64,000 nucleotides of DNA. Source: Phreatobacter sp. (GTDB taxonomy: Bacteria; Pseudomonadota; Alphaproteobacteria; Rhizobiales; Phreatobacteraceae). The position numbers and the translations under genes are program-made. This document shows, in pieces, positions 1-64,000 of this stretch; the stretch's first letter is position 1, and each line of letters begins with the position of its first letter. Where the stretch lies: NCBI RefSeq assembly GCF_022843985.1, contig NZ_JALHMP010000001.1, positions 1 to 64,000 on the forward strand, read 5' to 3'. A model generated the notes under the pieces. The model was not told where the DNA came from. It saw only the letters and a list, made by a program, of their open reading frames with translations, and searched no databases.

Positions 1-15
1 ACGCTCTTCCGATCT
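1..15 (+). other. Residual Illumina sequencing adapter
   Basis: The first 15 bases (ACGCTCTTCCGATCT) are identical to the 3' end of the standard Illumina read-1 adapter. They lie inside the reading frame of the first gene and add nonsense to its C-terminal side. They mark a contig end rather than genomic sequence. Confidence 0.93.
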
Positions 16-750
16 CGACTGCCAGCTCAACCGCGTCCCGGCGGGCGGAGCGACGGCAGCCACCCGCTGCGGCGGAACGCTGATCGCCTGGGTTGCCACC
101 CGGCGCGGCTGGTCGGCCACCGCAGGCTGGCGCACCAGATCGGTCGACGGGCGCACCGGCGCCGGGATCGCGGTGGCAGCGGGCTGGGTCGCTGCGGCCA
201 TCGAATAGGTGGGAATGACGACGTTCTGCCCAGAGGCGAAGGGCTGGTTGCCGGCGATACCGTTGGCCTGGGCGATGGCGCCGGCGGGAACGCCATAGCG
301 GCGCGACAGGACGTCGGGCGTGTCGCCCGGCGCCGCCGTGATGGTCGTGCCGCCGGTGGCCGACCAGGCGCCGCGGCCCGGCGCGGCCGAAGCCGCCGCC
401 ATTTGCCGCACGGCCGGCGTTGCCGGACTGGAAGAGCCGAAGGGCTGGCGAGGCGTGACGGTTCCCGTGGTCAGACCGGCATCGGCACCCTGGCCGAAGG
501 GTGCCTCCCCCTGCGGGATGCCGGCCGGCGGCTGTGCGACAACGAAGTCGCTGGCGGGGAGCGGCTGCGTTTCGACCCGCGCGACGGGCGCGGCCTCGAC
601 CTGTCGGGGCGGCGCGCTGCCGGCCACCTGCCGCGACGTGAAGGGGTTCTGATCAAACCGGGCGACGTCAGCGCTGCAGGCGGCGCCGAGACCGGACACC
701 GCGATGACGAGGACGAGCCGGGACAAACCGGGGAACGCACGAGGACGCAT
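16..750 (-). CDS. LysM-domain lipoprotein, NlpD/M23-type, C-terminus missing
   Basis: This is the N-terminal ~245 residues of an envelope protein cut off by the contig end. It opens with a short hydrophobic leader and a lipobox (LGAAC, Cys about residue 25), so it is probably lipidated. A long Pro/Ala/Gln-rich linker follows, then a LysM module (about residues 145-190, around GDTPDVLSRRYGV and GQNVVIP) that would bind peptidoglycan, then more Pro-rich linker. The usual C-terminal M23 (LytM) domain would lie beyond the contig edge and cannot be confirmed. It is the last gene of the serS-surE-pcm series, the usual place for an NlpD-like amidase activator. The frame stays open to base 16. The gap of 94 bases to pcm may hold its own promoter. 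Confidence 0.8.
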
Positions 751-844
751 GGCTACTCTCACGCGGTACGCAACAAGTGACGCGCTGATTTATGCCCTGT
801 TCAGGTTAAGGTTCGGTTTGCAACGCAGGGCATCCGCCGGAAAA

Positions 845-1492
845 TCACAGCCGGCGGGCCACGCCATGGACGGCCGGGTCGACCTGGGCGACGGCAAAGG
901 CGGTGCGGGCCACCTGCGAATCCGCCTTGCCGGTCCGGACGATAACCCCGGCGGTCAGAGGCACCACCATGACGCCGTCCGGGGCGAGCTGGGCGAGGAG
1001 ATGCGGCGGCGGATCGGACGCGGCACAGGTCAGGATGATCCGGTCATAGGGGGCGCGCTGGGCGTGCCCGTTGAAGCCGTCGCCGAAGATGGTCTCGACC
1101 ATGTCATAGCCGAGCGCCCGCAGGCGCAGATGGGCGGCGTCGGCGAGGGTCCGCCACCGCTCCACCGTCACGACGCTGGCCGCCATGCGGCCGAGGATCG
1201 CCGCCGCATAGCCCGAACCGGTGCCGATGTGGAGGACGCGATGGTCGGGCGCGACGTCGAGCGCGTCGAGCATGGTCGCCAGCAGCGTCGGCCGCAGGAT
1301 CGACTGGCCCATGGCGATCGGCAGGGCGACATCCTCATCGGCCAGGGAAAAGTGGCGCTCGTCGAGGAATGGCACCCGCGGCACCTGTTCCATCGCCTTG
1401 AGCACGCGGCGGTCCGACAGGCCGGACTGGCGCAGCATGAGGACGAATTCCGCAGCGGCCAGGAAATGATCCGGTCCAGGCGCCGCGTTCAT
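845..1492 (-). CDS. pcm: Protein-L-isoaspartate O-methyltransferase family protein
   Basis: This is a 215-aa class I SAM methyltransferase of the PCMT family, which methylates isoaspartyl residues in damaged proteins in the cytosol. The SAM-binding glycine loop is clear (HIGTGSGY, residues 88-95), as is the preceding family segment (LPIAMGQSILRP, residues 57-68). In classical Pcm the segment after GQ reads T/S-I-S-Q-P; here it reads SILRP, so the conserved active-site Ser is not in its usual place. That marks a divergent subfamily. The start lies 8 bases after the surE stop, so the two genes are co-transcribed. The serS-surE-pcm order supports the family call; the substrate is less certain. 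Confidence 0.85.
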   Translation of the reverse strand: MNAAPGPDHFLAAAEFVLMLRQSGLSDRRVLKAMEQVPRVPFLDERHFSLADEDVALPIAMGQSILRPTLLATMLDALDVAPDHRVLHIGTGSGYAAAILGRMAASVVTVERWRTLADAAHLRLRALGYDMVETIFGDGFNGHAQRAPYDRIILTCAASDPPPHLLAQLAPDGVMVVPLTAGVIVRTGKADSQVARTAFAVAQVDPAVHGVARRL

Positions 1493-1500
1493 CGCCGCTC

Positions 1501-2283
1501 TCAGGTGCCGGGGGCGCGGTCGCCGGCGAAGACGGCGGCGAGGCGCGTCATCGTCGGTTCGTCGGTCATGTTGATCTCAAGCGGGGTGACCGAGACATAG
1601 CCCTCGGCCATGGCCCACAGATCGGTGCCGTTCTCGATCCGGTGACGGTTGCGGACGAAAGCGATCCAGTAATAGGGGTTGCCGCGGCCGTCATGGCGCG
1701 GGTCGATGGTCAGGATTTCCTGGTCGCGCCGCCCCTGCGCCGTCACCTGGATGCCACGCACCTGATCGGGACTGCGGTTGGGAAAGTTGACGTTGATCAG
1801 CGAGCCCGGCCGCAATCCCTCCTCGAGAATGGTGCGGATGATGCCGGGCGCATGGGCCTCGGCGGTCTCGTAGGGCACGCTATGGCGGCTCTCGGGCCCA
1901 TAGGCCTGGGACAGGGCGATCGAGGGAATGCCGAGGATCGTCCCCTCCATGGCCCCGGCGATCGTCCCGGAATAGCCGACATCCTCGGCGACATTCTGGC
2001 CACGGTTGACGCCGGAAATCACCAGGTCGGGTCCCTCCCCCGCCATGATGTGCTTCACCGCCATGATGACGCAATCGGTGGGCGTGCCGCGCACGGCATA
2101 GCGCTGCTCGCCGACCTCGCGCAGGCGCAGGGGGTCGTTCAGGGACAGCGAATGCGAGACGCCGGACTGGTCGGTCTCCGGCGCCACGACCCAGACGTCG
2201 TCCGACAGGGTGCGGGCAATCCTCTCGGCGGCGAGAAGGCCGGGAGCATGGATGCCGTCGTCATTGGTGACCAGGATGCGCAT
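1501..2283 (-). CDS. surE: 5'/3'-nucleotidase SurE
   Basis: SurE is a metal-dependent nucleoside monophosphate phosphatase of 260 aa, the usual length. The N-terminal VTNDDGIHAPG motif carries the metal-binding Asp8-Asp9. Ser40 (in PETDQSGVSHS) and Asn93 (in SGVNRGQN) are the other expected metal or phosphate ligands. The start codon overlaps the serS stop (TGATG), implying translational coupling. It sits between serS and pcm in the standard alphaproteobacterial stress/housekeeping operon. Confidence 0.96.
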   Translation of the reverse strand: MRILVTNDDGIHAPGLLAAERIARTLSDDVWVVAPETDQSGVSHSLSLNDPLRLREVGEQRYAVRGTPTDCVIMAVKHIMAGEGPDLVISGVNRGQNVAEDVGYSGTIAGAMEGTILGIPSIALSQAYGPESRHSVPYETAEAHAPGIIRTILEEGLRPGSLINVNFPNRSPDQVRGIQVTAQGRRDQEILTIDPRHDGRGNPYYWIAFVRNRHRIENGTDLWAMAEGYVSVTPLEINMTDEPTMTRLAAVFAGDRAPGT

Positions 2284-3572
2284 CAGGCTTTCTCGATCAG
2301 GGTGAGGCCGCCCATATAGGGCTGGAGGACGGCAGGAACCGCAATCCCCCCGCCCGCCTGCTGGTAGGTTTCCATGACGGCGATCAGCGCCCGGCCGACG
2401 GCCGTGCCGGAGCCGTTCAGCGTATGGACGAATTGCGGCGCCGGCTGCCTGCTGTCGGTCGCCTTCGGCCGGTAGCGGGCATTCATCCGCCGGGCCTGGA
2501 AATCACCGCAGACCGAGCAGGAGGAGATCTCGCGGAAGGCCTTCTGGCCCGGCAGCCAGACCTCGATATCGTAGGTCTTGCGCGCCGAGAATCCCATGTC
2601 GCCGGTGCAGAGCGTCACCACCCGGTAGTGCAGGTCGAGGCGCTTCAGCACCTCCTCGGCGCAGGCGAGCATGCGCTCGTGCTCGTCGATCGCCTGTTCG
2701 GGCGCGGTGATGGAGACGAGTTCCACCTTGAGGAACTGGTGCTGGCGCAGCATGCCGCGGGTGTCGCGGCCGGCGGCGCCGGCCTCCGAGCGGAAACACG
2801 GGGTGGCTGCGGTCAGCCGCAGCGGCAGCACGTCCTCGGCAACGATCTCCTGGGCGACGATATTGGTCAGCGTCACCTCGGCGGTCGGCGTGAGCCACAA
2901 TCCCTCGCGCGTGACGAACATGTCGTCCGCCGCCTTCGGCAACTGGCCGGTGCCATAGACGGCGGCGTCCTTCACCAGGACCGGCGGATTGATCTCGGTA
3001 TAGCCGTGGGTGTCGGTGTGCAGGTCGAGCATGAACTGGGCGAGAGCCCGTTCCATGCGCGCCAGATGTTTCTTCAGGAGGACGAAGCGGGCGCCTGAGA
3101 GTTTCGCGGCGGTCTCGAAATCCATCTGCCCGAGGGCTTCGCCGAGTTCGAAATGCTCCTTCGCCCCGTCGATGGGCCGCGGCGCGCCGAACCGGTGGTG
3201 TTCGACATTGGCGGCCTCGTCCGGACCGACCGGCACATCCGCCAGCGGCAGGTTGGGAATGATCTCGAGGGCGGCCGTGAGATCGGCACTGGCTGCCTTT
3301 TCCGCCACCTCCGCCTCGGCCATCCGGTCCTTCAGAGCGGCGACCTCGGCCTTCAGGGCATCGGCGCGGGCCATGTCCTTCTGGCCCATGGCCTGGCCGA
3401 TCTCCTTGGAGGCGGCGTTGCGGCGCTCCTGGGCGGCCTGCAGCGTCGAGACCGCCGCCTTGCGGGCATCGTCCAGGGCCAGCAGGGAGGCGGACAATGC
3501 GGCGAGTCCACGGGTGGCGAGGCCGGCGTCGAAGGCCTCCGGATTGTCCCTGATCCAGCGAATGTCGTGCAT
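2283..3572 (-). CDS. serS: Seryl-tRNA synthetase
   Basis: This class II synthetase charges tRNA-Ser and is 429 aa long. The N-terminal helical arm is visible as a charged coiled coil (about residues 30-105). Motif 2 ([15 protein letters not shown]) and motif 3 ([16 protein letters not shown]) are intact. The chosen ATG opens [15 protein letters not shown], the usual SerS N-terminus; an in-frame upstream extension has no homology-like features. It is the first gene of the serS-surE-pcm operon. A second, truncated SerRS-like enzyme lies at 8900-9817 and has a different job. Confidence 0.98.
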
Positions 3573-3676
3573 GGTCGTCCCGCAGTCTGCGCGTGGCGGA
3601 TTCTCGGCCGAAACCACCGTGCAAGCGGCTTAAGCGAGCGCCATCGTCAAGGCAAGCGCGCGTCTGTGCCGTTGCG

Positions 3677-4366
3677 TCAGGCCTCGAAGGGAAAACGGGC
3701 GAGGATGCTGAACCGCGCGGCCCTGTCGATCTGGCGGAACAGGCAGAGGGCATCGACCGCCAGCGGCGCAGCGATGGCACGATAATGCTCTGCCAGGGCC
3801 GCCGCGACCGGCTCGCGCCGGGCGTCCTCCAGACGGCCGGTCAGCGTCATGTGGAAGCGGAAGTCGGCGAAGACGTAGGGATAGCCCCAGGCCGCGAGCT
3901 GGGCGATCTGCCGGTCCGACAGCGGCGAGCGCATGCGTCGCGCCCGGTCGGCCTCGGTGAGCGGGGCCCGGAAGACATCGAACGCGCGCACGCAATCGGC
4001 AGCGAGTGCGTCGAGCGGATCGCAATCGCCGTCGGGGACGAGAGCGACAAAGGCCCCGAGCAGCGCGACCTTCAGCTGCGGGACCGTGAAGGCCTGCCGC
4101 CTTTCGGCGAACAGCATGGCGGCCTCGATGAGATCGGCCTCGCCGGCGCCGTCAGCGAGAGCGAAGGGCGCCTTCAGCGTGCCGTGGAACCCATAGCGGC
4201 GCGGATCCTCGGTCATCGCCGGCCAGTCGGGCGCATCGCAGGGCGCGCCGGCGGGAAAGGGCCGGTCGGCGGCCGCGGCGGCGTCATAGCCGATGACGGA
4301 GGAGCCGAACCGCCAGAGCGGCGTCTCGGGCGCCGGCGCGGCGTAAAGGGCATAACGGGCGGTCAT
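3677..4366 (-). CDS. DUF1045 family protein (2H phosphoesterase-like)
   Basis: This 229-aa protein carries two HxT motifs about 100 residues apart (FHGTLKAP near residue 60 and FHMTLTG near residue 165), the signature of the 2H phosphoesterase fold. This matches the DUF1045 family, often annotated as a putative phosphonate metabolism protein because of its linkage to phn genes elsewhere. No phn gene is nearby, so a phosphonate role is not supported here. It stands alone, divergent from mnmA. Substrate unknown. Confidence 0.82.
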
Positions 4367-4454
4367 GGGCCGGTGTTAGCGGGCGAAGGCGACCGGCTCA
4401 AGACCCTTGGCCGCGCCGGCGTCGCTGCAATCGGACGATCCCGCGAGCGAATGC

Positions 4455-4483
4455 TTTGCGGCGGCGGCGGCGCAGACTATATA
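4455..4483 (+). promoter_or_regulatory. Candidate sigma-70 promoter of mnmA
   Basis: A TATATA -10 hexamer (4478-4483) lies 27 bases before the mnmA start, with a weak -35 (TTTGCG) 17 bases upstream. It sits in a GC-rich gap between divergent genes. Assigned by eye only. Confidence 0.35.
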
Positions 4484-4510
4484 GCGCGCTCAGACGAGAA
4501 ACCCCGCGCG

Positions 4511-5680
4511 ATGCTCAACAGCCTCGATATCGACAAGCCCCCCGCCGCGACCCGCGTCGTCGTCGCCATGTCCGGCGGCGTCGATTCGTCGGTTGTCGCC
4601 GGGCTGATGGCCGAACAGGGCTACGATGTCGTCGGCGTGACGCTGCAGCTCTACGACCATGGCGCGGCGATCCACCGCAAGGGCGCCTGCTGCGCCGGCC
4701 AGGACATCCACGACGCCCGGCGCGTCGCCGAAAGCCTCGGCATCCCCCATTACGTCCTCGATTACGAGGAGCGGTTCAGGAAGGCGGTGATCGACCGCTT
4801 CGCCCAGTCCTATGCCGATGGCGAGACGCCGATCCCCTGCATCGACTGCAACCGCCATGTGAAATTCACCGATCTCCTCGAAACGGCGCGCGATCTCGGC
4901 GCCGACGCCCTGGCGACGGGCCATTATGTGTCGAGCCGTCCCGGCGTCCATGGCCGGCGGGCGCTCTACCAGCCGGTCGATGCCGACCGCGACCAGAGCT
5001 ATTTCCTCTTCGCCACGACACCGGCCCAGCTCGATCTGCTGCGCTTCCCGCTCGGCACCATGACCAAGCCCGAAACCCGGGAGCACGCGCGTCGCTTCGG
5101 CCTCGCCATCGCCGACAAGGCCGACAGCCAGGACATCTGCTTCGTCCCCACCGGGCGCTACACGTCGATCGTCGAGAAGCTGAAGCCCGAGGCGGCGGAA
5201 GCCGGTGATATCGTCCATGTCGACGGACGGGTTCTCGGCCGCCACGAGGGCGTCATGCGCTTCACAGTCGGCCAGCGGCGCGGCATCGGCATCGCCGCGC
5301 AGGAGCCGCTCTATGTGGTCGGCCTTGATGCCGGGCGACGGCACGTCATCGTCGGCCCGCGCGAGGCCCTGGCCATCCATGCGGTGACCCTGCGCGACTT
5401 CAACTGGCTCGGCGACGCAGCGCTGGCCGAGGGCGAGACGCTCGCCTGTTTCGCCAAGGTGCGGTCGACGCGGCCGCCACGGCCGGCGCGGCTGCGCCTG
5501 GTCGACGGCGAGGTCGAGATCGTCCTTCTCGACGGCGAGGATGGCGTCGCCCCCGGCCAGGCCTGCGTGCTCTATGACGGCGCCGACGGCATGGCACGGG
5601 TGCTCGGCGGCGGGTTCATCCGCCGACGCCAGGCGCCGGACCTGAGGCGTACCGAGACCACGCTTCAGGCCATGATCTGA
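4511..5680 (+). CDS. mnmA: tRNA-specific 2-thiouridylase MnmA
   Basis: MnmA thiolates the wobble uridine (s2U34) of tRNA-Lys, -Glu and -Gln. The protein is 389 aa. It has the PP-loop (SGGVDSS, residues 21-27), the catalytic Cys in PCIDCN and the second Cys in SQDICF, plus the [10 protein letters not shown] segment. The chosen ATG gives a short N-terminal lead before the PP-loop; the open frame continues far upstream but there it overlaps the DUF1045 and serS genes in antisense and is not coding. The methyltransferase at 5692 follows 11 bases later, suggesting one transcript. Confidence 0.97.
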
Positions 5681-5691
5681 CCGGAGTTTCC

Positions 5692-6333
5692 ATGCCAGCC
5701 GCCGAGCTCGACGCCCAGTCCATCCAGAAGGCCTATGCGCGCTGGGCGCCGATCTATGATCCGATCTTCGGCAGGATCACGACCACCGGCCGCAAGGCCG
5801 CGGTGGCGGCGGCCTCGCGCGTCGGCGGGCGTATCCTGGAGGTCGGCGTGGGCACCGGCATCGCCCTGCCCGACTACGGCGCCAACTGCCGTGTCATCGG
5901 ACTGGACCTGTCCTTCGACATGCTGCGCATCGCCCGCAAGCGCGTCGACGAGGGGCTGACCAATGTCGAGGGCATCCTGCAGATGGATGCCGGACGGCTG
6001 GCCTTCGGCGATGCCAGCTTCGACTGCGTCGTGGCGATGTACCTGATCACCGTGGTGCCGGACCCGGAAGGCGTGATGGCCGAGCTGAACCGCGTCTGCA
6101 AGCCCGGCGGCGAGGTCATCCTCGTCAACCATTTCGCCGCCGAGGGCGGGCTGCGGGCCTGGATCGAGAAGGCCGCCGCGCCCTTCGGCGACAAGCTGGG
6201 CTGGCACCCCGACTTCTCCTTCGACCGCGTCATGGGCGAGAAGGACCTGACCCTGGTCGAGAAGAAGCCGGCCGGTTTCGGCGGGCTGTTCACGCAGGTG
6301 CGTTTCAAGAAGGCCGCCGCAGCGACCGTCTAG
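5692..6333 (+). CDS. UbiE/PmtA-like class I SAM-dependent methyltransferase
   Basis: This 213-aa methyltransferase has the N-terminal YARWAPIYDPIFG segment and the SAM loop (ILEVGVGTGIALP, near residue 50). It resembles the Rhodobacter-type phosphatidylethanolamine N-methyltransferase PmtA, which makes phosphatidylcholine. PmtA is my preferred reading because of length and the N-terminal motif, but UbiE-like enzymes share these features, so no symbol is given. It is probably co-transcribed with mnmA. Its TAG stop overlaps, on the opposite strand, the TAG stop of the cytochrome c gene in the palindrome CTAG (6330-6333). Confidence 0.8.
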   Translation: MPAAELDAQSIQKAYARWAPIYDPIFGRITTTGRKAAVAAASRVGGRILEVGVGTGIALPDYGANCRVIGLDLSFDMLRIARKRVDEGLTNVEGILQMDAGRLAFGDASFDCVVAMYLITVVPDPEGVMAELNRVCKPGGEVILVNHFAAEGGLRAWIEKAAAPFGDKLGWHPDFSFDRVMGEKDLTLVEKKPAGFGGLFTQVRFKKAAAATV

Positions 6334-6656
6334 CGCCGCGGCTGCGGCTGGCGGCGCTGCAGCCAGAGGAGATAGGCGAGCACGTCCTGCTTCTCGTTCT
6401 CGAACAACCGGAAGGTTGTCATGGGGAAGTGGTCCTCGTGCAGCAGCCGGTTGAAGTAGGCCGCGTCCCGGCCCGGCCGCCTCACGATCGCCTCATAGGA
6501 CGCCGCCATGCCCGGGCGCGGGGGCTGGCCGGCTCTCAGATGGCAAAGACGACACCATTCATCGACAACCCGCTTTCCGCGTCCCGGCGCGTCCGTGGCG
6601 CCTGCCGGCATGATCGCCAGGAGCAGCACCGCGGCTGCCACCATCTTCGTTGTCAT
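6330..6656 (-). CDS. Small secreted class I cytochrome c
   Basis: This 108-aa protein has a signal peptide (residues 1-21, ending AGATDA), a haem c attachment motif CRLCH (residues 35-39) and a likely distal ligand Met in HFPMTTF (Met79). That is the layout of a periplasmic monohaem cytochrome c. The chosen ATG gives a proper signal peptide. It is convergent with the methyltransferase and has no redox partner gene beside it, so its electron donor and acceptor are unknown. Confidence 0.85.
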   Translation of the reverse strand: MTTKMVAAAVLLLAIMPAGATDAPGRGKRVVDEWCRLCHLRAGQPPRPGMAASYEAIVRRPGRDAAYFNRLLHEDHFPMTTFRLFENEKQDVLAYLLWLQRRQPQPRR

Positions 6657-6784
6657 GGGTTGTCCCCGTGCCGCATGGGGCGATGATGCCCGCTTTCGGC
6701 CGGCCCCCCATTGAGGCGTCTCAATTTCGCGGGACCGGCATCCCGCCTTGTCGGTCACCGCATCAATCGACGTCTCGGGAGCGC

Positions 6785-6813
6785 TTGACACCCCTTCGGC
6801 CCGGACCTTATAT
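6785..6813 (+). promoter_or_regulatory. Near-consensus sigma-70 promoter of tRNA-Met
   Basis: TTGACA (6785-6790) and TTATAT (6808-6813) are separated by exactly 17 bases. Initiation would fall near 6820, about 37 bases before the tRNA. It is one of the strongest promoter matches I saw in the window. Confidence 0.75.
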
Positions 6814-6856
6814 CCGCGCTCTCGCGGGCCGGTGCTCCGGTTCGCATGCCCTTTGG

Positions 6857-6933
6857 GGCGGGGTAGCTCAGTTGGTGAGAGCGCAGGATTCATAACCCTG
6901 AGGTCGGCAGTTCGACTCTGCCTCCCGCTACCA
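6857..6933 (+). tRNA. tRNA-Met (CAT), elongator type
   Basis: This is a 77-nt cloverleaf with the acceptor stem 6857-6863 / 6923-6929, D arm from 6866, an anticodon loop with CAT at 6891-6893, T arm 6906-6922, and an encoded CCA end (6931-6933). The G1-U72 pair and the lack of three stacked G-C pairs at the base of the anticodon stem argue against an initiator tRNA. A tRNA-Ile2 with lysidine-modified CAT cannot be fully excluded by eye. The last anticodon stem pair is an A-C mismatch. Confidence 0.93.
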
Positions 6934-7448
6934 AACGGCCATGAGGCCTGACGTCCGTCCAACGGCGGGCCGCGCCCGACAAACCTTCATCAGTTCCGTG
7001 GCCCGGCCATGAGTGGCAGCTGAGCCCTCCAGGCAGGTCCCTTCAGGCGACGACTGCGGCCGTCCCGCCGGGGGTCGCTGCGGCGCGGCATGCCAGCCTC
7101 GCGGACGGGCTCCGTTTTGGCACAGGCCATCCTTGCCAGTTCGTTAAGGCCCCGTAGCGGCCGCTCCGAAATGACGTGATTGCCATGGCCGAGATAGACA
7201 AAAGGCGGCGAAAACAGCCGGATCGCGTCATTTACCCCACGGCGTCGTTCTTGCTGCAGGGCAACCGAGACCGTCGTGATGTCCCTCGGGGAAACAGCGC
7301 CCGGCAGGCCCCGCAACGGGCAGCCCGGCGCAACCCTCCCGCAAGGGCAAGCGCGGTTAACGCTATCGGTAATCAAACGTTGATTGCCTCGTTCAAATGC
7401 AACACACCGGTCCCGGGAACGGGGATCGGCTCCAAGGAGCGATCCGAT
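6934..7448. other. Intergenic region between tRNA-Met and the carrier-protein operon
   Basis: These 515 bases hold no convincing gene. Short open frames on both strands lack sensible composition and ribosome sites. It must contain the promoter of the operon starting at 7449. The only structured element I found is the palindrome at 7368-7388. Confidence 0.6.
7368..7388. promoter_or_regulatory. Palindrome upstream of the carrier-protein operon (candidate operator)
   Basis: GGtAATCAAacgTTGATTgCC is an inverted repeat: AATCAA/TTGATT pair perfectly around a 3-base centre, and GG/CC continue outside one mismatch. It lies 60 bases before the start of the first gene of the 7449-15007 operon, in an AT-richer patch. 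This is consistent with a dimeric repressor or activator site; the regulator is unknown. Confidence 0.4.
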
Positions 7449-7700
7449 ATGAACATTCAGATTCGAGAGATCATCGCACGCGCAGTGGAACTGCCGGGTG
7501 GTGTCGGTGACCTGGTCGACACCAGCGATCTCTACGAGGCCGGAATGACCTCGTTCGGATCGGTCCAGCTCATGCTGGCGCTCGAGGAAGCCTTCGACGT
7601 CGAGTTTCCCGAGCGGATGCTGAACCGCCGGCTCTTCTCCTCCATCGCCACGATCCGCGCTGCTCTCGAAGAGCTGCGTTCCGAGAGCGTCGGGGGCTGA
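7449..7700 (+). CDS. Acyl carrier protein-like (putative aminoacyl carrier protein)
   Basis: This is an 83-aa four-helix carrier protein. The phosphopantetheine site reads GMTSFGSV: by alignment with the canonical D-S-L, Ser35 would carry the 4'-phosphopantetheine arm and the usual Asp is Thr34. The following helix (LMLALEEAFDVEFPE) is typical of acyl carrier proteins. The context argues against fatty-acid synthesis: it is followed 2 bases later by a flavoprotein gene and then by a seryl-tRNA-synthetase-like amino acid:[carrier protein] ligase, whose cognate carrier it most likely is. The ATG at 7449 gives the normal length. Confidence 0.87.
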   Translation: MNIQIREIIARAVELPGGVGDLVDTSDLYEAGMTSFGSVQLMLALEEAFDVEFPERMLNRRLFSSIATIRAALEELRSESVGG

Positions 7701-7702
7701 TC

Positions 7703-8896
7703 ATGCTCGACAGGTCGGAACCCCGGAGCGTGCCGCAAGGCACTGATTTCGCCGCCCGCAGCAAGCGCGTTGCGCAGGTGGCCGCGTCCCATGCGGATGG
7801 GGTGGACCGTGAGGGCCGCTTCCCCCACGAGGCCGTGGCGGCCATGCGCGAGGCGCGCCTGCTCGGCATGATGATTCCGACCCATCTCGGTGGCGAAGGC
7901 GCCGATTTCGCCGATGTCGCGAGGGTCTGCACCACGATCGGAGCCGCCTGCTCGGCGTCGGGCATGATCTTCGCGATGCACCAGATCAAGACGTCGAGCC
8001 TCGTCCATCACGGGCTGGACAGCGACTGGCACCGTGCCTTCATGGTCAGGCTTGCCGGAGATCAGCTGCTCCTCGCCTCGGCGACGACGGAAGGCGGCAT
8101 CGGCGGCGACCTGCGCAACTCGATCTGCTCCATCGTGCCCGAGGGCGACATGGTGCGGCTGGAGAAGGACGCGACCGTCATTTCCTACGGGCTGGATGCC
8201 GACGCGATCCTGGCGACCGCCCGCCGCGCACCGGATGCCGCCTCCTCCGACCAGGTCATGGTCGTGATCGAGAAGGCGCAGGCGAGCCTCGAACAGACCT
8301 CGGTCTGGGACACGCTCGGCATGCGCGGCACCACCTCGCACGGCTTCAAGCTGGCGGCCACCGTGCCGGCCGCGCAGGTCTTCCCGAAACCCTTCGCGGA
8401 GATCGCCGCCCAGTCCATGCTGGCGAGCTCGCATCTGTTCTGGGCGTCGCTGTGGTTCGGCATTGCCGGCTCGGCCCTGTCCAAGGCGCAGGCGAGCGTG
8501 CGCGCCGCTGCCCGCCGCATGCCGAACGCCGTCCCGCCGGGCGCCGCCCGTCTCGCTGCCGCCGCCGCTGAACTCGCGGCGCTGAAGACCATCGTCCGCG
8601 ACGGCATCAGCCGCTTCGAGGTGGCGCGCCACGACGAGGCGGCGATCAATTCCATGGCCTTCGCCGTGGCCATGAATGCGGTGAAGATCGAGGCCTCGCG
8701 CCGCGCCGTCGCCATCGTCCAGGAGGCGCTGACCATCGTCGGCATCCAGGGCTACAAGAACGACAATCCCTTCTCAATCGGCCGCCAGCTGCGCGACATC
8801 CTGTCGGCGCCGCTGATGATCGCCAATGACCGAATCCTCGCCAACACCGCGACCATGCTCCTCATGTCGCGTCTCGACACCGATCTGGAGGACTGA
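7703..8896 (+). CDS. Acyl-CoA dehydrogenase family flavoprotein
   Basis: This 397-aa protein has the three-part acyl-CoA dehydrogenase layout: N-terminal helical domain, middle beta domain (ATTEGGIGGD near residue 130; DTLGMRGTTSHG near residue 210) and a C-terminal helical domain ending near GRQLRDILSAPLMIANDRI. The usual catalytic Glu before a Gly in the last motif is not obvious (IANDRI instead), so the chemistry may differ. In pyrrole biosynthesis, homologues (PltE/RedW type) oxidise an aminoacyl group held on a carrier protein. The gene's place between a carrier protein and an aa:CP ligase suggests a similar aminoacyl-thioester substrate here (inference). Confidence 0.88.
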   Translation: MLDRSEPRSVPQGTDFAARSKRVAQVAASHADGVDREGRFPHEAVAAMREARLLGMMIPTHLGGEGADFADVARVCTTIGAACSASGMIFAMHQIKTSSLVHHGLDSDWHRAFMVRLAGDQLLLASATTEGGIGGDLRNSICSIVPEGDMVRLEKDATVISYGLDADAILATARRAPDAASSDQVMVVIEKAQASLEQTSVWDTLGMRGTTSHGFKLAATVPAAQVFPKPFAEIAAQSMLASSHLFWASLWFGIAGSALSKAQASVRAAARRMPNAVPPGAARLAAAAAELAALKTIVRDGISRFEVARHDEAAINSMAFAVAMNAVKIEASRRAVAIVQEALTIVGIQGYKNDNPFSIGRQLRDILSAPLMIANDRILANTATMLLMSRLDTDLED

Positions 8897-8899
8897 GAC

Positions 8900-9817
8900 A
8901 TGCTCGCCAAGACCGAGACCGCGACCTTCCTCGACGAACTCTTCGACCAGGGCCTGCTCATCGAAACCGGCGTCGACGGCCTCTATGGCCGCTCCGGCCT
9001 GTTCGAGGCCATCGGCGACGGGTTCCAGAACCTCGTCACCCGCTATGGCGGTGCCGACGATCCCGAGGTGGTGCGTTTCCCGCCCGCCATGTCGCGCCAG
9101 GTCTTCGAGAAGTCCGGCTACATGAAGAGCTTCCCCCAGCTCGCCGGCACGGTGCACTGCTTCTGCGGCAACCCGGCCGACCATGTCAGCCTGCTGCAGA
9201 CGATCGAGCAGGGCGGCGACTGGACCGACGGGCAGAAGGCGAGCGAGATCGTGCTGACGCCCGCCGCTTGCTACCCGCTCTACCCGACGGCGGCGAAGCG
9301 CGGCACCCTGCCGGCCGAGGGTCGCCTGTTCGACCTGATGTCCTACTGCTTCCGCCACGAGCCCTCGAAGGACCCGGCGCGCCAGCAGTTCTTCCGGATG
9401 CGCGAATTCGTCCGCATGGGCACGCCGGATCAGGTCACCGAGTTCCGCGCCGCCTGGCTGGAACGCGGCCAGGCGATGATCGGCGAACTCGGCCTGCCCT
9501 TCATGGTCGACGTCGCCAACGATCCGTTCTTCGGCCGGGCAGGCAAGATGCTGGCCGTCAACCAGCGCGACCAGCGCCTGAAATTCGAGCTCCTCATCGC
9601 CATTGAAAGCGAGGAGAAGCCGACGGCCTGCCTGTCGTTCAACTATCACCAGGATCATTTCGGCAAGACCTTCGGCCTGACGACGGCGGGCGACGAGGTC
9701 GCGCATACGGCCTGCGTCGGCTTCGGTCATGAGCGGGTCATCCTCGCCCTGTTGAAGCATTACGGCACCAACGTGAAGCGCTGGCCAGCCTCGGTGCGCC
9801 AGTCGCTGGGGCTTTGA
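8900..9817 (+). CDS. Amino acid:[carrier protein] ligase (SerRS-like, lacks tRNA-binding arm)
   Basis: This 305-aa class II synthetase-like protein corresponds to the catalytic core of atypical (archaeal-type, Zn-dependent) SerRS without the N-terminal tRNA-binding domain. Motif 2 is FRHEP (151-155) with the following segment; motif 3 is near VGFGHERV (273-280). Cys124, Glu169 and Cys272 match, with a uniform offset of 7, the Zn ligands I recall for Bradyrhizobium Bll0957 (Cys131, Glu176, Cys279). Those enzymes activate Gly or Ala with ATP and load it on the phosphopantetheine of a dedicated carrier protein. A true serS is at 2283-3572, so this one is not needed for tRNA charging. It starts 3 bases after the dehydrogenase stop. 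Confidence 0.92.
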
Positions 9818-9820
9818 ACC

Positions 9821-10834
9821 ATGGCGGCGATCTTTCCCCAGCTCTCGGCGGCGACCTACCGGCGCCACGGCCTGCATGATGCCGGCCGGGCCTGGCCGGA
9901 AACCAACTGCCATACCGATCTCTTCATCGAGCTCCTGCACACGCTCGGCCGCGAGCCCGCGGCGGCCCTCGGCATGACCCTCGCGCAGGATTTCGAGGGC
10001 GACCAGTTCACCTTCTTCAAGATCCCCAACGGCGATCTCGACGCCCTGTTCGGGCTCGACCTGCAGGAGCTGTCGATCTACCGGCCGCTGGTCGACCATC
10101 TTGAGGAGCAGGTCGCCCGCGGCCGTATCGTCCTCATCGAGGTCGACGCGCATTTCCTGCCCGACACCCAGGGCGTGACCTACCGCACCGACCATTCCAA
10201 GACGACGATCGCGGTGAACCGCTTCGATCGCGCGGCATCCAGCCTCGGCTATTTCCACAATGCCGGCTATTTCGAGATGGAAGGCGCCGACGTCGCGCAT
10301 CTCCTCGGCTTCGGCGCCGTGCCGGCGCCACTCCTGCCCCCCTATGCGGAATTCGTGAAGGTGGTCGGCCCGGGCCTTTCGGGTCGGGCCCTGAAGGAGG
10401 CCGCCCTCGCCCGCCTTGCGGCGCATTGGGCCCGCCGGCCGGCGGGCAACCCGGTGCGCGCCTACCGGGCGGCGCTGCAGCGCCATCTCGACTGGCTGGC
10501 GACGCAGCCGCCCTGCTCCTTCCACCCCTATGCCTTCAACACCGCCCGCCAGTTCGGCGCCAATGTCGCTTTGCTGGGCGACCACCTCGCCTGGCTCCGT
10601 GGCCAGGGCGTCACCGGCCTCGACGGTGCGGTTGCGACATGCGACGCCATGGCGAACGGCATGAAGACCTTCCAGTTCCTGCTTGCCCGCGCCCTGGCGC
10701 GCAAGAAGACCGAAGCCCTCGCCGCGGCGCTGGACGAGACCGCAGCGCTCTACGACCGGCTCATGGCGGAACTGGCCGAGGCCCTGCGCTTTCCCATGGC
10801 CGAAACCCGGACGCTCGTCCGGGCCGCCTCCTGA
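9821..10834 (+). CDS. DUF1839 family protein (possible aminoacyl transferase)
   Basis: This 337-aa protein of the DUF1839 family has no established function that I know. The N-terminal half carries a conserved-looking ETNCHTDLF segment (Cys30) and EVDAHFLPD / YRTDHSKTT segments (Asp109, His125). The spacing recalls papain-like or BtrH-type Cys/His enzymes; BtrH moves an aminoacyl-type group from a carrier protein to an acceptor. The C-terminal half is helical. Given its place 3 bases after the aa:CP ligase, a transferase acting on the loaded carrier protein is a reasonable but untested inference. Confidence 0.8.
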   Translation: MAAIFPQLSAATYRRHGLHDAGRAWPETNCHTDLFIELLHTLGREPAAALGMTLAQDFEGDQFTFFKIPNGDLDALFGLDLQELSIYRPLVDHLEEQVARGRIVLIEVDAHFLPDTQGVTYRTDHSKTTIAVNRFDRAASSLGYFHNAGYFEMEGADVAHLLGFGAVPAPLLPPYAEFVKVVGPGLSGRALKEAALARLAAHWARRPAGNPVRAYRAALQRHLDWLATQPPCSFHPYAFNTARQFGANVALLGDHLAWLRGQGVTGLDGAVATCDAMANGMKTFQFLLARALARKKTEALAAALDETAALYDRLMAELAEALRFPMAETRTLVRAAS

Positions 10835-10841
10835 GGCTCAG

Positions 10842-13304
10842 ATGGATCCGACCTGCAGCGACATGGACGACGACGTCGTCCCGCTCGATGCGGGCTGGAT
10901 GCTGGCTATCATGGCGCCGGGGACAAAGGTCTCGCCGGCCGAGGCCGAGTCCAGCGGCGACTGGATCGAGGCCGCTGTGCCCGGAACGGCGGAAGCGGCG
11001 CTGATCGCCGCCGGCCGCCTCGTGCCCGGCACGTCCTCGGGCCTGCATGACCGCGACGTCTGGTATCGCTGCAGCTTCACCACCGCGGGGCCGGCGACGG
11101 TCGGCTTCGAAGGCCTCGCCGGACCGGCCGACATCTTCCTCGACGATGCGCTGGTGCTGGAAGTCCGCTCGATGTTCGCGGCGCATTCCTGCGCCATCGC
11201 CGCGGCCGGCCATCATCGGCTCGCCATCCGCTTTCATGCCCTCAACCAGGTGCTCGCCAGTGCCAAGGGTCCGCGGCAACGCTGGCGGCCACAGATGATC
11301 CAGCCCGGGGCGCTGCGGCTGGTGCGCACCACGCCGCTCGGCCATATGCCGGGCTGGTCGCCCGCAGTCGCCATCGTCGGCCCCTGGCAACCGGTGACGC
11401 TGCGCCATGGCGTCGGCCGGGGTCCGGTCGACGTCAGGCTCGCGGCGCGCCTCGATGGCAGCGCGGGTGTGCTCGATGTCGCCCTGCGCCTCGGGGGGCC
11501 CGCGGCCTCGCGGGTTGATATCCTCTGCGCCGGCCATGCCCAGAGGCTGGAGCCGGGCGAAGACGGCCTTCATTCAGGACGGCTGGTGCTGCCGGGGATC
11601 GCTCCCTGGTGGCCTCACACCCACGGAGAACCGGCCCTTCACCCCGTCCAGCTTCGCATCGGCGAGCGGCTGTTCCAATGCGGGTCCGTCGGCTTTCGGA
11701 GCCTCGCCCTCGACCGGGGTCCTGACGGCAAGGATTTTGCGCTCGTCGTCAATGGTGAGCGCATCTTCTGCCGCGGCGCCTGCTGGATGCCGCCGGATCC
11801 GGTCTCGCCGGGTGGCGGCGATCCGGTCCCCCTGCTGACACTGGCACGCGATGCCGGCATGAACATGATCCGCCTCTCGGGGACGGCGACGCCGGAGAGC
11901 CGCGCCTTTCACGCGGCCTGCGACCGGCTTGGCATCCTCGTCTGGCACGACCTGCCCTTCGCCAATTTCGACTATCCGGGCGACGATCCCGCCTTCCGGA
12001 CCGCCGTCGCGGCTGAAACCCGCTCGCTGCTCGGCCGGCTGCAGGGCTCGCCCTCGCTCGCCGTCGTCTGCGGCGGCAGCGAGATCGCCCAGCAGGCGGC
12101 GATGCTCGGCCTCAGGCCCGAGCAGGCCACCATGCCGCTGTTCGAGGAGGTGCTGGCGGCGGTCTCGGCCGCGGTGGCCCCACAGGCGATCTACCTGCCG
12201 CACACACCCTGGGGCGGCCCCCTGCCCTTCGTCACCGATGAAGGCGTCACCCATTATTTCGGCGTCGGGGCCTATTGCCGGCCGATCGAGGACGCGCGGC
12301 GCGCCGATGTGCGCTTCGCCTCGGAATGCCTCGCCTTCGCCAATATCCCGGCCCCGGCGACGCTCGCGCGAGAGGGTCTCGCCTCCCCGCAGGCGGCCGG
12401 ATGGCAGGATGGCGTGCCCCGCGACGCCGGCGCATCCTGGGATTTCGAGGGGGTGCGCGACCATTATGTCCGCACCCTGTTCGCCGTCGATCCCGTGGCG
12501 CTGCGACACGAAGATCCGGACCGCTATCTCGCCCTCGGCCGGGCCGCACCCGCCGAGCTGATGGAAGCCGTCTTCGCCGAATGGCGCCGCGCCGGTTCCC
12601 GCTGCGGCGGCGGCCTCGTCTGGTTTCTCAACGACATGAAGCCGGGCAGCGGATGGGGCGTGATCGACCGGCTCGGGCAGCCGAAGACGACCTGGCATGC
12701 ATTGCAGCGCGCCTTCCGGCCGATCCATCTCGGCCTCACCGACGAGGGGCTCAACGGACTCGCAATCCACCTCGGCAACGAGACGCCGACGGCAAGGCGC
12801 GTGCGGCTGACGCTGGCGACCTATGGCGAGGGTGCCCATCCGCTTATGCGCGGCGAGACCACCATGGACCTCGCGCCGCGCTCGCAGATGAGCCTGTCCA
12901 GTTTCGCACTGGCCGGGCGGTTCTTCGACACGGCCCATGCCTATCGCTTCGGGCCTCTCGCCCACGATGCGACCCTTGCCCGCCTCATCGACGCCGAGAC
13001 CGGGACGCTCCTGGCGGAGGCCTGCCACTGTATCGTGGGCCGAGCCGCCACACCCGGAGACATCGGTCTTGCGGTGCAGCCGGTGATCCTGGACGGCCGC
13101 CCGGCCCTCTCCATCACGACCGGCCGCCTGGCTCGCTTCGTCACCATCGACCATGCAGGGTTTCGTGCCGCTGACGAGGGTTTCAGCCTGGCACCGGGCG
13201 AAGCACGCGTGGTCGCGCTCCTTGGCGGACATGGTGACGCCCTCCCCCATGGCACCGTCTCGGCGCTGAACAGTCACCCCGTGCCCTACGAGTTCGCATC
13301 ATGA
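10842..13304 (+). CDS. Glycoside hydrolase family 2 (beta-mannosidase-like) protein
   Basis: This 820-aa protein has GH2 architecture: an N-terminal jelly-roll sugar-binding region (about 20-190), an Ig-like domain, a TIM barrel (about 300-620) and a C-terminal beta region. Likely catalytic residues are Glu414 in CGGSE (acid/base; the family usually has Asn before this Glu) and Glu495 in FASECLAF (nucleophile). WFLNDMKPGSGWG near residue 600 is typical of the mannosidase branch. There is no signal peptide, so it acts in the cytoplasm. The chosen ATG (10842) follows the DUF1839 stop by 7 bases. Its end overlaps the next gene by ATGA. It may act on a glycan or sugar-containing product of this operon; hydrolysis or a binding-only role are both possible. 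Confidence 0.82.
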   Translation: MDPTCSDMDDDVVPLDAGWMLAIMAPGTKVSPAEAESSGDWIEAAVPGTAEAALIAAGRLVPGTSSGLHDRDVWYRCSFTTAGPATVGFEGLAGPADIFLDDALVLEVRSMFAAHSCAIAAAGHHRLAIRFHALNQVLASAKGPRQRWRPQMIQPGALRLVRTTPLGHMPGWSPAVAIVGPWQPVTLRHGVGRGPVDVRLAARLDGSAGVLDVALRLGGPAASRVDILCAGHAQRLEPGEDGLHSGRLVLPGIAPWWPHTHGEPALHPVQLRIGERLFQCGSVGFRSLALDRGPDGKDFALVVNGERIFCRGACWMPPDPVSPGGGDPVPLLTLARDAGMNMIRLSGTATPESRAFHAACDRLGILVWHDLPFANFDYPGDDPAFRTAVAAETRSLLGRLQGSPSLAVVCGGSEIAQQAAMLGLRPEQATMPLFEEVLAAVSAAVAPQAIYLPHTPWGGPLPFVTDEGVTHYFGVGAYCRPIEDARRADVRFASECLAFANIPAPATLAREGLASPQAAGWQDGVPRDAGASWDFEGVRDHYVRTLFAVDPVALRHEDPDRYLALGRAAPAELMEAVFAEWRRAGSRCGGGLVWFLNDMKPGSGWGVIDRLGQPKTTWHALQRAFRPIHLGLTDEGLNGLAIHLGNETPTARRVRLTLATYGEGAHPLMRGETTMDLAPRSQMSLSSFALAGRFFDTAHAYRFGPLAHDATLARLIDAETGTLLAEACHCIVGRAATPGDIGLAVQPVILDGRPALSITTGRLARFVTIDHAGFRAADEGFSLAPGEARVVALLGGHGDALPHGTVSALNSHPVPYEFAS

Positions 13305-15007
13305 TCCCGGTTACGTTCAACGGACTGCTGGGCAAGCTCCATCTGCCGCCCCAAGGCAGGTCCTCGGGCCTCGGCGTCGTCATCGTGCCGCCGCACGGGG
13401 TCGAGGCCCTGGCGGCGACCAAGACGCTGCGGCGAATGGCAGAGGGCCTGGCCGCGGCTGGCCATGCCGCCTTGCGCTTCGATCTCCCGGGTACGGCCGA
13501 TTCCCTCGGCGTCGATACGGATCCCGATCGCGTCGCCGCCTGGGTCGCCGCGACAGGCGACGCGGCGGCCGTCCTGGCGCGTCATGCGGGAGTTGGTGGG
13601 GTCGTCTATGCCGGCCTGCGCTTCGGTGCCACCATCGCCGCGATGGCGGCAGCGGATCGCTCCGACCTTGCCGGGCTGATTCTGCTCGATCCCGTCGTGA
13701 AGGGCCGACTCTATGCGCGCGAGCTCGCCATGACGGCCCGTGCTCTCGCCGAGGGAGCGCGGCTCGACCCGGACGCGACTGCCACGGAAGCCGGCCTGTC
13801 GATCGCCGGGCTGACCACCTCGGCCGAAACCCTGGAGGCGATGCGTGGCATCGACCTGCAGCGACTGACGGTCCCGGGAGCGCCCGTCCTTCTTCTGTCG
13901 CGCAAGGGGGCGGCCGATGCGCGCCAACTCGCCGGCGCCTGGGCAACCGGCATGGTCACGGCGGCCGAGGTCAAGGGTTTCGAGGCGATTTCCCTCAGCC
14001 CCACCATGGCCGCCACCCCCACGCAGATCCTTGCCGATACGGTGGCTTGGATGAACGGGCTTTCCGGCAAGGACACTGTCCTTCCCGTCCGCCCCCCTCC
14101 GGCCGTGCTGGCCGGACCGTACTTCCGCGAGGAGGGACTGGTCTTTGGCGAGGCGCAGCGCCTGTTCGGTGTGCTCTGTGAGCCCGCAACGGCGGCGCCC
14201 GGCCGCCCGGTTCTGTTGATCGTCAATGCCGGCCGCAATTCCCATGTCGGCTGGGCAAGGTCCGGCGTCCAGCTGGCGCGCGAACTGGCTGACCAGGGCA
14301 TCGCCTCTCTGCGCATGGACCTCGCCGGCATCGGCGATGCCGGCGACCGGCCCGGCAGCCCGGACAGCCTCGACAGCGTCCTCTACAACAAGGCCAACGA
14401 GGCACAGGTCCGCGATGCGGTCGATCTGCTCGCCGGTCGCGGCTATGGCGACGTGACCCTCCTCGGCGCCTGCAGCGGCGCCTATCTGGCGCTGCACCAG
14501 GCGACGCGCGACGAACGGATCGGCGGGCTCATCATCGTCAACATCCAGCGTTTCGTCTGGCGACCCGGCGAGAGCGTCGAGGAAGCGATCGCCTCTGCCT
14601 ATCCGCTGGCGGCCAGCTATGCCGCGAAGGTCTTCGAAGCACGCGCCTGGCGGCGCCTGCTGACCGGCGAGCGCCAGATCGGGCCGCTGATCCGGGCCTT
14701 CAGCAAGCGCGCCACCGACCGTCTGAGGGCGCTGCGCCCGAGCGAGGAGACGCGGCAGGCGCGGGCGATCATGCGCCGGCTCAGCGAGAGACGTATCCCG
14801 GTGGACATCATCTTCAGCGAGAACGATGCGGGGCTTGGCGACCTCGCGCTGCATTTCGGCTCCGGCGGGCGGTGGCTTGCCGGCCAGGATAATATCCAGC
14901 TGACGATCCTCCCGCAGGCCGACCACGACCTGACGCCGCCTGCGGCGAGGGACATCCTGATCGCCCATGCCGCCGCCACCGCCAAGCGAGGTCGGATCGC
15001 GTCCTGA
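13301..15007 (+). CDS. Tandem alpha/beta hydrolase (two fused domains)
   Basis: This 568-aa protein contains two alpha/beta-hydrolase domains. In domain 1 (about 1-255) the nucleophile elbow reads GLRFGA, with Arg107 where Ser is expected, so it is probably inactive. In domain 2 (about 270-565) the elbow reads GACSGA: Cys391 occupies the nucleophile position, with a likely acid in ENDAGLGD and a likely catalytic His in QADHDLTP. The two halves resemble the separate hydrolase 2 and hydrolase 1 proteins of exosortase/EPS loci. A Cys nucleophile would suit acyl or thioester transfer. It is the last gene of the operon, and the EPS genes begin 112 bases later. Confidence 0.83.
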   Translation: MIPVTFNGLLGKLHLPPQGRSSGLGVVIVPPHGVEALAATKTLRRMAEGLAAAGHAALRFDLPGTADSLGVDTDPDRVAAWVAATGDAAAVLARHAGVGGVVYAGLRFGATIAAMAAADRSDLAGLILLDPVVKGRLYARELAMTARALAEGARLDPDATATEAGLSIAGLTTSAETLEAMRGIDLQRLTVPGAPVLLLSRKGAADARQLAGAWATGMVTAAEVKGFEAISLSPTMAATPTQILADTVAWMNGLSGKDTVLPVRPPPAVLAGPYFREEGLVFGEAQRLFGVLCEPATAAPGRPVLLIVNAGRNSHVGWARSGVQLARELADQGIASLRMDLAGIGDAGDRPGSPDSLDSVLYNKANEAQVRDAVDLLAGRGYGDVTLLGACSGAYLALHQATRDERIGGLIIVNIQRFVWRPGESVEEAIASAYPLAASYAAKVFEARAWRRLLTGERQIGPLIRAFSKRATDRLRALRPSEETRQARAIMRRLSERRIPVDIIFSENDAGLGDLALHFGSGGRWLAGQDNIQLTILPQADHDLTPPAARDILIAHAAATAKRGRIAS

Positions 15008-15119
15008 CCGGCCTCTCCCCGCGGGGACGTGGCACGGCATCTGCGATGGACCTGCCAAGGGCCCGACCGGCGTCCCCAAACGGGACAAGGCCGGGTACGC
15101 GAACCCAAAGGTTCCCGCC

Positions 15120-16562
15120 ATGACTCTGAAACAGCTGGACTTTTCGGCAGATGTCGTCGCCCGTCGCGGCCGAGGCGGCTATGCCTGGATGCGGCTCGCG
15201 CTGAAGCTGTCCACGGCGGCGGTCGACTGGCTGATGATCGCGCTGACGAGCTATGTGACGTCTCTGCTCTACAGCCGTATCGCCAGCGGCGAGTGGTGGA
15301 CCACACCCTCACAGGCGACGCTCGCCATGCTTGTCGCCAGCACCTTCGTCATGCTCAGCGCGGTGCGGAGCCAGTACCAGATCGGGAATTACATCGGCGC
15401 GCGACGTGCCTTCGGCACCACCCTGACGCTGTGGGCGGCCACCTTTGTCAGCCTGATCGCCTTCGCCTTCGCCACCAAGACGACCGATGCGTTCTCCCGC
15501 GTGGCGGTGATCCTGACCTTCGTGGTCGGCCTGCCGGTGGTTTTCGTCACCCGCGAACTGACGGGACGGCTGTTGACGCTCGGCTCCAAGTTCGGCGTCA
15601 TTCCAGCCCGGCGGGTCATGCTGGTCGGCCACGAGGATGATGTCACGGATTTCGCCCGGCGCTACCAGCCATGGAATGCAGGCATGCATATCGCCGGCAC
15701 TGGCCTGCTCTCTCCGGGCGACGGTCCGGTCGGCCGCGATGACATCGCCCGCATCGCCGGGCAGGCGCGCGAGATGCAACTCGACGACGTGCTGATCATC
15801 GTACCCTGGTCCCAGACCGAAACCATCGACAGGCTGGTGGACGGGTTCATGCGCATCCCCGTCACCATCCATCTGGGACCGGAGCGGATCTTCGACCGGT
15901 TTCAGGACGTTCACATCGCCAAATCCGGCGGCATTGCCAGCCTGCAGCTCGGCCGTCCGCCGCTGACCGCCGGCGAGGTGATGGCCAAGCGCGCCCTCGA
16001 TGTGGTGCTCGGCTCCTTCGCGCTGTTCCTGCTGACGCCAGTCCTCATCCTCATCGCCATCGCCATCAAGCTCGACAGTCCGGGGCCGGTCCTGTTCATG
16101 CAGCGGCGGCTTGGCTTCAACCAGCAGGCGTTCCAGATCGTCAAGTTCCGCACAATGACCGTCATGGACGATGGCGACGTGGTCCGCCAGGCGACGCGCA
16201 ACGACCAGCGGATCACCCGGGTCGGCCGTGTCCTCAGGCGCCTGAATCTCGACGAGCTGCCGCAGCTTCTCAATGTGCTGGCGGGCCAGATGTCGCTGGT
16301 CGGACCACGTCCGCATGCCATCGCCCATGACCGGGAGTTCGACCAGCGGATCGCTCTCTATGCGCGGCGCCACAACGTCAAACCGGGCATTACCGGCTGG
16401 GCGCAGGTCCATGGGCTCCGCGGCGAGACCGACACCGACGAGAAGATGAAGGCGCGGGTCGAGCACGACCTCTTCTACATCGACAACTGGTCGATCCTGC
16501 TTGATGTCGAAATCCTGTTCCGAACGGTCTTCTCCCGCAAGGCCTACGACAACGCCTTCTGA
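15120..16562 (+). CDS. WcaJ-type polyprenyl-phosphate hexose-1-phosphate transferase
   Basis: This 480-aa membrane enzyme would start a polysaccharide repeat unit by moving a sugar phosphate from a UDP-sugar to undecaprenyl phosphate. It has four N-terminal membrane helices (about 25-165), a central Rossmann-like domain (RRVMLVGHEDD), then the catalytic domain from about residue 290: a re-entrant helix (KRALDVVLGSFALFLL), KFRTM, LNLDELPQLLNVL with its Asp-Glu pair, LVGPRPHA and KPGITGWAQV. All hallmarks are intact. It opens the EPS locus. The sugar is unpredictable; glucose is usual. Confidence 0.95.
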   Translation: MTLKQLDFSADVVARRGRGGYAWMRLALKLSTAAVDWLMIALTSYVTSLLYSRIASGEWWTTPSQATLAMLVASTFVMLSAVRSQYQIGNYIGARRAFGTTLTLWAATFVSLIAFAFATKTTDAFSRVAVILTFVVGLPVVFVTRELTGRLLTLGSKFGVIPARRVMLVGHEDDVTDFARRYQPWNAGMHIAGTGLLSPGDGPVGRDDIARIAGQAREMQLDDVLIIVPWSQTETIDRLVDGFMRIPVTIHLGPERIFDRFQDVHIAKSGGIASLQLGRPPLTAGEVMAKRALDVVLGSFALFLLTPVLILIAIAIKLDSPGPVLFMQRRLGFNQQAFQIVKFRTMTVMDDGDVVRQATRNDQRITRVGRVLRRLNLDELPQLLNVLAGQMSLVGPRPHAIAHDREFDQRIALYARRHNVKPGITGWAQVHGLRGETDTDEKMKARVEHDLFYIDNWSILLDVEILFRTVFSRKAYDNAF

Positions 16563-16600
16563 CGAAGGCGCCGCCTGCCCCGGCCGCGCGCCGGCACGAC

Positions 16601-16637
16601 AAGGCTGCGGCTCGCCCAGGGCGCCGCGGCCTTTTCT
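16601..16637 (+). terminator. Rho-independent terminator after the WcaJ-type gene
   Basis: A 10-bp stem (AAGGCTGCGG / CCGCGGCCTT, one G-U pair) around a 13-base loop is followed by TTTTCT. It lies between convergent genes and fits the end of the plus-strand transcript. Confidence 0.65.
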
Positions 16638-16672
16638 GCTTCAGCGGGGGATTGTCGCGGCTGGCGTGCCGG

Positions 16673-17731
16673 TCAGGCCGCCATGACCTGGTCGACGGCC
16701 GCCAGCGCATCGCGCCAGGACGCAGCGACGTCGAGGCGGGCGCCATGGCGCGGCAGGGCCGTCGCCTCCTCGACCGCTGCCGCGACCGCGTCCACTGTCG
16801 CATGCAGTGGTACCAGCCGGAGCTGGCCGCCGGCGAGCAGACGCTGGTAGGTGGGGTGGTGGTCAAAGGCGCCCGGTCGTTCCGGCGCATTGACGACCAC
16901 GGGACGGCCAGACATGGCACAGGCGAGCACGCTGCCGCGCCGGCTGGTCAGGCCCTCGGCGAAGAGATAGGCGAAGACGTCGACCTCGGCGAAGAGCGCG
17001 AAGAGATCGGCATCGCTCGCGACATAGCCGGTGACAAGGACGCGGTCGGCGATCCCGAGGCTGTCCGCCCGTGCCCTGAACTCGTCCTCGACCCGGTCCT
17101 GGCCCTTGACGAAAGAGCCGATGAAGACCGCGAACGGGTCCTCGCCGCGCTGCTTCAGCGCCGCCGTCAGGTCGAGGATCTGCGTCGACTGCTTGCGCGG
17201 ATAGATGGAGCCGAAGTGGCCGAGTACGAGCTGTCCGCCGCGACGCGCCTCGGCGAGGCGGCGGGCCGTCGCGTTCATCGGCAGGGTGTCCGGAGCAACC
17301 ACGTTGGGCGGGATCGGAACGATGCCGCGCCGGCGCGGCGCGAGGCGCGACAACGGATCTGCGGCCAGCTGGTCGGCGACCTCGGGCGAGGAGACCAGGA
17401 CGGCGGTGGCGAATGGCAGCAGCGGCGCGTAGCTGGCGCGGCGTTTCCAGTCGAGATCGGCCCATTCGTGCAGGATGACAAGCACGGGCCGGCCCTGCGC
17501 CCTGGCTTTGGCGGCGGCGAGGACCGGATCGGCAAGCCGGCGTTTCCAGGCGACCACCGGAAGGTTGATCACCAGGACGCCGTCGCCGCGCCCATGGCCG
17601 AGCTGGCGCAACGCGGCCCGGTCACCGGCGGTCGCGGCCAGCCTGCGGGCGAAGGCCTCCACGCCGCAGGGTGTCTCGGTGTCGGAGACGAGAATGTCGA
17701 GCCGGGCCTGTCCGCGGTCAGTCAGCGACAT
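16673..17731 (-). CDS. GT4-family glycosyltransferase
   Basis: This 352-aa retaining glycosyltransferase has a GT-B fold. The donor-binding half contains LGHFGSIYPRKQ, VLVTGYV and the C-terminal EGLTSRRGSVLACAMSGRPVVVN segment typical of GT4. No signal or membrane helix. Its start overlaps the end of the polymerase gene by 14 bases, so the three minus-strand genes GT2-polymerase-GT4 form one unit within the EPS locus. Sugar specificity unknown. Confidence 0.88.
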   Translation of the reverse strand: MSLTDRGQARLDILVSDTETPCGVEAFARRLAATAGDRAALRQLGHGRGDGVLVINLPVVAWKRRLADPVLAAAKARAQGRPVLVILHEWADLDWKRRASYAPLLPFATAVLVSSPEVADQLAADPLSRLAPRRRGIVPIPPNVVAPDTLPMNATARRLAEARRGGQLVLGHFGSIYPRKQSTQILDLTAALKQRGEDPFAVFIGSFVKGQDRVEDEFRARADSLGIADRVLVTGYVASDADLFALFAEVDVFAYLFAEGLTSRRGSVLACAMSGRPVVVNAPERPGAFDHHPTYQRLLAGGQLRLVPLHATVDAVAAAVEEATALPRHGARLDVAASWRDALAAVDQVMAA

Positions 17732-19034
17732 GAGGGCGCCTCGCCAGAAAATGCAGTCCGAAGACCGCGAACAGGAAAGTGATCCAGATCGGGTCGAAAC
17801 GGACGAAAAGGAAGCTCTCCAGCACGGACAAATAAATCCCGAACAGCCAGATCTGCATCAGCATCAGCAGGAGCGCCGGATCGGCGCCTCTGGCGCGGGC
17901 GGCGAGAAAGTTTCGCAGCGGCCAGACCACGAAGACCGCCACGACCAGCACGAGACCGGGGATGCCCATGTTGAGCGCCGCATCGATATAGCCGTTATGG
18001 GCATGGGCCGCGAGACCGCCCCACTGGGTGCTATCCTCCTGGCCGAAGCGCGTCGATTCCAGCGCCCAATAGGCGGAATAGCCGAAGCCGGTCAGCGGCC
18101 GTTCGCGGATCCGGTCGAGGGCGAGTTCCCACACGTCGGCGCGGCCGGTGAAGGTGGCATCGACCGGCAGCATGCGGACGATGCCGGCGATCGCGTCGCT
18201 GACGACGGTGCCGGGCCCGAGGATCAGAAGAACTGCCAGCGGGGTGAAGGCGACGACGCCGGCCCGCCAACCGCTCCGGATGCGGCAGACCGCCAACGAG
18301 ACCAGCAGGCTGACCACCAGGAGCATGGTCGAGCTCTTGGCCCCCGACATCAGCACGATGAGCAAGCAGAGCACGAGGAGCACGGATCCGCCCGGCACAA
18401 GGCCGGTGCGGATCGCGAAGATCATCATGAAGATGGTCATCGCGAAGATCGCGCCCGCCGTGTTCTTGTGCGCGAAGACGCCGCGCCAGTCGCCGGCGAG
18501 CTGGGGTTCGTTGATGTCGGAAAGCTGGTGGACGGCATATTCGGGAAAGAGCGCGATGCCGACCAGCGAGAGTGCGACGAGAACGCCCACCGCGACCATC
18601 AGCAGTCCCGCGAGATCGCGCCGGCCCTTCGGCATCAGGAAGAGCGATGCGGTCAGCGCGGCGATCAGGCCGAACAGGATGAAGCGTCGCAGCGACAGCG
18701 AAAAATCCGCCGAGGTGAGAACCGTGAAGGACAGCCAGGCCGCGAGCGCGATCCACAGCGGATGGATCAGCGTCGCCACGGCCCTGGGCTGCGTCAGGAT
18801 CGCGATGACGGCGGCGATGCCTGCGAGGATTCCATAGGCCGCATAGGCGGTGCCCTCCTGGCCGAAGGCGAATTCCAGCGAGGCGTTGTTGCCGAGGTCC
18901 GCATAGGGCTCCAGCGTCACCCAGGCGAGCAGGAACGCACCGACGAAGACAAGCACCCGCGCCCAGCGCATCAGCTGGGCCAGATCGTCCGACGGCAGGC
19001 TGCGTGCCGAACCGGTGTCCGCGGCAGTGGTCAT
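17718..19034 (-). CDS. O-antigen ligase/Wzy-like polysaccharide polymerase
   Basis: This 438-aa integral membrane protein has about 11-12 hydrophobic helices and a large periplasmic loop containing RERPLTGFGYSAYW and AHAHNGYID, the H-N-x-Y signature of the Wzy_C (O-antigen ligase/polymerase) family. In an EPS locus with no lipopolysaccharide core genes, a polymerase role is more likely than a ligase role. The ATG overlaps the stop of the upstream GT2 gene (ATGA); an upstream extension of the frame would lie inside GT2 and was not used. Confidence 0.9.
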   Translation of the reverse strand: MTTAADTGSARSLPSDDLAQLMRWARVLVFVGAFLLAWVTLEPYADLGNNASLEFAFGQEGTAYAAYGILAGIAAVIAILTQPRAVATLIHPLWIALAAWLSFTVLTSADFSLSLRRFILFGLIAALTASLFLMPKGRRDLAGLLMVAVGVLVALSLVGIALFPEYAVHQLSDINEPQLAGDWRGVFAHKNTAGAIFAMTIFMMIFAIRTGLVPGGSVLLVLCLLIVLMSGAKSSTMLLVVSLLVSLAVCRIRSGWRAGVVAFTPLAVLLILGPGTVVSDAIAGIVRMLPVDATFTGRADVWELALDRIRERPLTGFGYSAYWALESTRFGQEDSTQWGGLAAHAHNGYIDAALNMGIPGLVLVVAVFVVWPLRNFLAARARGADPALLLMLMQIWLFGIYLSVLESFLFVRFDPIWITFLFAVFGLHFLARRPHVAD

Positions 19035-20029
19035 GAGGCGTTTCCTGCCCTGTAGGGCTGCTGCTCGACGCCGGCCCAGGCGGCGATGCGGCCGGCCGAG
19101 ACGGCGAGCGGATGGGCGGCGACGACGGGGTTGCCGGTGCGGATGAGCGTCCCGACCGAACGCAGCACTGCGAGCGGCACGATCGCCATGTCCTTGGCGA
19201 TGATCCTGAGACGTCCGGAGAGGCCTGGCGCATGTTTCAGGTCGACGGCCCGGTTGATGGAGCCGATCCGCATGCCCCGCCGCAGCACCCAGGCGATGCG
19301 CGCCCGATCGGCCGGCACGGTTTCGGTGATCAGTGCCTCCTGGACCCAGAAGGCGCGCAGCCCGGCCCGGCGGCAGCGGGTGAAGAAATCCATGTCGCCG
19401 CCGCCGAGAAAATTGAAGCGGGGATCGAGCGGCCGGTGCCCCAGCCGGTCGAAGACCCGCCGACGCATCAGGCAATTGCCGGTGCCATAGATCATCGGAA
19501 CCGGACCCGAACGGTTATGGCTCGGCCAGAAGACCGGATGGCGGGCGAGCAGGCGCGGCGCGTCCTCGCGGAAGCGCGGCACGACGGGGCCGCCGACGAC
19601 GTCGGCATCTTGTCCCTCGGCAGCGGCGACCATGGCGTCCAGCCAGCCGGGAGACGCGACCTCGTCGTCATCAATCATCAGGATGTGGTCAGCCCGCGGG
19701 AAGGCCGCCATGGCGCGGGCGAAGCCGGCATTGATCGCGTGGACATTGCCCTGCGCGGTCTCGACGAAAGCCAGGCCCTGGAGGCCGCACTCGGCCAGCC
19801 ATTTGCGCGCCACGGCGAGCCCGGCACGGCCGGCCGCGTCGTTCTCCACGACCACCACCGCGAAGGGAACCGCGGTGCGCTGGGCAGCGAGCGAGGCAAG
19901 CGTCTCGGCCAGCATGGCGGGGCGCCGGAAGGTCGGGACGACGACGACGGCCAGCACCGTCTCGGCGATCAGCCCCGGACTCTGGAACAGTTCCGCCCCG
20001 GCGGACGTCTCGCTGCGGGACAGTTCCAT
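19031..20029 (-). CDS. GT2-family glycosyltransferase
   Basis: This 332-aa GT-A glycosyltransferase has VVVPTFRRPAMLAETLASL at the N-terminus, the metal-binding IDDDE motif, FNFLGGGDMDFFTRCRRAG as acceptor-site region, and a weakly hydrophobic C-terminal stretch. Start choice: ATG at 20029; a GTG 8 codons upstream (20053) preceded by GAGG is an alternative. It is first in the minus-strand trio and divergent from the deacetylase gene, sharing a 208-base control region. Confidence 0.9.
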   Translation of the reverse strand: MELSRSETSAGAELFQSPGLIAETVLAVVVVPTFRRPAMLAETLASLAAQRTAVPFAVVVVENDAAGRAGLAVARKWLAECGLQGLAFVETAQGNVHAINAGFARAMAAFPRADHILMIDDDEVASPGWLDAMVAAAEGQDADVVGGPVVPRFREDAPRLLARHPVFWPSHNRSGPVPMIYGTGNCLMRRRVFDRLGHRPLDPRFNFLGGGDMDFFTRCRRAGLRAFWVQEALITETVPADRARIAWVLRRGMRIGSINRAVDLKHAPGLSGRLRIIAKDMAIVPLAVLRSVGTLIRTGNPVVAAHPLAVSAGRIAAWAGVEQQPYRAGNAS

Positions 20030-20237
20030 GGGCACAGTCTCAACCTGGTTCACGATCAAGGCCTCACGCGGGTGCGGACAGGGATGGCTGCCCTCCCGCA
20101 GCAAACCGCTTGCCGCCGGAGGCCCGCCTGCACGCAGCCCTTTGCCAGACTGTGGTGCGGCTCTTGCCAGTCTGCGCCCGTTGAGCCGGTCCAGGGGCGA
20201 CTCTGTCCGGAAACAGGCCAGTTCGCAGGAGGTGGGC

Positions 20238-21080
20238 GTGATCGAGGACAGCCGCAAGGTGGCGACGAATCCCGCGTCGGGGCAACAACGCCCCCAAGAC
20301 AGCCAAGATGCGTCCACCGGATCTGACGACGTCGGCGCTGGCGGCCTGCTCCCGCGCCTCAACCATATGGCCGGTCGGCGCGTGCCGTTCCGCACGGCGA
20401 CCCTCGGCCTCGACCAGCCGGTTCTGTCCGTCACCTTCGACGACTTCCCGCAATCGGCCTTCGATCCCGGTGCACGTATTCTCGACGACCACGGGGTCCG
20501 CGGCACCTTCTACGCCGCGTCCGGCCTGTTCGGGCAAACGAACAGCCGCTGGACGGTCGCCGGGGCGGACAAGGTCGCCGCTCTCCACGCGCGCGGCCAT
20601 GAGATCGGGCTGCATGGCCACGCCCACAAGCCTGCCAACAGGATGCGGACCGCGGCCTTCGCTGCCGATCTCGCCGCCAACCGGGCAGCCTTGCGGCGCA
20701 TTGTTCCAGGTCTGACGCGCGAGAACTACGCGTTTCCATACGGTCTTTGTGGCCTGATGCAGAAGAGACACCTGGCCGCGACGGTCAGAACCTGCCGCTC
20801 GGTCCAGCCGGGGGTCAATGCCGGACGCATGGACCTTGACTTCATCAAGGCCGTCGAGGTCAGCGTCCGCGGGCTCACAGCCGACAATCTGGAGAGCTGG
20901 CTGGACGCCGCCGAGGCCGCCAAAGGCTGGCTTGTCCTCTTTACCCACGACGTCTGCGACGCGCCCAGTCCCTATGGCACGACCCAAAAGGTGCTTGCCC
21001 GCGTCGTCGCCCGGGCCCTCGAGCGGCGCTTTGCCGTCCTGCCCGTCGATGCGGCGCTGGACCGGGCCGGTATCGCCTGA
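20238..21080 (+). CDS. Polysaccharide deacetylase (NodB-domain) family protein
   Basis: This 280-aa protein has a NodB homology domain: TFDDFP (catalytic and metal Asp pair) near residue 66, HGHAHKP carrying the two metal His, the YAFPYG motif and a late FTHDV. It would remove N- or O-acetyl groups from the polysaccharide. No signal peptide is visible, which is unusual for an exopolysaccharide deacetylase and points to cytoplasmic action on lipid-linked intermediates or an unrecognised export route. The start is a GTG, decided by an AGGAGG at 20227-20232, five bases upstream. Confidence 0.88.
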   Translation: MIEDSRKVATNPASGQQRPQDSQDASTGSDDVGAGGLLPRLNHMAGRRVPFRTATLGLDQPVLSVTFDDFPQSAFDPGARILDDHGVRGTFYAASGLFGQTNSRWTVAGADKVAALHARGHEIGLHGHAHKPANRMRTAAFAADLAANRAALRRIVPGLTRENYAFPYGLCGLMQKRHLAATVRTCRSVQPGVNAGRMDLDFIKAVEVSVRGLTADNLESWLDAAEAAKGWLVLFTHDVCDAPSPYGTTQKVLARVVARALERRFAVLPVDAALDRAGIA

Positions 21081-21203
21081 ATCGATACAGCCCCCGGTGG
21101 TCCCGTCCTTGCGGAGCAACAGCACGAACGCAGTCCCGTGTTCCATTCCGGGACGCCTCACCCGCCGAGGCGATCCCGGACAGGCCCCAGAAAGGACCCG
21201 ACC

Positions 21204-22694
21204 GTGTATGACGATGGTCGCCCCGAACGCCGCGATCCGCCGATTCAGGCGCCTGCAGCAGGCGCTCCGCTGTCCTCAACCGGTCTGGTCGCCGCCATTC
21301 TTCCGCACTGGCTCTCGATCCTGCTTCTCGCATTGGTCGGCACCGGGATCGGCTATGCCACCTCGCGCATGATGACGCCGCGCTTCATGGCGACCGCGCA
21401 GATCTTCGTTGATCCCCGCGGAATCCAGGTCTTCGACAACGAACTGACGCCGCGCCAGCAGGATTCCAACGCGGCGATCAACTTCGTCGAGAGCCAGGCG
21501 CGGATCGTCACGTCGCAAAGCGTGCTGTCGCGCGTCATCGACAGCGAGCGGCTGACCGACGACCCCGAGTTCAACGGCCAGGGTGGCGCATCCTGGGCCG
21601 TCAGCCTGCTCCGCTCGTTCGGCCTGCGCCAGGCCAGCGAGGAAAGCCTGCAGAACCGCGAGCGGCATGCGCTCAACGCCCTCTACGACCGTGTTGTCGT
21701 GCGGCGTCCCGAGCGGACCTTCGTCATCGAGGTGACGGTGCGCGCGGCCGATGGCGAAAAGGCCGCCCGGCTCGCCAATGCGGTGTCCCATGCCTATATC
21801 GACAGCCAGACAGCCGCCCGTGCGGATGCGGCACGCCGTGCCACCCAGTCCCTGACCAACCGTCTCGACGAATTGCGCAGCCGCGTCCGGACCGCCGAGG
21901 AGCGGGCGGAGGATTTCCGCCGCCGCAACGGCCTCGTCGGCACGCGCACGCAGCTCGTCAGCGAGCAGCAGCTGACGGATGCCAACAGCCAGCTCGCCCA
22001 GGCGCAGGCACGGGTGGCCGAAGCCCAGGCGCGCAGCGAGCAGATCCAGACGTCGCTGCGAACCGCCAGCCAGGCCGGCGCCCTGCCGGAGGCCGTGATG
22101 TCCCCGACGATCGCCGCCCTGCGCGGTCAGCAGGCCGAGGCGCGCCGCCGCCTCGCCGACGCCCAGACGGAGTTCGGCCCGCGCCACCCCACCGTTCGCA
22201 ACGCCCAGGCCCAGGTGAGCGATCTCGACCGCGCCATCGCCGACGAACTCGGCCGTATTGCCCAGGCCGCCCGCGCCGATCTCGACCGTTCCCGCGCTGC
22301 GGAGCTGACCCAGCGCCGGACTGTCGAGCAGTTGACCTCGCTCGCCTCGGAAGCCGGACAGGCCTTCGTCCAGTTGCGCGAGCTGCAGCGCGAGGTCGAC
22401 GTCAACCGCAACCTGCTCAACGCCTTCCTGGCGCGGTCCCGTGAGACCAGCGAGCTGGAGCGGCTCGACACCAGCAATGCGCGGATCATCACCGTGGCCC
22501 AGCCGCCGCGGGACCGTGTCTTCCCGCCGCGTGGCGTGGTCATGGCCTTTGCCGGCTTCGTGGTCGGCGCCGGCCTCGGCGTCGGCCTCGCGCTCCTGCT
22601 GGTCCTCCTCAAGGGGGGCAGCGGCCAGCCGGCATCGGTCACGGTCGCCCGCCAGTTCACCGCGCGCCGTCCCCTCGCCCGCCTGGTGCATTGA
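21204..22694 (+). CDS. GumC/Wzz-type polysaccharide chain-length determinant
   Basis: This 496-aa inner-membrane polysaccharide co-polymerase has an N-terminal helix (about 30-50), a Wzz domain, a long Ala/Gln/Arg-rich coiled coil in the periplasm (about 205-410) and a C-terminal membrane helix (about 445-470) followed by a short basic tail. There is no Walker A motif, so the tyrosine-kinase module of Wzc is absent. The start is a GTG with AAAGGA seven bases upstream. The next gene starts one base after its stop region, so they are coupled. Confidence 0.9.
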   Translation: MYDDGRPERRDPPIQAPAAGAPLSSTGLVAAILPHWLSILLLALVGTGIGYATSRMMTPRFMATAQIFVDPRGIQVFDNELTPRQQDSNAAINFVESQARIVTSQSVLSRVIDSERLTDDPEFNGQGGASWAVSLLRSFGLRQASEESLQNRERHALNALYDRVVVRRPERTFVIEVTVRAADGEKAARLANAVSHAYIDSQTAARADAARRATQSLTNRLDELRSRVRTAEERAEDFRRRNGLVGTRTQLVSEQQLTDANSQLAQAQARVAEAQARSEQIQTSLRTASQAGALPEAVMSPTIAALRGQQAEARRRLADAQTEFGPRHPTVRNAQAQVSDLDRAIADELGRIAQAARADLDRSRAAELTQRRTVEQLTSLASEAGQAFVQLRELQREVDVNRNLLNAFLARSRETSELERLDTSNARIITVAQPPRDRVFPPRGVVMAFAGFVVGAGLGVGLALLLVLLKGGSGQPASVTVARQFTARRPLARLVH

Positions 22695-22695
22695 G

Positions 22696-23475
22696 ATGAG
22701 CCAGTCCTTCGACACCGCCTTCGCCGCCATCCCGACCGTCACGGTCGGCGATGTCCCCATCGCCGTCCTCGACCGGGCGACAACCGCCGACTGGATGATC
22801 CGCGCAGCCCGCGAACGCCGCCGCGGGCGGCGGCCGCTTTACCTGACCTCGGCCAATGGCGAAGTGCTCGCCCGTGTCGCAGCGGAGCCGGACCTCGCGG
22901 CGCTGGTGCGCGCGGCCGACCAGATCGTCGCCGACGGCCAGCCGCTGGTGGTGGCCTCCCGCCTGCGCTGCCACACACCGCTGCCGGAGCGAGTGGCGAC
23001 CACCGATCTTTTCCACGATGTCGCCCGACGCGCGGAGGAGACCGGCGTCAGCTTCTATCTCTTCGGCGCCACGTCCGAGGAGAATGCCAGGGCCGTCGCC
23101 AATGTCCGTCGCGCCTATCCGCGGCTGAGGATTGCCGGCCACTGCCACGGCTTCCTCGCCGGCGCGGCGCTTCAGGCGAAGATCGCCGAGATCGATGCCC
23201 TCGCGCCCGACATCCTGTGGCTCGCCATGGGCGTTCCCCATGAACAGCGTTTCGTGGCGACCCATGCCGACCGGCTGACCCGCGTCGGGATGATCAAGAC
23301 CTCCGGCGGCCTGTTCAATTTCCTCTCCGGCACCAATCGCCGGGCGCCGGCCTGGATGCAGCGGGCCTCGCTCGAATGGGCCTACCGGATCTGGCTGGAA
23401 CCGCGGCGCCTTTTCTGGCGCTATGCGGTCACCAATCCGAAGGCGATCTACCTGATGGCCCGGCGCTCGGCCTGA
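22696..23475 (+). CDS. WecG/TagA/CpsF-family glycosyltransferase (GT26)
   Basis: This 259-aa GT26 enzyme would add a sugar (often an N-acetylmannosamine-type or glucuronic residue) to a lipid-linked intermediate. Family motifs are present: LTSANGEVLARV, VADGQPLVVASRL, LWLAMGVPHEQRFV, and the C-terminal TNRRAPAWMQRASLEWAYRI plus WLEPRRLFWRY. It is translationally coupled to the chain-length gene and followed 5 bases later by the GT92-like gene. Confidence 0.93.
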   Translation: MSQSFDTAFAAIPTVTVGDVPIAVLDRATTADWMIRAARERRRGRRPLYLTSANGEVLARVAAEPDLAALVRAADQIVADGQPLVVASRLRCHTPLPERVATTDLFHDVARRAEETGVSFYLFGATSEENARAVANVRRAYPRLRIAGHCHGFLAGAALQAKIAEIDALAPDILWLAMGVPHEQRFVATHADRLTRVGMIKTSGGLFNFLSGTNRRAPAWMQRASLEWAYRIWLEPRRLFWRYAVTNPKAIYLMARRSA

Positions 23476-23480
23476 CACCC

Positions 23481-24743
23481 ATGACCTCATCCGGTTCGAC
23501 TGGTTCCCCTGACGTCTCGCCTGCCCTTGCCGCCCGCGCGGCGGGTGCAGCCTCGAGCCAAACCCGCGCGCGCGTCGCGGTGACCGGCACCCGACCGGTC
23601 ATGCTGCCGGACTTCACCGACGCCCGGCGCCAGCCGACGCGCCCGCCGGAGGCGCGCGACGCCGACTTCACCGTCAAGTTTGACGCCGAGACGCTGTTCT
23701 ATGACGCCTTTGTCGGAACACGCGGGCACATCGTGCTGGCCGGCCCACCTTTCCTCAACCTGAAGCCCGCCCTTGCAGCGGCGACGATCGTGGCCCAACC
23801 CTCCGGCGCGGCCTGTCCCTTCACGCTGCGCGAACTAGACCGTCATGGCCAGATCCACGTCGCCGCCCCCGACGGGACGCGAGCGTTGACCCTGACCTCG
23901 GCGCTCGGGACGGTCACCATTGCGGTCCAGGCGAGCGAGGCCGACATCTTCGCCGGACGGCGTGTCCTTTTCACCCAGTCACGCGACAATGACCTCGCAT
24001 GGATCCAGGACTGGGTGCGCTTTTCCCGGGACGTCCATGGCGCCGACGCCGTGCTGATCTACGACAACGCATCCACCCGCTACACGCCCGGCGACCTCGC
24101 CGAGGCCGTCGGGGCCCTTGCCGGAATCGCAGCCGTACGCATCGTCGACTGGCCCTTCAAATTCGGGCCGCAGGGGTTCGACGCCCGCAGCTACTGGGAT
24201 TCGGACTTCGGCCAGCACGGCGCCTGGGAACATGCGCGACGCCAGTTCCTCGAGGCGGCCGCGAGCGTCCAGGTCTCGGACATCGACGAACTCATCCTGA
24301 CCGAGGACGGGTGCAGCCTTTTCGAGGCGGTCGAGGCCTCGCCCTTCGGCCTGCTGCGCTACGAAGGGCGCTGGGTCGTCGGCCGCGAAGGCGCCACGGC
24401 TGACGGGGATGCCGCGCACCGGCGCCATCGCGACTATACCGTGGTCCTGCGCCAGCGGCCGGTGAAGCGTTTCGGCATCCTGACCGTCGACGGCGACCGC
24501 TGCCCGCCGAAATGGAGCCTCGTCCCGTCGCGCATTCCCGACAGCGCGCAGTGGAAAGTGCATTCGGTCGGCGGCTACCTGCCCTCCCGGGGCCTGACGC
24601 GGCGTTTCGGCTATCGCCACTTCCGCGAGATCACCAACAACTGGAAGTATGAGCGGACCAGCGCCGAGCAGTTCGACCCGGCCCTTCACGCAGTGGACGA
24701 TCGCCTGAAGGCGCATTTCGACCGGGTCGACTGGACGTCGTGA
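23481..24743 (+). CDS. GT92-like glycosyltransferase
   Basis: This 420-aa protein ends with a GT92/DUF23-like catalytic half. LFTQSRDNDLAWIQDWVRF resembles the start of that domain, LIYDNASTRY follows, and VQVSDIDELIL supplies the metal-binding acidic motif. The N-terminal ~150 residues are a low-complexity leader plus a beta-rich region I cannot assign. No membrane helix. Last gene of the plus-strand run in the EPS locus; convergent with the flippase gene. Confidence 0.75.
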   Translation: MTSSGSTGSPDVSPALAARAAGAASSQTRARVAVTGTRPVMLPDFTDARRQPTRPPEARDADFTVKFDAETLFYDAFVGTRGHIVLAGPPFLNLKPALAAATIVAQPSGAACPFTLRELDRHGQIHVAAPDGTRALTLTSALGTVTIAVQASEADIFAGRRVLFTQSRDNDLAWIQDWVRFSRDVHGADAVLIYDNASTRYTPGDLAEAVGALAGIAAVRIVDWPFKFGPQGFDARSYWDSDFGQHGAWEHARRQFLEAAASVQVSDIDELILTEDGCSLFEAVEASPFGLLRYEGRWVVGREGATADGDAAHRRHRDYTVVLRQRPVKRFGILTVDGDRCPPKWSLVPSRIPDSAQWKVHSVGGYLPSRGLTRRFGYRHFREITNNWKYERTSAEQFDPALHAVDDRLKAHFDRVDWTS

Positions 24744-24807
24744 GCCTCCCCCGGGCGCGCCGCCGCGGCCGCCGGTTCATCTCTTCACCACCCAGCGTCC
24801 CGTTTCG

Positions 24808-26235
24808 TCAGGACGGATCGCCGCCCGGGCGGATGCGCTGCATGACCAGCGTGCGCACGCCGGCGAGGTCAAAGGCGAAGGCCGCCGCGGCATAGGCGAG
24901 GACGCCCGTCACCACGGCGGCCGCGAAGGTCGCGATATCGCCATGGGCTCCGGTCCAGCCGACGAGGGTCGTCGGGACGGCCATCACAAGCACCGCCGCC
25001 ACGACCTTCAGGACCGGCCGCCAGGTGAAGGGCAACGGATGGGCGCGGCGCGACAGCAGGTATCCGGCGACAACGCCCGACGCTTCGGCGATCACCAGCG
25101 ACCATGCGGCGCCCTTCAGGCCGAAGGAGGGCACGAGAAGGGTCATGGCGACGACATTGACCACGAGGATCGCGGTGCCGTGCGCCACCATGAGCGAGGG
25201 CTTCTTGGCGAGGTGGAAGCTGATCTGGACGAATTGCTGCGACACGGCCTGGAACAGCCAGGCGAAGACGAGGATCGGGACCAGGACAGCGGCGGTATCG
25301 CGGAATTCCGGGCCGAGAACGAGAGCTGCGAAATGCGGGGCGACGATCGCCAGCCCGATCACGGCCGGCATGACGACGGCGAGAAGCAGTTCACCGCTGC
25401 GGGTGAGATGGGCGTCTGCGGCTGCCGGACCGTCCTCGGCCAACGCTCGGATGGCGAGCGGAACCACCGCCGATCCCACAGACAGCGCCGGAAACAGGAT
25501 GATCTGGCGAACGAGATCGGCAGAAGCGCCATAGACGCCCGCAGCCGCATCGCCGAGCAGATAGGCGACGAGAAGCCGGTCGAGGGCCGAGTGGAGCGCG
25601 AAGACGCCGCCGGACAAGGCCATCGGCACGCCGAAACCGAGCATGGCGCGGAAGGTGACGGGATCGACGGGCTTGCGAGGGCCCTTCCAGATCGCGGGGG
25701 AAAAGGCCAGGGCTCCGATCACATAGGCACAGGCGACGCCGGCCACGAGACCGAACCCGCCCCAGCCCGCCTGAACCAGCGCAACGGAGATGCCAATCGC
25801 AGCGAAGGCGCGGACCACGGTCGCGCGCATGTAGGAGGTCGAGTCGAGCCGCGCGCGGAGGATTTCCTGGCCGAGTTCGAACAGGCCCAGCGCGGCCGCC
25901 AGCGCGATCGCCGCCAGCGCCTTGTCGAGGGGGACGGCCAGGGCCCAGACCGTGACGCCGAGGGCCACGGGGAGGGTCGCGGCCGAGGCGCCGTAGGCCA
26001 AGAGGGCGGTCAGGCGGATATCCGTCGCCTCCCCCTCCGATTCGAATCGCAGGACCGACAGCCTGACCCAGGTGAAGAGCAGCGCCGAGATGATGCCGGC
26101 GACCGACAGCGCCACGACGTAGATGCCGTATTCGGCCGGGGTCAGCAGGCGCGTGAAGAGAATCACCGACAGGAAGCCGAGGGCCGACGAGGTGCCGTGG
26201 GCCACCATGTAGGTGGACGTCTGCCGGATCAGCAT
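24808..26235 (-). CDS. Wzx-like polysaccharide flippase
   Basis: This 475-aa integral membrane protein has about 12-14 helices and belongs to the MOP/PST (polysaccharide transport) exporters. It begins with TRLLTPAEYGIYVVALSVAG, characteristic of the family N-terminus. It would move lipid-linked repeat units across the inner membrane, serving the Wzx/Wzy-type pathway implied by the polymerase and chain-length protein. It overlaps the GH10 gene by one base (TGATG). Confidence 0.92.
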   Translation of the reverse strand: MLIRQTSTYMVAHGTSSALGFLSVILFTRLLTPAEYGIYVVALSVAGIISALLFTWVRLSVLRFESEGEATDIRLTALLAYGASAATLPVALGVTVWALAVPLDKALAAIALAAALGLFELGQEILRARLDSTSYMRATVVRAFAAIGISVALVQAGWGGFGLVAGVACAYVIGALAFSPAIWKGPRKPVDPVTFRAMLGFGVPMALSGGVFALHSALDRLLVAYLLGDAAAGVYGASADLVRQIILFPALSVGSAVVPLAIRALAEDGPAAADAHLTRSGELLLAVVMPAVIGLAIVAPHFAALVLGPEFRDTAAVLVPILVFAWLFQAVSQQFVQISFHLAKKPSLMVAHGTAILVVNVVAMTLLVPSFGLKGAAWSLVIAEASGVVAGYLLSRRAHPLPFTWRPVLKVVAAVLVMAVPTTLVGWTGAHGDIATFAAAVVTGVLAYAAAAFAFDLAGVRTLVMQRIRPGGDPS

Positions 26236-27332
26236 CAGCGGCGGTCCCGCAGGAAATGGGCAATGACCTGCATCATCGGCTTGGGCTGATAGGCGGCGTC
26301 GAGCGGCAACGGACGGTTGATGAACCCGTCGGTGCGCTTGAAATAGATCGGCACCCAGGTGTGCTTGTCGGTAATGCCCCAGGTGAGGATCGAATCGAGC
26401 GGCGCGGCGACGCGGATCGCATCGAGGAAATCATAGACGCGCGACGCGACGAGGATGTCCCGGACTTCCGGGGGGCCGGGCAATTTGTCGTCGATGACGT
26501 CGAGTTCGGTGACCAGCACGGCGAGGCCCATGGCCCGGCATTCGGCGATGAAGGCGGAGAGCCCTTCCTTGTCGATGGCGAGCTCGCCGCGCAGGTGTCC
26601 CTGCAGTCCGACGGCATGGAGCGGCACGTTGCGCAGCTTCAGGTCGCGGATGAGCCGCAGGAAGGCCTCGCGCTTGCGGCGGAACCGCGCGCCGACGAAC
26701 TCGATGTCATATTCGTTGATGACGAGCTGGGCGCCCGGGTCGACACGGGCCGCGGTGCGCAGGGCCAGCGCGATATGGCTCTCGCCGAGGCGCTGCTGCC
26801 AGATCGACGGCCGGATGTCCGAGCGGCTCGCGGGATCATCGGGGATCGCCTCGTTGACGACGTCCCAGCTCTTGATGCGTCCGCGATAGCGCCCCATCAC
26901 CGCCTCGATATGGCCGACCAGCAGCCTCTCGGCCTCGGAGGCCGAAGCGATGGACTTGGTCCAGTCGGGCATGGCGCCGTACCAGACGAGCGTGTGGCCG
27001 CGCAGCGTCATGCCGTGGGCGGTGGCGAAGGCCATATGCTTGTCCGGCGCCGTATAGACGAACTGCTCGCGCGTCGGCCGGAGGTCATACCATTTCAGGC
27101 CGCCCTCCCCGACGATCTGGCTGCAATGGCGCACCAGCGCGGCGCGGTAATCGGCTTCCTGATCGAGGGGCCCGTCGCGCACCGCAGCGCCGTAAGGCAA
27201 ACCCGCAACTGGCGAGGCCGCCTGGGCGGCGGCGTTGCCGGCGAGCAGAGTCCCCAATGGGGACGAAGCAGCAAGGCCAAGTGCGGTGGCGGCCTTCAGG
27301 GAGGACAGGATCGTTTCGCGACGGGACAGCAT
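26235..27332 (-). CDS. GH10-family endo-xylanase-like hydrolase, Tat-exported
   Basis: This 365-aa protein has a twin-arginine leader (SRRETIL, residues 3-9, then a hydrophobic stretch to about residue 38) and a GH10 barrel. The acid/base is Glu161 in WDVVNEAIP and the nucleophile is Glu276 in VTELDV; HTLVWYG and a late LTWGITDK complete the set. The ATG has GAGGAG six bases upstream. Direct coupling to the flippase gene ties it to the EPS: it probably trims or degrades that polymer in the periplasm rather than acting on plant xylan (inference). Confidence 0.93.
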   Translation of the reverse strand: MLSRRETILSSLKAATALGLAASSPLGTLLAGNAAAQAASPVAGLPYGAAVRDGPLDQEADYRAALVRHCSQIVGEGGLKWYDLRPTREQFVYTAPDKHMAFATAHGMTLRGHTLVWYGAMPDWTKSIASASEAERLLVGHIEAVMGRYRGRIKSWDVVNEAIPDDPASRSDIRPSIWQQRLGESHIALALRTAARVDPGAQLVINEYDIEFVGARFRRKREAFLRLIRDLKLRNVPLHAVGLQGHLRGELAIDKEGLSAFIAECRAMGLAVLVTELDVIDDKLPGPPEVRDILVASRVYDFLDAIRVAAPLDSILTWGITDKHTWVPIYFKRTDGFINRPLPLDAAYQPKPMMQVIAHFLRDRR

Positions 27333-27555
27333 GGCGGCTCCTCGCCGATCCCTCGCAAGAGCCGTTCCCACAGCCGCCGGGGTGACAGCATGTCGCCGCG
27401 CCGATCGGCGCCCAGGACCCTTCGCCGGCAAGAATGACAGGTGACGGAAGAGGTTGGAACGCATTACAACGTCTTCAAACGCGGCAACCGCCTGTCGGAA
27501 CGGCAGGTCCCTTGCCGCATTGGTGCAGGACCGGCACGACAGAGGGAATGGCGAC

Positions 27556-28530
27556 ATGGTGAAGGCGATCCGCATCCACAAGACCGGCGGACCGGATGCG
27601 TTGGTCTATGAGGACGTGCAGGTGAAGCCGCCCGGTCCCGGCGAGGCCTATATCCGACAGACCGCCATCGGCGTGAACTTCATCGACGTCTATTTTCGCA
27701 GCGGCCTCTACAAATTGCCCGCCCTGCCACATGGGATCGGCATGGAAGCGGCGGGCGTGGTCGAGGCCATCGGGCCGGGGGTCACCGAAGTCGCGTTCGG
27801 CGACCGCGTCGCCTATGCCGGCGGCCCGCCCGGCGCCTATGCCGAGAAGCGGATGATTCCGGCAGCGCAGCTCGTCAAGCTGCCGAAGACGATCGACGAC
27901 AAGACCGCCGCGGCGATCATGCTGCAGGGCATGACCGCACGCTATCTCCTGAAAGAGACGCATCCGGTCAAGAAGGGCGACACCGTGCTCATCCATGCCG
28001 CGGCCGGCGGCATGGGCCTCTGGCTCTGCCAATGGGCCAAAGCGCTGGGCGCGACCGTCATCGGCACGACGTCGAGCGCGGAAAAGGCCGCCCTCGCCAA
28101 GAAGAACGGCTGCAAGTTCCCGATCATCTACACGGAGGAGGATTTCGTCGCCCGCGTGATGGAGATCACCGGCGGCAAGGGCGTCCAGGTCGTCTTTGAC
28201 GGCGTCGGCAAGGACACGTTCCTGAAGTCCCTCGAATGCCTCGCCGTGCGCGGCCACCTCGTCCTGTTCGGCACCGCCTCCGGCGTGCCCGACCCCGTCT
28301 CGCCGGCAGCACTGGCGGCGAAGTCGGCAAGCCTGACGCGGCCCGGCCTCTACCATTACATCGCCACCCGCAAGGACCTCCTGGCCAATGCCAAGGACGT
28401 CTTCGAGGCTGTGGCCAATGGCACGGTGACGATCCAGAAGCCGAAGGAATATGCGCTCAAGGATGCCGCCAAGGCGCACAAGGACCTGGCCGGCCGGAAG
28501 ACGACGGGGTCGATCATCCTGATTCCCTGA
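27556..28530 (+). CDS. Quinone oxidoreductase (zeta-crystallin family)
   Basis: This 324-aa NADPH-dependent medium-chain reductase lacks Zn ligands. It has the N-terminal substrate domain (GVNFIDVYFRSGLY) and a Rossmann fold with HAAAGGMGLWLCQWAKALG. It would reduce quinones or enones in the cytoplasm. A GAGGGAA lies upstream of the ATG. It is divergent from the EPS locus, monocistronic, and ended by the hairpin at 28557. Confidence 0.93.
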   Translation: MVKAIRIHKTGGPDALVYEDVQVKPPGPGEAYIRQTAIGVNFIDVYFRSGLYKLPALPHGIGMEAAGVVEAIGPGVTEVAFGDRVAYAGGPPGAYAEKRMIPAAQLVKLPKTIDDKTAAAIMLQGMTARYLLKETHPVKKGDTVLIHAAAGGMGLWLCQWAKALGATVIGTTSSAEKAALAKKNGCKFPIIYTEEDFVARVMEITGGKGVQVVFDGVGKDTFLKSLECLAVRGHLVLFGTASGVPDPVSPAALAAKSASLTRPGLYHYIATRKDLLANAKDVFEAVANGTVTIQKPKEYALKDAAKAHKDLAGRKTTGSIILIP

Positions 28531-28556
28531 CCGATCCTACCGGTTCGAGACAGATG

Positions 28557-28583
28557 AACGCCCGGCCGAAAGGACCGGGCGTT
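28557..28583. terminator. Bidirectional terminator hairpin between convergent genes
   Basis: AACGCCCGG and CCGGGCGTT form a perfect 9-bp stem; CC-GAAA-GG closes it with a GNRA-like tetraloop and a bulged A. It sits 26 bases after the qor-like stop and 20 bases after the stop of the opposing gene. There is no strong T-run. Confidence 0.65.
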
Positions 28584-28603
28584 CGCCGTTCAGGCACCCC
28601 TGG

Positions 28604-29860
28604 TCAGCCGCCCTGCTGTTGCGGTGCACCGGGCTGGCCGCCGATGGCCTGCCCCCCCGCCGGGGGCACCGCCGCACGGCGGCGTTCGCCGAGGAGCTTC
28701 AGGCCATAGGCGCCGGCGATCCCGACAACGATCAGGATGATCGACATGATCGGACGGTGCCAGAACCAGGCGATGGCGAAGGTCGGCAGTGCGACCACCA
28801 GCGTCAGGGCCAGGGCGACGATCCCGGCCCCGGCAGCCATGGCCGATCCGAACAGCGGAATGACATCGGCGAGCACGACGAAGGGCCGCAGGATCATGTT
28901 GAAGCCCATCCACATGGCGATCAGCACCACGACCCGCAGGATCCAGGTCAGCATGCTGTTGGATTCATGGGCATGGGCATAGAGTTCCTGGGCCGTCTTG
29001 GTGCCGGTCTCGCCGAGGAACACCTCGCGGCCGTTCGATGCCTGGTAGGGACCGAACCCCTGGCCCACCTGGCGGGCGACCACCGTCACCGGCCCTTCGG
29101 GCAGGATCGTATAGGAGATGCGGACATCGCCGACGGCGGGGTTGCCGGTATCGTAGCCGACATAGACATTGCCGTCGCTCAGGCGGGCCTGGCTGCCGAA
29201 GCGCGACTGGTAGGACCGCAACTGGCCATCGGTGATCTCGAGGCGACGCTCGGTCGAGGTTCCGAACAGGCCGATGACACGGCTGTCGGCACGAAAGGCG
29301 CCAAGGGTGGCGTTGCCGGCCGTCTGACTGCGACCGGTCACCGTCATGGCCGGGTTCTCGTGGCCGTCCCGGCGGCGGAAGCGGCTCGAATCGATGGGGC
29401 GGTCGGACCAGACCCGGGTGTACTCATAAGTGGTGGTGCGCGTCTGCGAGCCGCCGGCATTGCTCCGCGTCTCGGTCCGCTGCTCCTCCTTCCACTGGTA
29501 CATCTCGACCTTGCGGACGAGGCGCACCGCCTCCGTGGTGATCTGGAAGTCGCCGTCGGTCAGCCTGCCGCCGGCGCGCAGATCGCCCGCGACATGGACG
29601 AGCTTGCCCTCGTTCGCCGGATCGACGCGGGTCGGTGCCACCGTCAAGGTCACGCCGGCACCTTCGTTGAGGGCCCGGGTGGTTCCGATCGCCCGTCCCT
29701 CGTTCCAGAAGATGCCCCAGATCGTCGCGGCGATGAGCGCCAGACCGACGAGAATGCCGGTGATCGACTGCCACAATCTCTCAAGAAACCCGATATGCTC
29801 TGTGGTGACGTCGCCGCCCTCCGTCGGTCCCGTGCTCCACCCGTCCGAGTCCGTGCCCAT
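28604..29860 (-). CDS. TMEM43 family membrane protein
   Basis: This 418-aa protein has one N-terminal helix (about 35-55), a large soluble region (about 60-320) and three to four closely spaced C-terminal helices (about 325-400), the layout of the TMEM43/LUMA family. It ends in a Pro/Gln/Gly-rich tail. Biological role in bacteria unknown. The start chosen (MGTDSDG) is preceded by AAGGGG; an in-frame ATG 13 codons upstream is less likely. Confidence 0.85.
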   Translation of the reverse strand: MGTDSDGWSTGPTEGGDVTTEHIGFLERLWQSITGILVGLALIAATIWGIFWNEGRAIGTTRALNEGAGVTLTVAPTRVDPANEGKLVHVAGDLRAGGRLTDGDFQITTEAVRLVRKVEMYQWKEEQRTETRSNAGGSQTRTTTYEYTRVWSDRPIDSSRFRRRDGHENPAMTVTGRSQTAGNATLGAFRADSRVIGLFGTSTERRLEITDGQLRSYQSRFGSQARLSDGNVYVGYDTGNPAVGDVRISYTILPEGPVTVVARQVGQGFGPYQASNGREVFLGETGTKTAQELYAHAHESNSMLTWILRVVVLIAMWMGFNMILRPFVVLADVIPLFGSAMAAGAGIVALALTLVVALPTFAIAWFWHRPIMSIILIVVGIAGAYGLKLLGERRRAAVPPAGGQAIGGQPGAPQQQGG

Positions 29861-29952
29861 TCCGATTTCCCCTTCCGTTAGGTGAGGGAAAAGGACCATG
29901 CCCGTGTTTCAACCCGCCCGCACACCGGCGGGCCACTGTTTCAAACACGCAA

Positions 29953-30678
29953 TCAGGGGGTCGCGATCAGTCGGTAGCCGATGCCGCGGACAGTCTGCAG
30001 GTGCAGCGGATTGGCCGGATCAACCTCGATCTTTCGGCGCAGGCGGTTGACCTGGACGTCGACGGTGCGTTCGTTGATGTCGCCGCCGGGCGCCGCCAGA
30101 TCGTAGCGCGGCACCGTTTCCCCGGGCTTCACCGCGAGCACCTTGAGCATGTCCTTCTCGCGATCGGTGAGGCGCACCACCTCGTCGCCCTTCCTGAGTT
30201 CCAGCCGGCTGATGTGGAAGTGGAAATCACCGAACTTCACCGCCTCGACGATCGGTTGGGGCGCGCTCATCGCCCGGCGGAGAATGCCGCCGATGCGCAG
30301 CAGCAGTTCGCGCGGCTCGAAGGGCTTGGGCAGATAGTCGTCGGCGCCGATCTCGAGGCCGGTCAGCCGGTCGGACAGGTCCGCAAGCGCGGTCAGCATA
30401 AGAATGGAGACGTCGCGGGACGGCCCTGCCGCGCCCCCCCGAATGGCCTTGGCGAGTTCGAAACCGGTCTCGCCGGGCATCATCACGTCGAGGATCAGCA
30501 GGTCGAAGGTCAGGCCGTTGAGCTTCTTGCGCGCGGCCGCCGCGTTGTTCGCCGTGGTGATGCGATAGCCGTTGTTCGTCAGATAGCGGGCGAGTGTCTG
30601 GCGGATGACGCGGTCGTCGTCGACGATCAGCAGGTGCGGCGCGTCGTCGGCCGGAGGCTTGGGCACGGCGGTCGACAT
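29953..30678 (-). CDS. petR: OmpR-family response regulator PetR
   Basis: This 241-aa regulator has a receiver domain (acidic pocket near IVDDD, phosphoacceptor Asp64 in LILDVMMP, Lys in YLPKPF) and a C-terminal winged helix (about 140-238). It starts 4 bases after the MarR gene stop. The MarR-OmpR pair beside ilvE matches petP-petR of Rhodobacter capsulatus, needed there for cytochrome bc1 and other genes. No histidine kinase is adjacent, as in Rhodobacter. Confidence 0.88.
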   Translation of the reverse strand: MSTAVPKPPADDAPHLLIVDDDRVIRQTLARYLTNNGYRITTANNAAAARKKLNGLTFDLLILDVMMPGETGFELAKAIRGGAAGPSRDVSILMLTALADLSDRLTGLEIGADDYLPKPFEPRELLLRIGGILRRAMSAPQPIVEAVKFGDFHFHISRLELRKGDEVVRLTDREKDMLKVLAVKPGETVPRYDLAAPGGDINERTVDVQVNRLRRKIEVDPANPLHLQTVRGIGYRLIATP

Positions 30679-30682
30679 GGCC

Positions 30683-31237
30683 TCAGCGCTCCTTGCCGCG
30701 CAGGGCGCGATCGGCCTGGGTGATCATCCGCGTCACGTCCTCGCGCCGCTCCGGATCGATCATCGCATAGAGGAAGCGCACCGCTTGGTCGCGCGTCGTG
30801 CCCGACTGGGCGATGGCGCGGGCGAATCGCTCCGTCTGCAGCTTGGCCAGTTCGAGGGCGAGCGCCTTGCCCTTGTCGGTCACGGCCAGCAGACGCTGGC
30901 GGCGGTCGACTTGGCCCTCCTTCTGAAGGATGAAGCCCTGATCGATCAGTTCCTTCAGGACCCGCGCCAGGCTCTGCTTGGTGATCTTCAGGATATCGAG
31001 CAGATCGGCGACCCGGATCTCGGGATGCCGGAAGACGAAATGGAGGACGCGGTGATGGGCGCGGCCGAACTGGTAGCGCTCCAGCACGTGGTCGGGATCG
31101 CCGACGAAGTCGCGATAGGCGAAGAACATCAGCTCGATGAGCTCGTAGGCGGGTTCACGACCTGCCGGTTCGGTTCCCGACGCCGCGGTGCCGGAAAGGG
31201 GCCGGCGCTGGGCCGGTGAGACATTTATGTCAGCCAT
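30683..31237 (-). CDS. petP: MarR-family regulator PetP
   Basis: This 184-aa winged-helix regulator has a MarR core at about residues 55-150, with LLDILKITKQSLARVLKELIDQGFI as recognition region and DRRQRLLAVTDKG as the wing. It is first in an operon with petR (4-base gap), diverging from ilvE. A perfect inverted repeat covers its own start codon (31226-31246), suggesting self-control. Confidence 0.85.
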   Translation of the reverse strand: MADINVSPAQRRPLSGTAASGTEPAGREPAYELIELMFFAYRDFVGDPDHVLERYQFGRAHHRVLHFVFRHPEIRVADLLDILKITKQSLARVLKELIDQGFILQKEGQVDRRQRLLAVTDKGKALALELAKLQTERFARAIAQSGTTRDQAVRFLYAMIDPERREDVTRMITQADRALRGKER

Positions 31238-31246
31238 GTTGACATA
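31226..31246. promoter_or_regulatory. Inverted repeat over the petP start (candidate MarR operator)
   Basis: TATGTCA-N7-TGACATA is a perfect 7-bp dyad with a 7-base spacer, overlapping the petP initiation codon (31235-31237). Its size suits a MarR dimer. It also lies within the ilvE/petP divergent region, so it could affect both. Confidence 0.45.
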
Positions 31247-31427
31247 TTCGATGCCGATTGTTACTCATCTGCCCGCATTCACGAAACGATCGTACCCAAA
31301 GGCTGCTCACCCCGTCGGGAATCGTCGCTCAGCGCCGCGTCTCCGACGACAAGGTTAGCCGGACCCGGCCCAGTTCGCAAAACGCGATATGGACGCCCGC
31401 GAAGCCCGGAGAGTACAGGAGGAAGAC

Positions 31428-32315
31428 ATGTCTCTGGTCCCGTTCCACGACCGCGATGGATTTATCTGGATGGACGGCAAGCTCGTCCCCTGGCGCGACG
31501 CGCAGGTCCACGTGCTGACCCACGGCCTGCACTATGCCTCCGCCGTCTTCGAGGGTGAGAGGGCCTATGGCGGGACCATCTACAAGTGCACCGAGCACTC
31601 GGCCCGGCTGCGCAAGTCCGCCGAACTCCTCGATTTCGAGATCCCCTTCTCGGTCGCCGAGATCGACGCCGCCAAGATGGCGACGCTGAAGGCCAACGGC
31701 CAGACCGATGCCTATGTGCGCCCTGTCGCCTGGCGCGGCTCGGAGATGATGGGCGTCTCGGCGCAGCACAACACGATCCACCTGGCTATCGCCACCTGGG
31801 AATGGCCGAGCTATTTCGACCCGGCGACCAAGATGAAGGGCATCCGCCTCGACATCGCCGATTACCGCCGCCCGGATCCGGCGACGGCCCCGTCGACCTC
31901 CAAGGCGGCCGGGCTCTACATGATCTGCACCATCTCCAAGCACCGGGCCGAGAAGAAGGGCTATGCCGACGCCCTGATGTTCGACTGGCAGGGACGCGTT
32001 GCCGAATGCACCGGCGCCAACGTCTTCTTCATCAAGGACGGCCAGGTGCACACGCCGATCGCCGACTGCTTCCTCGACGGCATCACGCGGCGGACGGTCA
32101 TCGACCTCTGCCGCAAGCGCGGCTTCGAGGTGATCGAGCGCCGGATCATGCCGGAGGAGCTCGCCAGCTTCAACGAGTGCTTCATCACGGGCACGGCGGC
32201 GGAAGTTACGCCGGTCTCGGAGATCGGCCCCTATCGTTACACGCCGGGCAACATGTCCAAGACCATCATGGACGACTACACGGTCGAAGTGACGCCGAAG
32301 GCCGCAGCGGCCTGA
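31428..32315 (+). CDS. ilvE: Branched-chain amino acid aminotransferase
   Basis: This 295-aa class IV PLP aminotransferase catalyses the last step of Leu, Ile and Val synthesis. The N-terminal HGLHYASAVFEGERAY motif, PLP Lys159 (in STSKAAG) and GYADALMFD...VAECTGANVFF are all present, and FITGTAAEVTPV binds the phosphate side. The ATG has AGGAGGAA eight bases upstream. It diverges from petP and is followed by a terminator. Confidence 0.97.
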   Translation: MSLVPFHDRDGFIWMDGKLVPWRDAQVHVLTHGLHYASAVFEGERAYGGTIYKCTEHSARLRKSAELLDFEIPFSVAEIDAAKMATLKANGQTDAYVRPVAWRGSEMMGVSAQHNTIHLAIATWEWPSYFDPATKMKGIRLDIADYRRPDPATAPSTSKAAGLYMICTISKHRAEKKGYADALMFDWQGRVAECTGANVFFIKDGQVHTPIADCFLDGITRRTVIDLCRKRGFEVIERRIMPEELASFNECFITGTAAEVTPVSEIGPYRYTPGNMSKTIMDDYTVEVTPKAAAA

Positions 32316-32342
32316 GCGAGGCCCAACCGGAACCGCAGGGAG

Positions 32343-32372
32343 TGGCCGGGCGCGTCCCGGCCATTTCGTTTT
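32343..32372 (+). terminator. Rho-independent terminator of ilvE
   Basis: TGGCCGGG / CCCGGCCA gives an 8-bp GC-rich stem with a 5-base loop, followed by TTTCGTTTT. It lies 28 bases past the ilvE stop. Confidence 0.75.
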
Positions 32373-32379
32373 GCGGGCG

Positions 32380-32736
32380 TCAGAACAGCCGGCCGCCGCG
32401 CGGCACGGCATGGCCCGGCCCGATCAGCACGACCTCGCCGTCGGCATCCGGCACGCCAAGGGTCAGCACCTCCGACATGAACTTGCCGATCTGCCGCGGC
32501 GGAAAATTCACCACCGCCAGAACCTGGCGACCGATCAGCGCCTCGGGCGCATAGTGCCGCGTGATCTGGGCGGAGGATTTCTTGCGGCCGATCCCCTCGC
32601 CGAAATCGATCACCAGCTTGATGGCCGGCTTGCGTGCCTCGGGAAAGGGTTCGGCCGCGACGATCTCGCCGACCCGGATGTCCACCTTCATAAAATCGTC
32701 GAAACCGATGGGCGGGCTGGGTTGGGTCGGCAACAT
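32380..32736 (-). CDS. csaA: CsaA-type tRNA-binding domain protein
   Basis: This 118-aa protein is a single EMAP/tRNA-binding OB fold, the size and sequence class of CsaA (chaperone/tRNA-binding). The segments VDIRVGEIVAAEPFPEARK, IVVNFPPRQIG-like and SEVLTLGVPD are present. The chosen ATG trims a longer frame that would overlap the upstream terminator. Confidence 0.92.
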   Translation of the reverse strand: MLPTQPSPPIGFDDFMKVDIRVGEIVAAEPFPEARKPAIKLVIDFGEGIGRKKSSAQITRHYAPEALIGRQVLAVVNFPPRQIGKFMSEVLTLGVPDADGEVVLIGPGHAVPRGGRLF

Positions 32737-32750
32737 GGGGCTCTCGTGAC

Positions 32751-32777
32751 AAAAAGGCCGGGACGGACCTGGCCTTT
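32751..32777 (-). terminator. Rho-independent terminator of the TetR gene
   Basis: Read on the minus strand, AAAGGCC / GGCCTTT forms a 7-bp stem with an 11-base loop and runs into TTTTT. It separates the TetR gene from csaA. In the plus direction it has a shorter T-run (TTTCTC). Confidence 0.6.
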
Positions 32778-32809
32778 CTCGCCCATCCCGGCGGAACGTC
32801 AAGCCGTGC

Positions 32810-33556
32810 TCAGACCGGCGTCACCTTCGGATCGCGGAAATCGTCGCCGCGCCAGCCGCGCTCGGGCCCGTCGCGCTCCGGTGTCGCTCCGCCCCAAGAC
32901 GACGAGCGGCGGCGCCAGGACAGCGGCGCACAGAGGAGCGACCTGAGCGGCGCCGTGAGCTGCTCGACGGATTTCAGTGTCTTCGCCGCCCGGCCCGCCT
33001 TGACCAGTTCCTCATCGAGGACCCGCATGGTGCGCGCGAGCGCCGGATCCTCGTCGTCGAGCCAGGTCCGCACCACCTTGGCGAAGGCGATGGCCAGGCC
33101 CTGGGCGCGGATCATGCCGCCGGCTCCCGGCACCTCGACGCCTGCGGCCGCCAGCATCCAGCGCTGCGAGCGCCGGGCCACGCCGTTGAGGGCGAGCGCC
33201 AGCGCCGGATCGCGCATGGCGGCCCGTGACAGGTTGCGGATCGCCGTCTTGTGGGGGGCCAGCAGGTCGAGACGGCGCATCAGCACGTCGAACAGCCGCT
33301 CCTTGGTGTCCTGGTCGGCGAGATCGGCGTCGATCCCGTCGAGCACCGCCTTGTCGATGCCGGCGACGAAGGCCTCGACGATGGCGAAGCGCGAATCGAA
33401 GGCGGCGCGGATGTCGCCGAGGGACAGGCCCGAACGGTTGGCGATGTCGGCCAGCGTCACGGCATCGAAATCACGGTCGGCCAGCAGGCCCATGAAGGCC
33501 GCGACGATGGCGCCTTGGCGGTCTGTCCTGGCTTCGGTCCCGGTCGTGTCGGTCAT
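32810..33556 (-). CDS. TetR/AcrR-family transcriptional regulator
   Basis: This 248-aa protein has an N-terminal helix-turn-helix at about residues 15-60 (AVTLADIANRSGLSLGDIRAAF) and a helical ligand/dimer domain. The last ~45 residues are basic and Ser/Gly/Arg-rich (from about PLSWRRRSSSWGG), unusual for the family and possibly disordered. It lies 50 bases downstream of proC. Target genes unknown. Confidence 0.85.
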   Translation of the reverse strand: MTDTTGTEARTDRQGAIVAAFMGLLADRDFDAVTLADIANRSGLSLGDIRAAFDSRFAIVEAFVAGIDKAVLDGIDADLADQDTKERLFDVLMRRLDLLAPHKTAIRNLSRAAMRDPALALALNGVARRSQRWMLAAAGVEVPGAGGMIRAQGLAIAFAKVVRTWLDDEDPALARTMRVLDEELVKAGRAAKTLKSVEQLTAPLRSLLCAPLSWRRRSSSWGGATPERDGPERGWRGDDFRDPKVTPV

Positions 33557-33606
33557 CGCCGTCTCCCTCGCAAAGAATGCCTGGGGATAGAGATAGGTCG
33601 CCGGCG

Positions 33607-34449
33607 TCAGCCCGCCAGTTCCCGCGAGCGTTTCGTCGCAGCCGCGATGGCCTCGCCAAAGGCGGCATCGATGCCCTTGGGACCCATGAGGACCTGCAGC
33701 GCCGCATGGGTGGTGCCGTTGGGCGAGGTGACATTCTGCCGCAACGTCGCCGGCTCGGTGTCAGGCGACCGGAACATCAGTTCGCCGGCGCCCTCGACAG
33801 TAGCACGCGCCAGGCGGGCGGCGAGTTCTGCCGGCAGGCCCGCGGCGGCACCGGCCCGGGCCATGGTCTCGGCGAGAAGGAAGACATAGGCCGGTCCCGA
33901 TCCGGACACGGCCGTGACGATGTCGATCCAGTCCTCAAGCATCAGCCATTCGACCCGGCCGACGGCGGCCAGAAGCGTCTCGACCGCGACGCGCTGCGCG
34001 GTGGTGACCTGGTCGTTGGCGGCGGCCCCGGTGATCCCGCGGCCGACCGCTGCGGGCGTGTTGGGAATGGTGCGGACGACGGCCGTGCCCGCGCCGAAGA
34101 CCTGCTCAAGCCGGGCGATGGTCTTGCCGGCCATGACCGACACGACCACCGTCTGCGGGCCGACGACGTGGCGGACCCGCGGCATGACCTCGTCGGCGAT
34201 CTGCGGCTTGACGGCGAGGATCAGTTCGTCGGCGATGGCAGGATCGGGGGGGTTCAACACGATGCCGCTGCCGTCGATGATCGCCTGGACATTGGCCGGC
34301 GGTCGCGGATCGATGACGGTGATGCGCGCCGGCGGCAGCCCGTTGTCGAGCCACCCGCGCAGCAGGGCGCCCCCCATCTGGCCGGCGCCGACGAGCACAA
34401 CGTGGCCGGTGAAATCGGCGATGGAACGGGAAGCGGTGGCAACGGTCAT
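33607..34449 (-). CDS. proC: Pyrroline-5-carboxylate reductase
   Basis: ProC makes proline from pyrroline-5-carboxylate with NAD(P)H. The protein is 280 aa, with the Rossmann motif VGAGQMGGALLRGW, IPNTPAAVGRG, and the C-terminal VTAVSGSGPAYVF and VTSPNGTTHAALQ motifs. The chosen ATG gives the family length. It follows the YbjN gene by 52 bases. Confidence 0.96.
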   Translation of the reverse strand: MTVATASRSIADFTGHVVLVGAGQMGGALLRGWLDNGLPPARITVIDPRPPANVQAIIDGSGIVLNPPDPAIADELILAVKPQIADEVMPRVRHVVGPQTVVVSVMAGKTIARLEQVFGAGTAVVRTIPNTPAAVGRGITGAAANDQVTTAQRVAVETLLAAVGRVEWLMLEDWIDIVTAVSGSGPAYVFLLAETMARAGAAAGLPAELAARLARATVEGAGELMFRSPDTEPATLRQNVTSPNGTTHAALQVLMGPKGIDAAFGEAIAAATKRSRELAG

Positions 34450-34501
34450 GGCGTCCTCGGGGCTCGTCAGAGCCAACCGATAGCGGTCCGGGCGCCGGCT
34501 G

Positions 34502-35005
34502 TCACGCCTCGCCGGCCGTCTCGAACAAGGCGGAGTCCATCGCTTCGCGCGCCGACTTTCCAGCCCAGACGACGAACTGGAACGCCTGGTAATAGCGATC
34601 GCAGGCCTCCATCGCCGCGTCGAGCTGCGCCTCGCATTGGCGGCCCGAGGCCTCGGCTCCGCCGGCCAGCAGCAAGGCATGGCGGAACATGACCACCCCT
34701 TCCTGCGGCCAGAGGTCGAAGTGACCGAGCCAGAGCTGCTCATTGATGAGCTGGACGAGTTCCTTCACCTCGGCGCGGCGGCGGTCCGGCACCTTCAGGT
34801 CGAAGGCGCAGGCCAGATGGAGCGACTCGATATCGTCCATCCAGGTGAAGGAGGCGTGATAGTCGGACCAGCGGCCGGTGACGGACAGCGTGATCTCGTC
34901 ATCGCCTGAACGGTCGAAGGACCATTCGTTCAGGGCGGCGAGATTCTCCACCAGATCGACGGGATTGACCTGGCGGTCGGTACTTTCAATATCGGTCAAG
35001 GACAT
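34502..35005 (-). CDS. YbjN domain-containing protein
   Basis: This 167-aa protein has the YbjN (DUF1790, secretion-chaperone-like) fold. The N-terminal DLVENLAALNEWSFDRSGDDEITLSV and the middle ELVQLINEQLWLGHFDLWP are diagnostic. YbjN proteins affect stress and motility genes indirectly; the mechanism is unclear. ATG at 35005 has a GGGGGCGGA upstream. Confidence 0.88.
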   Translation of the reverse strand: MSLTDIESTDRQVNPVDLVENLAALNEWSFDRSGDDEITLSVTGRWSDYHASFTWMDDIESLHLACAFDLKVPDRRRAEVKELVQLINEQLWLGHFDLWPQEGVVMFRHALLLAGGAEASGRQCEAQLDAAMEACDRYYQAFQFVVWAGKSAREAMDSALFETAGEA

Positions 35006-35569
35006 TCCGCCCCCGTGCGGTTCGCTCGGTTGTCGGACAGACGCAACGGGACACAACTGGACCTGAGACCAACTGACAGCCGGCTACGACAGCCACCTGC
35101 AAGCTTTTGATTCGACTGTTCGAATCGATCTCTGAGCCAGACCCTAACGCAGGATGGCGGCGCTGCCTACTGACCCGACAAGCGATCTTGGATTCGTCAT
35201 CGGGCCGCAATCGGGGCGGCGTCCTTATCCACACGGAAGGGCGATCGGTGGCCGGTCCTCCACCGTTTGGAATGTCCGCGCGGGAAACGGAGATTGCCGA
35301 TTTTGCTCAAAATGCGGGCATGATGCTGAGGCGTGCGGCACGTGAAATCCAGCCATGCGCCCATTCCGGTTGTGCGCTGCACACGAACACGCCATGTTGG
35401 GAACGTCGATAGCGTTTTTTGGGGTCACGTCCTCCCTGTGATCTTCGCGTTGCTGTCGGCGTTCCCCTCTGGAAGGCGGCTTCCAGGTGTTCGTCATCGG
35501 AAGCCGAAACTCATAAGGCCGGGCTCCTGGAGCCCGGCCCTTTTTTTCGCGCGAACGAACCCGAGGCGC
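35006..35569. other. Long intergenic region with a plus-strand terminator
   Basis: These 564 bases hold no gene I can support; short plus-strand frames look random. Two structures stand out: an inverted repeat GATTCGA-N4-TCGAATC at 35109-35126 (about 100 bases upstream of the YbjN start) and a strong terminator with T7 on the plus strand at 35517-35547. Both flanking genes are on the minus strand. Confidence 0.6.
35517..35547 (+). terminator. Strong hairpin with T7 tail on the plus strand
   Basis: GGCCGGGCTCC and GGAGCCCGGCC flank a single T and fold into a very stable GC stem, followed by C and seven Ts. On the minus strand it could also end the EF-G-like gene (stop 30 bases away), though the U-tract there is poor. 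Confidence 0.8.
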
Positions 35570-37615
35570 TCAGGCGGCTCGGCTCTGCACGATCCGCTCC
35601 GCCTCACGCCCGGTCAGTTCTGCAAGGTGATCGAATGCTGCGGTGAACGAGCCAACTCCCGCGGTGGCCGAACGGATATCGATGATCAGGTCACCGATCT
35701 CGGCCTCAGGCAGCAGGGCGGAGACCACGTCCCATCCGGGCCAATGTTCGCGGCTGTCGAAGCCGAGGATCTGGCCGCGCCTCGCCGATACGATGGCATT
35801 GATCCGCGCCGTGGCGTCCGAGGGCACTGCCACCGCGACCTGATGGATCGGCTCCAGCAAGACCGGGTGGCAGGCCCCGAGCGCCTCGTGAATGGCGATC
35901 CGCCCCGCTTGCTGGAACGCCATGTCGGAACTGTCGACGGTATGATAGCTACCGTCGGTCAGGGTCACCGCAATGTCCACCACCGGGAAGCCGAGCGGCC
36001 CCTTGCGCAGACCCTCGGCCACGCCGTCCCGCACGGCCGGAACGTAGTGTCGCGGCACCACGCCGCCGGCGATGGTCTCGTCGAACAGGAAGCCGGCGCC
36101 GCGCGGAAGAGGCTTCACCGCGATGACGACATCGCCGAACTGGCCGTGGCCGCCGGACTGCTTGCGGTGGCGGCCGCGCACCCCCGCGACGGCCTTCTTG
36201 ATCGTCTCGCGATAGCCGATCGCGGGGCGCGTCTGGTCGACCCGCACGCCATGGCGGTTCACAAGCTTGGCAAGGGCGACGCGCAGCTGCATCTCCCCCT
36301 GCCCCGCCAGAACCATGTCGCCGCTATCGCCTCCATGGCTCACGGTGAGCGAGGGATCCTCGTCGCACAGCTTGGCCAGGGCGAAGCCGAGGCGGGCATC
36401 GTCCTTGCGGTCATGCGCCGACAGGGCGACGGACAGGACCGGCTGCGGCGACGCGACGGTGGTCAGTGGCACAGGCGCGACACGGCCCGTTGTGACCGTC
36501 TCGCCGGTCGAGACATGGTCGAGCCTGCCAAGGGCCACGGTCTCACCGGCCGTCGCCTCGCGCCGTTTCTCGACGCCGGGGCCGAAGAGGCGAAACAGGC
36601 CGGATGTCCGCTCCGGCATTCCCGCGATCCCGGTCAGCACGGCGCCTTCCGGCAGGCTTCCGGAGAGCAAGCGGACCACCGACATCTTGCCGCCATGGGC
36701 GGTATGGATGGTCTTGATCACCTGTGCGACCGTCTCGCCCGGGGGGACGCCGAGGCGGGCAGCCGCCGCCTTGACCGGCGGCACGTCGTGGCGAAGCGAC
36801 TTGAGAAGGCGCAGCACGCCGTGAGTCTGGAGCGCGGATCCGAACAGCACCGGGACGATGAGACCGGCGGCGAGTTCCCGGCCCAGATCGTCGAAGACGC
36901 GGTCACGCGGCGGCTCGAGGTCCGACAGGAGCGTTTCCATCAACACGTCGTCATGGTCCGCCAGCGTCTCGAGCATGGTGAAGCGGGCTTCCTTCTCCCG
37001 GTCGAGATCGGCTCCGTGCAGGGGCACGACCTGGGATGCGGCGTGCTCGCGGTAGACGAAGGCCCGCTCAAGAGCGAGGTCGACAAAGCCGGAAACGATG
37101 CCGTTCGACCAGATCGGGATCTGGCGCAGGAGCAGCGGAACCCGGGAGGCGGGCCGCAGCACTTCGAGCGTCTCGCGCAGGCGGCGGCTGGCCCTGTCGA
37201 TCTTGTTGATGAAGAGAATGCGGGGAATGCCGCGTTCTTCGAGTTCGCGCAGGATCAGCCCGAGGGCCGGCACCTTCTTCTCATCCGCCTCGCAGACGAC
37301 GATGGCGGCATCGACCGCTGGGCAGACCGCCCGCATCTCGTGGAGGAAATCGACGGATCCTGGACAATCGATAAAGGTGTAGTCGTCGCCCATGAAGGTG
37401 GTCGTGGCGAACCCCGCCTCGACACTCATCTTGAACTGGCGGGATTCCGCGCTGGAATCCGAGACCGTGGTGCCATTCTCGGTGGAACCCATCCGCGCGA
37501 TGGCGCCGGTGCGCTCCAGCACCGCCTCCAGCAAGGTGGTCTTGCCGCTCTGGAACGGGCCCACCAGCGCAACGCACCGGGGACCCGACTGTCTTCTGCC
37601 GGCTTGATCGCCCAT
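35570..37615 (-). CDS. Elongation factor G-like GTPase
   Basis: This 681-aa translational GTPase has the EF-G domain order. G1 is GPFQSGKT (19-26), G3 is DCPGSVDF (Thr replaced by Cys before Pro-Gly) and G4 is NKID; the later HGQFGDV and GYRETIKK segments mark domain IV. Switch regions differ strongly from canonical FusA: the V-D-F-T-I-E-V-E-type segment is replaced by VDFLHEMRAVCPAVDA. This fits the paralogue group annotated EF-G-like/EF-G2, whose role is unsettled (accessory ribosome factor or stress GTPase). The start chosen is MGDQAG; the long upstream extension has no EF-G features. No str operon genes are nearby. Confidence 0.88.
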   Translation of the reverse strand: MGDQAGRRQSGPRCVALVGPFQSGKTTLLEAVLERTGAIARMGSTENGTTVSDSSAESRQFKMSVEAGFATTTFMGDDYTFIDCPGSVDFLHEMRAVCPAVDAAIVVCEADEKKVPALGLILRELEERGIPRILFINKIDRASRRLRETLEVLRPASRVPLLLRQIPIWSNGIVSGFVDLALERAFVYREHAASQVVPLHGADLDREKEARFTMLETLADHDDVLMETLLSDLEPPRDRVFDDLGRELAAGLIVPVLFGSALQTHGVLRLLKSLRHDVPPVKAAAARLGVPPGETVAQVIKTIHTAHGGKMSVVRLLSGSLPEGAVLTGIAGMPERTSGLFRLFGPGVEKRREATAGETVALGRLDHVSTGETVTTGRVAPVPLTTVASPQPVLSVALSAHDRKDDARLGFALAKLCDEDPSLTVSHGGDSGDMVLAGQGEMQLRVALAKLVNRHGVRVDQTRPAIGYRETIKKAVAGVRGRHRKQSGGHGQFGDVVIAVKPLPRGAGFLFDETIAGGVVPRHYVPAVRDGVAEGLRKGPLGFPVVDIAVTLTDGSYHTVDSSDMAFQQAGRIAIHEALGACHPVLLEPIHQVAVAVPSDATARINAIVSARRGQILGFDSREHWPGWDVVSALLPEAEIGDLIIDIRSATAGVGSFTAAFDHLAELTGREAERIVQSRAA

Positions 37616-37778
37616 GTCTGCAACCCCTCGTGTCGGGGCCCGGGCGAGAAGGTCGACCCGGAAGTGACAGGCCAAACGGAGGATCTTGTTGGTGGACCTC
37701 GCGTGGGGTCCATGCTCCACCCGCGCGACGTCACATGCAAGGGAGCCATCTCGCGCTGCAGCGTCGGGCCGACCCAGG

Positions 37779-37943
37779 TCAGCGCGGCGGCGGACGCCGG
37801 ATCGTGCCGGTCCGGATGTCATCGTCGGCATGCGGCATGCGGGCGGTCTGCATGCCATCGGCGAGGTCCTTGGAACCGCGGTCGATGAACTGCGCGAGGA
37901 CGACCGAGGCGGCAGCCACGGCGAACAAAACCCAGCGGGACAT
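37779..37943 (-). CDS. Small hypothetical membrane or secreted protein
   Basis: This 54-aa frame starts MSRWVLFAVAAASVVLAQF, a single hydrophobic segment that could be a signal peptide or anchor. A short hydrophilic tail follows, ending in RRPPPR. GAGG lies five bases before the ATG. It precedes the EF-G-like gene by 163 bases. I recognise no family. Confidence 0.5.
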   Translation of the reverse strand: MSRWVLFAVAAASVVLAQFIDRGSKDLADGMQTARMPHADDDIRTGTIRRPPPR

Positions 37944-38208
37944 GAAAACCTCGGAACCCAACAACGCCTGACGACGTTTTGTCGCACAAGCGTGGTTAAG
38001 GTTGAGTTTCAAGCATTTGCCGTCCTTCAGGGCCGCCTTTGTCGGTTCCTTCACAGAACAGTGAGGCGCTGCCGCATTTTCGCCCGGAACCATCGCGCTA
38101 CGACCATGGTTGCGGTCATTCTGAAACGCTCATCAGGCGGCGGGATCGGCAGTGATTCCCGCGCGCCTCCCCTGAGTTGAGGTCGACACATTGGGACGGA
38201 GTTGTTGA

Positions 38209-38523
38209 ATGCTTCATTCACCGCAATCCTTCCGCATCGGTGCTCCCCGGGCGGGTTTCGGTCGCGGTTACCCCCGCGTCCCGACCATCGTGTCGGCTGG
38301 CATCGTCGCTGCGCTGATCCTGGCGCTCGTCGTGGCGGGGATCTCTCTTTCCACCGAGCTCGTCGGCCCCGCGGGACTTGAGGACGGCGCCGACGCCGAG
38401 ACCCTGGTCCTCTCCGGCACCGTCGCGCTGCTGACCCTCGGCCTAGTCGGGTTGCTTGTCGCCATCCTGCGCCGCTATGTCTCGGTGAGTCAGGACCGTC
38501 AGGATCCGCCCTTCGCCGCATGA
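38209..38523 (+). CDS. Hypothetical two-helix membrane protein
   Basis: This 104-aa protein has two predicted membrane helices (about 27-47 and 66-88) joined by an acidic loop (EDGADAET) and short ends. Its stop overlaps a possible ATG of the sugar dehydrogenase gene, so the two are probably co-transcribed. Family not recognised. Confidence 0.65.
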   Translation: MLHSPQSFRIGAPRAGFGRGYPRVPTIVSAGIVAALILALVVAGISLSTELVGPAGLEDGADAETLVLSGTVALLTLGLVGLLVAILRRYVSVSQDRQDPPFAA

Positions 38524-38534
38524 GCGGGAGAACG

Positions 38535-39710
38535 ATGCCGACCGATCGCCTTCATCGCCGCGCTGTCCTGGCTCGGGGCCTCGCTGCTGCCGCCGTCGGC
38601 ATGGGCGCGCTGAAACCCCGGCCGGCGTCGGCCCGCAGCGTCCGTGCCGATGCCCCCGGCCAGGCGCTCGCCGTCACGACCGTCGCCTCCGGGCTCGAAC
38701 ACCCCTGGGGGGTGGCGTTCCTGCCCGACGGATTCATGCTAGTGACAGAACGGCCCGGGCGCCTCCGGCGGGTGACACCGGACGGAACGGTGTCGCAGCC
38801 GCTGTCCGGCCTGCCCCAGGTCCATGCCGTCGGCCAGGGCGGGCTGCTCGGCATCGCCCTCGATGCTGACTTTGCCCGCAACCGGCGCGTCTATCTCAGC
38901 TTTGCCGAGCCGCGCGGCGGTGAGACCAACGCGACCGCGGTGTTCCGGGGTACGCTCAACGCCGCCGCCGACGGCCTCGACGCCGGGCGGGTCATCTGGC
39001 GTCAGCAGCCCGCCTTCGCCAGCCGGCACCATTTCGGCTCGCGGATCGTCATCGATCGGTCCGGGCATCTTTTCGTCACCACGGGCGACCGCTTCGGCCA
39101 GATGGACCTGAGCCAGAACCCGTCCAACACGATCGCCAAGATCGTCCGCATTACGACGGAGGGAGAGGCTGCTCCCGACAACCGGGCCGTCGTCGGCAAG
39201 GAGGGCTGGGACCCGGCCGTCTGGGCCATCGGCCTGCGCAACGTGCAGGGCGCCGCCCTGCATCCGCAGACCGGTCTCCTCTGGGTGAGCAACCACGGTC
39301 CGCGCGGTGGCGACGGCCTCTATGCCGTCCGGCCGGGCGAGAATTACGGCTGGCCGCTCATCTCCTGGGGCACCCATTACGATGGCCGGCCAGTCAATGG
39401 CGGCCTGCGCGAGCGCGCCGGGTTGGTGCAGCCGCTCGCCCACTGGACGCCGTCGATCGCGCCCGCCGGTCTGACCTTCTACACCGCCGACCTGATGCCG
39501 GGCTGGAAAGGCAGCGCCTTTTCCGGAGCCCTCGCCGGCCGGATGCTGGTGCGCCTCGTCCTCGACGGCGAGACGGTGGTGCGGCAGGAGCGGCTGCTGA
39601 CCGATCTCGGCCACCGCTTCCGCGACGTCCAGCAGGGCCCTGACGGCGCGCTCTGGCTTTTGACCGATTCCCGCGAGGGCGCCCTCCTGCGCCTCGCGCC
39701 TCCGGCCTGA
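38535..39710 (+). CDS. PQQ-dependent soluble sugar dehydrogenase (GDH-B/YliI type)
   Basis: This 391-aa protein has a Tat-like leader (RRAVLARGLAAAAVGMG) and a six-bladed propeller: SGLEHPWGVAFLPDG opens the fold, AGLEHPWG-type and HHFGSRIVID carry the likely catalytic His, and QDVQQGPDGALW-like repeats end it. It would oxidise aldoses in the periplasm with PQQ. Start: the ATG at 38535 has GGGAG six bases upstream; an ATG at 38520 overlapping the previous stop is possible. No PQQ synthesis genes are in view. Confidence 0.88.
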   Translation: MPTDRLHRRAVLARGLAAAAVGMGALKPRPASARSVRADAPGQALAVTTVASGLEHPWGVAFLPDGFMLVTERPGRLRRVTPDGTVSQPLSGLPQVHAVGQGGLLGIALDADFARNRRVYLSFAEPRGGETNATAVFRGTLNAAADGLDAGRVIWRQQPAFASRHHFGSRIVIDRSGHLFVTTGDRFGQMDLSQNPSNTIAKIVRITTEGEAAPDNRAVVGKEGWDPAVWAIGLRNVQGAALHPQTGLLWVSNHGPRGGDGLYAVRPGENYGWPLISWGTHYDGRPVNGGLRERAGLVQPLAHWTPSIAPAGLTFYTADLMPGWKGSAFSGALAGRMLVRLVLDGETVVRQERLLTDLGHRFRDVQQGPDGALWLLTDSREGALLRLAPPA

Positions 39711-39717
39711 GTCCGCT

Positions 39718-40473
39718 TCAGACGTCGGCGATGCGCGGATGCGGCGTCAGCACAACGCAATGGTGGCCCATGGCATCACCGCCGAGGACGAAGTGCTGGG
39801 CCGCGAAGCTCTGCATCAGGTCGGCCTCGTAGAGCCTGACCGCGTCGCGCCGGCAGATCAGGAATTTCGGCGCGGCGACGATGTCCTCCCGGTCGATGAC
39901 GCACATGACGCACATGTCCGGATGGGCGACGAGATAGGCATGCACCGTCACCACCAGGAACGGGTAACCGGGGTGGAGCATGTCGTCGAGGCAGATCAGG
40001 CCCTGCGGGTGCAGCCGCTCATGGGCGAGCGCAAGGTCATGGCTGAGCGCTTCGGGCGAATGCTCGCCGTCGATATGGATGAAGCGCAGCGGCCCGCGGC
40101 CGGTGAGCCCGGCGAACTCGTCGGTCGACAACGTGCCGGTATCGAAGGGGCGCGGCGTGAACCGGTCCGATGGCAGGCCACAACGGGCGGCATTGGCGAC
40201 GAAGCGGTCGAGCACATGGTCGTCCGGCCAGGAGAAGATGTCGAAGCCGTAGGCGTGTTCGCCGGGGGCGAGCGCATGGCCCATGGCGATGAAAAACCGC
40301 CCTTCGAAGGTGCCGATCTCGGCGACGCTGCCGCGGATGCCCATTTCGGTCTGGCGGCGCAGAAGATGGCCGCAGATCGTCGCCGAAAAGCGCGACGACA
40401 TGCCACGCACCGTCTCGAACCCATCGGCCAGATAGGCGTCAAGCGCCGGAATGCCGCTGTTGAAAGGCGTCAT
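39718..40473 (-). CDS. Class I SAM-dependent methyltransferase (Methyltransf_24-like)
   Basis: This 251-aa protein has VAEIGTFEGRFFIAMGHAL as the SAM loop and FIHIDGEHSPEALSHDL as the acidic metal-type motif, followed by LICLDDMLHPGYP. The layout matches small-molecule O-methyltransferases often found with glycan or secondary-metabolite genes. The ATG has GGGGAGGG upstream and overlaps the stop of the DUF486 gene, so both form one operon. Substrate unknown. Confidence 0.8.
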   Translation of the reverse strand: MTPFNSGIPALDAYLADGFETVRGMSSRFSATICGHLLRRQTEMGIRGSVAEIGTFEGRFFIAMGHALAPGEHAYGFDIFSWPDDHVLDRFVANAARCGLPSDRFTPRPFDTGTLSTDEFAGLTGRGPLRFIHIDGEHSPEALSHDLALAHERLHPQGLICLDDMLHPGYPFLVVTVHAYLVAHPDMCVMCVIDREDIVAAPKFLICRRDAVRLYEADLMQSFAAQHFVLGGDAMGHHCVVLTPHPRIADV

Positions 40474-40829
40474 GCGGCCCTCCCCTGAAAGATGAAAAAC
40501 GCGCCGGCCGCGATCAGGGAAAAGCCGATGGCATGGTTCCATGACAGCTGTTCCTTGAGCACCACGACCGAGAAGACAGCGAAGACGAGAAGCGTGATGA
40601 CCTCCTGGATCGTCTTCAGCTCGGCAGCGCTGTAAACCGCATGGCCGATCCGGTTGGCCGGCACGGCGAGGCAGTATTCAAAGAAGGCGATGCCCCAGCT
40701 TACCAGGATGACGACAGCCAGCGGCGCGGCCTTGAACTTCAGATGGCCGTACCAGGCGAGGGTCATGAAGACGTTCGAGGCGAGCAGCAACAGGATCGGC
40801 GAGACGAAGGGCGAGGTCAGCGACGCCAT
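40470..40829 (-). CDS. DUF486 (DMT-superfamily) membrane protein
   Basis: This 119-aa protein has four membrane helices and the family features FMTLAWYGHLKFK, SWGIAFFEYCLAVPANRIG and QEVITLLVFAVFSVVVLKE. It belongs to the small drug/metabolite transporter-like DUF486 family; substrate unknown. Overlaps the methyltransferase gene by four bases. Confidence 0.92.
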   Translation of the reverse strand: MASLTSPFVSPILLLLASNVFMTLAWYGHLKFKAAPLAVVILVSWGIAFFEYCLAVPANRIGHAVYSAAELKTIQEVITLLVFAVFSVVVLKEQLSWNHAIGFSLIAAGAFFIFQGRAA

Positions 40830-40934
40830 GGGGTACTCCGACAGGTCCCTGCATGGCTAGCACGAAGTCGCGGCCCATCGCACGAGTCTCGGCATCGGCG
40901 CAGGCGGGTGAAGGCCGCGATCCGCCGCACGGCC

Positions 40935-41198
40935 TCAGCCGTATCTCAGCTTGAGACCGACAATGAACAGTTGCAGGCCGAGCGTCACCGTGTTGGACAG
41001 GATCAGCGGCAGGTCGCCCAGCGCGATACCGTACATCAGCCACAGGGCAATGCCGGCGGCAAAGGCGCCGTAGGCCGGCAAAGAGATCGCCCGGGTGTCG
41101 CGGGTCCGGATGATGCGGATGGCCTGGGGCAACCAGCAGAAGGTCGTAACGAAAGCGGCGGCGAGGCCGATATAGGGAACGAGGGTCTGCGGCAGCAC
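40935..41198 (-). CDS. SemiSWEET-type PQ-loop sugar transporter
   Basis: This 87-aa protein has three membrane helices and a PQ-loop (CWLPQAIRIIRTRDTRAISL), plus the second-helix segment GIALWLMYGI. It is the size of bacterial SemiSWEETs, which dimerise to move small sugars down a gradient. It stands 105 bases upstream of the DUF486 gene on the same strand. Confidence 0.92.
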   Translation of the reverse strand: MLPQTLVPYIGLAAAFVTTFCWLPQAIRIIRTRDTRAISLPAYGAFAAGIALWLMYGIALGDLPLILSNTVTLGLQLFIVGLKLRYG

Positions 41199-41294
41199 GT
41201 GGGCCTCCAGGCGTCAAAGGGTCGACTCGCCATAGCGTGATTGGATGACTGGCCACTCGGCCTATAGCTTGTCGGAAAGACGAAGGGAGCCCCC

Positions 41295-42251
41295 ATGCTG
41301 ATCAAGTCGAAACGCGGATGGGAATTGCCGGAAACCGCCGTGACGCCGGAACATATCTTTCTCTCGCGCCGGACCATGATGGCGGCGGGCGCGGGCGTTG
41401 CCGCTGCTGCCCTGGTCGGGCGGGCGGAGGCACAGGCCGCACCCGACCCGACCGCCGATCTCTATCCCGTCCGCCGCAACGAGACCTACAAGGTTGATCG
41501 GCCGCTGACGGCGGAGAACGTCGCCGGCAGCTACAACAATTTCTACGAATTCGGTACCTCGAAGCATGTCGCCCATGCCGCCCAGGCGCTGCCGATCCGC
41601 CCCTGGACAGTGAAGATCGACGGCCTTGTCGAAAAGCCCCAAACGATTGACATCGACAAGCTCATCCGCTCCATGCCGCTCGAGGAGCGGGTCTATCGCC
41701 TGCGCTGCGTCGAGGCCTGGGCCATGACGGTTCCGTGGACGGGATTCCCCCTCAAGGCGCTGATGGACATGGTCCAGCCGCTGGGTTCGGCCAAATATCT
41801 CCGCATGGAGACATTCGACACGCAGAGCTGGGCACCCGGCATGCGCTCGCCCTGGTATTCGTGGCCCTATGTGGAGGGCCTGGCCATCGACGAGGCGGCC
41901 CACGACCTCGCCATCCTCGTCACCGGCATCTACGGCAAGCCGCTGCCTCGCCAGCACGGGGCGCCGCTGCGGCTGATGGTGCCGTGGAAGTACGGCTTCA
42001 AGTCTCTCAAGTCGATCGTTCGCATTTCCTTCACCGAACAACGTCCGCAGGGCTTCTGGGAGCGGATGCAGGGCAGCGAGTACGGCTTCTGGGCCAACGT
42101 TAATCCGGCGGTCGCCCATCCCCGCTGGAGCCAGGCGACGGAAGAGCTGATCGGTGGCGGCGGACGCGTGCCGACCCAGCTGTTCAACGGCTATGGCGAA
42201 TATGTCGCATCGCTCTATCGCGGCCGCGAGCGCGAGCGCCTCTGGGCTTGA
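41295..42251 (+). CDS. msrP: Protein-methionine-sulfoxide reductase catalytic subunit MsrP
   Basis: This 318-aa periplasmic molybdopterin enzyme repairs oxidised Met in envelope proteins. It has a Tat leader (LSRRTMMAAG, residues 23-32) and the Mo-coordinating Cys138 in RCVEAWAM, followed by VPWTGFPLKAL and KYGFKSLKSI. The usual partner, the haem membrane subunit MsrQ, is not adjacent: the next gene is an opposing hydrolase. A GAAGGGAG precedes the ATG. Confidence 0.95.
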   Translation: MLIKSKRGWELPETAVTPEHIFLSRRTMMAAGAGVAAAALVGRAEAQAAPDPTADLYPVRRNETYKVDRPLTAENVAGSYNNFYEFGTSKHVAHAAQALPIRPWTVKIDGLVEKPQTIDIDKLIRSMPLEERVYRLRCVEAWAMTVPWTGFPLKALMDMVQPLGSAKYLRMETFDTQSWAPGMRSPWYSWPYVEGLAIDEAAHDLAILVTGIYGKPLPRQHGAPLRLMVPWKYGFKSLKSIVRISFTEQRPQGFWERMQGSEYGFWANVNPAVAHPRWSQATEELIGGGGRVPTQLFNGYGEYVASLYRGRERERLWA

Positions 42252-42255
42252 GGGG

Positions 42256-43134
42256 TCAGCCCTCGCCCACCGGAGCACAGCGGAACCCCTCGCGCCAGGA
42301 CCTTATCCGTCCGACCGATGGCGAGGGGAAATGGGCCATGCAGCACAGGGTCTCGGTGTCGCAGTAGCGCTCCAGGAAGGCGCGGCGGGTCCGCGCCGCC
42401 TCCGCCTTGTCGACGTCGAACCGGGTCGACAACTGCGGATGGAGCGCCTGCAGCGGCGAGTGGATGAGATCGCCGGGCGCGACCGCCACGTCCCGCCCCT
42501 TGCCGAAGACGATTGACACATGACCCGGCGTGTGGCCGGGAGTCGGCATCAGGCGGATATGGTCGCCGATGGCGTGATCGCCGGCGACGATGTCGGCCCG
42601 CCCCGCCGCAACGACCGGGAGCACACTGTCCTGGAAGGGGAAGACCGGAGCCCTTTCGTCCGCCGCCCGCCAATGCTCGAATTCGCGGGCCTCGAAGATG
42701 TAGCGGGCCTTGGGAAAGGTCGGCACCCAGCGGCCGTTCTCCTGCCGCGTGTTCCAGCCGACATGGTCGGCATGCAGATGGGTGCACATGACGAAGTCAA
42801 CCTCGGCGACCGACAGATCCGCTGCTGCCAGTCCGTCCATGAAACGGCTGTCACTCTTCCCGTGCCAGTCCGGACGGGTCGGCCGGTGCTTGCCATTGCC
42901 GATGCAACTGTCCACCAGAACGACATGGTGGGGCGTGCGCACGACATAGCTCTGAAAGGCCAGGCTGAGGCGATCATCGGCGGTCAGCGCCCCCGCGGCG
43001 GTCAACCAGTCGCGCTCGACGGACAAGGTCTCCGCGGAGAGATCGGGCAGCATGTCGAAGGCATCGAGGAACCCGCCCTCCTGCTCGACGATGCGATGGA
43101 TGGTGAGATCACCGATGGTCCAGGCATGTGACAT
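42256..43134 (-). CDS. MBL-fold metallo-hydrolase
   Basis: This 292-aa metallo-beta-lactamase-fold enzyme has the Zn motif THLHADHVGW, then PGHTPGHVSI and a late Asp/His (PGDLIHSPL, MAHFPSP). It resembles quorum-quenching lactonase-like or aryl-sulfatase-like MBL proteins; substrate not assignable. No signal peptide. It is convergent with msrP, with 4 bases between their stops. Confidence 0.88.
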   Translation of the reverse strand: MSHAWTIGDLTIHRIVEQEGGFLDAFDMLPDLSAETLSVERDWLTAAGALTADDRLSLAFQSYVVRTPHHVVLVDSCIGNGKHRPTRPDWHGKSDSRFMDGLAAADLSVAEVDFVMCTHLHADHVGWNTRQENGRWVPTFPKARYIFEAREFEHWRAADERAPVFPFQDSVLPVVAAGRADIVAGDHAIGDHIRLMPTPGHTPGHVSIVFGKGRDVAVAPGDLIHSPLQALHPQLSTRFDVDKAEAARTRRAFLERYCDTETLCCMAHFPSPSVGRIRSWREGFRCAPVGEG

Positions 43135-43346
43135 GGTGGATTGGCTCCGGCCGCTCGGGACAGGACATACGGGCAGGAGGGTGGCTGTCAACGCCGGCTC
43201 CACCGTGGCAACTCTCGCCAACGGCGTGCCGCAGATTGTCATAGCTCATAAGCTGTATTATCGGTGAGGCGCGTGGCCGCGTTGCCGGGCGAGATGGAAG
43301 AAGCCCGGCCGATGCGGCTGCCATGACCCGTCAGGATGGTGTTTTT

Positions 43347-43967
43347 ATGCGACGTTACCTCTTCTGTGCCCTGGCCATGGTCGGCCTGGCCGGTTGCACC
43401 CCGGATCTCACGCTGGCCACCGCGCAGCCGTTTACGCCGGAATGGTGCCAGGCTGCCAAGGCTCAGACCAACAGCGCCAGTTCACTTCACGCCGTGGCGC
43501 GGTGTCACGAGCGCAATGTTCCGGGTTTCGCTCAGGACGAAAACATCATCGTCTTTTACCTGAACGAGGCCGCTCGTCGCGGGCATGTCGAGGCCGGCGC
43601 CGCCCTCGCCGCCAGAGGACAGCCCCTGCCCGACGACGATCTCCGGCGCGAGGCCGTCGCGCGCGCCGAGGCCGAGCGCAACCGTCAGGCGATGATCACG
43701 GCGCTGCGGCCGCCGCCGCCCCGCCAGCGCAACGATTCAATGATCTTCCGCGGCGGGCCTCCGAACATCATTCCGACCCGGGTGACGCCGACCCGCCCGA
43801 CGCCGACCCCAATGGTGACGCAGCCGCCATCGCGGCCGATGACGGGCTTCACCTCGGTGCGCGAGAACAGGACGACGTCCACACGCCGCAACTGCGTGAA
43901 CAACGTTTGCCGCATCGAGACGACGACCTGCGTCAACGGAAGCTGCACGACCAGCGTCTCGCAGTAG
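43347..43967 (+). CDS. Hypothetical lipoprotein with Pro/Thr-rich linker
   Basis: This 206-aa protein has a lipoprotein leader (lipobox GLAGC, Cys about residue 17). A short domain with three Cys (WCQAAKAQ, ARCHERNV) recalls a Sel1-like helical repeat (LNEAARRGHVEAG). A Pro/Thr-rich linker follows, and then a short Cys-rich tail (NCVNNVCR, TCVNGSC). Function unknown. The chosen start removes 8 residues from a longer frame to give a normal leader. Confidence 0.72.
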   Translation: MRRYLFCALAMVGLAGCTPDLTLATAQPFTPEWCQAAKAQTNSASSLHAVARCHERNVPGFAQDENIIVFYLNEAARRGHVEAGAALAARGQPLPDDDLRREAVARAEAERNRQAMITALRPPPPRQRNDSMIFRGGPPNIIPTRVTPTRPTPTPMVTQPPSRPMTGFTSVRENRTTSTRRNCVNNVCRIETTTCVNGSCTTSVSQ

Positions 43968-44137
43968 CGCATGACCACCGCCCGGGCATGGGGCCTCGCC
44001 ACCGGCGAGAGCCCCATTCCCGTCTCATTTCGTCTCTAGTTTCTACCGTCGCTTGGCGTCTGGTGCGACTTTGTCCCAGCCGCTGGAACCCACCCGCGAT
44101 CGGCCGCGTTGGCCTCCCGCGAGCAGAGACCCCCATC

Positions 44138-44491
44138 ATGACATCCAGGCTTCGCTTCGCGGCGATCGGCGCCGCCTTGTTCGTCGTCGCCCCTGTCGGA
44201 GGGGCTCGCGCCGCTGAAGCGGTCGGCCTCGCCTCCTGGTACCAGTTGCCGGGGCGGACCGCCTGCGGCGGGCGGCATAATCCCGAGGCGATGACCGCCG
44301 CCCACCGCACCCTGCCTTGCGGCTCCACCATCAAGGTGACCAATCTGTCCAACGGCCGTTCCGCGGTCGTCACCATCGTCGATCGCGGCCCCTTCGTCCG
44401 CGGCCGCATCGTCGACATCTCGCGCGGCGCCGCCCGCAAGATCGGGCTGATCGACCGCGGTGTCGGCCGGGTGAGCATCGTGCGAAACTGA
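44138..44491 (+). CDS. Short RlpA-like double-psi beta-barrel protein
   Basis: This 117-aa secreted protein has a signal peptide (about residues 1-26, ending ARAAEA) and a complete RlpA barrel: GLASWYQ, GGRHNPEAMTAAHRTLPCGS, KVTNLSNGRS, VTIVDRGPFVRGRIVDIS. RlpA proteins cleave or bind denuded glycan strands at the septum. This one has no lipobox and no C-terminal SPOR domain, so it is a minimal variant. Confidence 0.9.
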   Translation: MTSRLRFAAIGAALFVVAPVGGARAAEAVGLASWYQLPGRTACGGRHNPEAMTAAHRTLPCGSTIKVTNLSNGRSAVVTIVDRGPFVRGRIVDISRGAARKIGLIDRGVGRVSIVRN

Positions 44492-44519
44492 CGACCGACC
44501 GCCTCAGGCATCACATGAA

Positions 44520-44556
44520 AAAGGCCCCGCAACAAACTGCGAGACCTTTGTTTTTT
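44520..44556 (+). terminator. Rho-independent terminator of the RlpA-like gene
   Basis: AAAGG/CCTTT and CGCA/TGCG form a two-part stem with a small internal loop and a 6-base loop, followed by GTTTTTT. It lies between convergent genes and may also serve carA on the other strand. Confidence 0.7.
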
Positions 44557-44640
44557 ACATCGAGTACCGAACAACAGCGGTCCGGCCCATGAACCCGGAC
44601 CCCTGTGGATAACGCGGATAACCCGCAGGGCGGTCCCGCG

Positions 44641-45834
44641 TCAGGCGGAGGCCTTGGCCTTCTCCATCATCGCCACGAAGCGATCGAACAGATAGTGGCT
44701 GTCCATCGGGCCAGGGCTCGCCTCGGGGTGATACTGGACCGAGAAGGCCGGCTTGTCGGTGAGCGCAATGCCGGCATTCGACCCATCAAACAGGCTGACA
44801 TGAGTCGGCCGGGCATTGACGGGCAGAGTCGCCTCATCCACGGCGAAACCGTGGTTCATCGACGTGATCTCGACCTTGCCCGTATCCAGATCCTTCACCG
44901 GGTGGTTAGCCCCGTGATGGCCCTGATGCATCTTCATGGTGCGTGCGCCGACGGCAAGGCCGAGCATCTGGTGACCGAGACAGATGCCGAAGGTCGGGAT
45001 CTGCCGGTCGAGAACCGCCCGGATGACCGGCACCGCATAGGTTCCCGTTGCGGCGGGATCGCCGGGGCCGTTCGACAGAAAGACGCCGTCCGGCTTCAGC
45101 GCCATGACCTCGTCGACCGTGGCGCTGGCCGGGACAACGGTGACCTTGCACCCGGCATTGGCGAGGAGACGCAGGATGTTGCGCTTCACGCCGTAATCCA
45201 GCGCGACGACATGGAACCGCGGCTCACCCGCTGTGCCGTAGCCCTCGTCCCATTCCCAGATCGTCTCCGACCAGGGATAGCGCTGCGACGAGGTGACGCC
45301 GGGCACGAGGTCGAGCCCGTCCATCAGGGGAAGGCCGGCGGCGCGGCGCTTCAGCGCATCGATGTCGAATTCACCGCTGGGCGCATGGGCGATGACGGCA
45401 TTGGGCATGCCCTTTTCGCGGATCAGCGCGGTGAGCGCGCGGGTATCGACGCCGCACAGGCCGACAATGCCACGGCGCTTCAGCCAGAGGTCGAAATGGC
45501 TGCCCGAGCGGTAATTGGACGGGCTGGTGATCGCGGCCTTCAGCACGACACCGCGGACGCCGGAAGCGGCCGCCATGTTGACGGTCTCGATATCCTCGTC
45601 ATTGGCGCCGACATTGCCGATATGCGGGAAGGTGAAGGTGATGATCTGCCCGGCATAGGAGGGATCGGTGAGGATCTCCTGATAGCCGGTCATGGCGGTG
45701 TTGAAGCAGACTTCGCCATCGGCGATGCCGTCCGCTCCAAGGCCGAAACCTTCGATCACCGTGCCGTCTGCGAGCACGAGCAGGGCCGTCGGCTTGGGAT
45801 CCGTCCAGCCGGATTCGTCTTGTCTGTCTGTCAT
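44641..45834 (-). CDS. carA: Carbamoyl-phosphate synthase small subunit
   Basis: This 397-aa glutamine amidotransferase subunit feeds ammonia to CarB for arginine and pyrimidine synthesis. The catalytic triad is Cys285 (GICLGHQ), His369 and Glu371 (YHPEASPGP). It is encoded separately from carB, 3.2 kb away on the same strand with opposing genes in between, so they are separate transcripts. Confidence 0.98.
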
Positions 45835-45992
45835 GAGGCGCCTACATAGCGACGACTTGGGCGGCGGTCAAAAGGAATGCGGGCTGTCGCCCCCCGAAAT
45901 CCACTGCCGCCCGGCCCGCGATCCCATCGGCCCCTGCCCGCCACTCGTGAGCCCGGTCGACCCCTGCCTGCCCTAGCGAGGACTTGCCTGCC

Positions 45993-46445
45993 ATGCTGCG
46001 CGACCGTTTCATGAGCGATCTGAAGGAAGCCATGAAGGCCGGCGAAAAGCCGCGCCTCGGCACGATCCGCCTGATCCAGGCGGCGCTGAAGGACAAGGAC
46101 ATCGAGGCACGGGGCGCCGGCAAGGGGCCGATCCCGGACGACGAAATCCTGCAGCTCCTGCAGAAAATGGTGAAGCAGCGCCAGGAAAGCGCCAAGATGT
46201 ATGGCGACGGCGGCCGGCCGGAACTGGCGGATCAGGAAAACGCCGAGATCGCGATCATCTCGGTCTATCTGCCGCAACAGATGGACGAGGCCGAAAGCCG
46301 TGCCGCCATCGCAGCCGTTATCGCCGAGACCGGCGCGGCCGGGGTGAAGGACATGGGCAAGGTAATGGCCGCGTTGAAGGCCCGCCATGCCGGGCAGATG
46401 GATTTCGGCAAGGCCAGCCCCCTCGTCAAGCAATTGCTCGGCTGA
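45993..46445 (+). CDS. GatB/YqeY domain-containing protein
   Basis: This 150-aa helical protein has the YqeY signature: MSDLKEAMKAGEKPRLGTIRLIQAA at the start and GVKDMGKVMAALKARHAGQMDFGKA at the end. It shares the C-terminal tail domain of amidotransferase GatB; role unclear. ATG 45993 is preferred over a TTG three codons upstream, which is too close to the GAGGA. Divergent from carA, a common arrangement in alphaproteobacteria. Confidence 0.92.
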   Translation: MLRDRFMSDLKEAMKAGEKPRLGTIRLIQAALKDKDIEARGAGKGPIPDDEILQLLQKMVKQRQESAKMYGDGGRPELADQENAEIAIISVYLPQQMDEAESRAAIAAVIAETGAAGVKDMGKVMAALKARHAGQMDFGKASPLVKQLLG

Positions 46446-46448
46446 CCC

Positions 46449-46919
46449 ATGGTGGAGGCGCTGGTCGGGCTGCTGGCCGGTCTCGGCCGGGTCAGCGGCG
46501 TCACCCTCTCGACGCCCGTCTATGCCGCCGCCTCGGCCCTGCACGTGGTGGGCATCGCCCTGCTCTTCGGCCCCATCGTGCTGGTCGACCTGCGCCTGGC
46601 GGGAGCCTTGCGGTCGCTCGATGTTGCCGCCCTGGCGCTGCTGCGAACCACCGGCACGATCGGTGCCGGGCTGGCCGTGCTGACAGGCATCCTCCTCGCC
46701 TCGGCGCGGCCGGACGAATATGTCGTCAATCCGACCTTTGTCGCAAAAATGGTGGTAGTGGCCCTCGCCCTGGCCCATGCTCTGGCGTTCGAGGTTGCGG
46801 TGCGGCGGTTCGGCCTCCCGGCCCTGCTGGGCCATGCGGCGGCCCGGGCCAGCGGCATCGCCTCGCTCACCCTTTGGCTCGCCGCCATCGGGCTCGGGCG
46901 CTGGATCGCCTTCACCTGA
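46449..46919 (+). CDS. DUF6644-like four-helix membrane protein
   Basis: This 156-aa protein has four membrane helices. HVVGIALLFGPIVLVDLRLAG and NPTFVAKMVVVALALAHALA carry a His each, which could bind haem or metal. It resembles DUF6644 proteins that accompany DUF6152 genes. It begins three bases after the yqeY stop and its end overlaps the DUF6152 gene on the other strand by 8 bases. Family call is from memory of the pattern. Confidence 0.65.
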   Translation: MVEALVGLLAGLGRVSGVTLSTPVYAAASALHVVGIALLFGPIVLVDLRLAGALRSLDVAALALLRTTGTIGAGLAVLTGILLASARPDEYVVNPTFVAKMVVVALALAHALAFEVAVRRFGLPALLGHAAARASGIASLTLWLAAIGLGRWIAFT

Positions 46920-47274
46920 GTTCGACGCGCCGGCCGGCAATCTCGACCCATTCGGCCCGGTAGACATCGGGATTGCCGCGGTTCTGATAGGCATAGACCC
47001 GCAAGGTCTTGCCCGGCGCGATGTCCTCGGCGGTCAGGCCGCGGGCCTGCATGCGCGATGTCGGCGCCAGCTCGATGATCAACTCCCGGCCGTCCTTCTG
47101 CATGAACAGTGTCCCATGCGGGTTTGCATAGGTCGAGCGCGCCACCGGGCCGGAATGGTCGAGAACCTTGTCGCGGTCGAAACCGCCCCAGCCGTGATGG
47201 GCGGCGGCGGCCCCCGAAAGGATGACGGTGCCGGTGGTGGCAGCGGCGCCGAGGAAAGTGCGGCGGTTCAGCAT
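46912..47274 (-). CDS. DUF6152 family exported protein
   Basis: This 120-aa protein has a Tat-type leader (NRRTFLGAAATTGTVIL) and a small beta domain with AHHGWGGFD, ANPHGTLFMQ and LAPTSRMQARGLT. These are the usual DUF6152 marks. The His pair just after the leader may bind a metal. It pairs with the membrane protein next door. Confidence 0.78.
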   Translation of the reverse strand: MLNRRTFLGAAATTGTVILSGAAAAHHGWGGFDRDKVLDHSGPVARSTYANPHGTLFMQKDGRELIIELAPTSRMQARGLTAEDIAPGKTLRVYAYQNRGNPDVYRAEWVEIAGRRVELR

Positions 47275-47368
47275 GGTCAGTCTCCCGTTGAGCAGTCCGC
47301 CACCAGTCTAGCCTGCGGACCGGGCGGCGGGAGCACCCGGTATCCTCACGCCTGCGTGAGCGCGCCGT

Positions 47369-48325
47369 TCAGCGGCCGATCCGCAGGCGTGTCTGGGCGA
47401 TACTCACCATCGTGTTGTAGTTGTTGACGATCCACATGCGCTCGTGGCCACCGGCACGGCGGGCATCGCCCCGGGCGCGGGCCAGTTTCTGGCGGTATTC
47501 TCGCAGGCTGCCCAGCCAGGAGCCGGCCTGGCTGTCAAGGATCGAGGCGCCGCCCGGATCGCTTTCCTTGAGCCTGTCGAGCTCGCGCAGGGCCGCCGAA
47601 TAGCCGGCGATCGCCGCGTCGAAGGCGACGAGATCGACAACGGGCCGCGCTTCGGTGGGCATGAGGTCCATGACGCCGCGCGCCGCGATCATGACGTTGC
47701 GGATGTTCCAGCGGGCGGAACGGCCCTCGCGGCGCTCGATGTCGGCGAGTTCGCGCAGATTGAGGTCAGCCCGGAAGGCGCGCATGTGCAGTTCGACATC
47801 GGCGCGGTCCTTGAGGAAGGCCTGCGCCGCCGGAACGAGGTCACGGTGCAGTTCGCGGCCGAGCGCGGCGCCGTCATCCTGGTAGTCCTTGCGCTCGTAA
47901 TAGACATTGGCGCGGGTGATCAGCGGCGCCAGCGCCGCATAGGACTGGATGTAGCGGCGCATGGCGTCATCCAGATCCGGCAGAGCCGGCTCCTGGACGA
48001 CCGCCTGTTCGGCCTTCTGAATCTCGCTGCGCACGTCGTAGAGGCTGTAGAGCCCGTAGGTGATGTAGCGCTCGCGGCCCGTCGGCCCGCGCTGGATATT
48101 GACCCAGCTGCGGTAGCGGTCCCAGGATTCGACGGCCCTCAGGGTGCGATTGAGCAGTTCCGTATAGGCGTTGGACTTGGCGATAGCCGCCTGCAGTGCG
48201 GGATCCGGGGCGGGACGCGCCGGGGCCTGCGCCAGCGCTGGAGCAGCGGGAGAGAGGGCGGCAGCGGCGAGAGAGAACAGCAGGGCCCGGCGGTCGGGGC
48301 GAAGGGCGTGGCATGGGCGGGTCAT
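47369..48325 (-). CDS. DUF3829 (YiiG-like) exported protein
   Basis: This 318-aa protein has a leader (RRALLFSLAAAALSPAAPALA) and an all-helical mature region that starts KSNAYTELLNRTLRAVESW, typical of DUF3829. Function unknown. An excellent AGGAGG seven bases before the ATG at 48325 fixes the start. Confidence 0.8.
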   Translation of the reverse strand: MTRPCHALRPDRRALLFSLAAAALSPAAPALAQAPARPAPDPALQAAIAKSNAYTELLNRTLRAVESWDRYRSWVNIQRGPTGRERYITYGLYSLYDVRSEIQKAEQAVVQEPALPDLDDAMRRYIQSYAALAPLITRANVYYERKDYQDDGAALGRELHRDLVPAAQAFLKDRADVELHMRAFRADLNLRELADIERREGRSARWNIRNVMIAARGVMDLMPTEARPVVDLVAFDAAIAGYSAALRELDRLKESDPGGASILDSQAGSWLGSLREYRQKLARARGDARRAGGHERMWIVNNYNTMVSIAQTRLRIGR

Positions 48326-48423
48326 GGCGGGTCCTCCTTCCATGACAGGGAGCCTCGCCGGCCGGCGTTTCAATCCGTCGGCGAGAGACCGTCCGCATCG
48401 TTTCAGGGCACCGGCGCGGCGCC

Positions 48424-48459
48424 GCAAAGCAAAGGCGCCGCCCGGCCGGGCGACGCCTT
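48424..48459 (-). terminator. Rho-independent terminator of greA
   Basis: On the minus strand a 12-bp stem (AAGGCGTCGCCC / GGGCGGCGCCTT with one G-U) is followed by TGCTTT. It starts 26 bases past the greA stop. Confidence 0.7.
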
Positions 48460-48484
48460 GACCATGCCGAACGGATCGGGCCGC

Positions 48485-48958
48485 TCAGCCCCAGCGGATC
48501 TCAAGGACCTCGTAGCTCTGGGCGCCCTTGGGCGTGTTGACTTCGACCACCGTGCCGGCCGACTTGCCGATCAGGGCGCGGGCCAGCGGCGAGGAAATCG
48601 AGATGCGGCCGGCCTTGGCGTCCGCCTCGCTGTCGCCGACGATCTGCCAGACGCGCTCTTCCTCGGTGTCCTCGTTGACGAGCTTCACCGTCGCGCCGAA
48701 CTTGACGGTGTCACCCGAGAGCTTGGTGACATCGATCACCTCGGCCCGGGCGATCAGGCTCTCGAGCTCGGCGATCCGCCCCTCGTTGAGCGACTGCTGC
48801 TCCTTGGCCGAGTGGTATTCGGCATTCTCCGAAAGGTCGCCATGGGAGCGCGCCTCGGAGATCGCCGCGATGATGCGCGGGCGCTCGACTCGCTGGCGCT
48901 CCCTCAGTTCGGCTTCGAGCTTGGCGAAACCGCCGACGGTCATCGGAACCTTTTCCAT
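48485..48958 (-). CDS. greA: Transcription elongation factor GreA
   Basis: GreA rescues backtracked RNA polymerase by stimulating transcript cleavage. The protein is 157 aa, with an N-terminal coiled coil carrying the acidic tip ([14 protein letters not shown]) and the C-terminal FKBP-like domain ([18 protein letters not shown]). It lies 107 bases downstream of carB, separated by a terminator. Confidence 0.98.
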
Positions 48959-48985
48959 GATGCTCGCCCTTGCCTTTCAATGACG

Positions 48986-49025
48986 AATAAAGGTCCGCGG
49001 GCCGAGGACGCCGGCCCCGCGAACC
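48986..49025 (-). terminator. Rho-independent terminator of carB
   Basis: On the minus strand GGTTCGCGGG / CCCGCGGACC forms a 10-bp stem with one G-U, extended by GCC/GGC, and is followed by TTTATT. It lies 40 bases after the carB stop, upstream of greA. Confidence 0.7.
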
Positions 49026-49065
49026 TTCATGGTGAAACCTTGCGTGTCCCGGCAGCGGCCGCAGA

Positions 49066-52395
<3,330 letters not shown>

Positions 52396-52761
52396 GAGGC
52401 TCCGGCCCTTTGAAGGCTCGTCTGGATCTTCGGGGCCGCGCGGCGCAAAAAAAGAGGCCGGACCCCTATCGAGCCAGCCTCCCGCAACCGCATCCCCTGA
52501 ACATCGGTTCGCGTGATTAGGCGGCCCTATAGACGTCTTTCCGACCGATGGGAAGCCGCGATGGCGCCCGGCACGACGGCCGCGCGGCAATGACAGGGGA
52601 AAAGAGCGCGGCATTCGCCGCAACGACGGGAAGCGGCATAACGAGAGGGATCCGCAGGCGGCCACGTCCTGCCCTGCCCCTTCACAGCCGAATCGCCGTC
52701 GATAGCCGTCATCCCTGGTCGAGGCGCTGAGCCCGCCCCATTCGCCAGCGCTGAGGATCCG
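52396..52761. other. Leader and intergenic region upstream of carB
   Basis: These 366 bases hold no ordinary gene. They contain the carB leader with a hairpin plus T7 and a 12-codon frame (52466-52504). A TATAGG-like -10 on the minus strand lies near 52530 without a clear -35. Confidence 0.55.
52447..52504 (-). promoter_or_regulatory. Candidate attenuator of carB: short leader frame plus terminator hairpin
   Basis: On the minus strand GAGGCTGG / CCGGCCTC (one U-G pair) forms an 8-bp stem followed by seven Ts, ending 51 bases before the carB ATG. A 12-codon frame, [12 protein letters not shown], starts at 52504 and stops at 52466 inside the loop. It contains three Arg codons. Ribosome position could control the hairpin. 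No good Shine-Dalgarno is seen, and the hairpin may simply end the upstream SGNH transcript. Confidence 0.4.
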
Positions 52762-53550
52762 TCAGGGACGGGTCGCGATCGCCCGCGGCGACAGTTTCTC
52801 GGCGAGGGTGCGGCCGATATTGACGCCGAGGCAGTGATAGCTGCCATCGATCAGGTGGTCGCCGGCGTTGGGCAGCATCTGGTCAAGACGCAGGCGGCCG
52901 GTTTCCATCAGGAAGCCGAACATCTCGCTGCGGCGAAAGACCGGCGTCTCGGTTTCCGCGGCGACCTCGTGGAGGGCGGCGACATAGCTGCCATAGGCCG
53001 GGAAGCGATCCGCACGCGGCAGGGGCACCTGATCCACGAGCATGACATCCGCACCGCCGTCACGGATCCTGGCGATGCCCTTGCGCAGGATCCGCTTGAA
53101 CTTCTCGATGCCGATATCGTTGATCGCATCGAAGACACCGGTCTGCCAGATGACGAGGCGCGGCTGCTCGGAGAGCACGTCGGCATCGATGCGCTGATAC
53201 ATCTGGTGGGCGGAATTGCCGCCGACACCGGCATTGACGACATCGATCTCGTGCCCGGGCAGCAGACGCGCCAATTCCTTGCGCAGCACGGTCGGATAGG
53301 AGCGCTCCTCCGAAGAGGCGCCCGCGCCCAGCGTCGAGGACGAGCCCAGGGCGACGATTGTCAGCTTCTGGCCATCGGCGATGGCCGCCCGGGCCAGGGG
53401 CAGATCGGCCGCAAAGCCGCGCAGCGGCTCCGGGACGCTGCAGGTCGCATCCACCGGCAGGCGGCCATCGGTAGCGAGGGCCGGCTGACCCGCGAGAGCC
53501 AGCAGAGCCAGGCACGCACCGAAAAACCGGATGGACCGGGTGTGTGTCAC
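52762..53550 (-). CDS. SGNH/GDSL-type hydrolase, exported
   Basis: This 262-aa protein has a signal peptide (about 1-27) and an SGNH fold. Block I reads ALGSSST (GDS-type with nucleophile near Ser71), block III is GVGGN and the C-terminal block is DGSYHCLG with the catalytic His. It probably removes or adds O-acyl groups. The GTG start overlaps the acyltransferase stop (GTGA), coupling the two genes, so a role in modifying the same glucan is likely. Confidence 0.86.
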   Translation of the reverse strand: MTHTRSIRFFGACLALLALAGQPALATDGRLPVDATCSVPEPLRGFAADLPLARAAIADGQKLTIVALGSSSTLGAGASSEERSYPTVLRKELARLLPGHEIDVVNAGVGGNSAHQMYQRIDADVLSEQPRLVIWQTGVFDAINDIGIEKFKRILRKGIARIRDGGADVMLVDQVPLPRADRFPAYGSYVAALHEVAAETETPVFRRSEMFGFLMETGRLRLDQMLPNAGDHLIDGSYHCLGVNIGRTLAEKLSPRAIATRP

Positions 53551-54746
53551 GCCGCCTTCACCTCGCCGACGCTTGGCAGAGCCTTGGCCGGCGCCTTCGC
53601 TGTTGCACCACGATACCATTCAAGCACAGTCGCCGTACCGAGCAAGAGGGTAATGCCGACAACGTTGACGGCTACCTGCATCAGGGGGCCACGGCCGATC
53701 TCGGTGAGGGCGAAGGTTCCCAGCAGCGACAGGATGATGCCGAAGCAGAAGAGCGGAAGCGAATGGCGGCCGGCCTGTTCGAGCTGCCGCGCCACGGCTG
53801 AGCCGAGCCAGGCGGCAGTGCGCGGCACATGGGCGGCGATCAGATAGGCCAGCGACAGGGCATGGGCGAAGCGCCACAGCGAAAGATTGGTCTTGTCGAG
53901 GTCAAGGCGCCAATCGTCAGGCAGGATCAGCCCTTCCATCCCGGCGATGATGGCCCAGGGCGCCGCGCTGACGAGGCCGAAGAGGACGACGGCGATCGCA
54001 GCGGCGGTCAGGAAAGGCGAGCGCGGCAGCGCCACGCCGCGCAGAACCGCATGGCCTGCGACCAGTCCGACGGTGAAGATCAGCTGCCAGGCGAAGGGAT
54101 TGAAGAACCAGACACCGGCGGTCGACATGTTGGGGATGGCGAGTCCGAGCATCCAGGCGGCGCCGTAGAGCCCCGCCGAGGCGGCGAGCGCCAGGACCGG
54201 CGCGACGCGCGCCAGCAGCCACAGCAGCGGCAGCATGGCCAGAAGCACGATGTAGAGCGGCAGAATGTCGAGATAGTTTGGCAGGAAAACGAGGGCGACG
54301 GTCTGCAGCAAGGTCGTGGCCGGGTCCTGGAAGAACGGCAGGATCGCGACATGCTCGTAATAGAGCGGGTTGCCGAAGCGCACGGCCATGAAGGCCACGG
54401 CGACGGCAGTGAAGACGAAGAGACCGAGATGGGCGAGATAAAGCTTCCAGATGCGGGCGACGATCTGGGCGGTGCCGGTCAACAGGCTCCGCCGGTCCAT
54501 CACCGTTCCGTAGGCGAGCGCCGCCGAGAAGCCGGCGAGCAGCACGAAATATTCCGCCGCGTCGGAAAAGCCGAGAGAGGTCGGGGTGACGCGGATCAGG
54601 ACGTTGCCCGCGACATGGTCGATGAAGATGATCAGGAGAGCGAGGCCGCGGAACACGTCGACGCGGACGTCCCTCTCCACACGCACCGGAGCTTGCGGTG
54701 ACGCGCCGAGCCAGAACCAGGAGCCAAAGGACAAATGGGCGGACAT
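53547..54746 (-). CDS. opgC: OpgC-family membrane acyltransferase
   Basis: This 399-aa protein has about 10 membrane helices. It opens with RDVRVDVFRGLALLIIFIDHV, the hallmark of OpgC, which succinylates osmoregulated periplasmic glucans. Two starts are possible: ATG 54746 (used) and ATG 54803; neither has a good ribosome site, and the extra 19 residues look unlike family sequence. It is coupled to the SGNH hydrolase gene. opgG/H are not in the window. Confidence 0.88.
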   Translation of the reverse strand: MSAHLSFGSWFWLGASPQAPVRVERDVRVDVFRGLALLIIFIDHVAGNVLIRVTPTSLGFSDAAEYFVLLAGFSAALAYGTVMDRRSLLTGTAQIVARIWKLYLAHLGLFVFTAVAVAFMAVRFGNPLYYEHVAILPFFQDPATTLLQTVALVFLPNYLDILPLYIVLLAMLPLLWLLARVAPVLALAASAGLYGAAWMLGLAIPNMSTAGVWFFNPFAWQLIFTVGLVAGHAVLRGVALPRSPFLTAAAIAVVLFGLVSAAPWAIIAGMEGLILPDDWRLDLDKTNLSLWRFAHALSLAYLIAAHVPRTAAWLGSAVARQLEQAGRHSLPLFCFGIILSLLGTFALTEIGRGPLMQVAVNVVGITLLLGTATVLEWYRGATAKAPAKALPSVGEVKAA

Positions 54747-54863
54747 GGAGACCAGAGCTTGAGGGACAGAACAGTGCGCAACTGCGCTTTTGCACTGCAC
54801 CATCCCCTAAGCGAAAAACGTGGCTAAAGTTTTGATGACGCGATCACGAAAACAAACGGCCAA

Positions 54864-55766
54864 TCACGACTGCGCGAGCGCTTCACGGAGCACGTCACGG
54901 ACGCGGTCGGGGCGCTCCATCGGGAAGAAGTGCGAACTGTCCGGCAGCGTCTCGACGGGGATGTGGGGAGCGACCCGGGCGATACGCGCTGCGCCGCCAT
55001 AGACGGTGGAGCGCATGCTGCCGGCGAGAATTTTCACCGGCACCTGCACCCGCTTCAGCGCCCCCCAGGGATTTTGGGTCTGCGCGGCGAAATTGGCGGC
55101 CTCCCAGGCCGGGGCGCAGGCGAGGCGGACGCCTTCGGACTCATCGACGAAGCCCCCGGCGACATAGCCCTCGAGGAAACCCGGCTGCCACGAGGCGAAG
55201 GTCTTGCGGGTGCGGTAGGTGGCGACCGCCTCCTCCCTGGAGGGAAAGACGGCGCGGCGCTTGGCCGCACCGAGAGCGAGATCGGAAACGCGCAGGCGGG
55301 CCGCGCCCCAGGGCGTGCGCGCGAAGAGCCAGAGCCAGGGATGCATCATGACGGGGTCGAGGAGAACGAGCCCGCGCACGCGGGCGGGCCGGCGCACCGC
55401 CGCCAGCAGGGCCGTCACCGCTCCCATCGAATGGCCGGCGAGAAGGGGCGGAGGAGCCCCCACTGGCACGATGCGGTCAAGCACCGCGACGAGATCATCG
55501 GCATAGGCGTTCCAGTTGGTCATCCGCGCCGGTTCGGCTGGCAGGGTCGACGATCCATGTCCGCGCATGTCGAGGGCGACGATACTCTGCCCGGCCCCCA
55601 GGGGCGCGAGCAGCGGGGCATAGGTGGCGGCATTGAAGCCGTTGGCATGAAGAAAGACGAGATCGGGATGCATGCGCTCCGGCCCCCAGCGCAGGCCGGA
55701 CATGGCGCCGTCCGGCAGGGCGATCGACAGGCGGTCACCCGGGTCGGCGAAGGTCGTCGTCATCAT
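54864..55766 (-). CDS. Alpha/beta-fold hydrolase
   Basis: This 300-aa serine hydrolase has HANGFNAATY (oxyanion side), MRGHGSS, the nucleophile elbow GHSMG (Ser113) and a late DSSHFFPME carrying the catalytic His. No signal peptide. Substrate unknown. It lies 28 bases downstream of the Lrp gene stop region on the same strand... in the order Lrp first is at higher coordinates, so it is read upstream of neither; it may have its own promoter. Confidence 0.85.
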   Translation of the reverse strand: MMTTTFADPGDRLSIALPDGAMSGLRWGPERMHPDLVFLHANGFNAATYAPLLAPLGAGQSIVALDMRGHGSSTLPAEPARMTNWNAYADDLVAVLDRIVPVGAPPPLLAGHSMGAVTALLAAVRRPARVRGLVLLDPVMMHPWLWLFARTPWGAARLRVSDLALGAAKRRAVFPSREEAVATYRTRKTFASWQPGFLEGYVAGGFVDESEGVRLACAPAWEAANFAAQTQNPWGALKRVQVPVKILAGSMRSTVYGGAARIARVAPHIPVETLPDSSHFFPMERPDRVRDVLREALAQS

Positions 55767-55794
55767 GGCATCCGTGCTGTTCGCCCCCCGGCCC

Positions 55795-56274
55795 TCAGGC
55801 GGCAGGCGCGATCTCCAGTGGCACAGCCGCCTCGTCCTTCACCTGGCCGAGGGTCAGGACGGTGCGCACGTTGCGCACATTGGGCGTCGCGGTGAGTTCG
55901 GAGACGAAATGCTGGAAGCTCGCCAGGTCCGGCGCCACGCATTTCATGACAAAGTCGAAATCGCCCGAGACCGTGTGGCACTCGCGGATGACCGGCCAAT
56001 GGCGGACCCGCTCGGCGAAGGCGTTGAGGTCGGCCTCGGCCTGGCTCGCCAGATGCACCATGGCGAAGACAGTGACGCCATAGCCGAGCTTGTCGCTCGC
56101 CAGCAGAGCGCGATAGCCGCGGATGACGCCCATCTCCTCCAGCGCGCGCACGCGCCTGAGGCAGGGCGGCGCGGAGATTCCGACCCGGCTCGCCAATTCC
56201 ACATTGGTCATCCGTCCGTCGGACTGGAGTTCGCGCAGAATCTTCCAGTCGATGGCGTCCAGGCGGGCCTTCAC
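55795..56274 (-). CDS. Lrp/AsnC-family transcriptional regulator
   Basis: This 159-aa regulator has an N-terminal helix-turn-helix (ELQSDGRMTNVELASRVGIS) and a C-terminal RAM domain (VREC-like HTVSGDFDFVMKCVAPDL). The GTG start gives the usual VKARLDAIDWKIL opening; a longer frame adds 27 unlikely residues. It diverges from trxB, and the order lrp-trxB-LysR matches Sinorhizobium SMc01223-01225. The alpha/beta hydrolase gene lies downstream on the same strand, starting 28 bases after its stop. Confidence 0.9.
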   Translation of the reverse strand: MKARLDAIDWKILRELQSDGRMTNVELASRVGISAPPCLRRVRALEEMGVIRGYRALLASDKLGYGVTVFAMVHLASQAEADLNAFAERVRHWPVIRECHTVSGDFDFVMKCVAPDLASFQHFVSELTATPNVRNVRTVLTLGQVKDEAAVPLEIAPAA

Positions 56275-56718
56275 GGGGCAGGTCTCCACGGCGGCGGGTA
56301 TTTCAGCCGGATAGCCCAGACCCCCTGGTTGCGCAACAAAATTTCGCGCGATCACCGCTGCACCGGGAGCGCGAGGCGGAGATCAGCGCCAATGCCGCGC
56401 ATGGACAAGAGCGGCCAGGCAACGGCAAAGAGGGTTCCGACGCGCGGAGCGACGCCGGTCATCCGCTCCCTCGCACTACCACGCGCCGATCCCGTCCTCG
56501 CCACCGAGCCAGGGCTCCACGGCTGCATCGCAAGACGCCCCGTCAGTATCGCTTTGCGATACATCTCATTCAGATTTGTGAGCGGTCCCATCAATCCATT
56601 TCGTTGACAAGATGATGAAGTCGGTGGAATGAGCCTTGCGGCAAGCGCATAGCTGTTCCAGATTGTCGGCCTGTTGGGCGTTTTTGGCGCCATCTTCGAG
56701 CTTCCCCGGCCGGACATC
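56275..56718. other. Divergent control region between lrp and trxB
   Basis: These 444 bases have no gene. They contain the palindrome at 56546-56562 and a TTGACA (56604-56609) whose matching -10 is weak. Promoters for lrp and trxB must both lie here. Confidence 0.6.
56546..56562. promoter_or_regulatory. Perfect palindrome upstream of trxB (candidate LysR-type site)
   Basis: GTATCGC-TTT-GCGATAC is a perfect 7-bp dyad around three bases and contains the T-N11-A pattern of LysR-family boxes (T47 to A59 of the 565xx numbering). It lies 157 bases before trxB, whose downstream neighbour encodes a LysR regulator; Lrp binding is the other option. Confidence 0.45.
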
Positions 56719-57681
56719 ATGGTCATCCATCGCGAGCGCGTCGTCATCATCGGTTCCGGCCCGGCCGGCTATACGGCCGCCATCTATGCGGCCCGTGCCA
56801 TGCTCAATCCGGTGATGATCCAAGGCATGCAGCCCGGCGGCCAGCTGACGATCACCACCGATGTTGAGAACTATCCGGGCTTCGCCGACGTCATCCAGGG
56901 CCCCTGGCTGATGGAGCAGATGGAGAAGCAGGCCGCCCATGTCGGCACCCGCATCGTCTCCGATCATGTCGCCGCCGTGGACCTTCAGCAGCGCCCCTTC
57001 CGCATCACCTGCGAATCCGGCGATGTCTACGAGGCTGAAGCGCTGATCATCTGCACCGGCGCCCAGGCCAAGTGGCTGGACCTGCCATCGGAGCAGAAGT
57101 TCCGCGGCTTCGGCGTATCTGCCTGCGCGACCTGTGACGGCTTCTTCTACCGGAACAAGGAGGTTCTGGTCGTCGGCGGCGGCAATACCGCCGTCGAGGA
57201 AGCCCTTTTCCTCACCAATTTTGCCTCCAAGGTGACCGTCGTCCATCGCCGCGACGCCTTCAAGGCCGAGAGGATCCTGCAGGAGCGCCTGTTCGCCCAC
57301 CCGAAGATCGACGTGGTTTGGGACAGCGCGCTGGACGAGGTGATCGGCCGCGACGAGCCGACCGCCGTCACCCGCGTACGCCTTCGTAACGTCAAGACCG
57401 GCGAGACGCAGGAGCGCCCGGTCGACGGCGTCTTCATTGCCATCGGCCATGCCCCGGCCGTCGAACTGTTCGAGGGCCAGCTGCGCAAGAAGCCCTCGGG
57501 CTATCTGTGGACCGCCCCCGATTCCACCGCCACCGACGTTGCCGGCGTTTTCGCCGCCGGAGACGTCACCGATGACACCTACCGCCAGGCGGTTACCGCC
57601 GCCGGCATGGGATGCATGGCCGCCCTCGAAGCCGAACGGTATCTCGCGCACCACGCGACCATCCGCCAAGCCGCAGAATAA
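56719..57681 (+). CDS. trxB: Thioredoxin reductase
   Basis: This 320-aa FAD/NADPH enzyme reduces thioredoxin. The FAD motif is VIIGSGPAGYTAAIYAAR, the redox disulfide is Cys136-Cys139 in ACATCDG, and the NADPH motif is VVGGGNTAVEEALFL; FAAGDVTDDTYRQ closes the FAD site. The ATG at 56719 gives the normal N-terminus. The LysR gene follows 33 bases later. Confidence 0.97.
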   Translation: MVIHRERVVIIGSGPAGYTAAIYAARAMLNPVMIQGMQPGGQLTITTDVENYPGFADVIQGPWLMEQMEKQAAHVGTRIVSDHVAAVDLQQRPFRITCESGDVYEAEALIICTGAQAKWLDLPSEQKFRGFGVSACATCDGFFYRNKEVLVVGGGNTAVEEALFLTNFASKVTVVHRRDAFKAERILQERLFAHPKIDVVWDSALDEVIGRDEPTAVTRVRLRNVKTGETQERPVDGVFIAIGHAPAVELFEGQLRKKPSGYLWTAPDSTATDVAGVFAAGDVTDDTYRQAVTAAGMGCMAALEAERYLAHHATIRQAAE

Positions 57682-57714
57682 GACGGACACAGCAGCCGCC
57701 TCCGGGAGACTTCG

Positions 57715-58605
57715 ATGGACTGGGACAAGCTGAGGATTTTTCACGCCGCTGCGGCAGCGGGCAGCTTCACCCATGCGGCCGATACGCTGGGACTGTCGCA
57801 GTCAGCCGTTTCCCGCCAGGTGTCGTCGCTGGAGCAGGACCTGAAGGTGCCCCTGTTCCACCGTCACGCCCGCGGCCTGGTGCTGACCGAACAGGGCGAA
57901 CTGCTCTACCACACGGCGCAAGACGTGCTGATGAAGCTCGAGAGCGCCAAGATCAAACTGACGGATTCGAAGGAGCGGCCGAACGGCGAGCTGAAGGTGA
58001 CGACGACCGTCGGCCTCGGCACCGCCTGGCTGGCGCCGCGCCTCGGCGAGTTCCTCGACCTCTATCCCGACATCCAGATCAAGATGATCCTCACCGACGA
58101 GGAACTCGACCTGTCGATGCGCGAGGCCGATGTCGGGATCCGCGTCCGCCAGCCGGTTCAGCCGGACCTCATCCAGCGCAAGCTGTTCCAGATCAAGTTC
58201 CACGCCTTCGCCTCGTCCGACTATCTCAAGCGCCACGGGTCGCCGAAGAACGCCACCGAACTCGATGGCCATCGCATCCTCGCTTTTGGCGGGCGGGCGC
58301 CAAACTACATGCAGAACGTCACATGGCTGTCGACGGCGGGCCGCAACGGCATGGTTCCCCGGTCCTTCGCCATGTCGATCAACAATATCTCGGGGCTGGT
58401 GGCGGCGGTGGAGAACGGCATCGGCGTTGCCGTCCTGCCGGATTATCTCATCCGCGACGGCTCGGGCCTGGTGCAGATCCTCGACGACGAGGAGATGCCG
58501 GTTCTCGACGCTTGGTTCGTCTATCCGGAGGAGTTGAAGTCGGTCGCCCGCGTGCAGGTGTTCCGCGACTTCCTCGTTGCCAAGGCGCAGCGCTGGCCGG
58601 GCTGA
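57715..58605 (+). CDS. lsrB: LysR-family regulator, LsrB/VtlR type
   Basis: This 296-aa LysR regulator has an N-terminal winged HTH (GSFTHAADTLGLSQSAVSRQVSSLE) and a periplasmic-binding-like effector domain (about 90-296). Its place after lrp and trxB matches Sinorhizobium lsrB and its Brucella counterpart vtlR, regulators of oxidative stress, surface polysaccharide and small RNA genes. The protein contains no Cys at all, although redox-active Cys have been reported for Sinorhizobium LsrB; its sensing mode must differ. Confidence 0.88.
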   Translation: MDWDKLRIFHAAAAAGSFTHAADTLGLSQSAVSRQVSSLEQDLKVPLFHRHARGLVLTEQGELLYHTAQDVLMKLESAKIKLTDSKERPNGELKVTTTVGLGTAWLAPRLGEFLDLYPDIQIKMILTDEELDLSMREADVGIRVRQPVQPDLIQRKLFQIKFHAFASSDYLKRHGSPKNATELDGHRILAFGGRAPNYMQNVTWLSTAGRNGMVPRSFAMSINNISGLVAAVENGIGVAVLPDYLIRDGSGLVQILDDEEMPVLDAWFVYPEELKSVARVQVFRDFLVAKAQRWPG

Positions 58606-58713
58606 CGGGCTCGCGCAGCCGATCCCCGCACCCGGTGCTGTGCAAGATCCAACGGCGTCCTTTGAGGCTGGCTGCCAGACGCAACTGCGGAATGCCGGGA
58701 AACCCGCTTGGGG

Positions 58714-58968
58714 TCACCCAGCAGACAGCCGAGCTTCCAGCGCCGCGATGCGGGCCTTCAGCGCCTCGTTCTCCTCGCGGGCCTTGACCGCCATGTCGCG
58801 CACAGCCTCGAACTCCTCGCGGCTGGGCAGGTCCATGTCGCGCAGCAGGCGCTCGGCCTGTGTCTTCACGAACGTGTCGGCCTCGCGCTTCATGCCCTGG
58901 GCGAAGCCCGCGGCGTCGGTCATGAACTTGGCGAACTCGTCGGCGATGCGGTCGCTGGTCTGGGTCAT
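58714..58968 (-). CDS. ubiK: Ubiquinone biosynthesis accessory factor UbiK
   Basis: This 84-aa protein of the BMFP (YqiC/UbiK) family has a short amphipathic N-terminus and a C-terminal coiled coil (about 50-82, EEFEAVRDMAVKAREENEALKARIAALEARL). UbiK helps the Ubi complex that makes ubiquinone. Convergent with lsrB, divergent from lgt. Confidence 0.9.
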   Translation of the reverse strand: MTQTSDRIADEFAKFMTDAAGFAQGMKREADTFVKTQAERLLRDMDLPSREEFEAVRDMAVKAREENEALKARIAALEARLSAG

Positions 58969-59072
58969 GGGGTCTCTCCGCTGCTGGGGAGGGTATGGGG
59001 TCGGCGCGGTCCCAGCGCAAGAGCCGGCAGGGGCTGCTTGACCTTCCCGGCCGGCGCGGGCAAACCCCGGCC

Positions 59073-59888
59073 ATGGCCCTCCTCGCCCTGCCCTTTCCTG
59101 TCATTGACCCGGTTCTGATTGCCGTCGGCCCGCTGGCGATCCGCTGGTACGCACTGGCCTATATTGGCGGTTTCCTGCTCGGCTGGTGGCTGGCCAAGAA
59201 GCTCGTCGCGACAGATCGCCTTTGGCCCGCAGGCAGGGCGCCGTTTGCCCCCGCCGTCATCGACGACGCCATCGTCTGGGCGGCACTCGCTGGCATTCTT
59301 GGTGGCCGCCTCGCCTTCGTCTTCGTCTACAATCTGGACTATTACCTCGCCAACCCGGCGGCGATCCTGGCGGTCTGGGAGGGTGGGATGGCCTTCCATG
59401 GCGGCATCGTCGGAGCCGTCGTCGGCCTGCTCATTTTCGCGCGGCGCAATTCCCTGCCCCTCCTGCCGCTGATCGACCTCGCCGCCATCGTCGCGCCGAT
59501 CGGCATCGCCCTCGGCCGACTCGCCAATTTCATCAAGCCGGAACTCTGGGGCCGCGTCACCGACGTGCCCTGGGGCATCATCTTTCCCGGCGCCGGGCCG
59601 GAACCGCGCCACCCCAGCCAGATCTACCAGGCGCTGACCGAGGGCCTGCTGCTGTTCGCAGTGCTTCTCCTCATCGCGCGTTCCGGCGGCCTGAAGCGGC
59701 CGGGCCTGCTCGCCGGCTGTTTCGGTATCGGCTACGGGTTAGCGCGCTCTTTCGGCGAACTGTTCCGCCAGCCAGACCCGCAACTGGGCTTTCTCTTCGC
59801 CGGTGCCACCATGGGCCAATTGCTGTCGGTGCCGCTGATCGGCATCGGACTCTGGCTGGTGCTCCGATCACGGCGCCAGCCGGCATGA
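59073..59888 (+). CDS. lgt: Prolipoprotein diacylglyceryl transferase
   Basis: Lgt adds diacylglycerol to the lipobox Cys of prolipoproteins in the inner membrane. The protein is 271 aa with seven membrane helices, GGMAFHGGIVGAVVG, the signature GRLANFIKPELWGR and RHPSQIYQALTEG. It is coupled by ATGA to the MidA-type gene, a pairing common in this class. Confidence 0.97.
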   Translation: MALLALPFPVIDPVLIAVGPLAIRWYALAYIGGFLLGWWLAKKLVATDRLWPAGRAPFAPAVIDDAIVWAALAGILGGRLAFVFVYNLDYYLANPAAILAVWEGGMAFHGGIVGAVVGLLIFARRNSLPLLPLIDLAAIVAPIGIALGRLANFIKPELWGRVTDVPWGIIFPGAGPEPRHPSQIYQALTEGLLLFAVLLLIARSGGLKRPGLLAGCFGIGYGLARSFGELFRQPDPQLGFLFAGATMGQLLSVPLIGIGLWLVLRSRRQPA

Positions 59889-60967
59889 CGCCGCTGGCGG
59901 CGGAACTGAAGGCGCTGATCGCCACCGAAGGCCCCCTGCCCGTCGACCGTTTCATGGCGCTGGCGCTCGGTCACCCCCGCCACGGCTATTACATGACGCG
60001 CGACCCGTTCGGCCCGGCGGGCGATTTCGTCACGGCGCCGGAGATTTCCCAGGTCTTTGGCGAGTTGATGGGTGTCTGGGCGGCCAGCGCGTGGGAGGCC
60101 ATGGGTCGGCCGGAGGCCGTCGCCCTTGTCGAGTTCGGGCCAGGGCGCGGCACGCTGATGGCGGACCTGCTGCGGGCTGCCGCGGCGCTGCCTGCCTTTC
60201 GTGCGGCTCTGGCCGTTCATCTGGTCGAGACCTCGGACCGGCTCGCGGCGCGCCAGCAGGACAGGTTGGCGGTCGCCAGCGTTCCCTGTACCTGGCATCG
60301 CGACCTGTCGACCGTCCCTGACGGACCGGCCATTCTCATCGCCAACGAGTTCCTCGACGCCTTGCCGATCCGGCAGTTCATCATGACGGCGTCAGGATGG
60401 CGCGAGCGCGTGGTCGGGCTCGTCGACGGCGCGCTTGCCTTCGGTCTTGCTGGCGACCCCGTACCCCCGTCCCTGGTTCCTGCGGCGCTGCGGCAGGCCG
60501 CACCGGGAGCGGTGATGGAAATCTGTCCTGCCTTCGGCCCTCTCGCCGCCGGCCTCGCCGCGCGGAATGCCCCGCTCGCCGGACTCTTTATCGATTACGG
60601 CCATGCTGCCTCCGCCCATGGCGAGACGCTGCAGGCCATGCAGGCGCATCGCTTCACCGATCCCCTTACCGCGCCCGGCGAAGCCGACATCACAGCCCAT
60701 GTCGATTTTGCGGCCCTGGGCCACGCCCTCTCCGCCGCAGGCCTGTGCGCCGGTGCGCCGGTGAGCCAGCGCGCGCTGCTCTTCGGGCTCGGGCTGCGTG
60801 AGAGGGCCGAGCGGCTGGCGCGATGCCAACCGGACGCATTCGAGACGCTGCGCGCCGGCGTGGAGCGACTGATCGACCCGGCCCCTGCCGGTATGGGATC
60901 GCTGTTCAAGGCCATGACCGTCGCCTCGTCCGACGGGCTGTTGAGGGCCTTGCCGGCCGCCACCTGA
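59885..60967 (+). CDS. MidA/NDUFAF7-family SAM-dependent methyltransferase
   Basis: This 360-aa protein belongs to the DUF185 family (mitochondrial NDUFAF7 methylates an Arg of a complex I subunit). It has YMTRDPFGPAGDFVTAPEISQVFGE, the SAM loop VEFGPGRGTLMADLLR, and IANEFLDALPIRQF. In bacteria a complex I assembly role is plausible but unproven. Its start overlaps the lgt stop. Confidence 0.92.
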   Translation: MTPLAAELKALIATEGPLPVDRFMALALGHPRHGYYMTRDPFGPAGDFVTAPEISQVFGELMGVWAASAWEAMGRPEAVALVEFGPGRGTLMADLLRAAAALPAFRAALAVHLVETSDRLAARQQDRLAVASVPCTWHRDLSTVPDGPAILIANEFLDALPIRQFIMTASGWRERVVGLVDGALAFGLAGDPVPPSLVPAALRQAAPGAVMEICPAFGPLAAGLAARNAPLAGLFIDYGHAASAHGETLQAMQAHRFTDPLTAPGEADITAHVDFAALGHALSAAGLCAGAPVSQRALLFGLGLRERAERLARCQPDAFETLRAGVERLIDPAPAGMGSLFKAMTVASSDGLLRALPAAT

Positions 60968-60971
60968 TTGT

Positions 60972-60986
60972 TGACCGTACCGCTCA
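60972..60986 (+). promoter_or_regulatory. TGA-N9-TCA iron-responsive operator-like site
   Basis: TGACCGTACCGCTCA matches the TGA-N9-TCA core of RirA/iron-responsive operators of Rhizobiales. It overlaps a TTGACC -35-like hexamer and lies just before TTATACA (60991-60997). It is 97 bases upstream of a siderophore-interacting protein gene, a typical iron-controlled target. Confidence 0.5.
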
Positions 60987-61083
60987 ACTTTTATACAAGA
61001 TAACAGCCTCGTTTCGAGGCCCGCGCCAGCCCGCCAGCATCCTGCTCCGCCAGCCAGCCGCCCTGATAGCGCCCAAAGGTTGG

Positions 61084-62166
61084 ATGATGACGATGTTGAA
61101 GGCTGAAGCCACCATTCCCACGACAGCAGGCCTCTCCTATGTCGCAGCGGTCTGCGCCAGGCTGGCGCAGTCGGATTTCGACGCGCGTGCCGAGGCGGGC
61201 CGCGGGCGTGTCGCCCTGGTCGATGACCTTGGCACCGGGACGCTGGAGGCTGCGCCCGACCGGCTTCATGTTCGCCTGGAATCACGGACCGAACAGGGCC
61301 TTTCCGTGCTGAAATTCCTGCTCAGTGCGCAGATCGAGGAGGTCGCCGCGGCGGAACATCCCGAGGTCGTCTGGAGCGGCGACGGTTGCGACAGCGCGGA
61401 CCTGCCCAGCTTGCGCGAGATGACCGTGCGGCGCGTCGCCGATGTGACGCCGCATGTGCGCCGTATCACCCTGACCGGTCAGGATCTTGTGCGCTTCGAG
61501 GGGGACAGCCTGCACGTCCGCCTGCTCTTTCCACCCGAGGGCGTGCATCCGCCGGAATGGCCGAAGCCGGGAAAGAACGGCCGTCCGGTCTGGCCGCCCG
61601 AGGATCGTCGGCCGGTGCAGCGCGTCTATACGATCCGCCGCATCGACGCGTCGGCCGGAGAGTTGGACATCGACTTCGTGCTGCATGCGGCGCCGGGCAT
61701 CGCCTCGGGCTGGGCGGCGGGGGCGCGACCGGGGGCGGTGATCGGTCTGATGGGGCCCGGCGGCCGCGAGGTCCGCCCGGCGGCCCATGTGCTGCTCGCC
61801 GGCGACGAGACCGCCATTCCGGCCATGGCGCGAATCCTCGCCCGCCTGCCGGAGGATACGGCCGGACAGGTGCTCATCGAGGTGGAGGACGAACGCGAGG
61901 TGCAGAGCCTTGCCCATCCCGCCGGCATCACGTTGCTCTGGCTGTTCCGCCGCGGACGGGAGCCGGGACGCAACGACCTCCTGGCCGACGCCGTCATGTC
62001 GGCGCCTTTGCCGGAGCACGGCGACGTCTTCTGCTGGCTGGGTGCCGAAGAGGCCATCGCGCGCCGCATTCGCAGCTACTGGCGCGAGGAAAAGGGCCTC
62101 GACCGGGCCAGGTGCCTGGCAGTCGGCTACTGGAAGCACGCGCTGACCCTGGACGAGGGCGGCTGA
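61084..62166 (+). CDS. Siderophore-interacting protein with N-terminal DUF2218 domain
   Basis: This 360-aa cytoplasmic ferric-siderophore reductase has an N-terminal DUF2218 domain (about 8-98), then the SIP FAD-binding barrel (VADVTPHVRRITLTG, RVYTIRR as the flavin R-x-Y-T motif) and an NAD(P)H domain ending WREEKGLDRARCLAVGYWKHA. It releases iron from imported siderophores. Several in-frame ATGs cluster at the start; AAAGG five bases before 61084 supports it. An iron-box-like site precedes it. No siderophore uptake genes are adjacent. Confidence 0.93.
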   Translation: MMTMLKAEATIPTTAGLSYVAAVCARLAQSDFDARAEAGRGRVALVDDLGTGTLEAAPDRLHVRLESRTEQGLSVLKFLLSAQIEEVAAAEHPEVVWSGDGCDSADLPSLREMTVRRVADVTPHVRRITLTGQDLVRFEGDSLHVRLLFPPEGVHPPEWPKPGKNGRPVWPPEDRRPVQRVYTIRRIDASAGELDIDFVLHAAPGIASGWAAGARPGAVIGLMGPGGREVRPAAHVLLAGDETAIPAMARILARLPEDTAGQVLIEVEDEREVQSLAHPAGITLLWLFRRGREPGRNDLLADAVMSAPLPEHGDVFCWLGAEEAIARRIRSYWREEKGLDRARCLAVGYWKHALTLDEGG

Positions 62167-62187
62167 GTCCTGCCGATTGACAGCGGC

Positions 62188-62212
62188 GGGCGAAGCAGAT
62201 TTCGCTTCGCCC
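62188..62212 (+). promoter_or_regulatory. Perfect 9-bp hairpin directly before the pgeF start codon
   Basis: GGGCGAAGC and GCTTCGCCC pair perfectly around the loop AGATTTC, and the last stem base touches the ATG at 62213. It would cover the ribosome-binding region. It has no T-run, so it is not a good terminator for the upstream gene. Confidence 0.5.
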
Positions 62213-62980
62213 ATGTTTGTCACCTCCCCCGCCCTGACCGCCCTGCCCGGCATCCGCCATGCCTTCTTCACCCGCGAGGGCGGCGTGTCGGAAGGGCTCT
62301 ACGCCTCGCTCAATGCAGGGCTTGGCTCGGGCGACGACGGGGATCGGGTTCGCGAGAACCGCCGCCGGATGGCCGCGGCGCTGGGCGTCGCCGACAATGC
62401 ACTGATCTCCTGCTTCCAGATCCATTCGCCCGACGTCATCGTCGCAGACCGGCCTCATGACGGCGGCGACCGGCCCAAGGCCGATGCGGTGGTGACGCGG
62501 GTGCCCGGCATCGCCTGCGGCGTCGCCGCAGCCGATTGCGGACCGGTGCTCTTCGCCGATGCGGTTGCCGGGGTCGTCGGGGCCGCCCATGCCGGCTGGA
62601 AGGGGGCCATCGGCGGGGTGCTGGAGGCGACGATCGCTGCCATGGAAAAGCTCGGCGCCGACCGGGCCCGCATCCATGTCGCCGTCGGCCCGCTCATCCG
62701 TCAGCCGAGCTACGAGGTGTCCCAGGCCTTCGTCGACCAGTTCCGCGCCGCGGACGAGGCCTATGGGGGTTTCTTCGCTCCCGGCAGGCCCGGCCATGCC
62801 CAGTTCGACCTGCCGGGGTTCATCGCCGCCAGACTGTCGGCCGCCGGCATCGACCGGATCGACGATCTCGGCCTCGACACCTATGCCGACGAGGCGCGGT
62901 TCTATTCCTACCGGCGGACGACGCATCGCAAGGAGCCGGATTACGGCCGCCATATCGCCGGGATCGCGCTGGTCTCCTGA
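62213..62980 (+). CDS. pgeF: Peptidoglycan editing factor PgeF (YfiH/laccase-domain)
   Basis: This 255-aa protein has the YfiH family motifs: HAFFTREGGVSEGLYASLN, CFQIHSPDVI, AAADCGPVLF, GAAHAGWKGAIGGVLE and VAVGPLI, with the metal His/Cys. Members act on peptidoglycan precursors or purine nucleosides. The ATG at 62213 gives the usual N-terminus; a TTG at 62177 would place the hairpin inside the coding region and is the alternative. It follows the SIP gene. Confidence 0.92.
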   Translation: MFVTSPALTALPGIRHAFFTREGGVSEGLYASLNAGLGSGDDGDRVRENRRRMAAALGVADNALISCFQIHSPDVIVADRPHDGGDRPKADAVVTRVPGIACGVAAADCGPVLFADAVAGVVGAAHAGWKGAIGGVLEATIAAMEKLGADRARIHVAVGPLIRQPSYEVSQAFVDQFRAADEAYGGFFAPGRPGHAQFDLPGFIAARLSAAGIDRIDDLGLDTYADEARFYSYRRTTHRKEPDYGRHIAGIALVS

Positions 62981-63137
62981 CCCTGATCGTATCGCATTGC
63001 GGCACGACGCGGCCTTTTTCGCGTCACCCCGGTGTCACAGCCTGTTGATGGCCTCGTGCGGGAGGCGCGCGCGGCATTGTGGCGCGGTAGTTCGGTTGCT
63101 ATGAGGGCGCCTTCATTGCCGCCCCGAGAGCTGCCTC

Positions 63138-64000
63138 ATGTCGCGAAAACCCGGGATCAAGATCGTTTCCGGCAATTCCAACCGGCCGCTCGCCGATGCG
63201 ATCGGGGCCTATCTCAACACGCCCCCGGCCAAGGCCTCGGTCCGCCGCTTCGCCGATATGGAGATCTTCGTCGAGATCCAGGAGAACGTGCGCGGCGAGG
63301 ACGTCTATGTCGTCCAGTCGACGTCCTATCCGACCAATGACCACCTGATGGAGCTGCTGATCATCTGCGACGCGCTGCGCCGCTCCTCGGCCAAGCGCAT
63401 CACAGCGGTGATCCCCTATTTCGGCTATGCCCGCCAGGACCGCCGGTCCGGCTCGCGCACGCCGATCTCCGCCAAGCTGGTCGCCAACCTGATCACCCGC
63501 TCGGGCGCTGACCGCGTCATGACCCTCGACCTTCATGCCGGGCAGATCCAGGGCTTCTTCGACATCCCGACCGACAATCTCTTCGCCGCACCGCTGCTGG
63601 CCAAGGACATCCGCGAGACCCGCAGCATCCAGGACGTCATGGTCGTCTCGCCCGATGTCGGCGGTGTCGTCCGAGCGCGCGCGCTCGCCAAGCGCATCGA
63701 CGCCCTTCTCGCCATCGTCGACAAGCGCCGCGAGCGGCCAGGCGAGAGCGAGGTGATGAATGTCATCGGCGATGTCGAGGGCAAGAGCTGCATCCTCGTC
63801 GACGACATCGTCGATTCCGGCGGCACGCTGGTGAACGCCGCCGAGGCGCTGCTGGCGCGCGGCGCCAAGGACGTCTCGGCCTACATCACCCATGGTGTGC
63901 TGTCGGGCGGGGCTGTCGCCCGCATCACCGCCTCCAAGCTGAAGGAACTGGTGATCACCGATTCCATCCAGCCGACGGAAGCGGTCCGGGTCGCCCGCAA
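63138..64000 (+). CDS. prs: Ribose-phosphate pyrophosphokinase (3' end missing)
   Basis: Prs makes PRPP for nucleotide, His and Trp synthesis. 287 of about 310-320 residues are present before the window ends. The ATP-site loop [34 protein letters not shown] and the PRPP loop [13 protein letters not shown] are intact. 157 bases separate it from pgeF. Confidence 0.97.

What the first reader, a model, noticed from the sequence alone, without database searches (positions are those of the whole stretch)
7449..15007. Six-gene aminoacyl-carrier-protein operon fused in position to an exopolysaccharide locus
Seen: carrier protein, acyl-CoA-dehydrogenase-like flavoprotein, SerRS-like aa:CP ligase, DUF1839, GH2 protein and a double hydrolase, on one strand with gaps of at most 7 bases or overlaps, ending 112 bases before the EPS-initiating transferase. 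Known: aa:CP ligases of Bradyrhizobium and Agrobacterium load Gly or Ala on dedicated carrier proteins, and their pathway end product is not established to my knowledge. Inference: amino acid is loaded, oxidised or otherwise altered on the carrier, then transferred (DUF1839 and/or Cys-hydrolase) to a sugar acceptor, possibly the EPS made next door; the GH2 protein would process the glycan.
Basis: partly seen in the sequence, partly recalled or inferred. Interest (0 to 1): 0.85.

Follow-up and report, generated by a model that had tools for sequence, protein, structure and literature searches.

The report
Amino-acid-loading operon tied to exopolysaccharide
A conserved six-gene bacterial operon appears to load an amino acid onto a small carrier protein with a recycled tRNA-charging enzyme and to hand it on to a sugar, possibly one destined for the cell's surface slime, which would give an enzyme family of unknown purpose a job.

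Summary
The six genes and their spacing are real, in a Phreatobacter-like genome. They are a true unit: in 121 sampled genomes of the order, DUF1839, this GH2 subfamily and the double hydrolase occur in exactly the same 14, all among the 20 with the ligase; the operon also occurs in Azospirillum and betaproteobacteria. Two results change the reading. The double hydrolase fuses relatives of exosortase A-associated hydrolases 2 and 1, which follow a carrier protein in exosortase EPS loci; this genome has no exosortase match. The DUF1839 model matches AziU3/U2, CtaG and CcbD; CcbD joins a carrier-bound amino acid to an amino sugar. The "dehydrogenase" lacks the usual Glu. EPS genes are linked in some lineages (9 of 13 order-sample loci, 0 of 20 controls) but in only 5 of 22 plasmid stretches. 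Best model: a SerRS-derived ligase charges the carrier (Gly or Ala by homology), and DUF1839 transfers the possibly oxidised group to an amino sugar of EPS or another surface glycan. Acceptor and chemistry are inferred.

The parts
7449..7700 (+). aminoacyl carrier protein (CP); proposed phosphopantetheine site Ser35
   Evidence: NF005480 97.6 bits, PF00550 36.1 bits; best solved chains 4h2w_C 75.3 bits and Atu2571 2jq4 75.2 bits; Ser35 in 80 of 80 aligned rows
7703..8896 (+). ACAD-fold flavoprotein without the usual catalytic Glu; candidate monooxygenase or oxidase acting on the carrier-bound amino acid
   Evidence: PF02771, PF00441 over cut-off; residues 371-377 LMI.NDR conserved, no acid at 371-375; AF2 model matches TdsC/DszC first, KijD3, DnmZ and acyl-CoA dehydrogenases close behind
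8900..9817 (+). SerRS-like amino acid:carrier protein ligase
   Evidence: NF005479 489 bits over cut-off 357; 4h2w 333 bits, 3mey 324 bits; C124, E154, C272 in 77 of 77 rows
9821..10834 (+). DUF1839, papain-like by PMC10318531; proposed aminoacyl-CP:amino-sugar transferase
   Evidence: PF08893 378 bits; model pLDDT 85 matches AziU3/U2, CtaG, CcbD; C30, T128, T129, H146 in 79 of 79 rows
10842..13304 (+). GH2 beta-mannosidase-like protein; no signal peptide evident by eye
   Evidence: beta-mannosidases 7op6/2je8 138 bits, both Glu aligned; E414 in 77 and E495 in 76 of 78 rows, Ser413 before the acid/base in 77 of 78
13301..15007 (+). fusion of relatives of exosortase-associated hydrolase 2 (N half) and hydrolase 1 (C half)
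   Evidence: TIGR03101 69.1 bits, TIGR03100 124.1 bits, both below cut-off; Cys391 and His542 in 65 of 65 rows, no Ser at the N-half nucleophile position in 64 of 65
15120..16562 (+). EPS-initiating undecaprenyl-phosphate sugar transferase (WcaJ type), first gene of the neighbouring EPS locus
   Evidence: TIGR03023 420.9 bits over cut-off 410.75
16673..26235 (.). EPS locus: GT4 (16673-17731 -), Wzy-like (17718-19034 -), GT2 (19031-20029 -), HfsH-like deacetylase (20232-21080 +), chain-length-like protein (21204-22694 +), WecG-type GT (22696-23475 +), unnamed gene (23601-24743 +), HfsF-like flippase (24808-26235 -)
   Evidence: the HfsH, HfsF and chain-length matches are below their curated cut-offs

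Best explanation
The operon is a carrier-protein-based pathway that puts an amino-acid-derived group onto a sugar of a surface polysaccharide or of its lipid-linked precursor. Step 1 (inferred from characterised homologues): the SerRS-derived ligase adenylates a small amino acid, Gly or Ala, and loads it on the dedicated CP. Step 2 (inferred, weakest): the ACAD-fold flavoprotein oxidises the bound group, perhaps as a monooxygenase. Step 3 (inferred from fold): DUF1839 takes the group onto Cys30 and transfers it to an amino group of an amino sugar, as CcbD does in celesticetin. Step 4 (inferred from context): the hydrolase pair, with one Cys-nucleophile half, proofreads or performs a second acyl transfer near the flippase; the GH2 protein trims faulty or unexported glycan. 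Shown here: the gene unit, its co-occurrence, the fold match and EPS-type neighbours in several lineages.
For: DUF1839, GH2 and double hydrolase in the same 14 of 121 genomes, including two where the hydrolase lies away from the operon but about 0.6 kb (G151) and 4 kb (G168) from a glycosyltransferase. DUF1839 fold match; CcbD chemistry from PMC12945683 passages. Hydrolase pair behind a CP in two exosortase EPS loci, L085 and L086. Hydrolase gene calls over 1,000 aa in 33 of 64 loci, flippase domain confirmed in L067. Panel hits in 9 of 13 order-sample loci and 0 of 20 controls. PF00534 glycosyltransferase within 10 kb of the ligase in at least 5 of 10 non-Phreatobacter genomes, 0.065 expected per site. 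WcaJ-type gene upstream of CP in two Cupriavidus.
Against: No panel hit in 27 of 80 genome loci (some are short contigs), among them all seven titled Agrobacterium, and in 17 of 22 plasmid stretches, the nif-linked ones included. Four of the 12 panel queries came from test loci; with the eight window-derived queries alone the rows show at least 4 of 10 non-Phreatobacter order-sample loci, two of them weak (28-29 bits). ABC transporters rather than EPS genes lie near the operon in Agrobacterium genomosp. 13 and two Azospirillum. DUF1839 has no PDB sequence match, the superpositions are loose (rmsd 5.4-7.7) and its assigned triad order differs from CcbD. All three matched enzyme groups are, as far as I recall, metabolite enzymes, not polysaccharide enzymes. 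No acceptor was identified.
Confidence: 0.45

Rival explanations
1. The operon makes a small diffusible aminoacyl-sugar (lincosamide-like) that is exported; EPS neighbours are incidental or lend their flippase.
For: Fold relatives AziU3/U2, CtaG and CcbD are natural-product enzymes (CcbD read, the others recalled). ABC transporter nearby in Agrobacterium genomosp. 13 and two Azospirillum. Portable cassette on plasmids, mostly without EPS panel hits: 17 of 22 stretches.
Against: Flippase-hydrolase fusion, WcaJ-type gene beside the operon in Phreatobacter and Cupriavidus, hydrolase beside glycosyltransferases when separated from the operon.
Confidence: 0.26
2. The target is another surface glycan (LPS, lipid-linked oligosaccharide or periplasmic glucan), not secreted EPS.
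For: Operon also in genomes without linked EPS genes; GH2 annotated as beta-mannosidase, with ArnT-like and LTA-synthase-like genes within 15 kb, in Mycetohabitans.
Against: EPS-initiating transferases in Phreatobacter and Cupriavidus, WecG-type, GT and Wzy-like genes in G227.
Confidence: 0.15
3. The amino acid is turned into another acyl group on the CP and esterified to a sugar hydroxyl by the Cys hydrolase half, DUF1839 serving as a relay or editor.
For: Two Cys acyl-transfer candidates in one operon; the hydrolase pair also follows a CP in the exosortase loci of G001 and G039, genomes without a DUF1839 match; G131 has CP, ligase and hydrolase without DUF1839.
Against: DUF1839 resembles an amide-forming enzyme by fold; the hydrolase N half lacks a Ser nucleophile.
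Confidence: 0.1
4. It is an ordinary catabolic acyl-CoA dehydrogenase operon placed by chance next to EPS genes.
For: Annotation names alone.
Against: Exact three-family co-occurrence and dedicated CP and ligase.
Confidence: 0.03

Closest known systems
Amino acid:carrier protein ligases of Bradyrhizobium (Bll0957) with Agrobacterium CP Atu2571
   Same: Ligase over the NF005479 cut-off; CP close to Atu2571; bll0957 and an acd gene bll0958 have consecutive locus tags
   Different: A 2022 review calls the role unknown (PMC9437257 passage). Six order-sample ligase loci without DUF1839 have ACAD but no GH2 or hydrolase in the stretch; G131 is an exception with a hydrolase but no ACAD or GH2 in the stretch
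Lincosamide synthetase CcbD; also CtaG and AziU3/U2
   Same: Predicted fold; in CcbD a carrier-bound amino acid is the donor and an amino sugar the acceptor
   Different: No sequence match; triad given as Cys-(Thr/Ser)-His in PMC10318531; acceptor unknown; EPS-type neighbours in some lineages
Exosortase A (XrtA) EPS systems, TIGR03098/TIGR03100/TIGR03101
   Same: CP followed by hydrolases 2 and 1; linked EPS genes; same odd nucleophile pattern
   Different: AMP-forming ligase replaced by SerRS-like ligase; hydrolases fused and below the curated cut-offs; no exosortase match in G000
Dlt D-alanylation of teichoic acids (recalled)
   Same: Amino acid loaded on a dedicated CP and moved to a surface polymer
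   Different: Different ligase family; no DltB-type transferase among the six genes

Membership tests
amino acid:CP ligase | profile score over curated cut-off | tested here: met
   489 bits against 357
amino acid:CP ligase | Zn ligands Cys-Glu-Cys (roles recalled) | tested here: met
   C124, E154, C272 in 77 of 77 rows; aligned to 4h2w
amino acid:CP ligase | activates Gly or Ala and loads a CP, not tRNA | not testable with these tools
   statement on homologues in a PMC5370406 passage
DUF1839 (PF08893) | Pfam gathering score | tested here: met
   378 bits against 22.5
CcbD/CtaG-type enzymes | fold | tested here: met
   19 chains at E 1.1e-8 to 5.9e-4, query TM 0.50-0.61, rmsd 5.4-7.7
CcbD/CtaG-type enzymes | detectable sequence homology | tested here: not met
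   no PDB sequence match at E up to 1 with phmmer
CcbD/CtaG-type enzymes | Cys-His-Glu triad in that order (CcbD) | tested here: inconclusive
   C30 and H146 invariant in 79 of 79 rows; PMC10318531 assigns Cys-(Thr/Ser)-His; model geometry not inspected
acyl-CoA dehydrogenase | catalytic Glu at the C-terminal position of short-chain enzymes (position recalled) | tested here: not met
   Ile373 there, no acid at 371-375 in the rows. The best sequence match 7p98, itself a dehydrogenase, has Thr at that place, so this does not rule out dehydrogenation; other base positions not tested
GH2 beta-mannosidase | two catalytic Glu | tested here: met
exosortase A system | exosortase in the genome | tested here: not met
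   no PF09721 match in G000; 2 of 13 cassette genomes searched have one, on another contig (G182) or about 3 Mb away (G198)
exosortase A hydrolases 1 and 2 | score over curated cut-off | tested here: not met
   124.1 against 168.45 and 69.1 against 202.75

The most novel reading that the evidence does not exclude
A tRNA-synthetase-derived enzyme drives a previously undescribed route of polysaccharide aminoacylation: the amino acid is oxidatively altered on a carrier protein and amide-linked by DUF1839 to an amino sugar of EPS before export, a Gram-negative counterpart of Dlt that spread as a cassette through alpha- and betaproteobacteria, nif plasmids of nodule rhizobia included.
Probability: 0.3. 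Interest if true: 0.87.

Novelty: new variant of a known kind. Interest (0 to 1): 0.73.

Why it matters
The role of carrier-protein aminoacylation by these synthetase relatives was still called unknown in a 2022 review (PMC9437257, passage). If this reading holds, the family makes aminoacylated surface glycans, the question becomes directly testable in rhizobia, and the hydrolase pair of exosortase systems gains a likely shared function in carrier-to-glycan acyl transfer.

Tried and rejected
Considered and rejected: ordinary beta-oxidation operon (dedicated CP and ligase, exact co-occurrence); membership in an exosortase system (no exosortase match in G000); a link to EF-P beta-lysylation, because efp, epmA and an epmB-like gene lie upstream in many Rhizobium loci (F6 and F7 in 53, F8 in 48 loci). 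They are not among the called or annotated neighbours in the window, L006 and L008, Azospirillum, Mycetohabitans or Caballeronia, so I treat them as neighbours only. A comparison of the GNAT proteins of L086 and L008 gave no similarity. Promoter and terminator scans found nothing above shuffles.

Literature: searches for the ligase with SerRS or DUF1839, related terms, ligase with EPS, DUF1839 (1 paper), exosortase with CP, locus tags and papers citing the 2010 ligase paper listed none whose listing describes this pathway; only passages of PMC10318531, PMC10888616, PMC9437257, PMC5370406 and PMC12945683 were read. The library holds CC-licensed PMC papers only. PMC10318531 already suggested from genome context that DUF1839 might process glycans at a cell wall in an acyl-CoA-dependent manner.

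Limits: gene calls come from a simple codon-score script; those for L082 and L085 were partly wrong and were re-read. Eight of 12 panel queries came from the window and four from test loci. The 14 co-occurring genomes are of 10 genera and not independent; three of the five genomes with a PF00534 gene within 10 kb are of one family. The listing was cut. Alignments for models and searches used chosen subsets: 18 DUF1839, 12 hydrolase, 17 ACAD and 12 GH2 sequences.

Full report
What is there. The window lies in a 4.33-Mb genome held as G000 whose nearest named relatives are Phreatobacter. Six genes on the + strand, 7449-15007, are packed with gaps of 2, 3, 3 and 7 bases and one 4-base overlap; a WcaJ-type EPS-initiating transferase starts 112 bases later. 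Family scans confirm CP, ACAD-like flavoprotein, amino acid:CP ligase, DUF1839, GH2 and a double alpha/beta hydrolase. Downstream genes encode a GT4, a Wzy-like protein, a GT2, an HfsH-like deacetylase, a chain-length-like protein, a WecG-type transferase and an HfsF-like flippase.

A real unit. One scan of genome contigs gave 217 relatives of the ligase, of which the best 80 were kept. CP was found in 80 of 80, ACAD in 78, DUF1839 in 78, GH2 in 77 and the double hydrolase in 64 within the fetched stretch; L010 and L057 have only CP and ligase, and L012 ends inside DUF1839. In an even sample of 121 genomes of the order the ligase exceeds its cut-off in 20 and DUF1839 occurs in 14, all among those 20 and right next to the ligase. 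The double hydrolase (E up to 1e-30) and the GH2 subfamily (E up to 1e-100) occur in the same 14 and in no other of the 121. These are 14 genomes of 10 genera, so not independent. In a class sample of 142 genomes, DUF1839 was found in 1 and the ligase over cut-off in 4; full-length double hydrolases headed the list only in G000 and G131, both ligase carriers. The 19-kb stretch of G131 has CP, ligase and hydrolase, but no ACAD, DUF1839 or GH2 match. In a phylum sample DUF1839 was in 16 of 398 genomes, four of them outside the class and of one family.

Wider spread. On plasmid records DUF1839 matched 59 records, of which I read 22 stretches (scanned). All six genes lie together in Azospirillum lipoferum 4B, Azospirillum B510, A. 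brasilense Sp7, Mycetohabitans rhizoxinica HKI 454, R. rhizoryzae, Methylobacterium bullatum, Phyllobacterium 628 and Rhizobium NLR16a (8 of 22), with the hydrolase on the other strand in R. rhizoryzae and Phyllobacterium and as a 1,103-aa protein in NLR16a. Caballeronia M1242, Shinella WSC3-e, Methylobacterium aquaticum and several Rhizobium plasmids show the first five without a hydrolase in the stretch. Some Rhizobium copies are incomplete or broken (L137-L139, L143, L145). The two Cupriavidus replicons have the parts in another order, with two DUF1839 genes.

The double hydrolase. Its halves match TIGR03101 (69.1 bits, cut-off 202.75) and TIGR03100 (124.1 bits, cut-off 168.45), hydrolases 2 and 1 of exosortase A systems. 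Two loci from the class sample, L085 and L086, have a CP followed by these two hydrolases as separate genes over cut-off, with the TIGR03098 ligase nearby and an exosortase on the same contig. The nucleophile pattern is alike: no Ser in the hydrolase 2 half, Cys in the hydrolase 1 half. G000 has no exosortase match, and 2 of 13 cassette genomes searched have one, unlinked. So the operon shares a part of that system without being one. In 33 of 64 loci the hydrolase gene call exceeds 1,000 aa; in L067 the extra N-terminal part is a Polysacc_synt_3 flippase domain.

DUF1839. An AF2 model from 18 family sequences has mean pLDDT 85. Foldseek against the PDB returned 19 chains at E up to 0.001, all AziU2-U3, CtaG or CcbD, with query TM 0.50-0.61 and rmsd 5.4-7.7. 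CcbD loads CP-bound proline on its Cys and transfers it to the amino group of a thiooctose (PMC12945683, passages); what CtaG and AziU3/U2 do is recalled. C30, T128, T129 and H146 are invariant in 79 of 79 rows. A 2023 classification put DUF1839 in the papain-like superfamily with a Cys-(Thr/Ser)-His triad and suggested glycan processing from genome context (PMC10318531, passages). There is no PDB sequence match, so this is a fold argument only.

The flavoprotein. Sequence search ranks acyl-CoA dehydrogenases first, but where short-chain enzymes carry the catalytic Glu (recalled) this family reads LMI.NDR. The best sequence match, 7p98, has Thr there and is still called a dehydrogenase. The model (pLDDT 83) matches TdsC/DszC monooxygenases best, with KijD3 and DnmZ also high and acyl-CoA dehydrogenases close behind. 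I lean to an oxygenase or oxidase; the evidence does not decide.

GH2. The nearest solved relatives are beta-mannosidases; both catalytic Glu align and are conserved, while the residue before the acid/base, Asn in the relative, is Ser in 77 of 78 rows.

EPS linkage. With a 12-query panel, polysaccharide genes were found in 53 of 80 genome loci, 9 of 13 order-sample DUF1839 loci (6 of 10 outside Phreatobacter) and 0 of 20 control segments from five of the same genomes. Four queries came from test loci, so the Rhizobium part of the 53 is circular; with the eight window-derived queries the rows show at least 4 of 10 non-Phreatobacter order-sample loci, two of them weak. A PF00534 glycosyltransferase lies within 10 kb of the ligase in at least 5 of 10 non-Phreatobacter genomes, with 0.065 expected per site, binomial P 1.9e-4 if independent; three of the five are of one family. 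Where the hydrolase is away from the operon (G151, G168), a PF00534 gene lies about 0.6 and 4 kb from it. In Cupriavidus metallidurans CH34 and C. campinensis a WcaJ-type gene lies upstream of CP on the same strand (Pfam-confirmed in CH34). Against: 27 of 80 genome loci had no panel hit, among them all seven titled Agrobacterium, and only 5 of 22 plasmid stretches had one (L135, L136, L140, L142, L147). The six order-sample ligase loci without DUF1839 (L084, L087-L091) have ACAD and ligase but no GH2 or hydrolase, and a panel hit in 1 of 6; L083 of the class sample is like them, with one deacetylase hit.

Mechanism. Shown: gene unit, co-occurrence, fold match, neighbourhood in several lineages. 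Inferred from homologues: Gly or Ala loading (PMC5370406, passage). Inferred: transfer to an amino sugar and the identity of the glycan. The HfsH-like deacetylase in the window could expose amino groups, which is suggestive only. I put 0.45 on transfer to EPS or a related surface polysaccharide precursor and list the rivals with lower weights.

Noticed in passing
L134, L143, L144, L145, L146: In five rhizobial nodule plasmids (R. gallicum IE4872, M101, R602sp; R. acidisoli FH23; Rhizobium sp. C104; host given as Phaseolus vulgaris for four) the cassette follows nif genes, with a short gene annotated as exopolysaccharide production repressor in four of five; the Pfam SyrA match is partial and below cut-off in the three tested. 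ACC deaminase follows in three. No EPS panel hit there.
   Followed up: partly
L143 10971-13481; L145 10971-13453: The GH2 gene appears broken into several open frames in R. acidisoli FH23 and Rhizobium sp. C104; in C104 no ligase is annotated and its match falls in two frames.
   Followed up: no
L067 15681-18992: A 1,103-aa protein joins a Wzx-like flippase domain to the double hydrolase; gene calls of similar size in 33 of 64 loci.
   Followed up: partly
L135, L147: Cupriavidus replicons carry two DUF1839 genes near one operon, one of them beside (L147) or about 3 kb from (L135) the hydrolase.
   Followed up: no
L082 8455-13371: G131 has CP, ligase and double hydrolase with two small frames without Pfam match between them, and TRAP transporter genes around.
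   Followed up: partly
L136 4558-7384 and many Rhizobium loci: efp, epmA and a lysine-2,3-aminomutase-like gene lie just upstream of the cassette.
   Followed up: no
L138 15153-20951: A non-ribosomal peptide synthetase gene lies about 4 kb downstream of a partial cassette on an R. leguminosarum Vaf10 plasmid.
   Followed up: no
window 28604-29860 -: A TMEM43-family protein gene (232.6 bits) beyond the EPS region.
   Followed up: no
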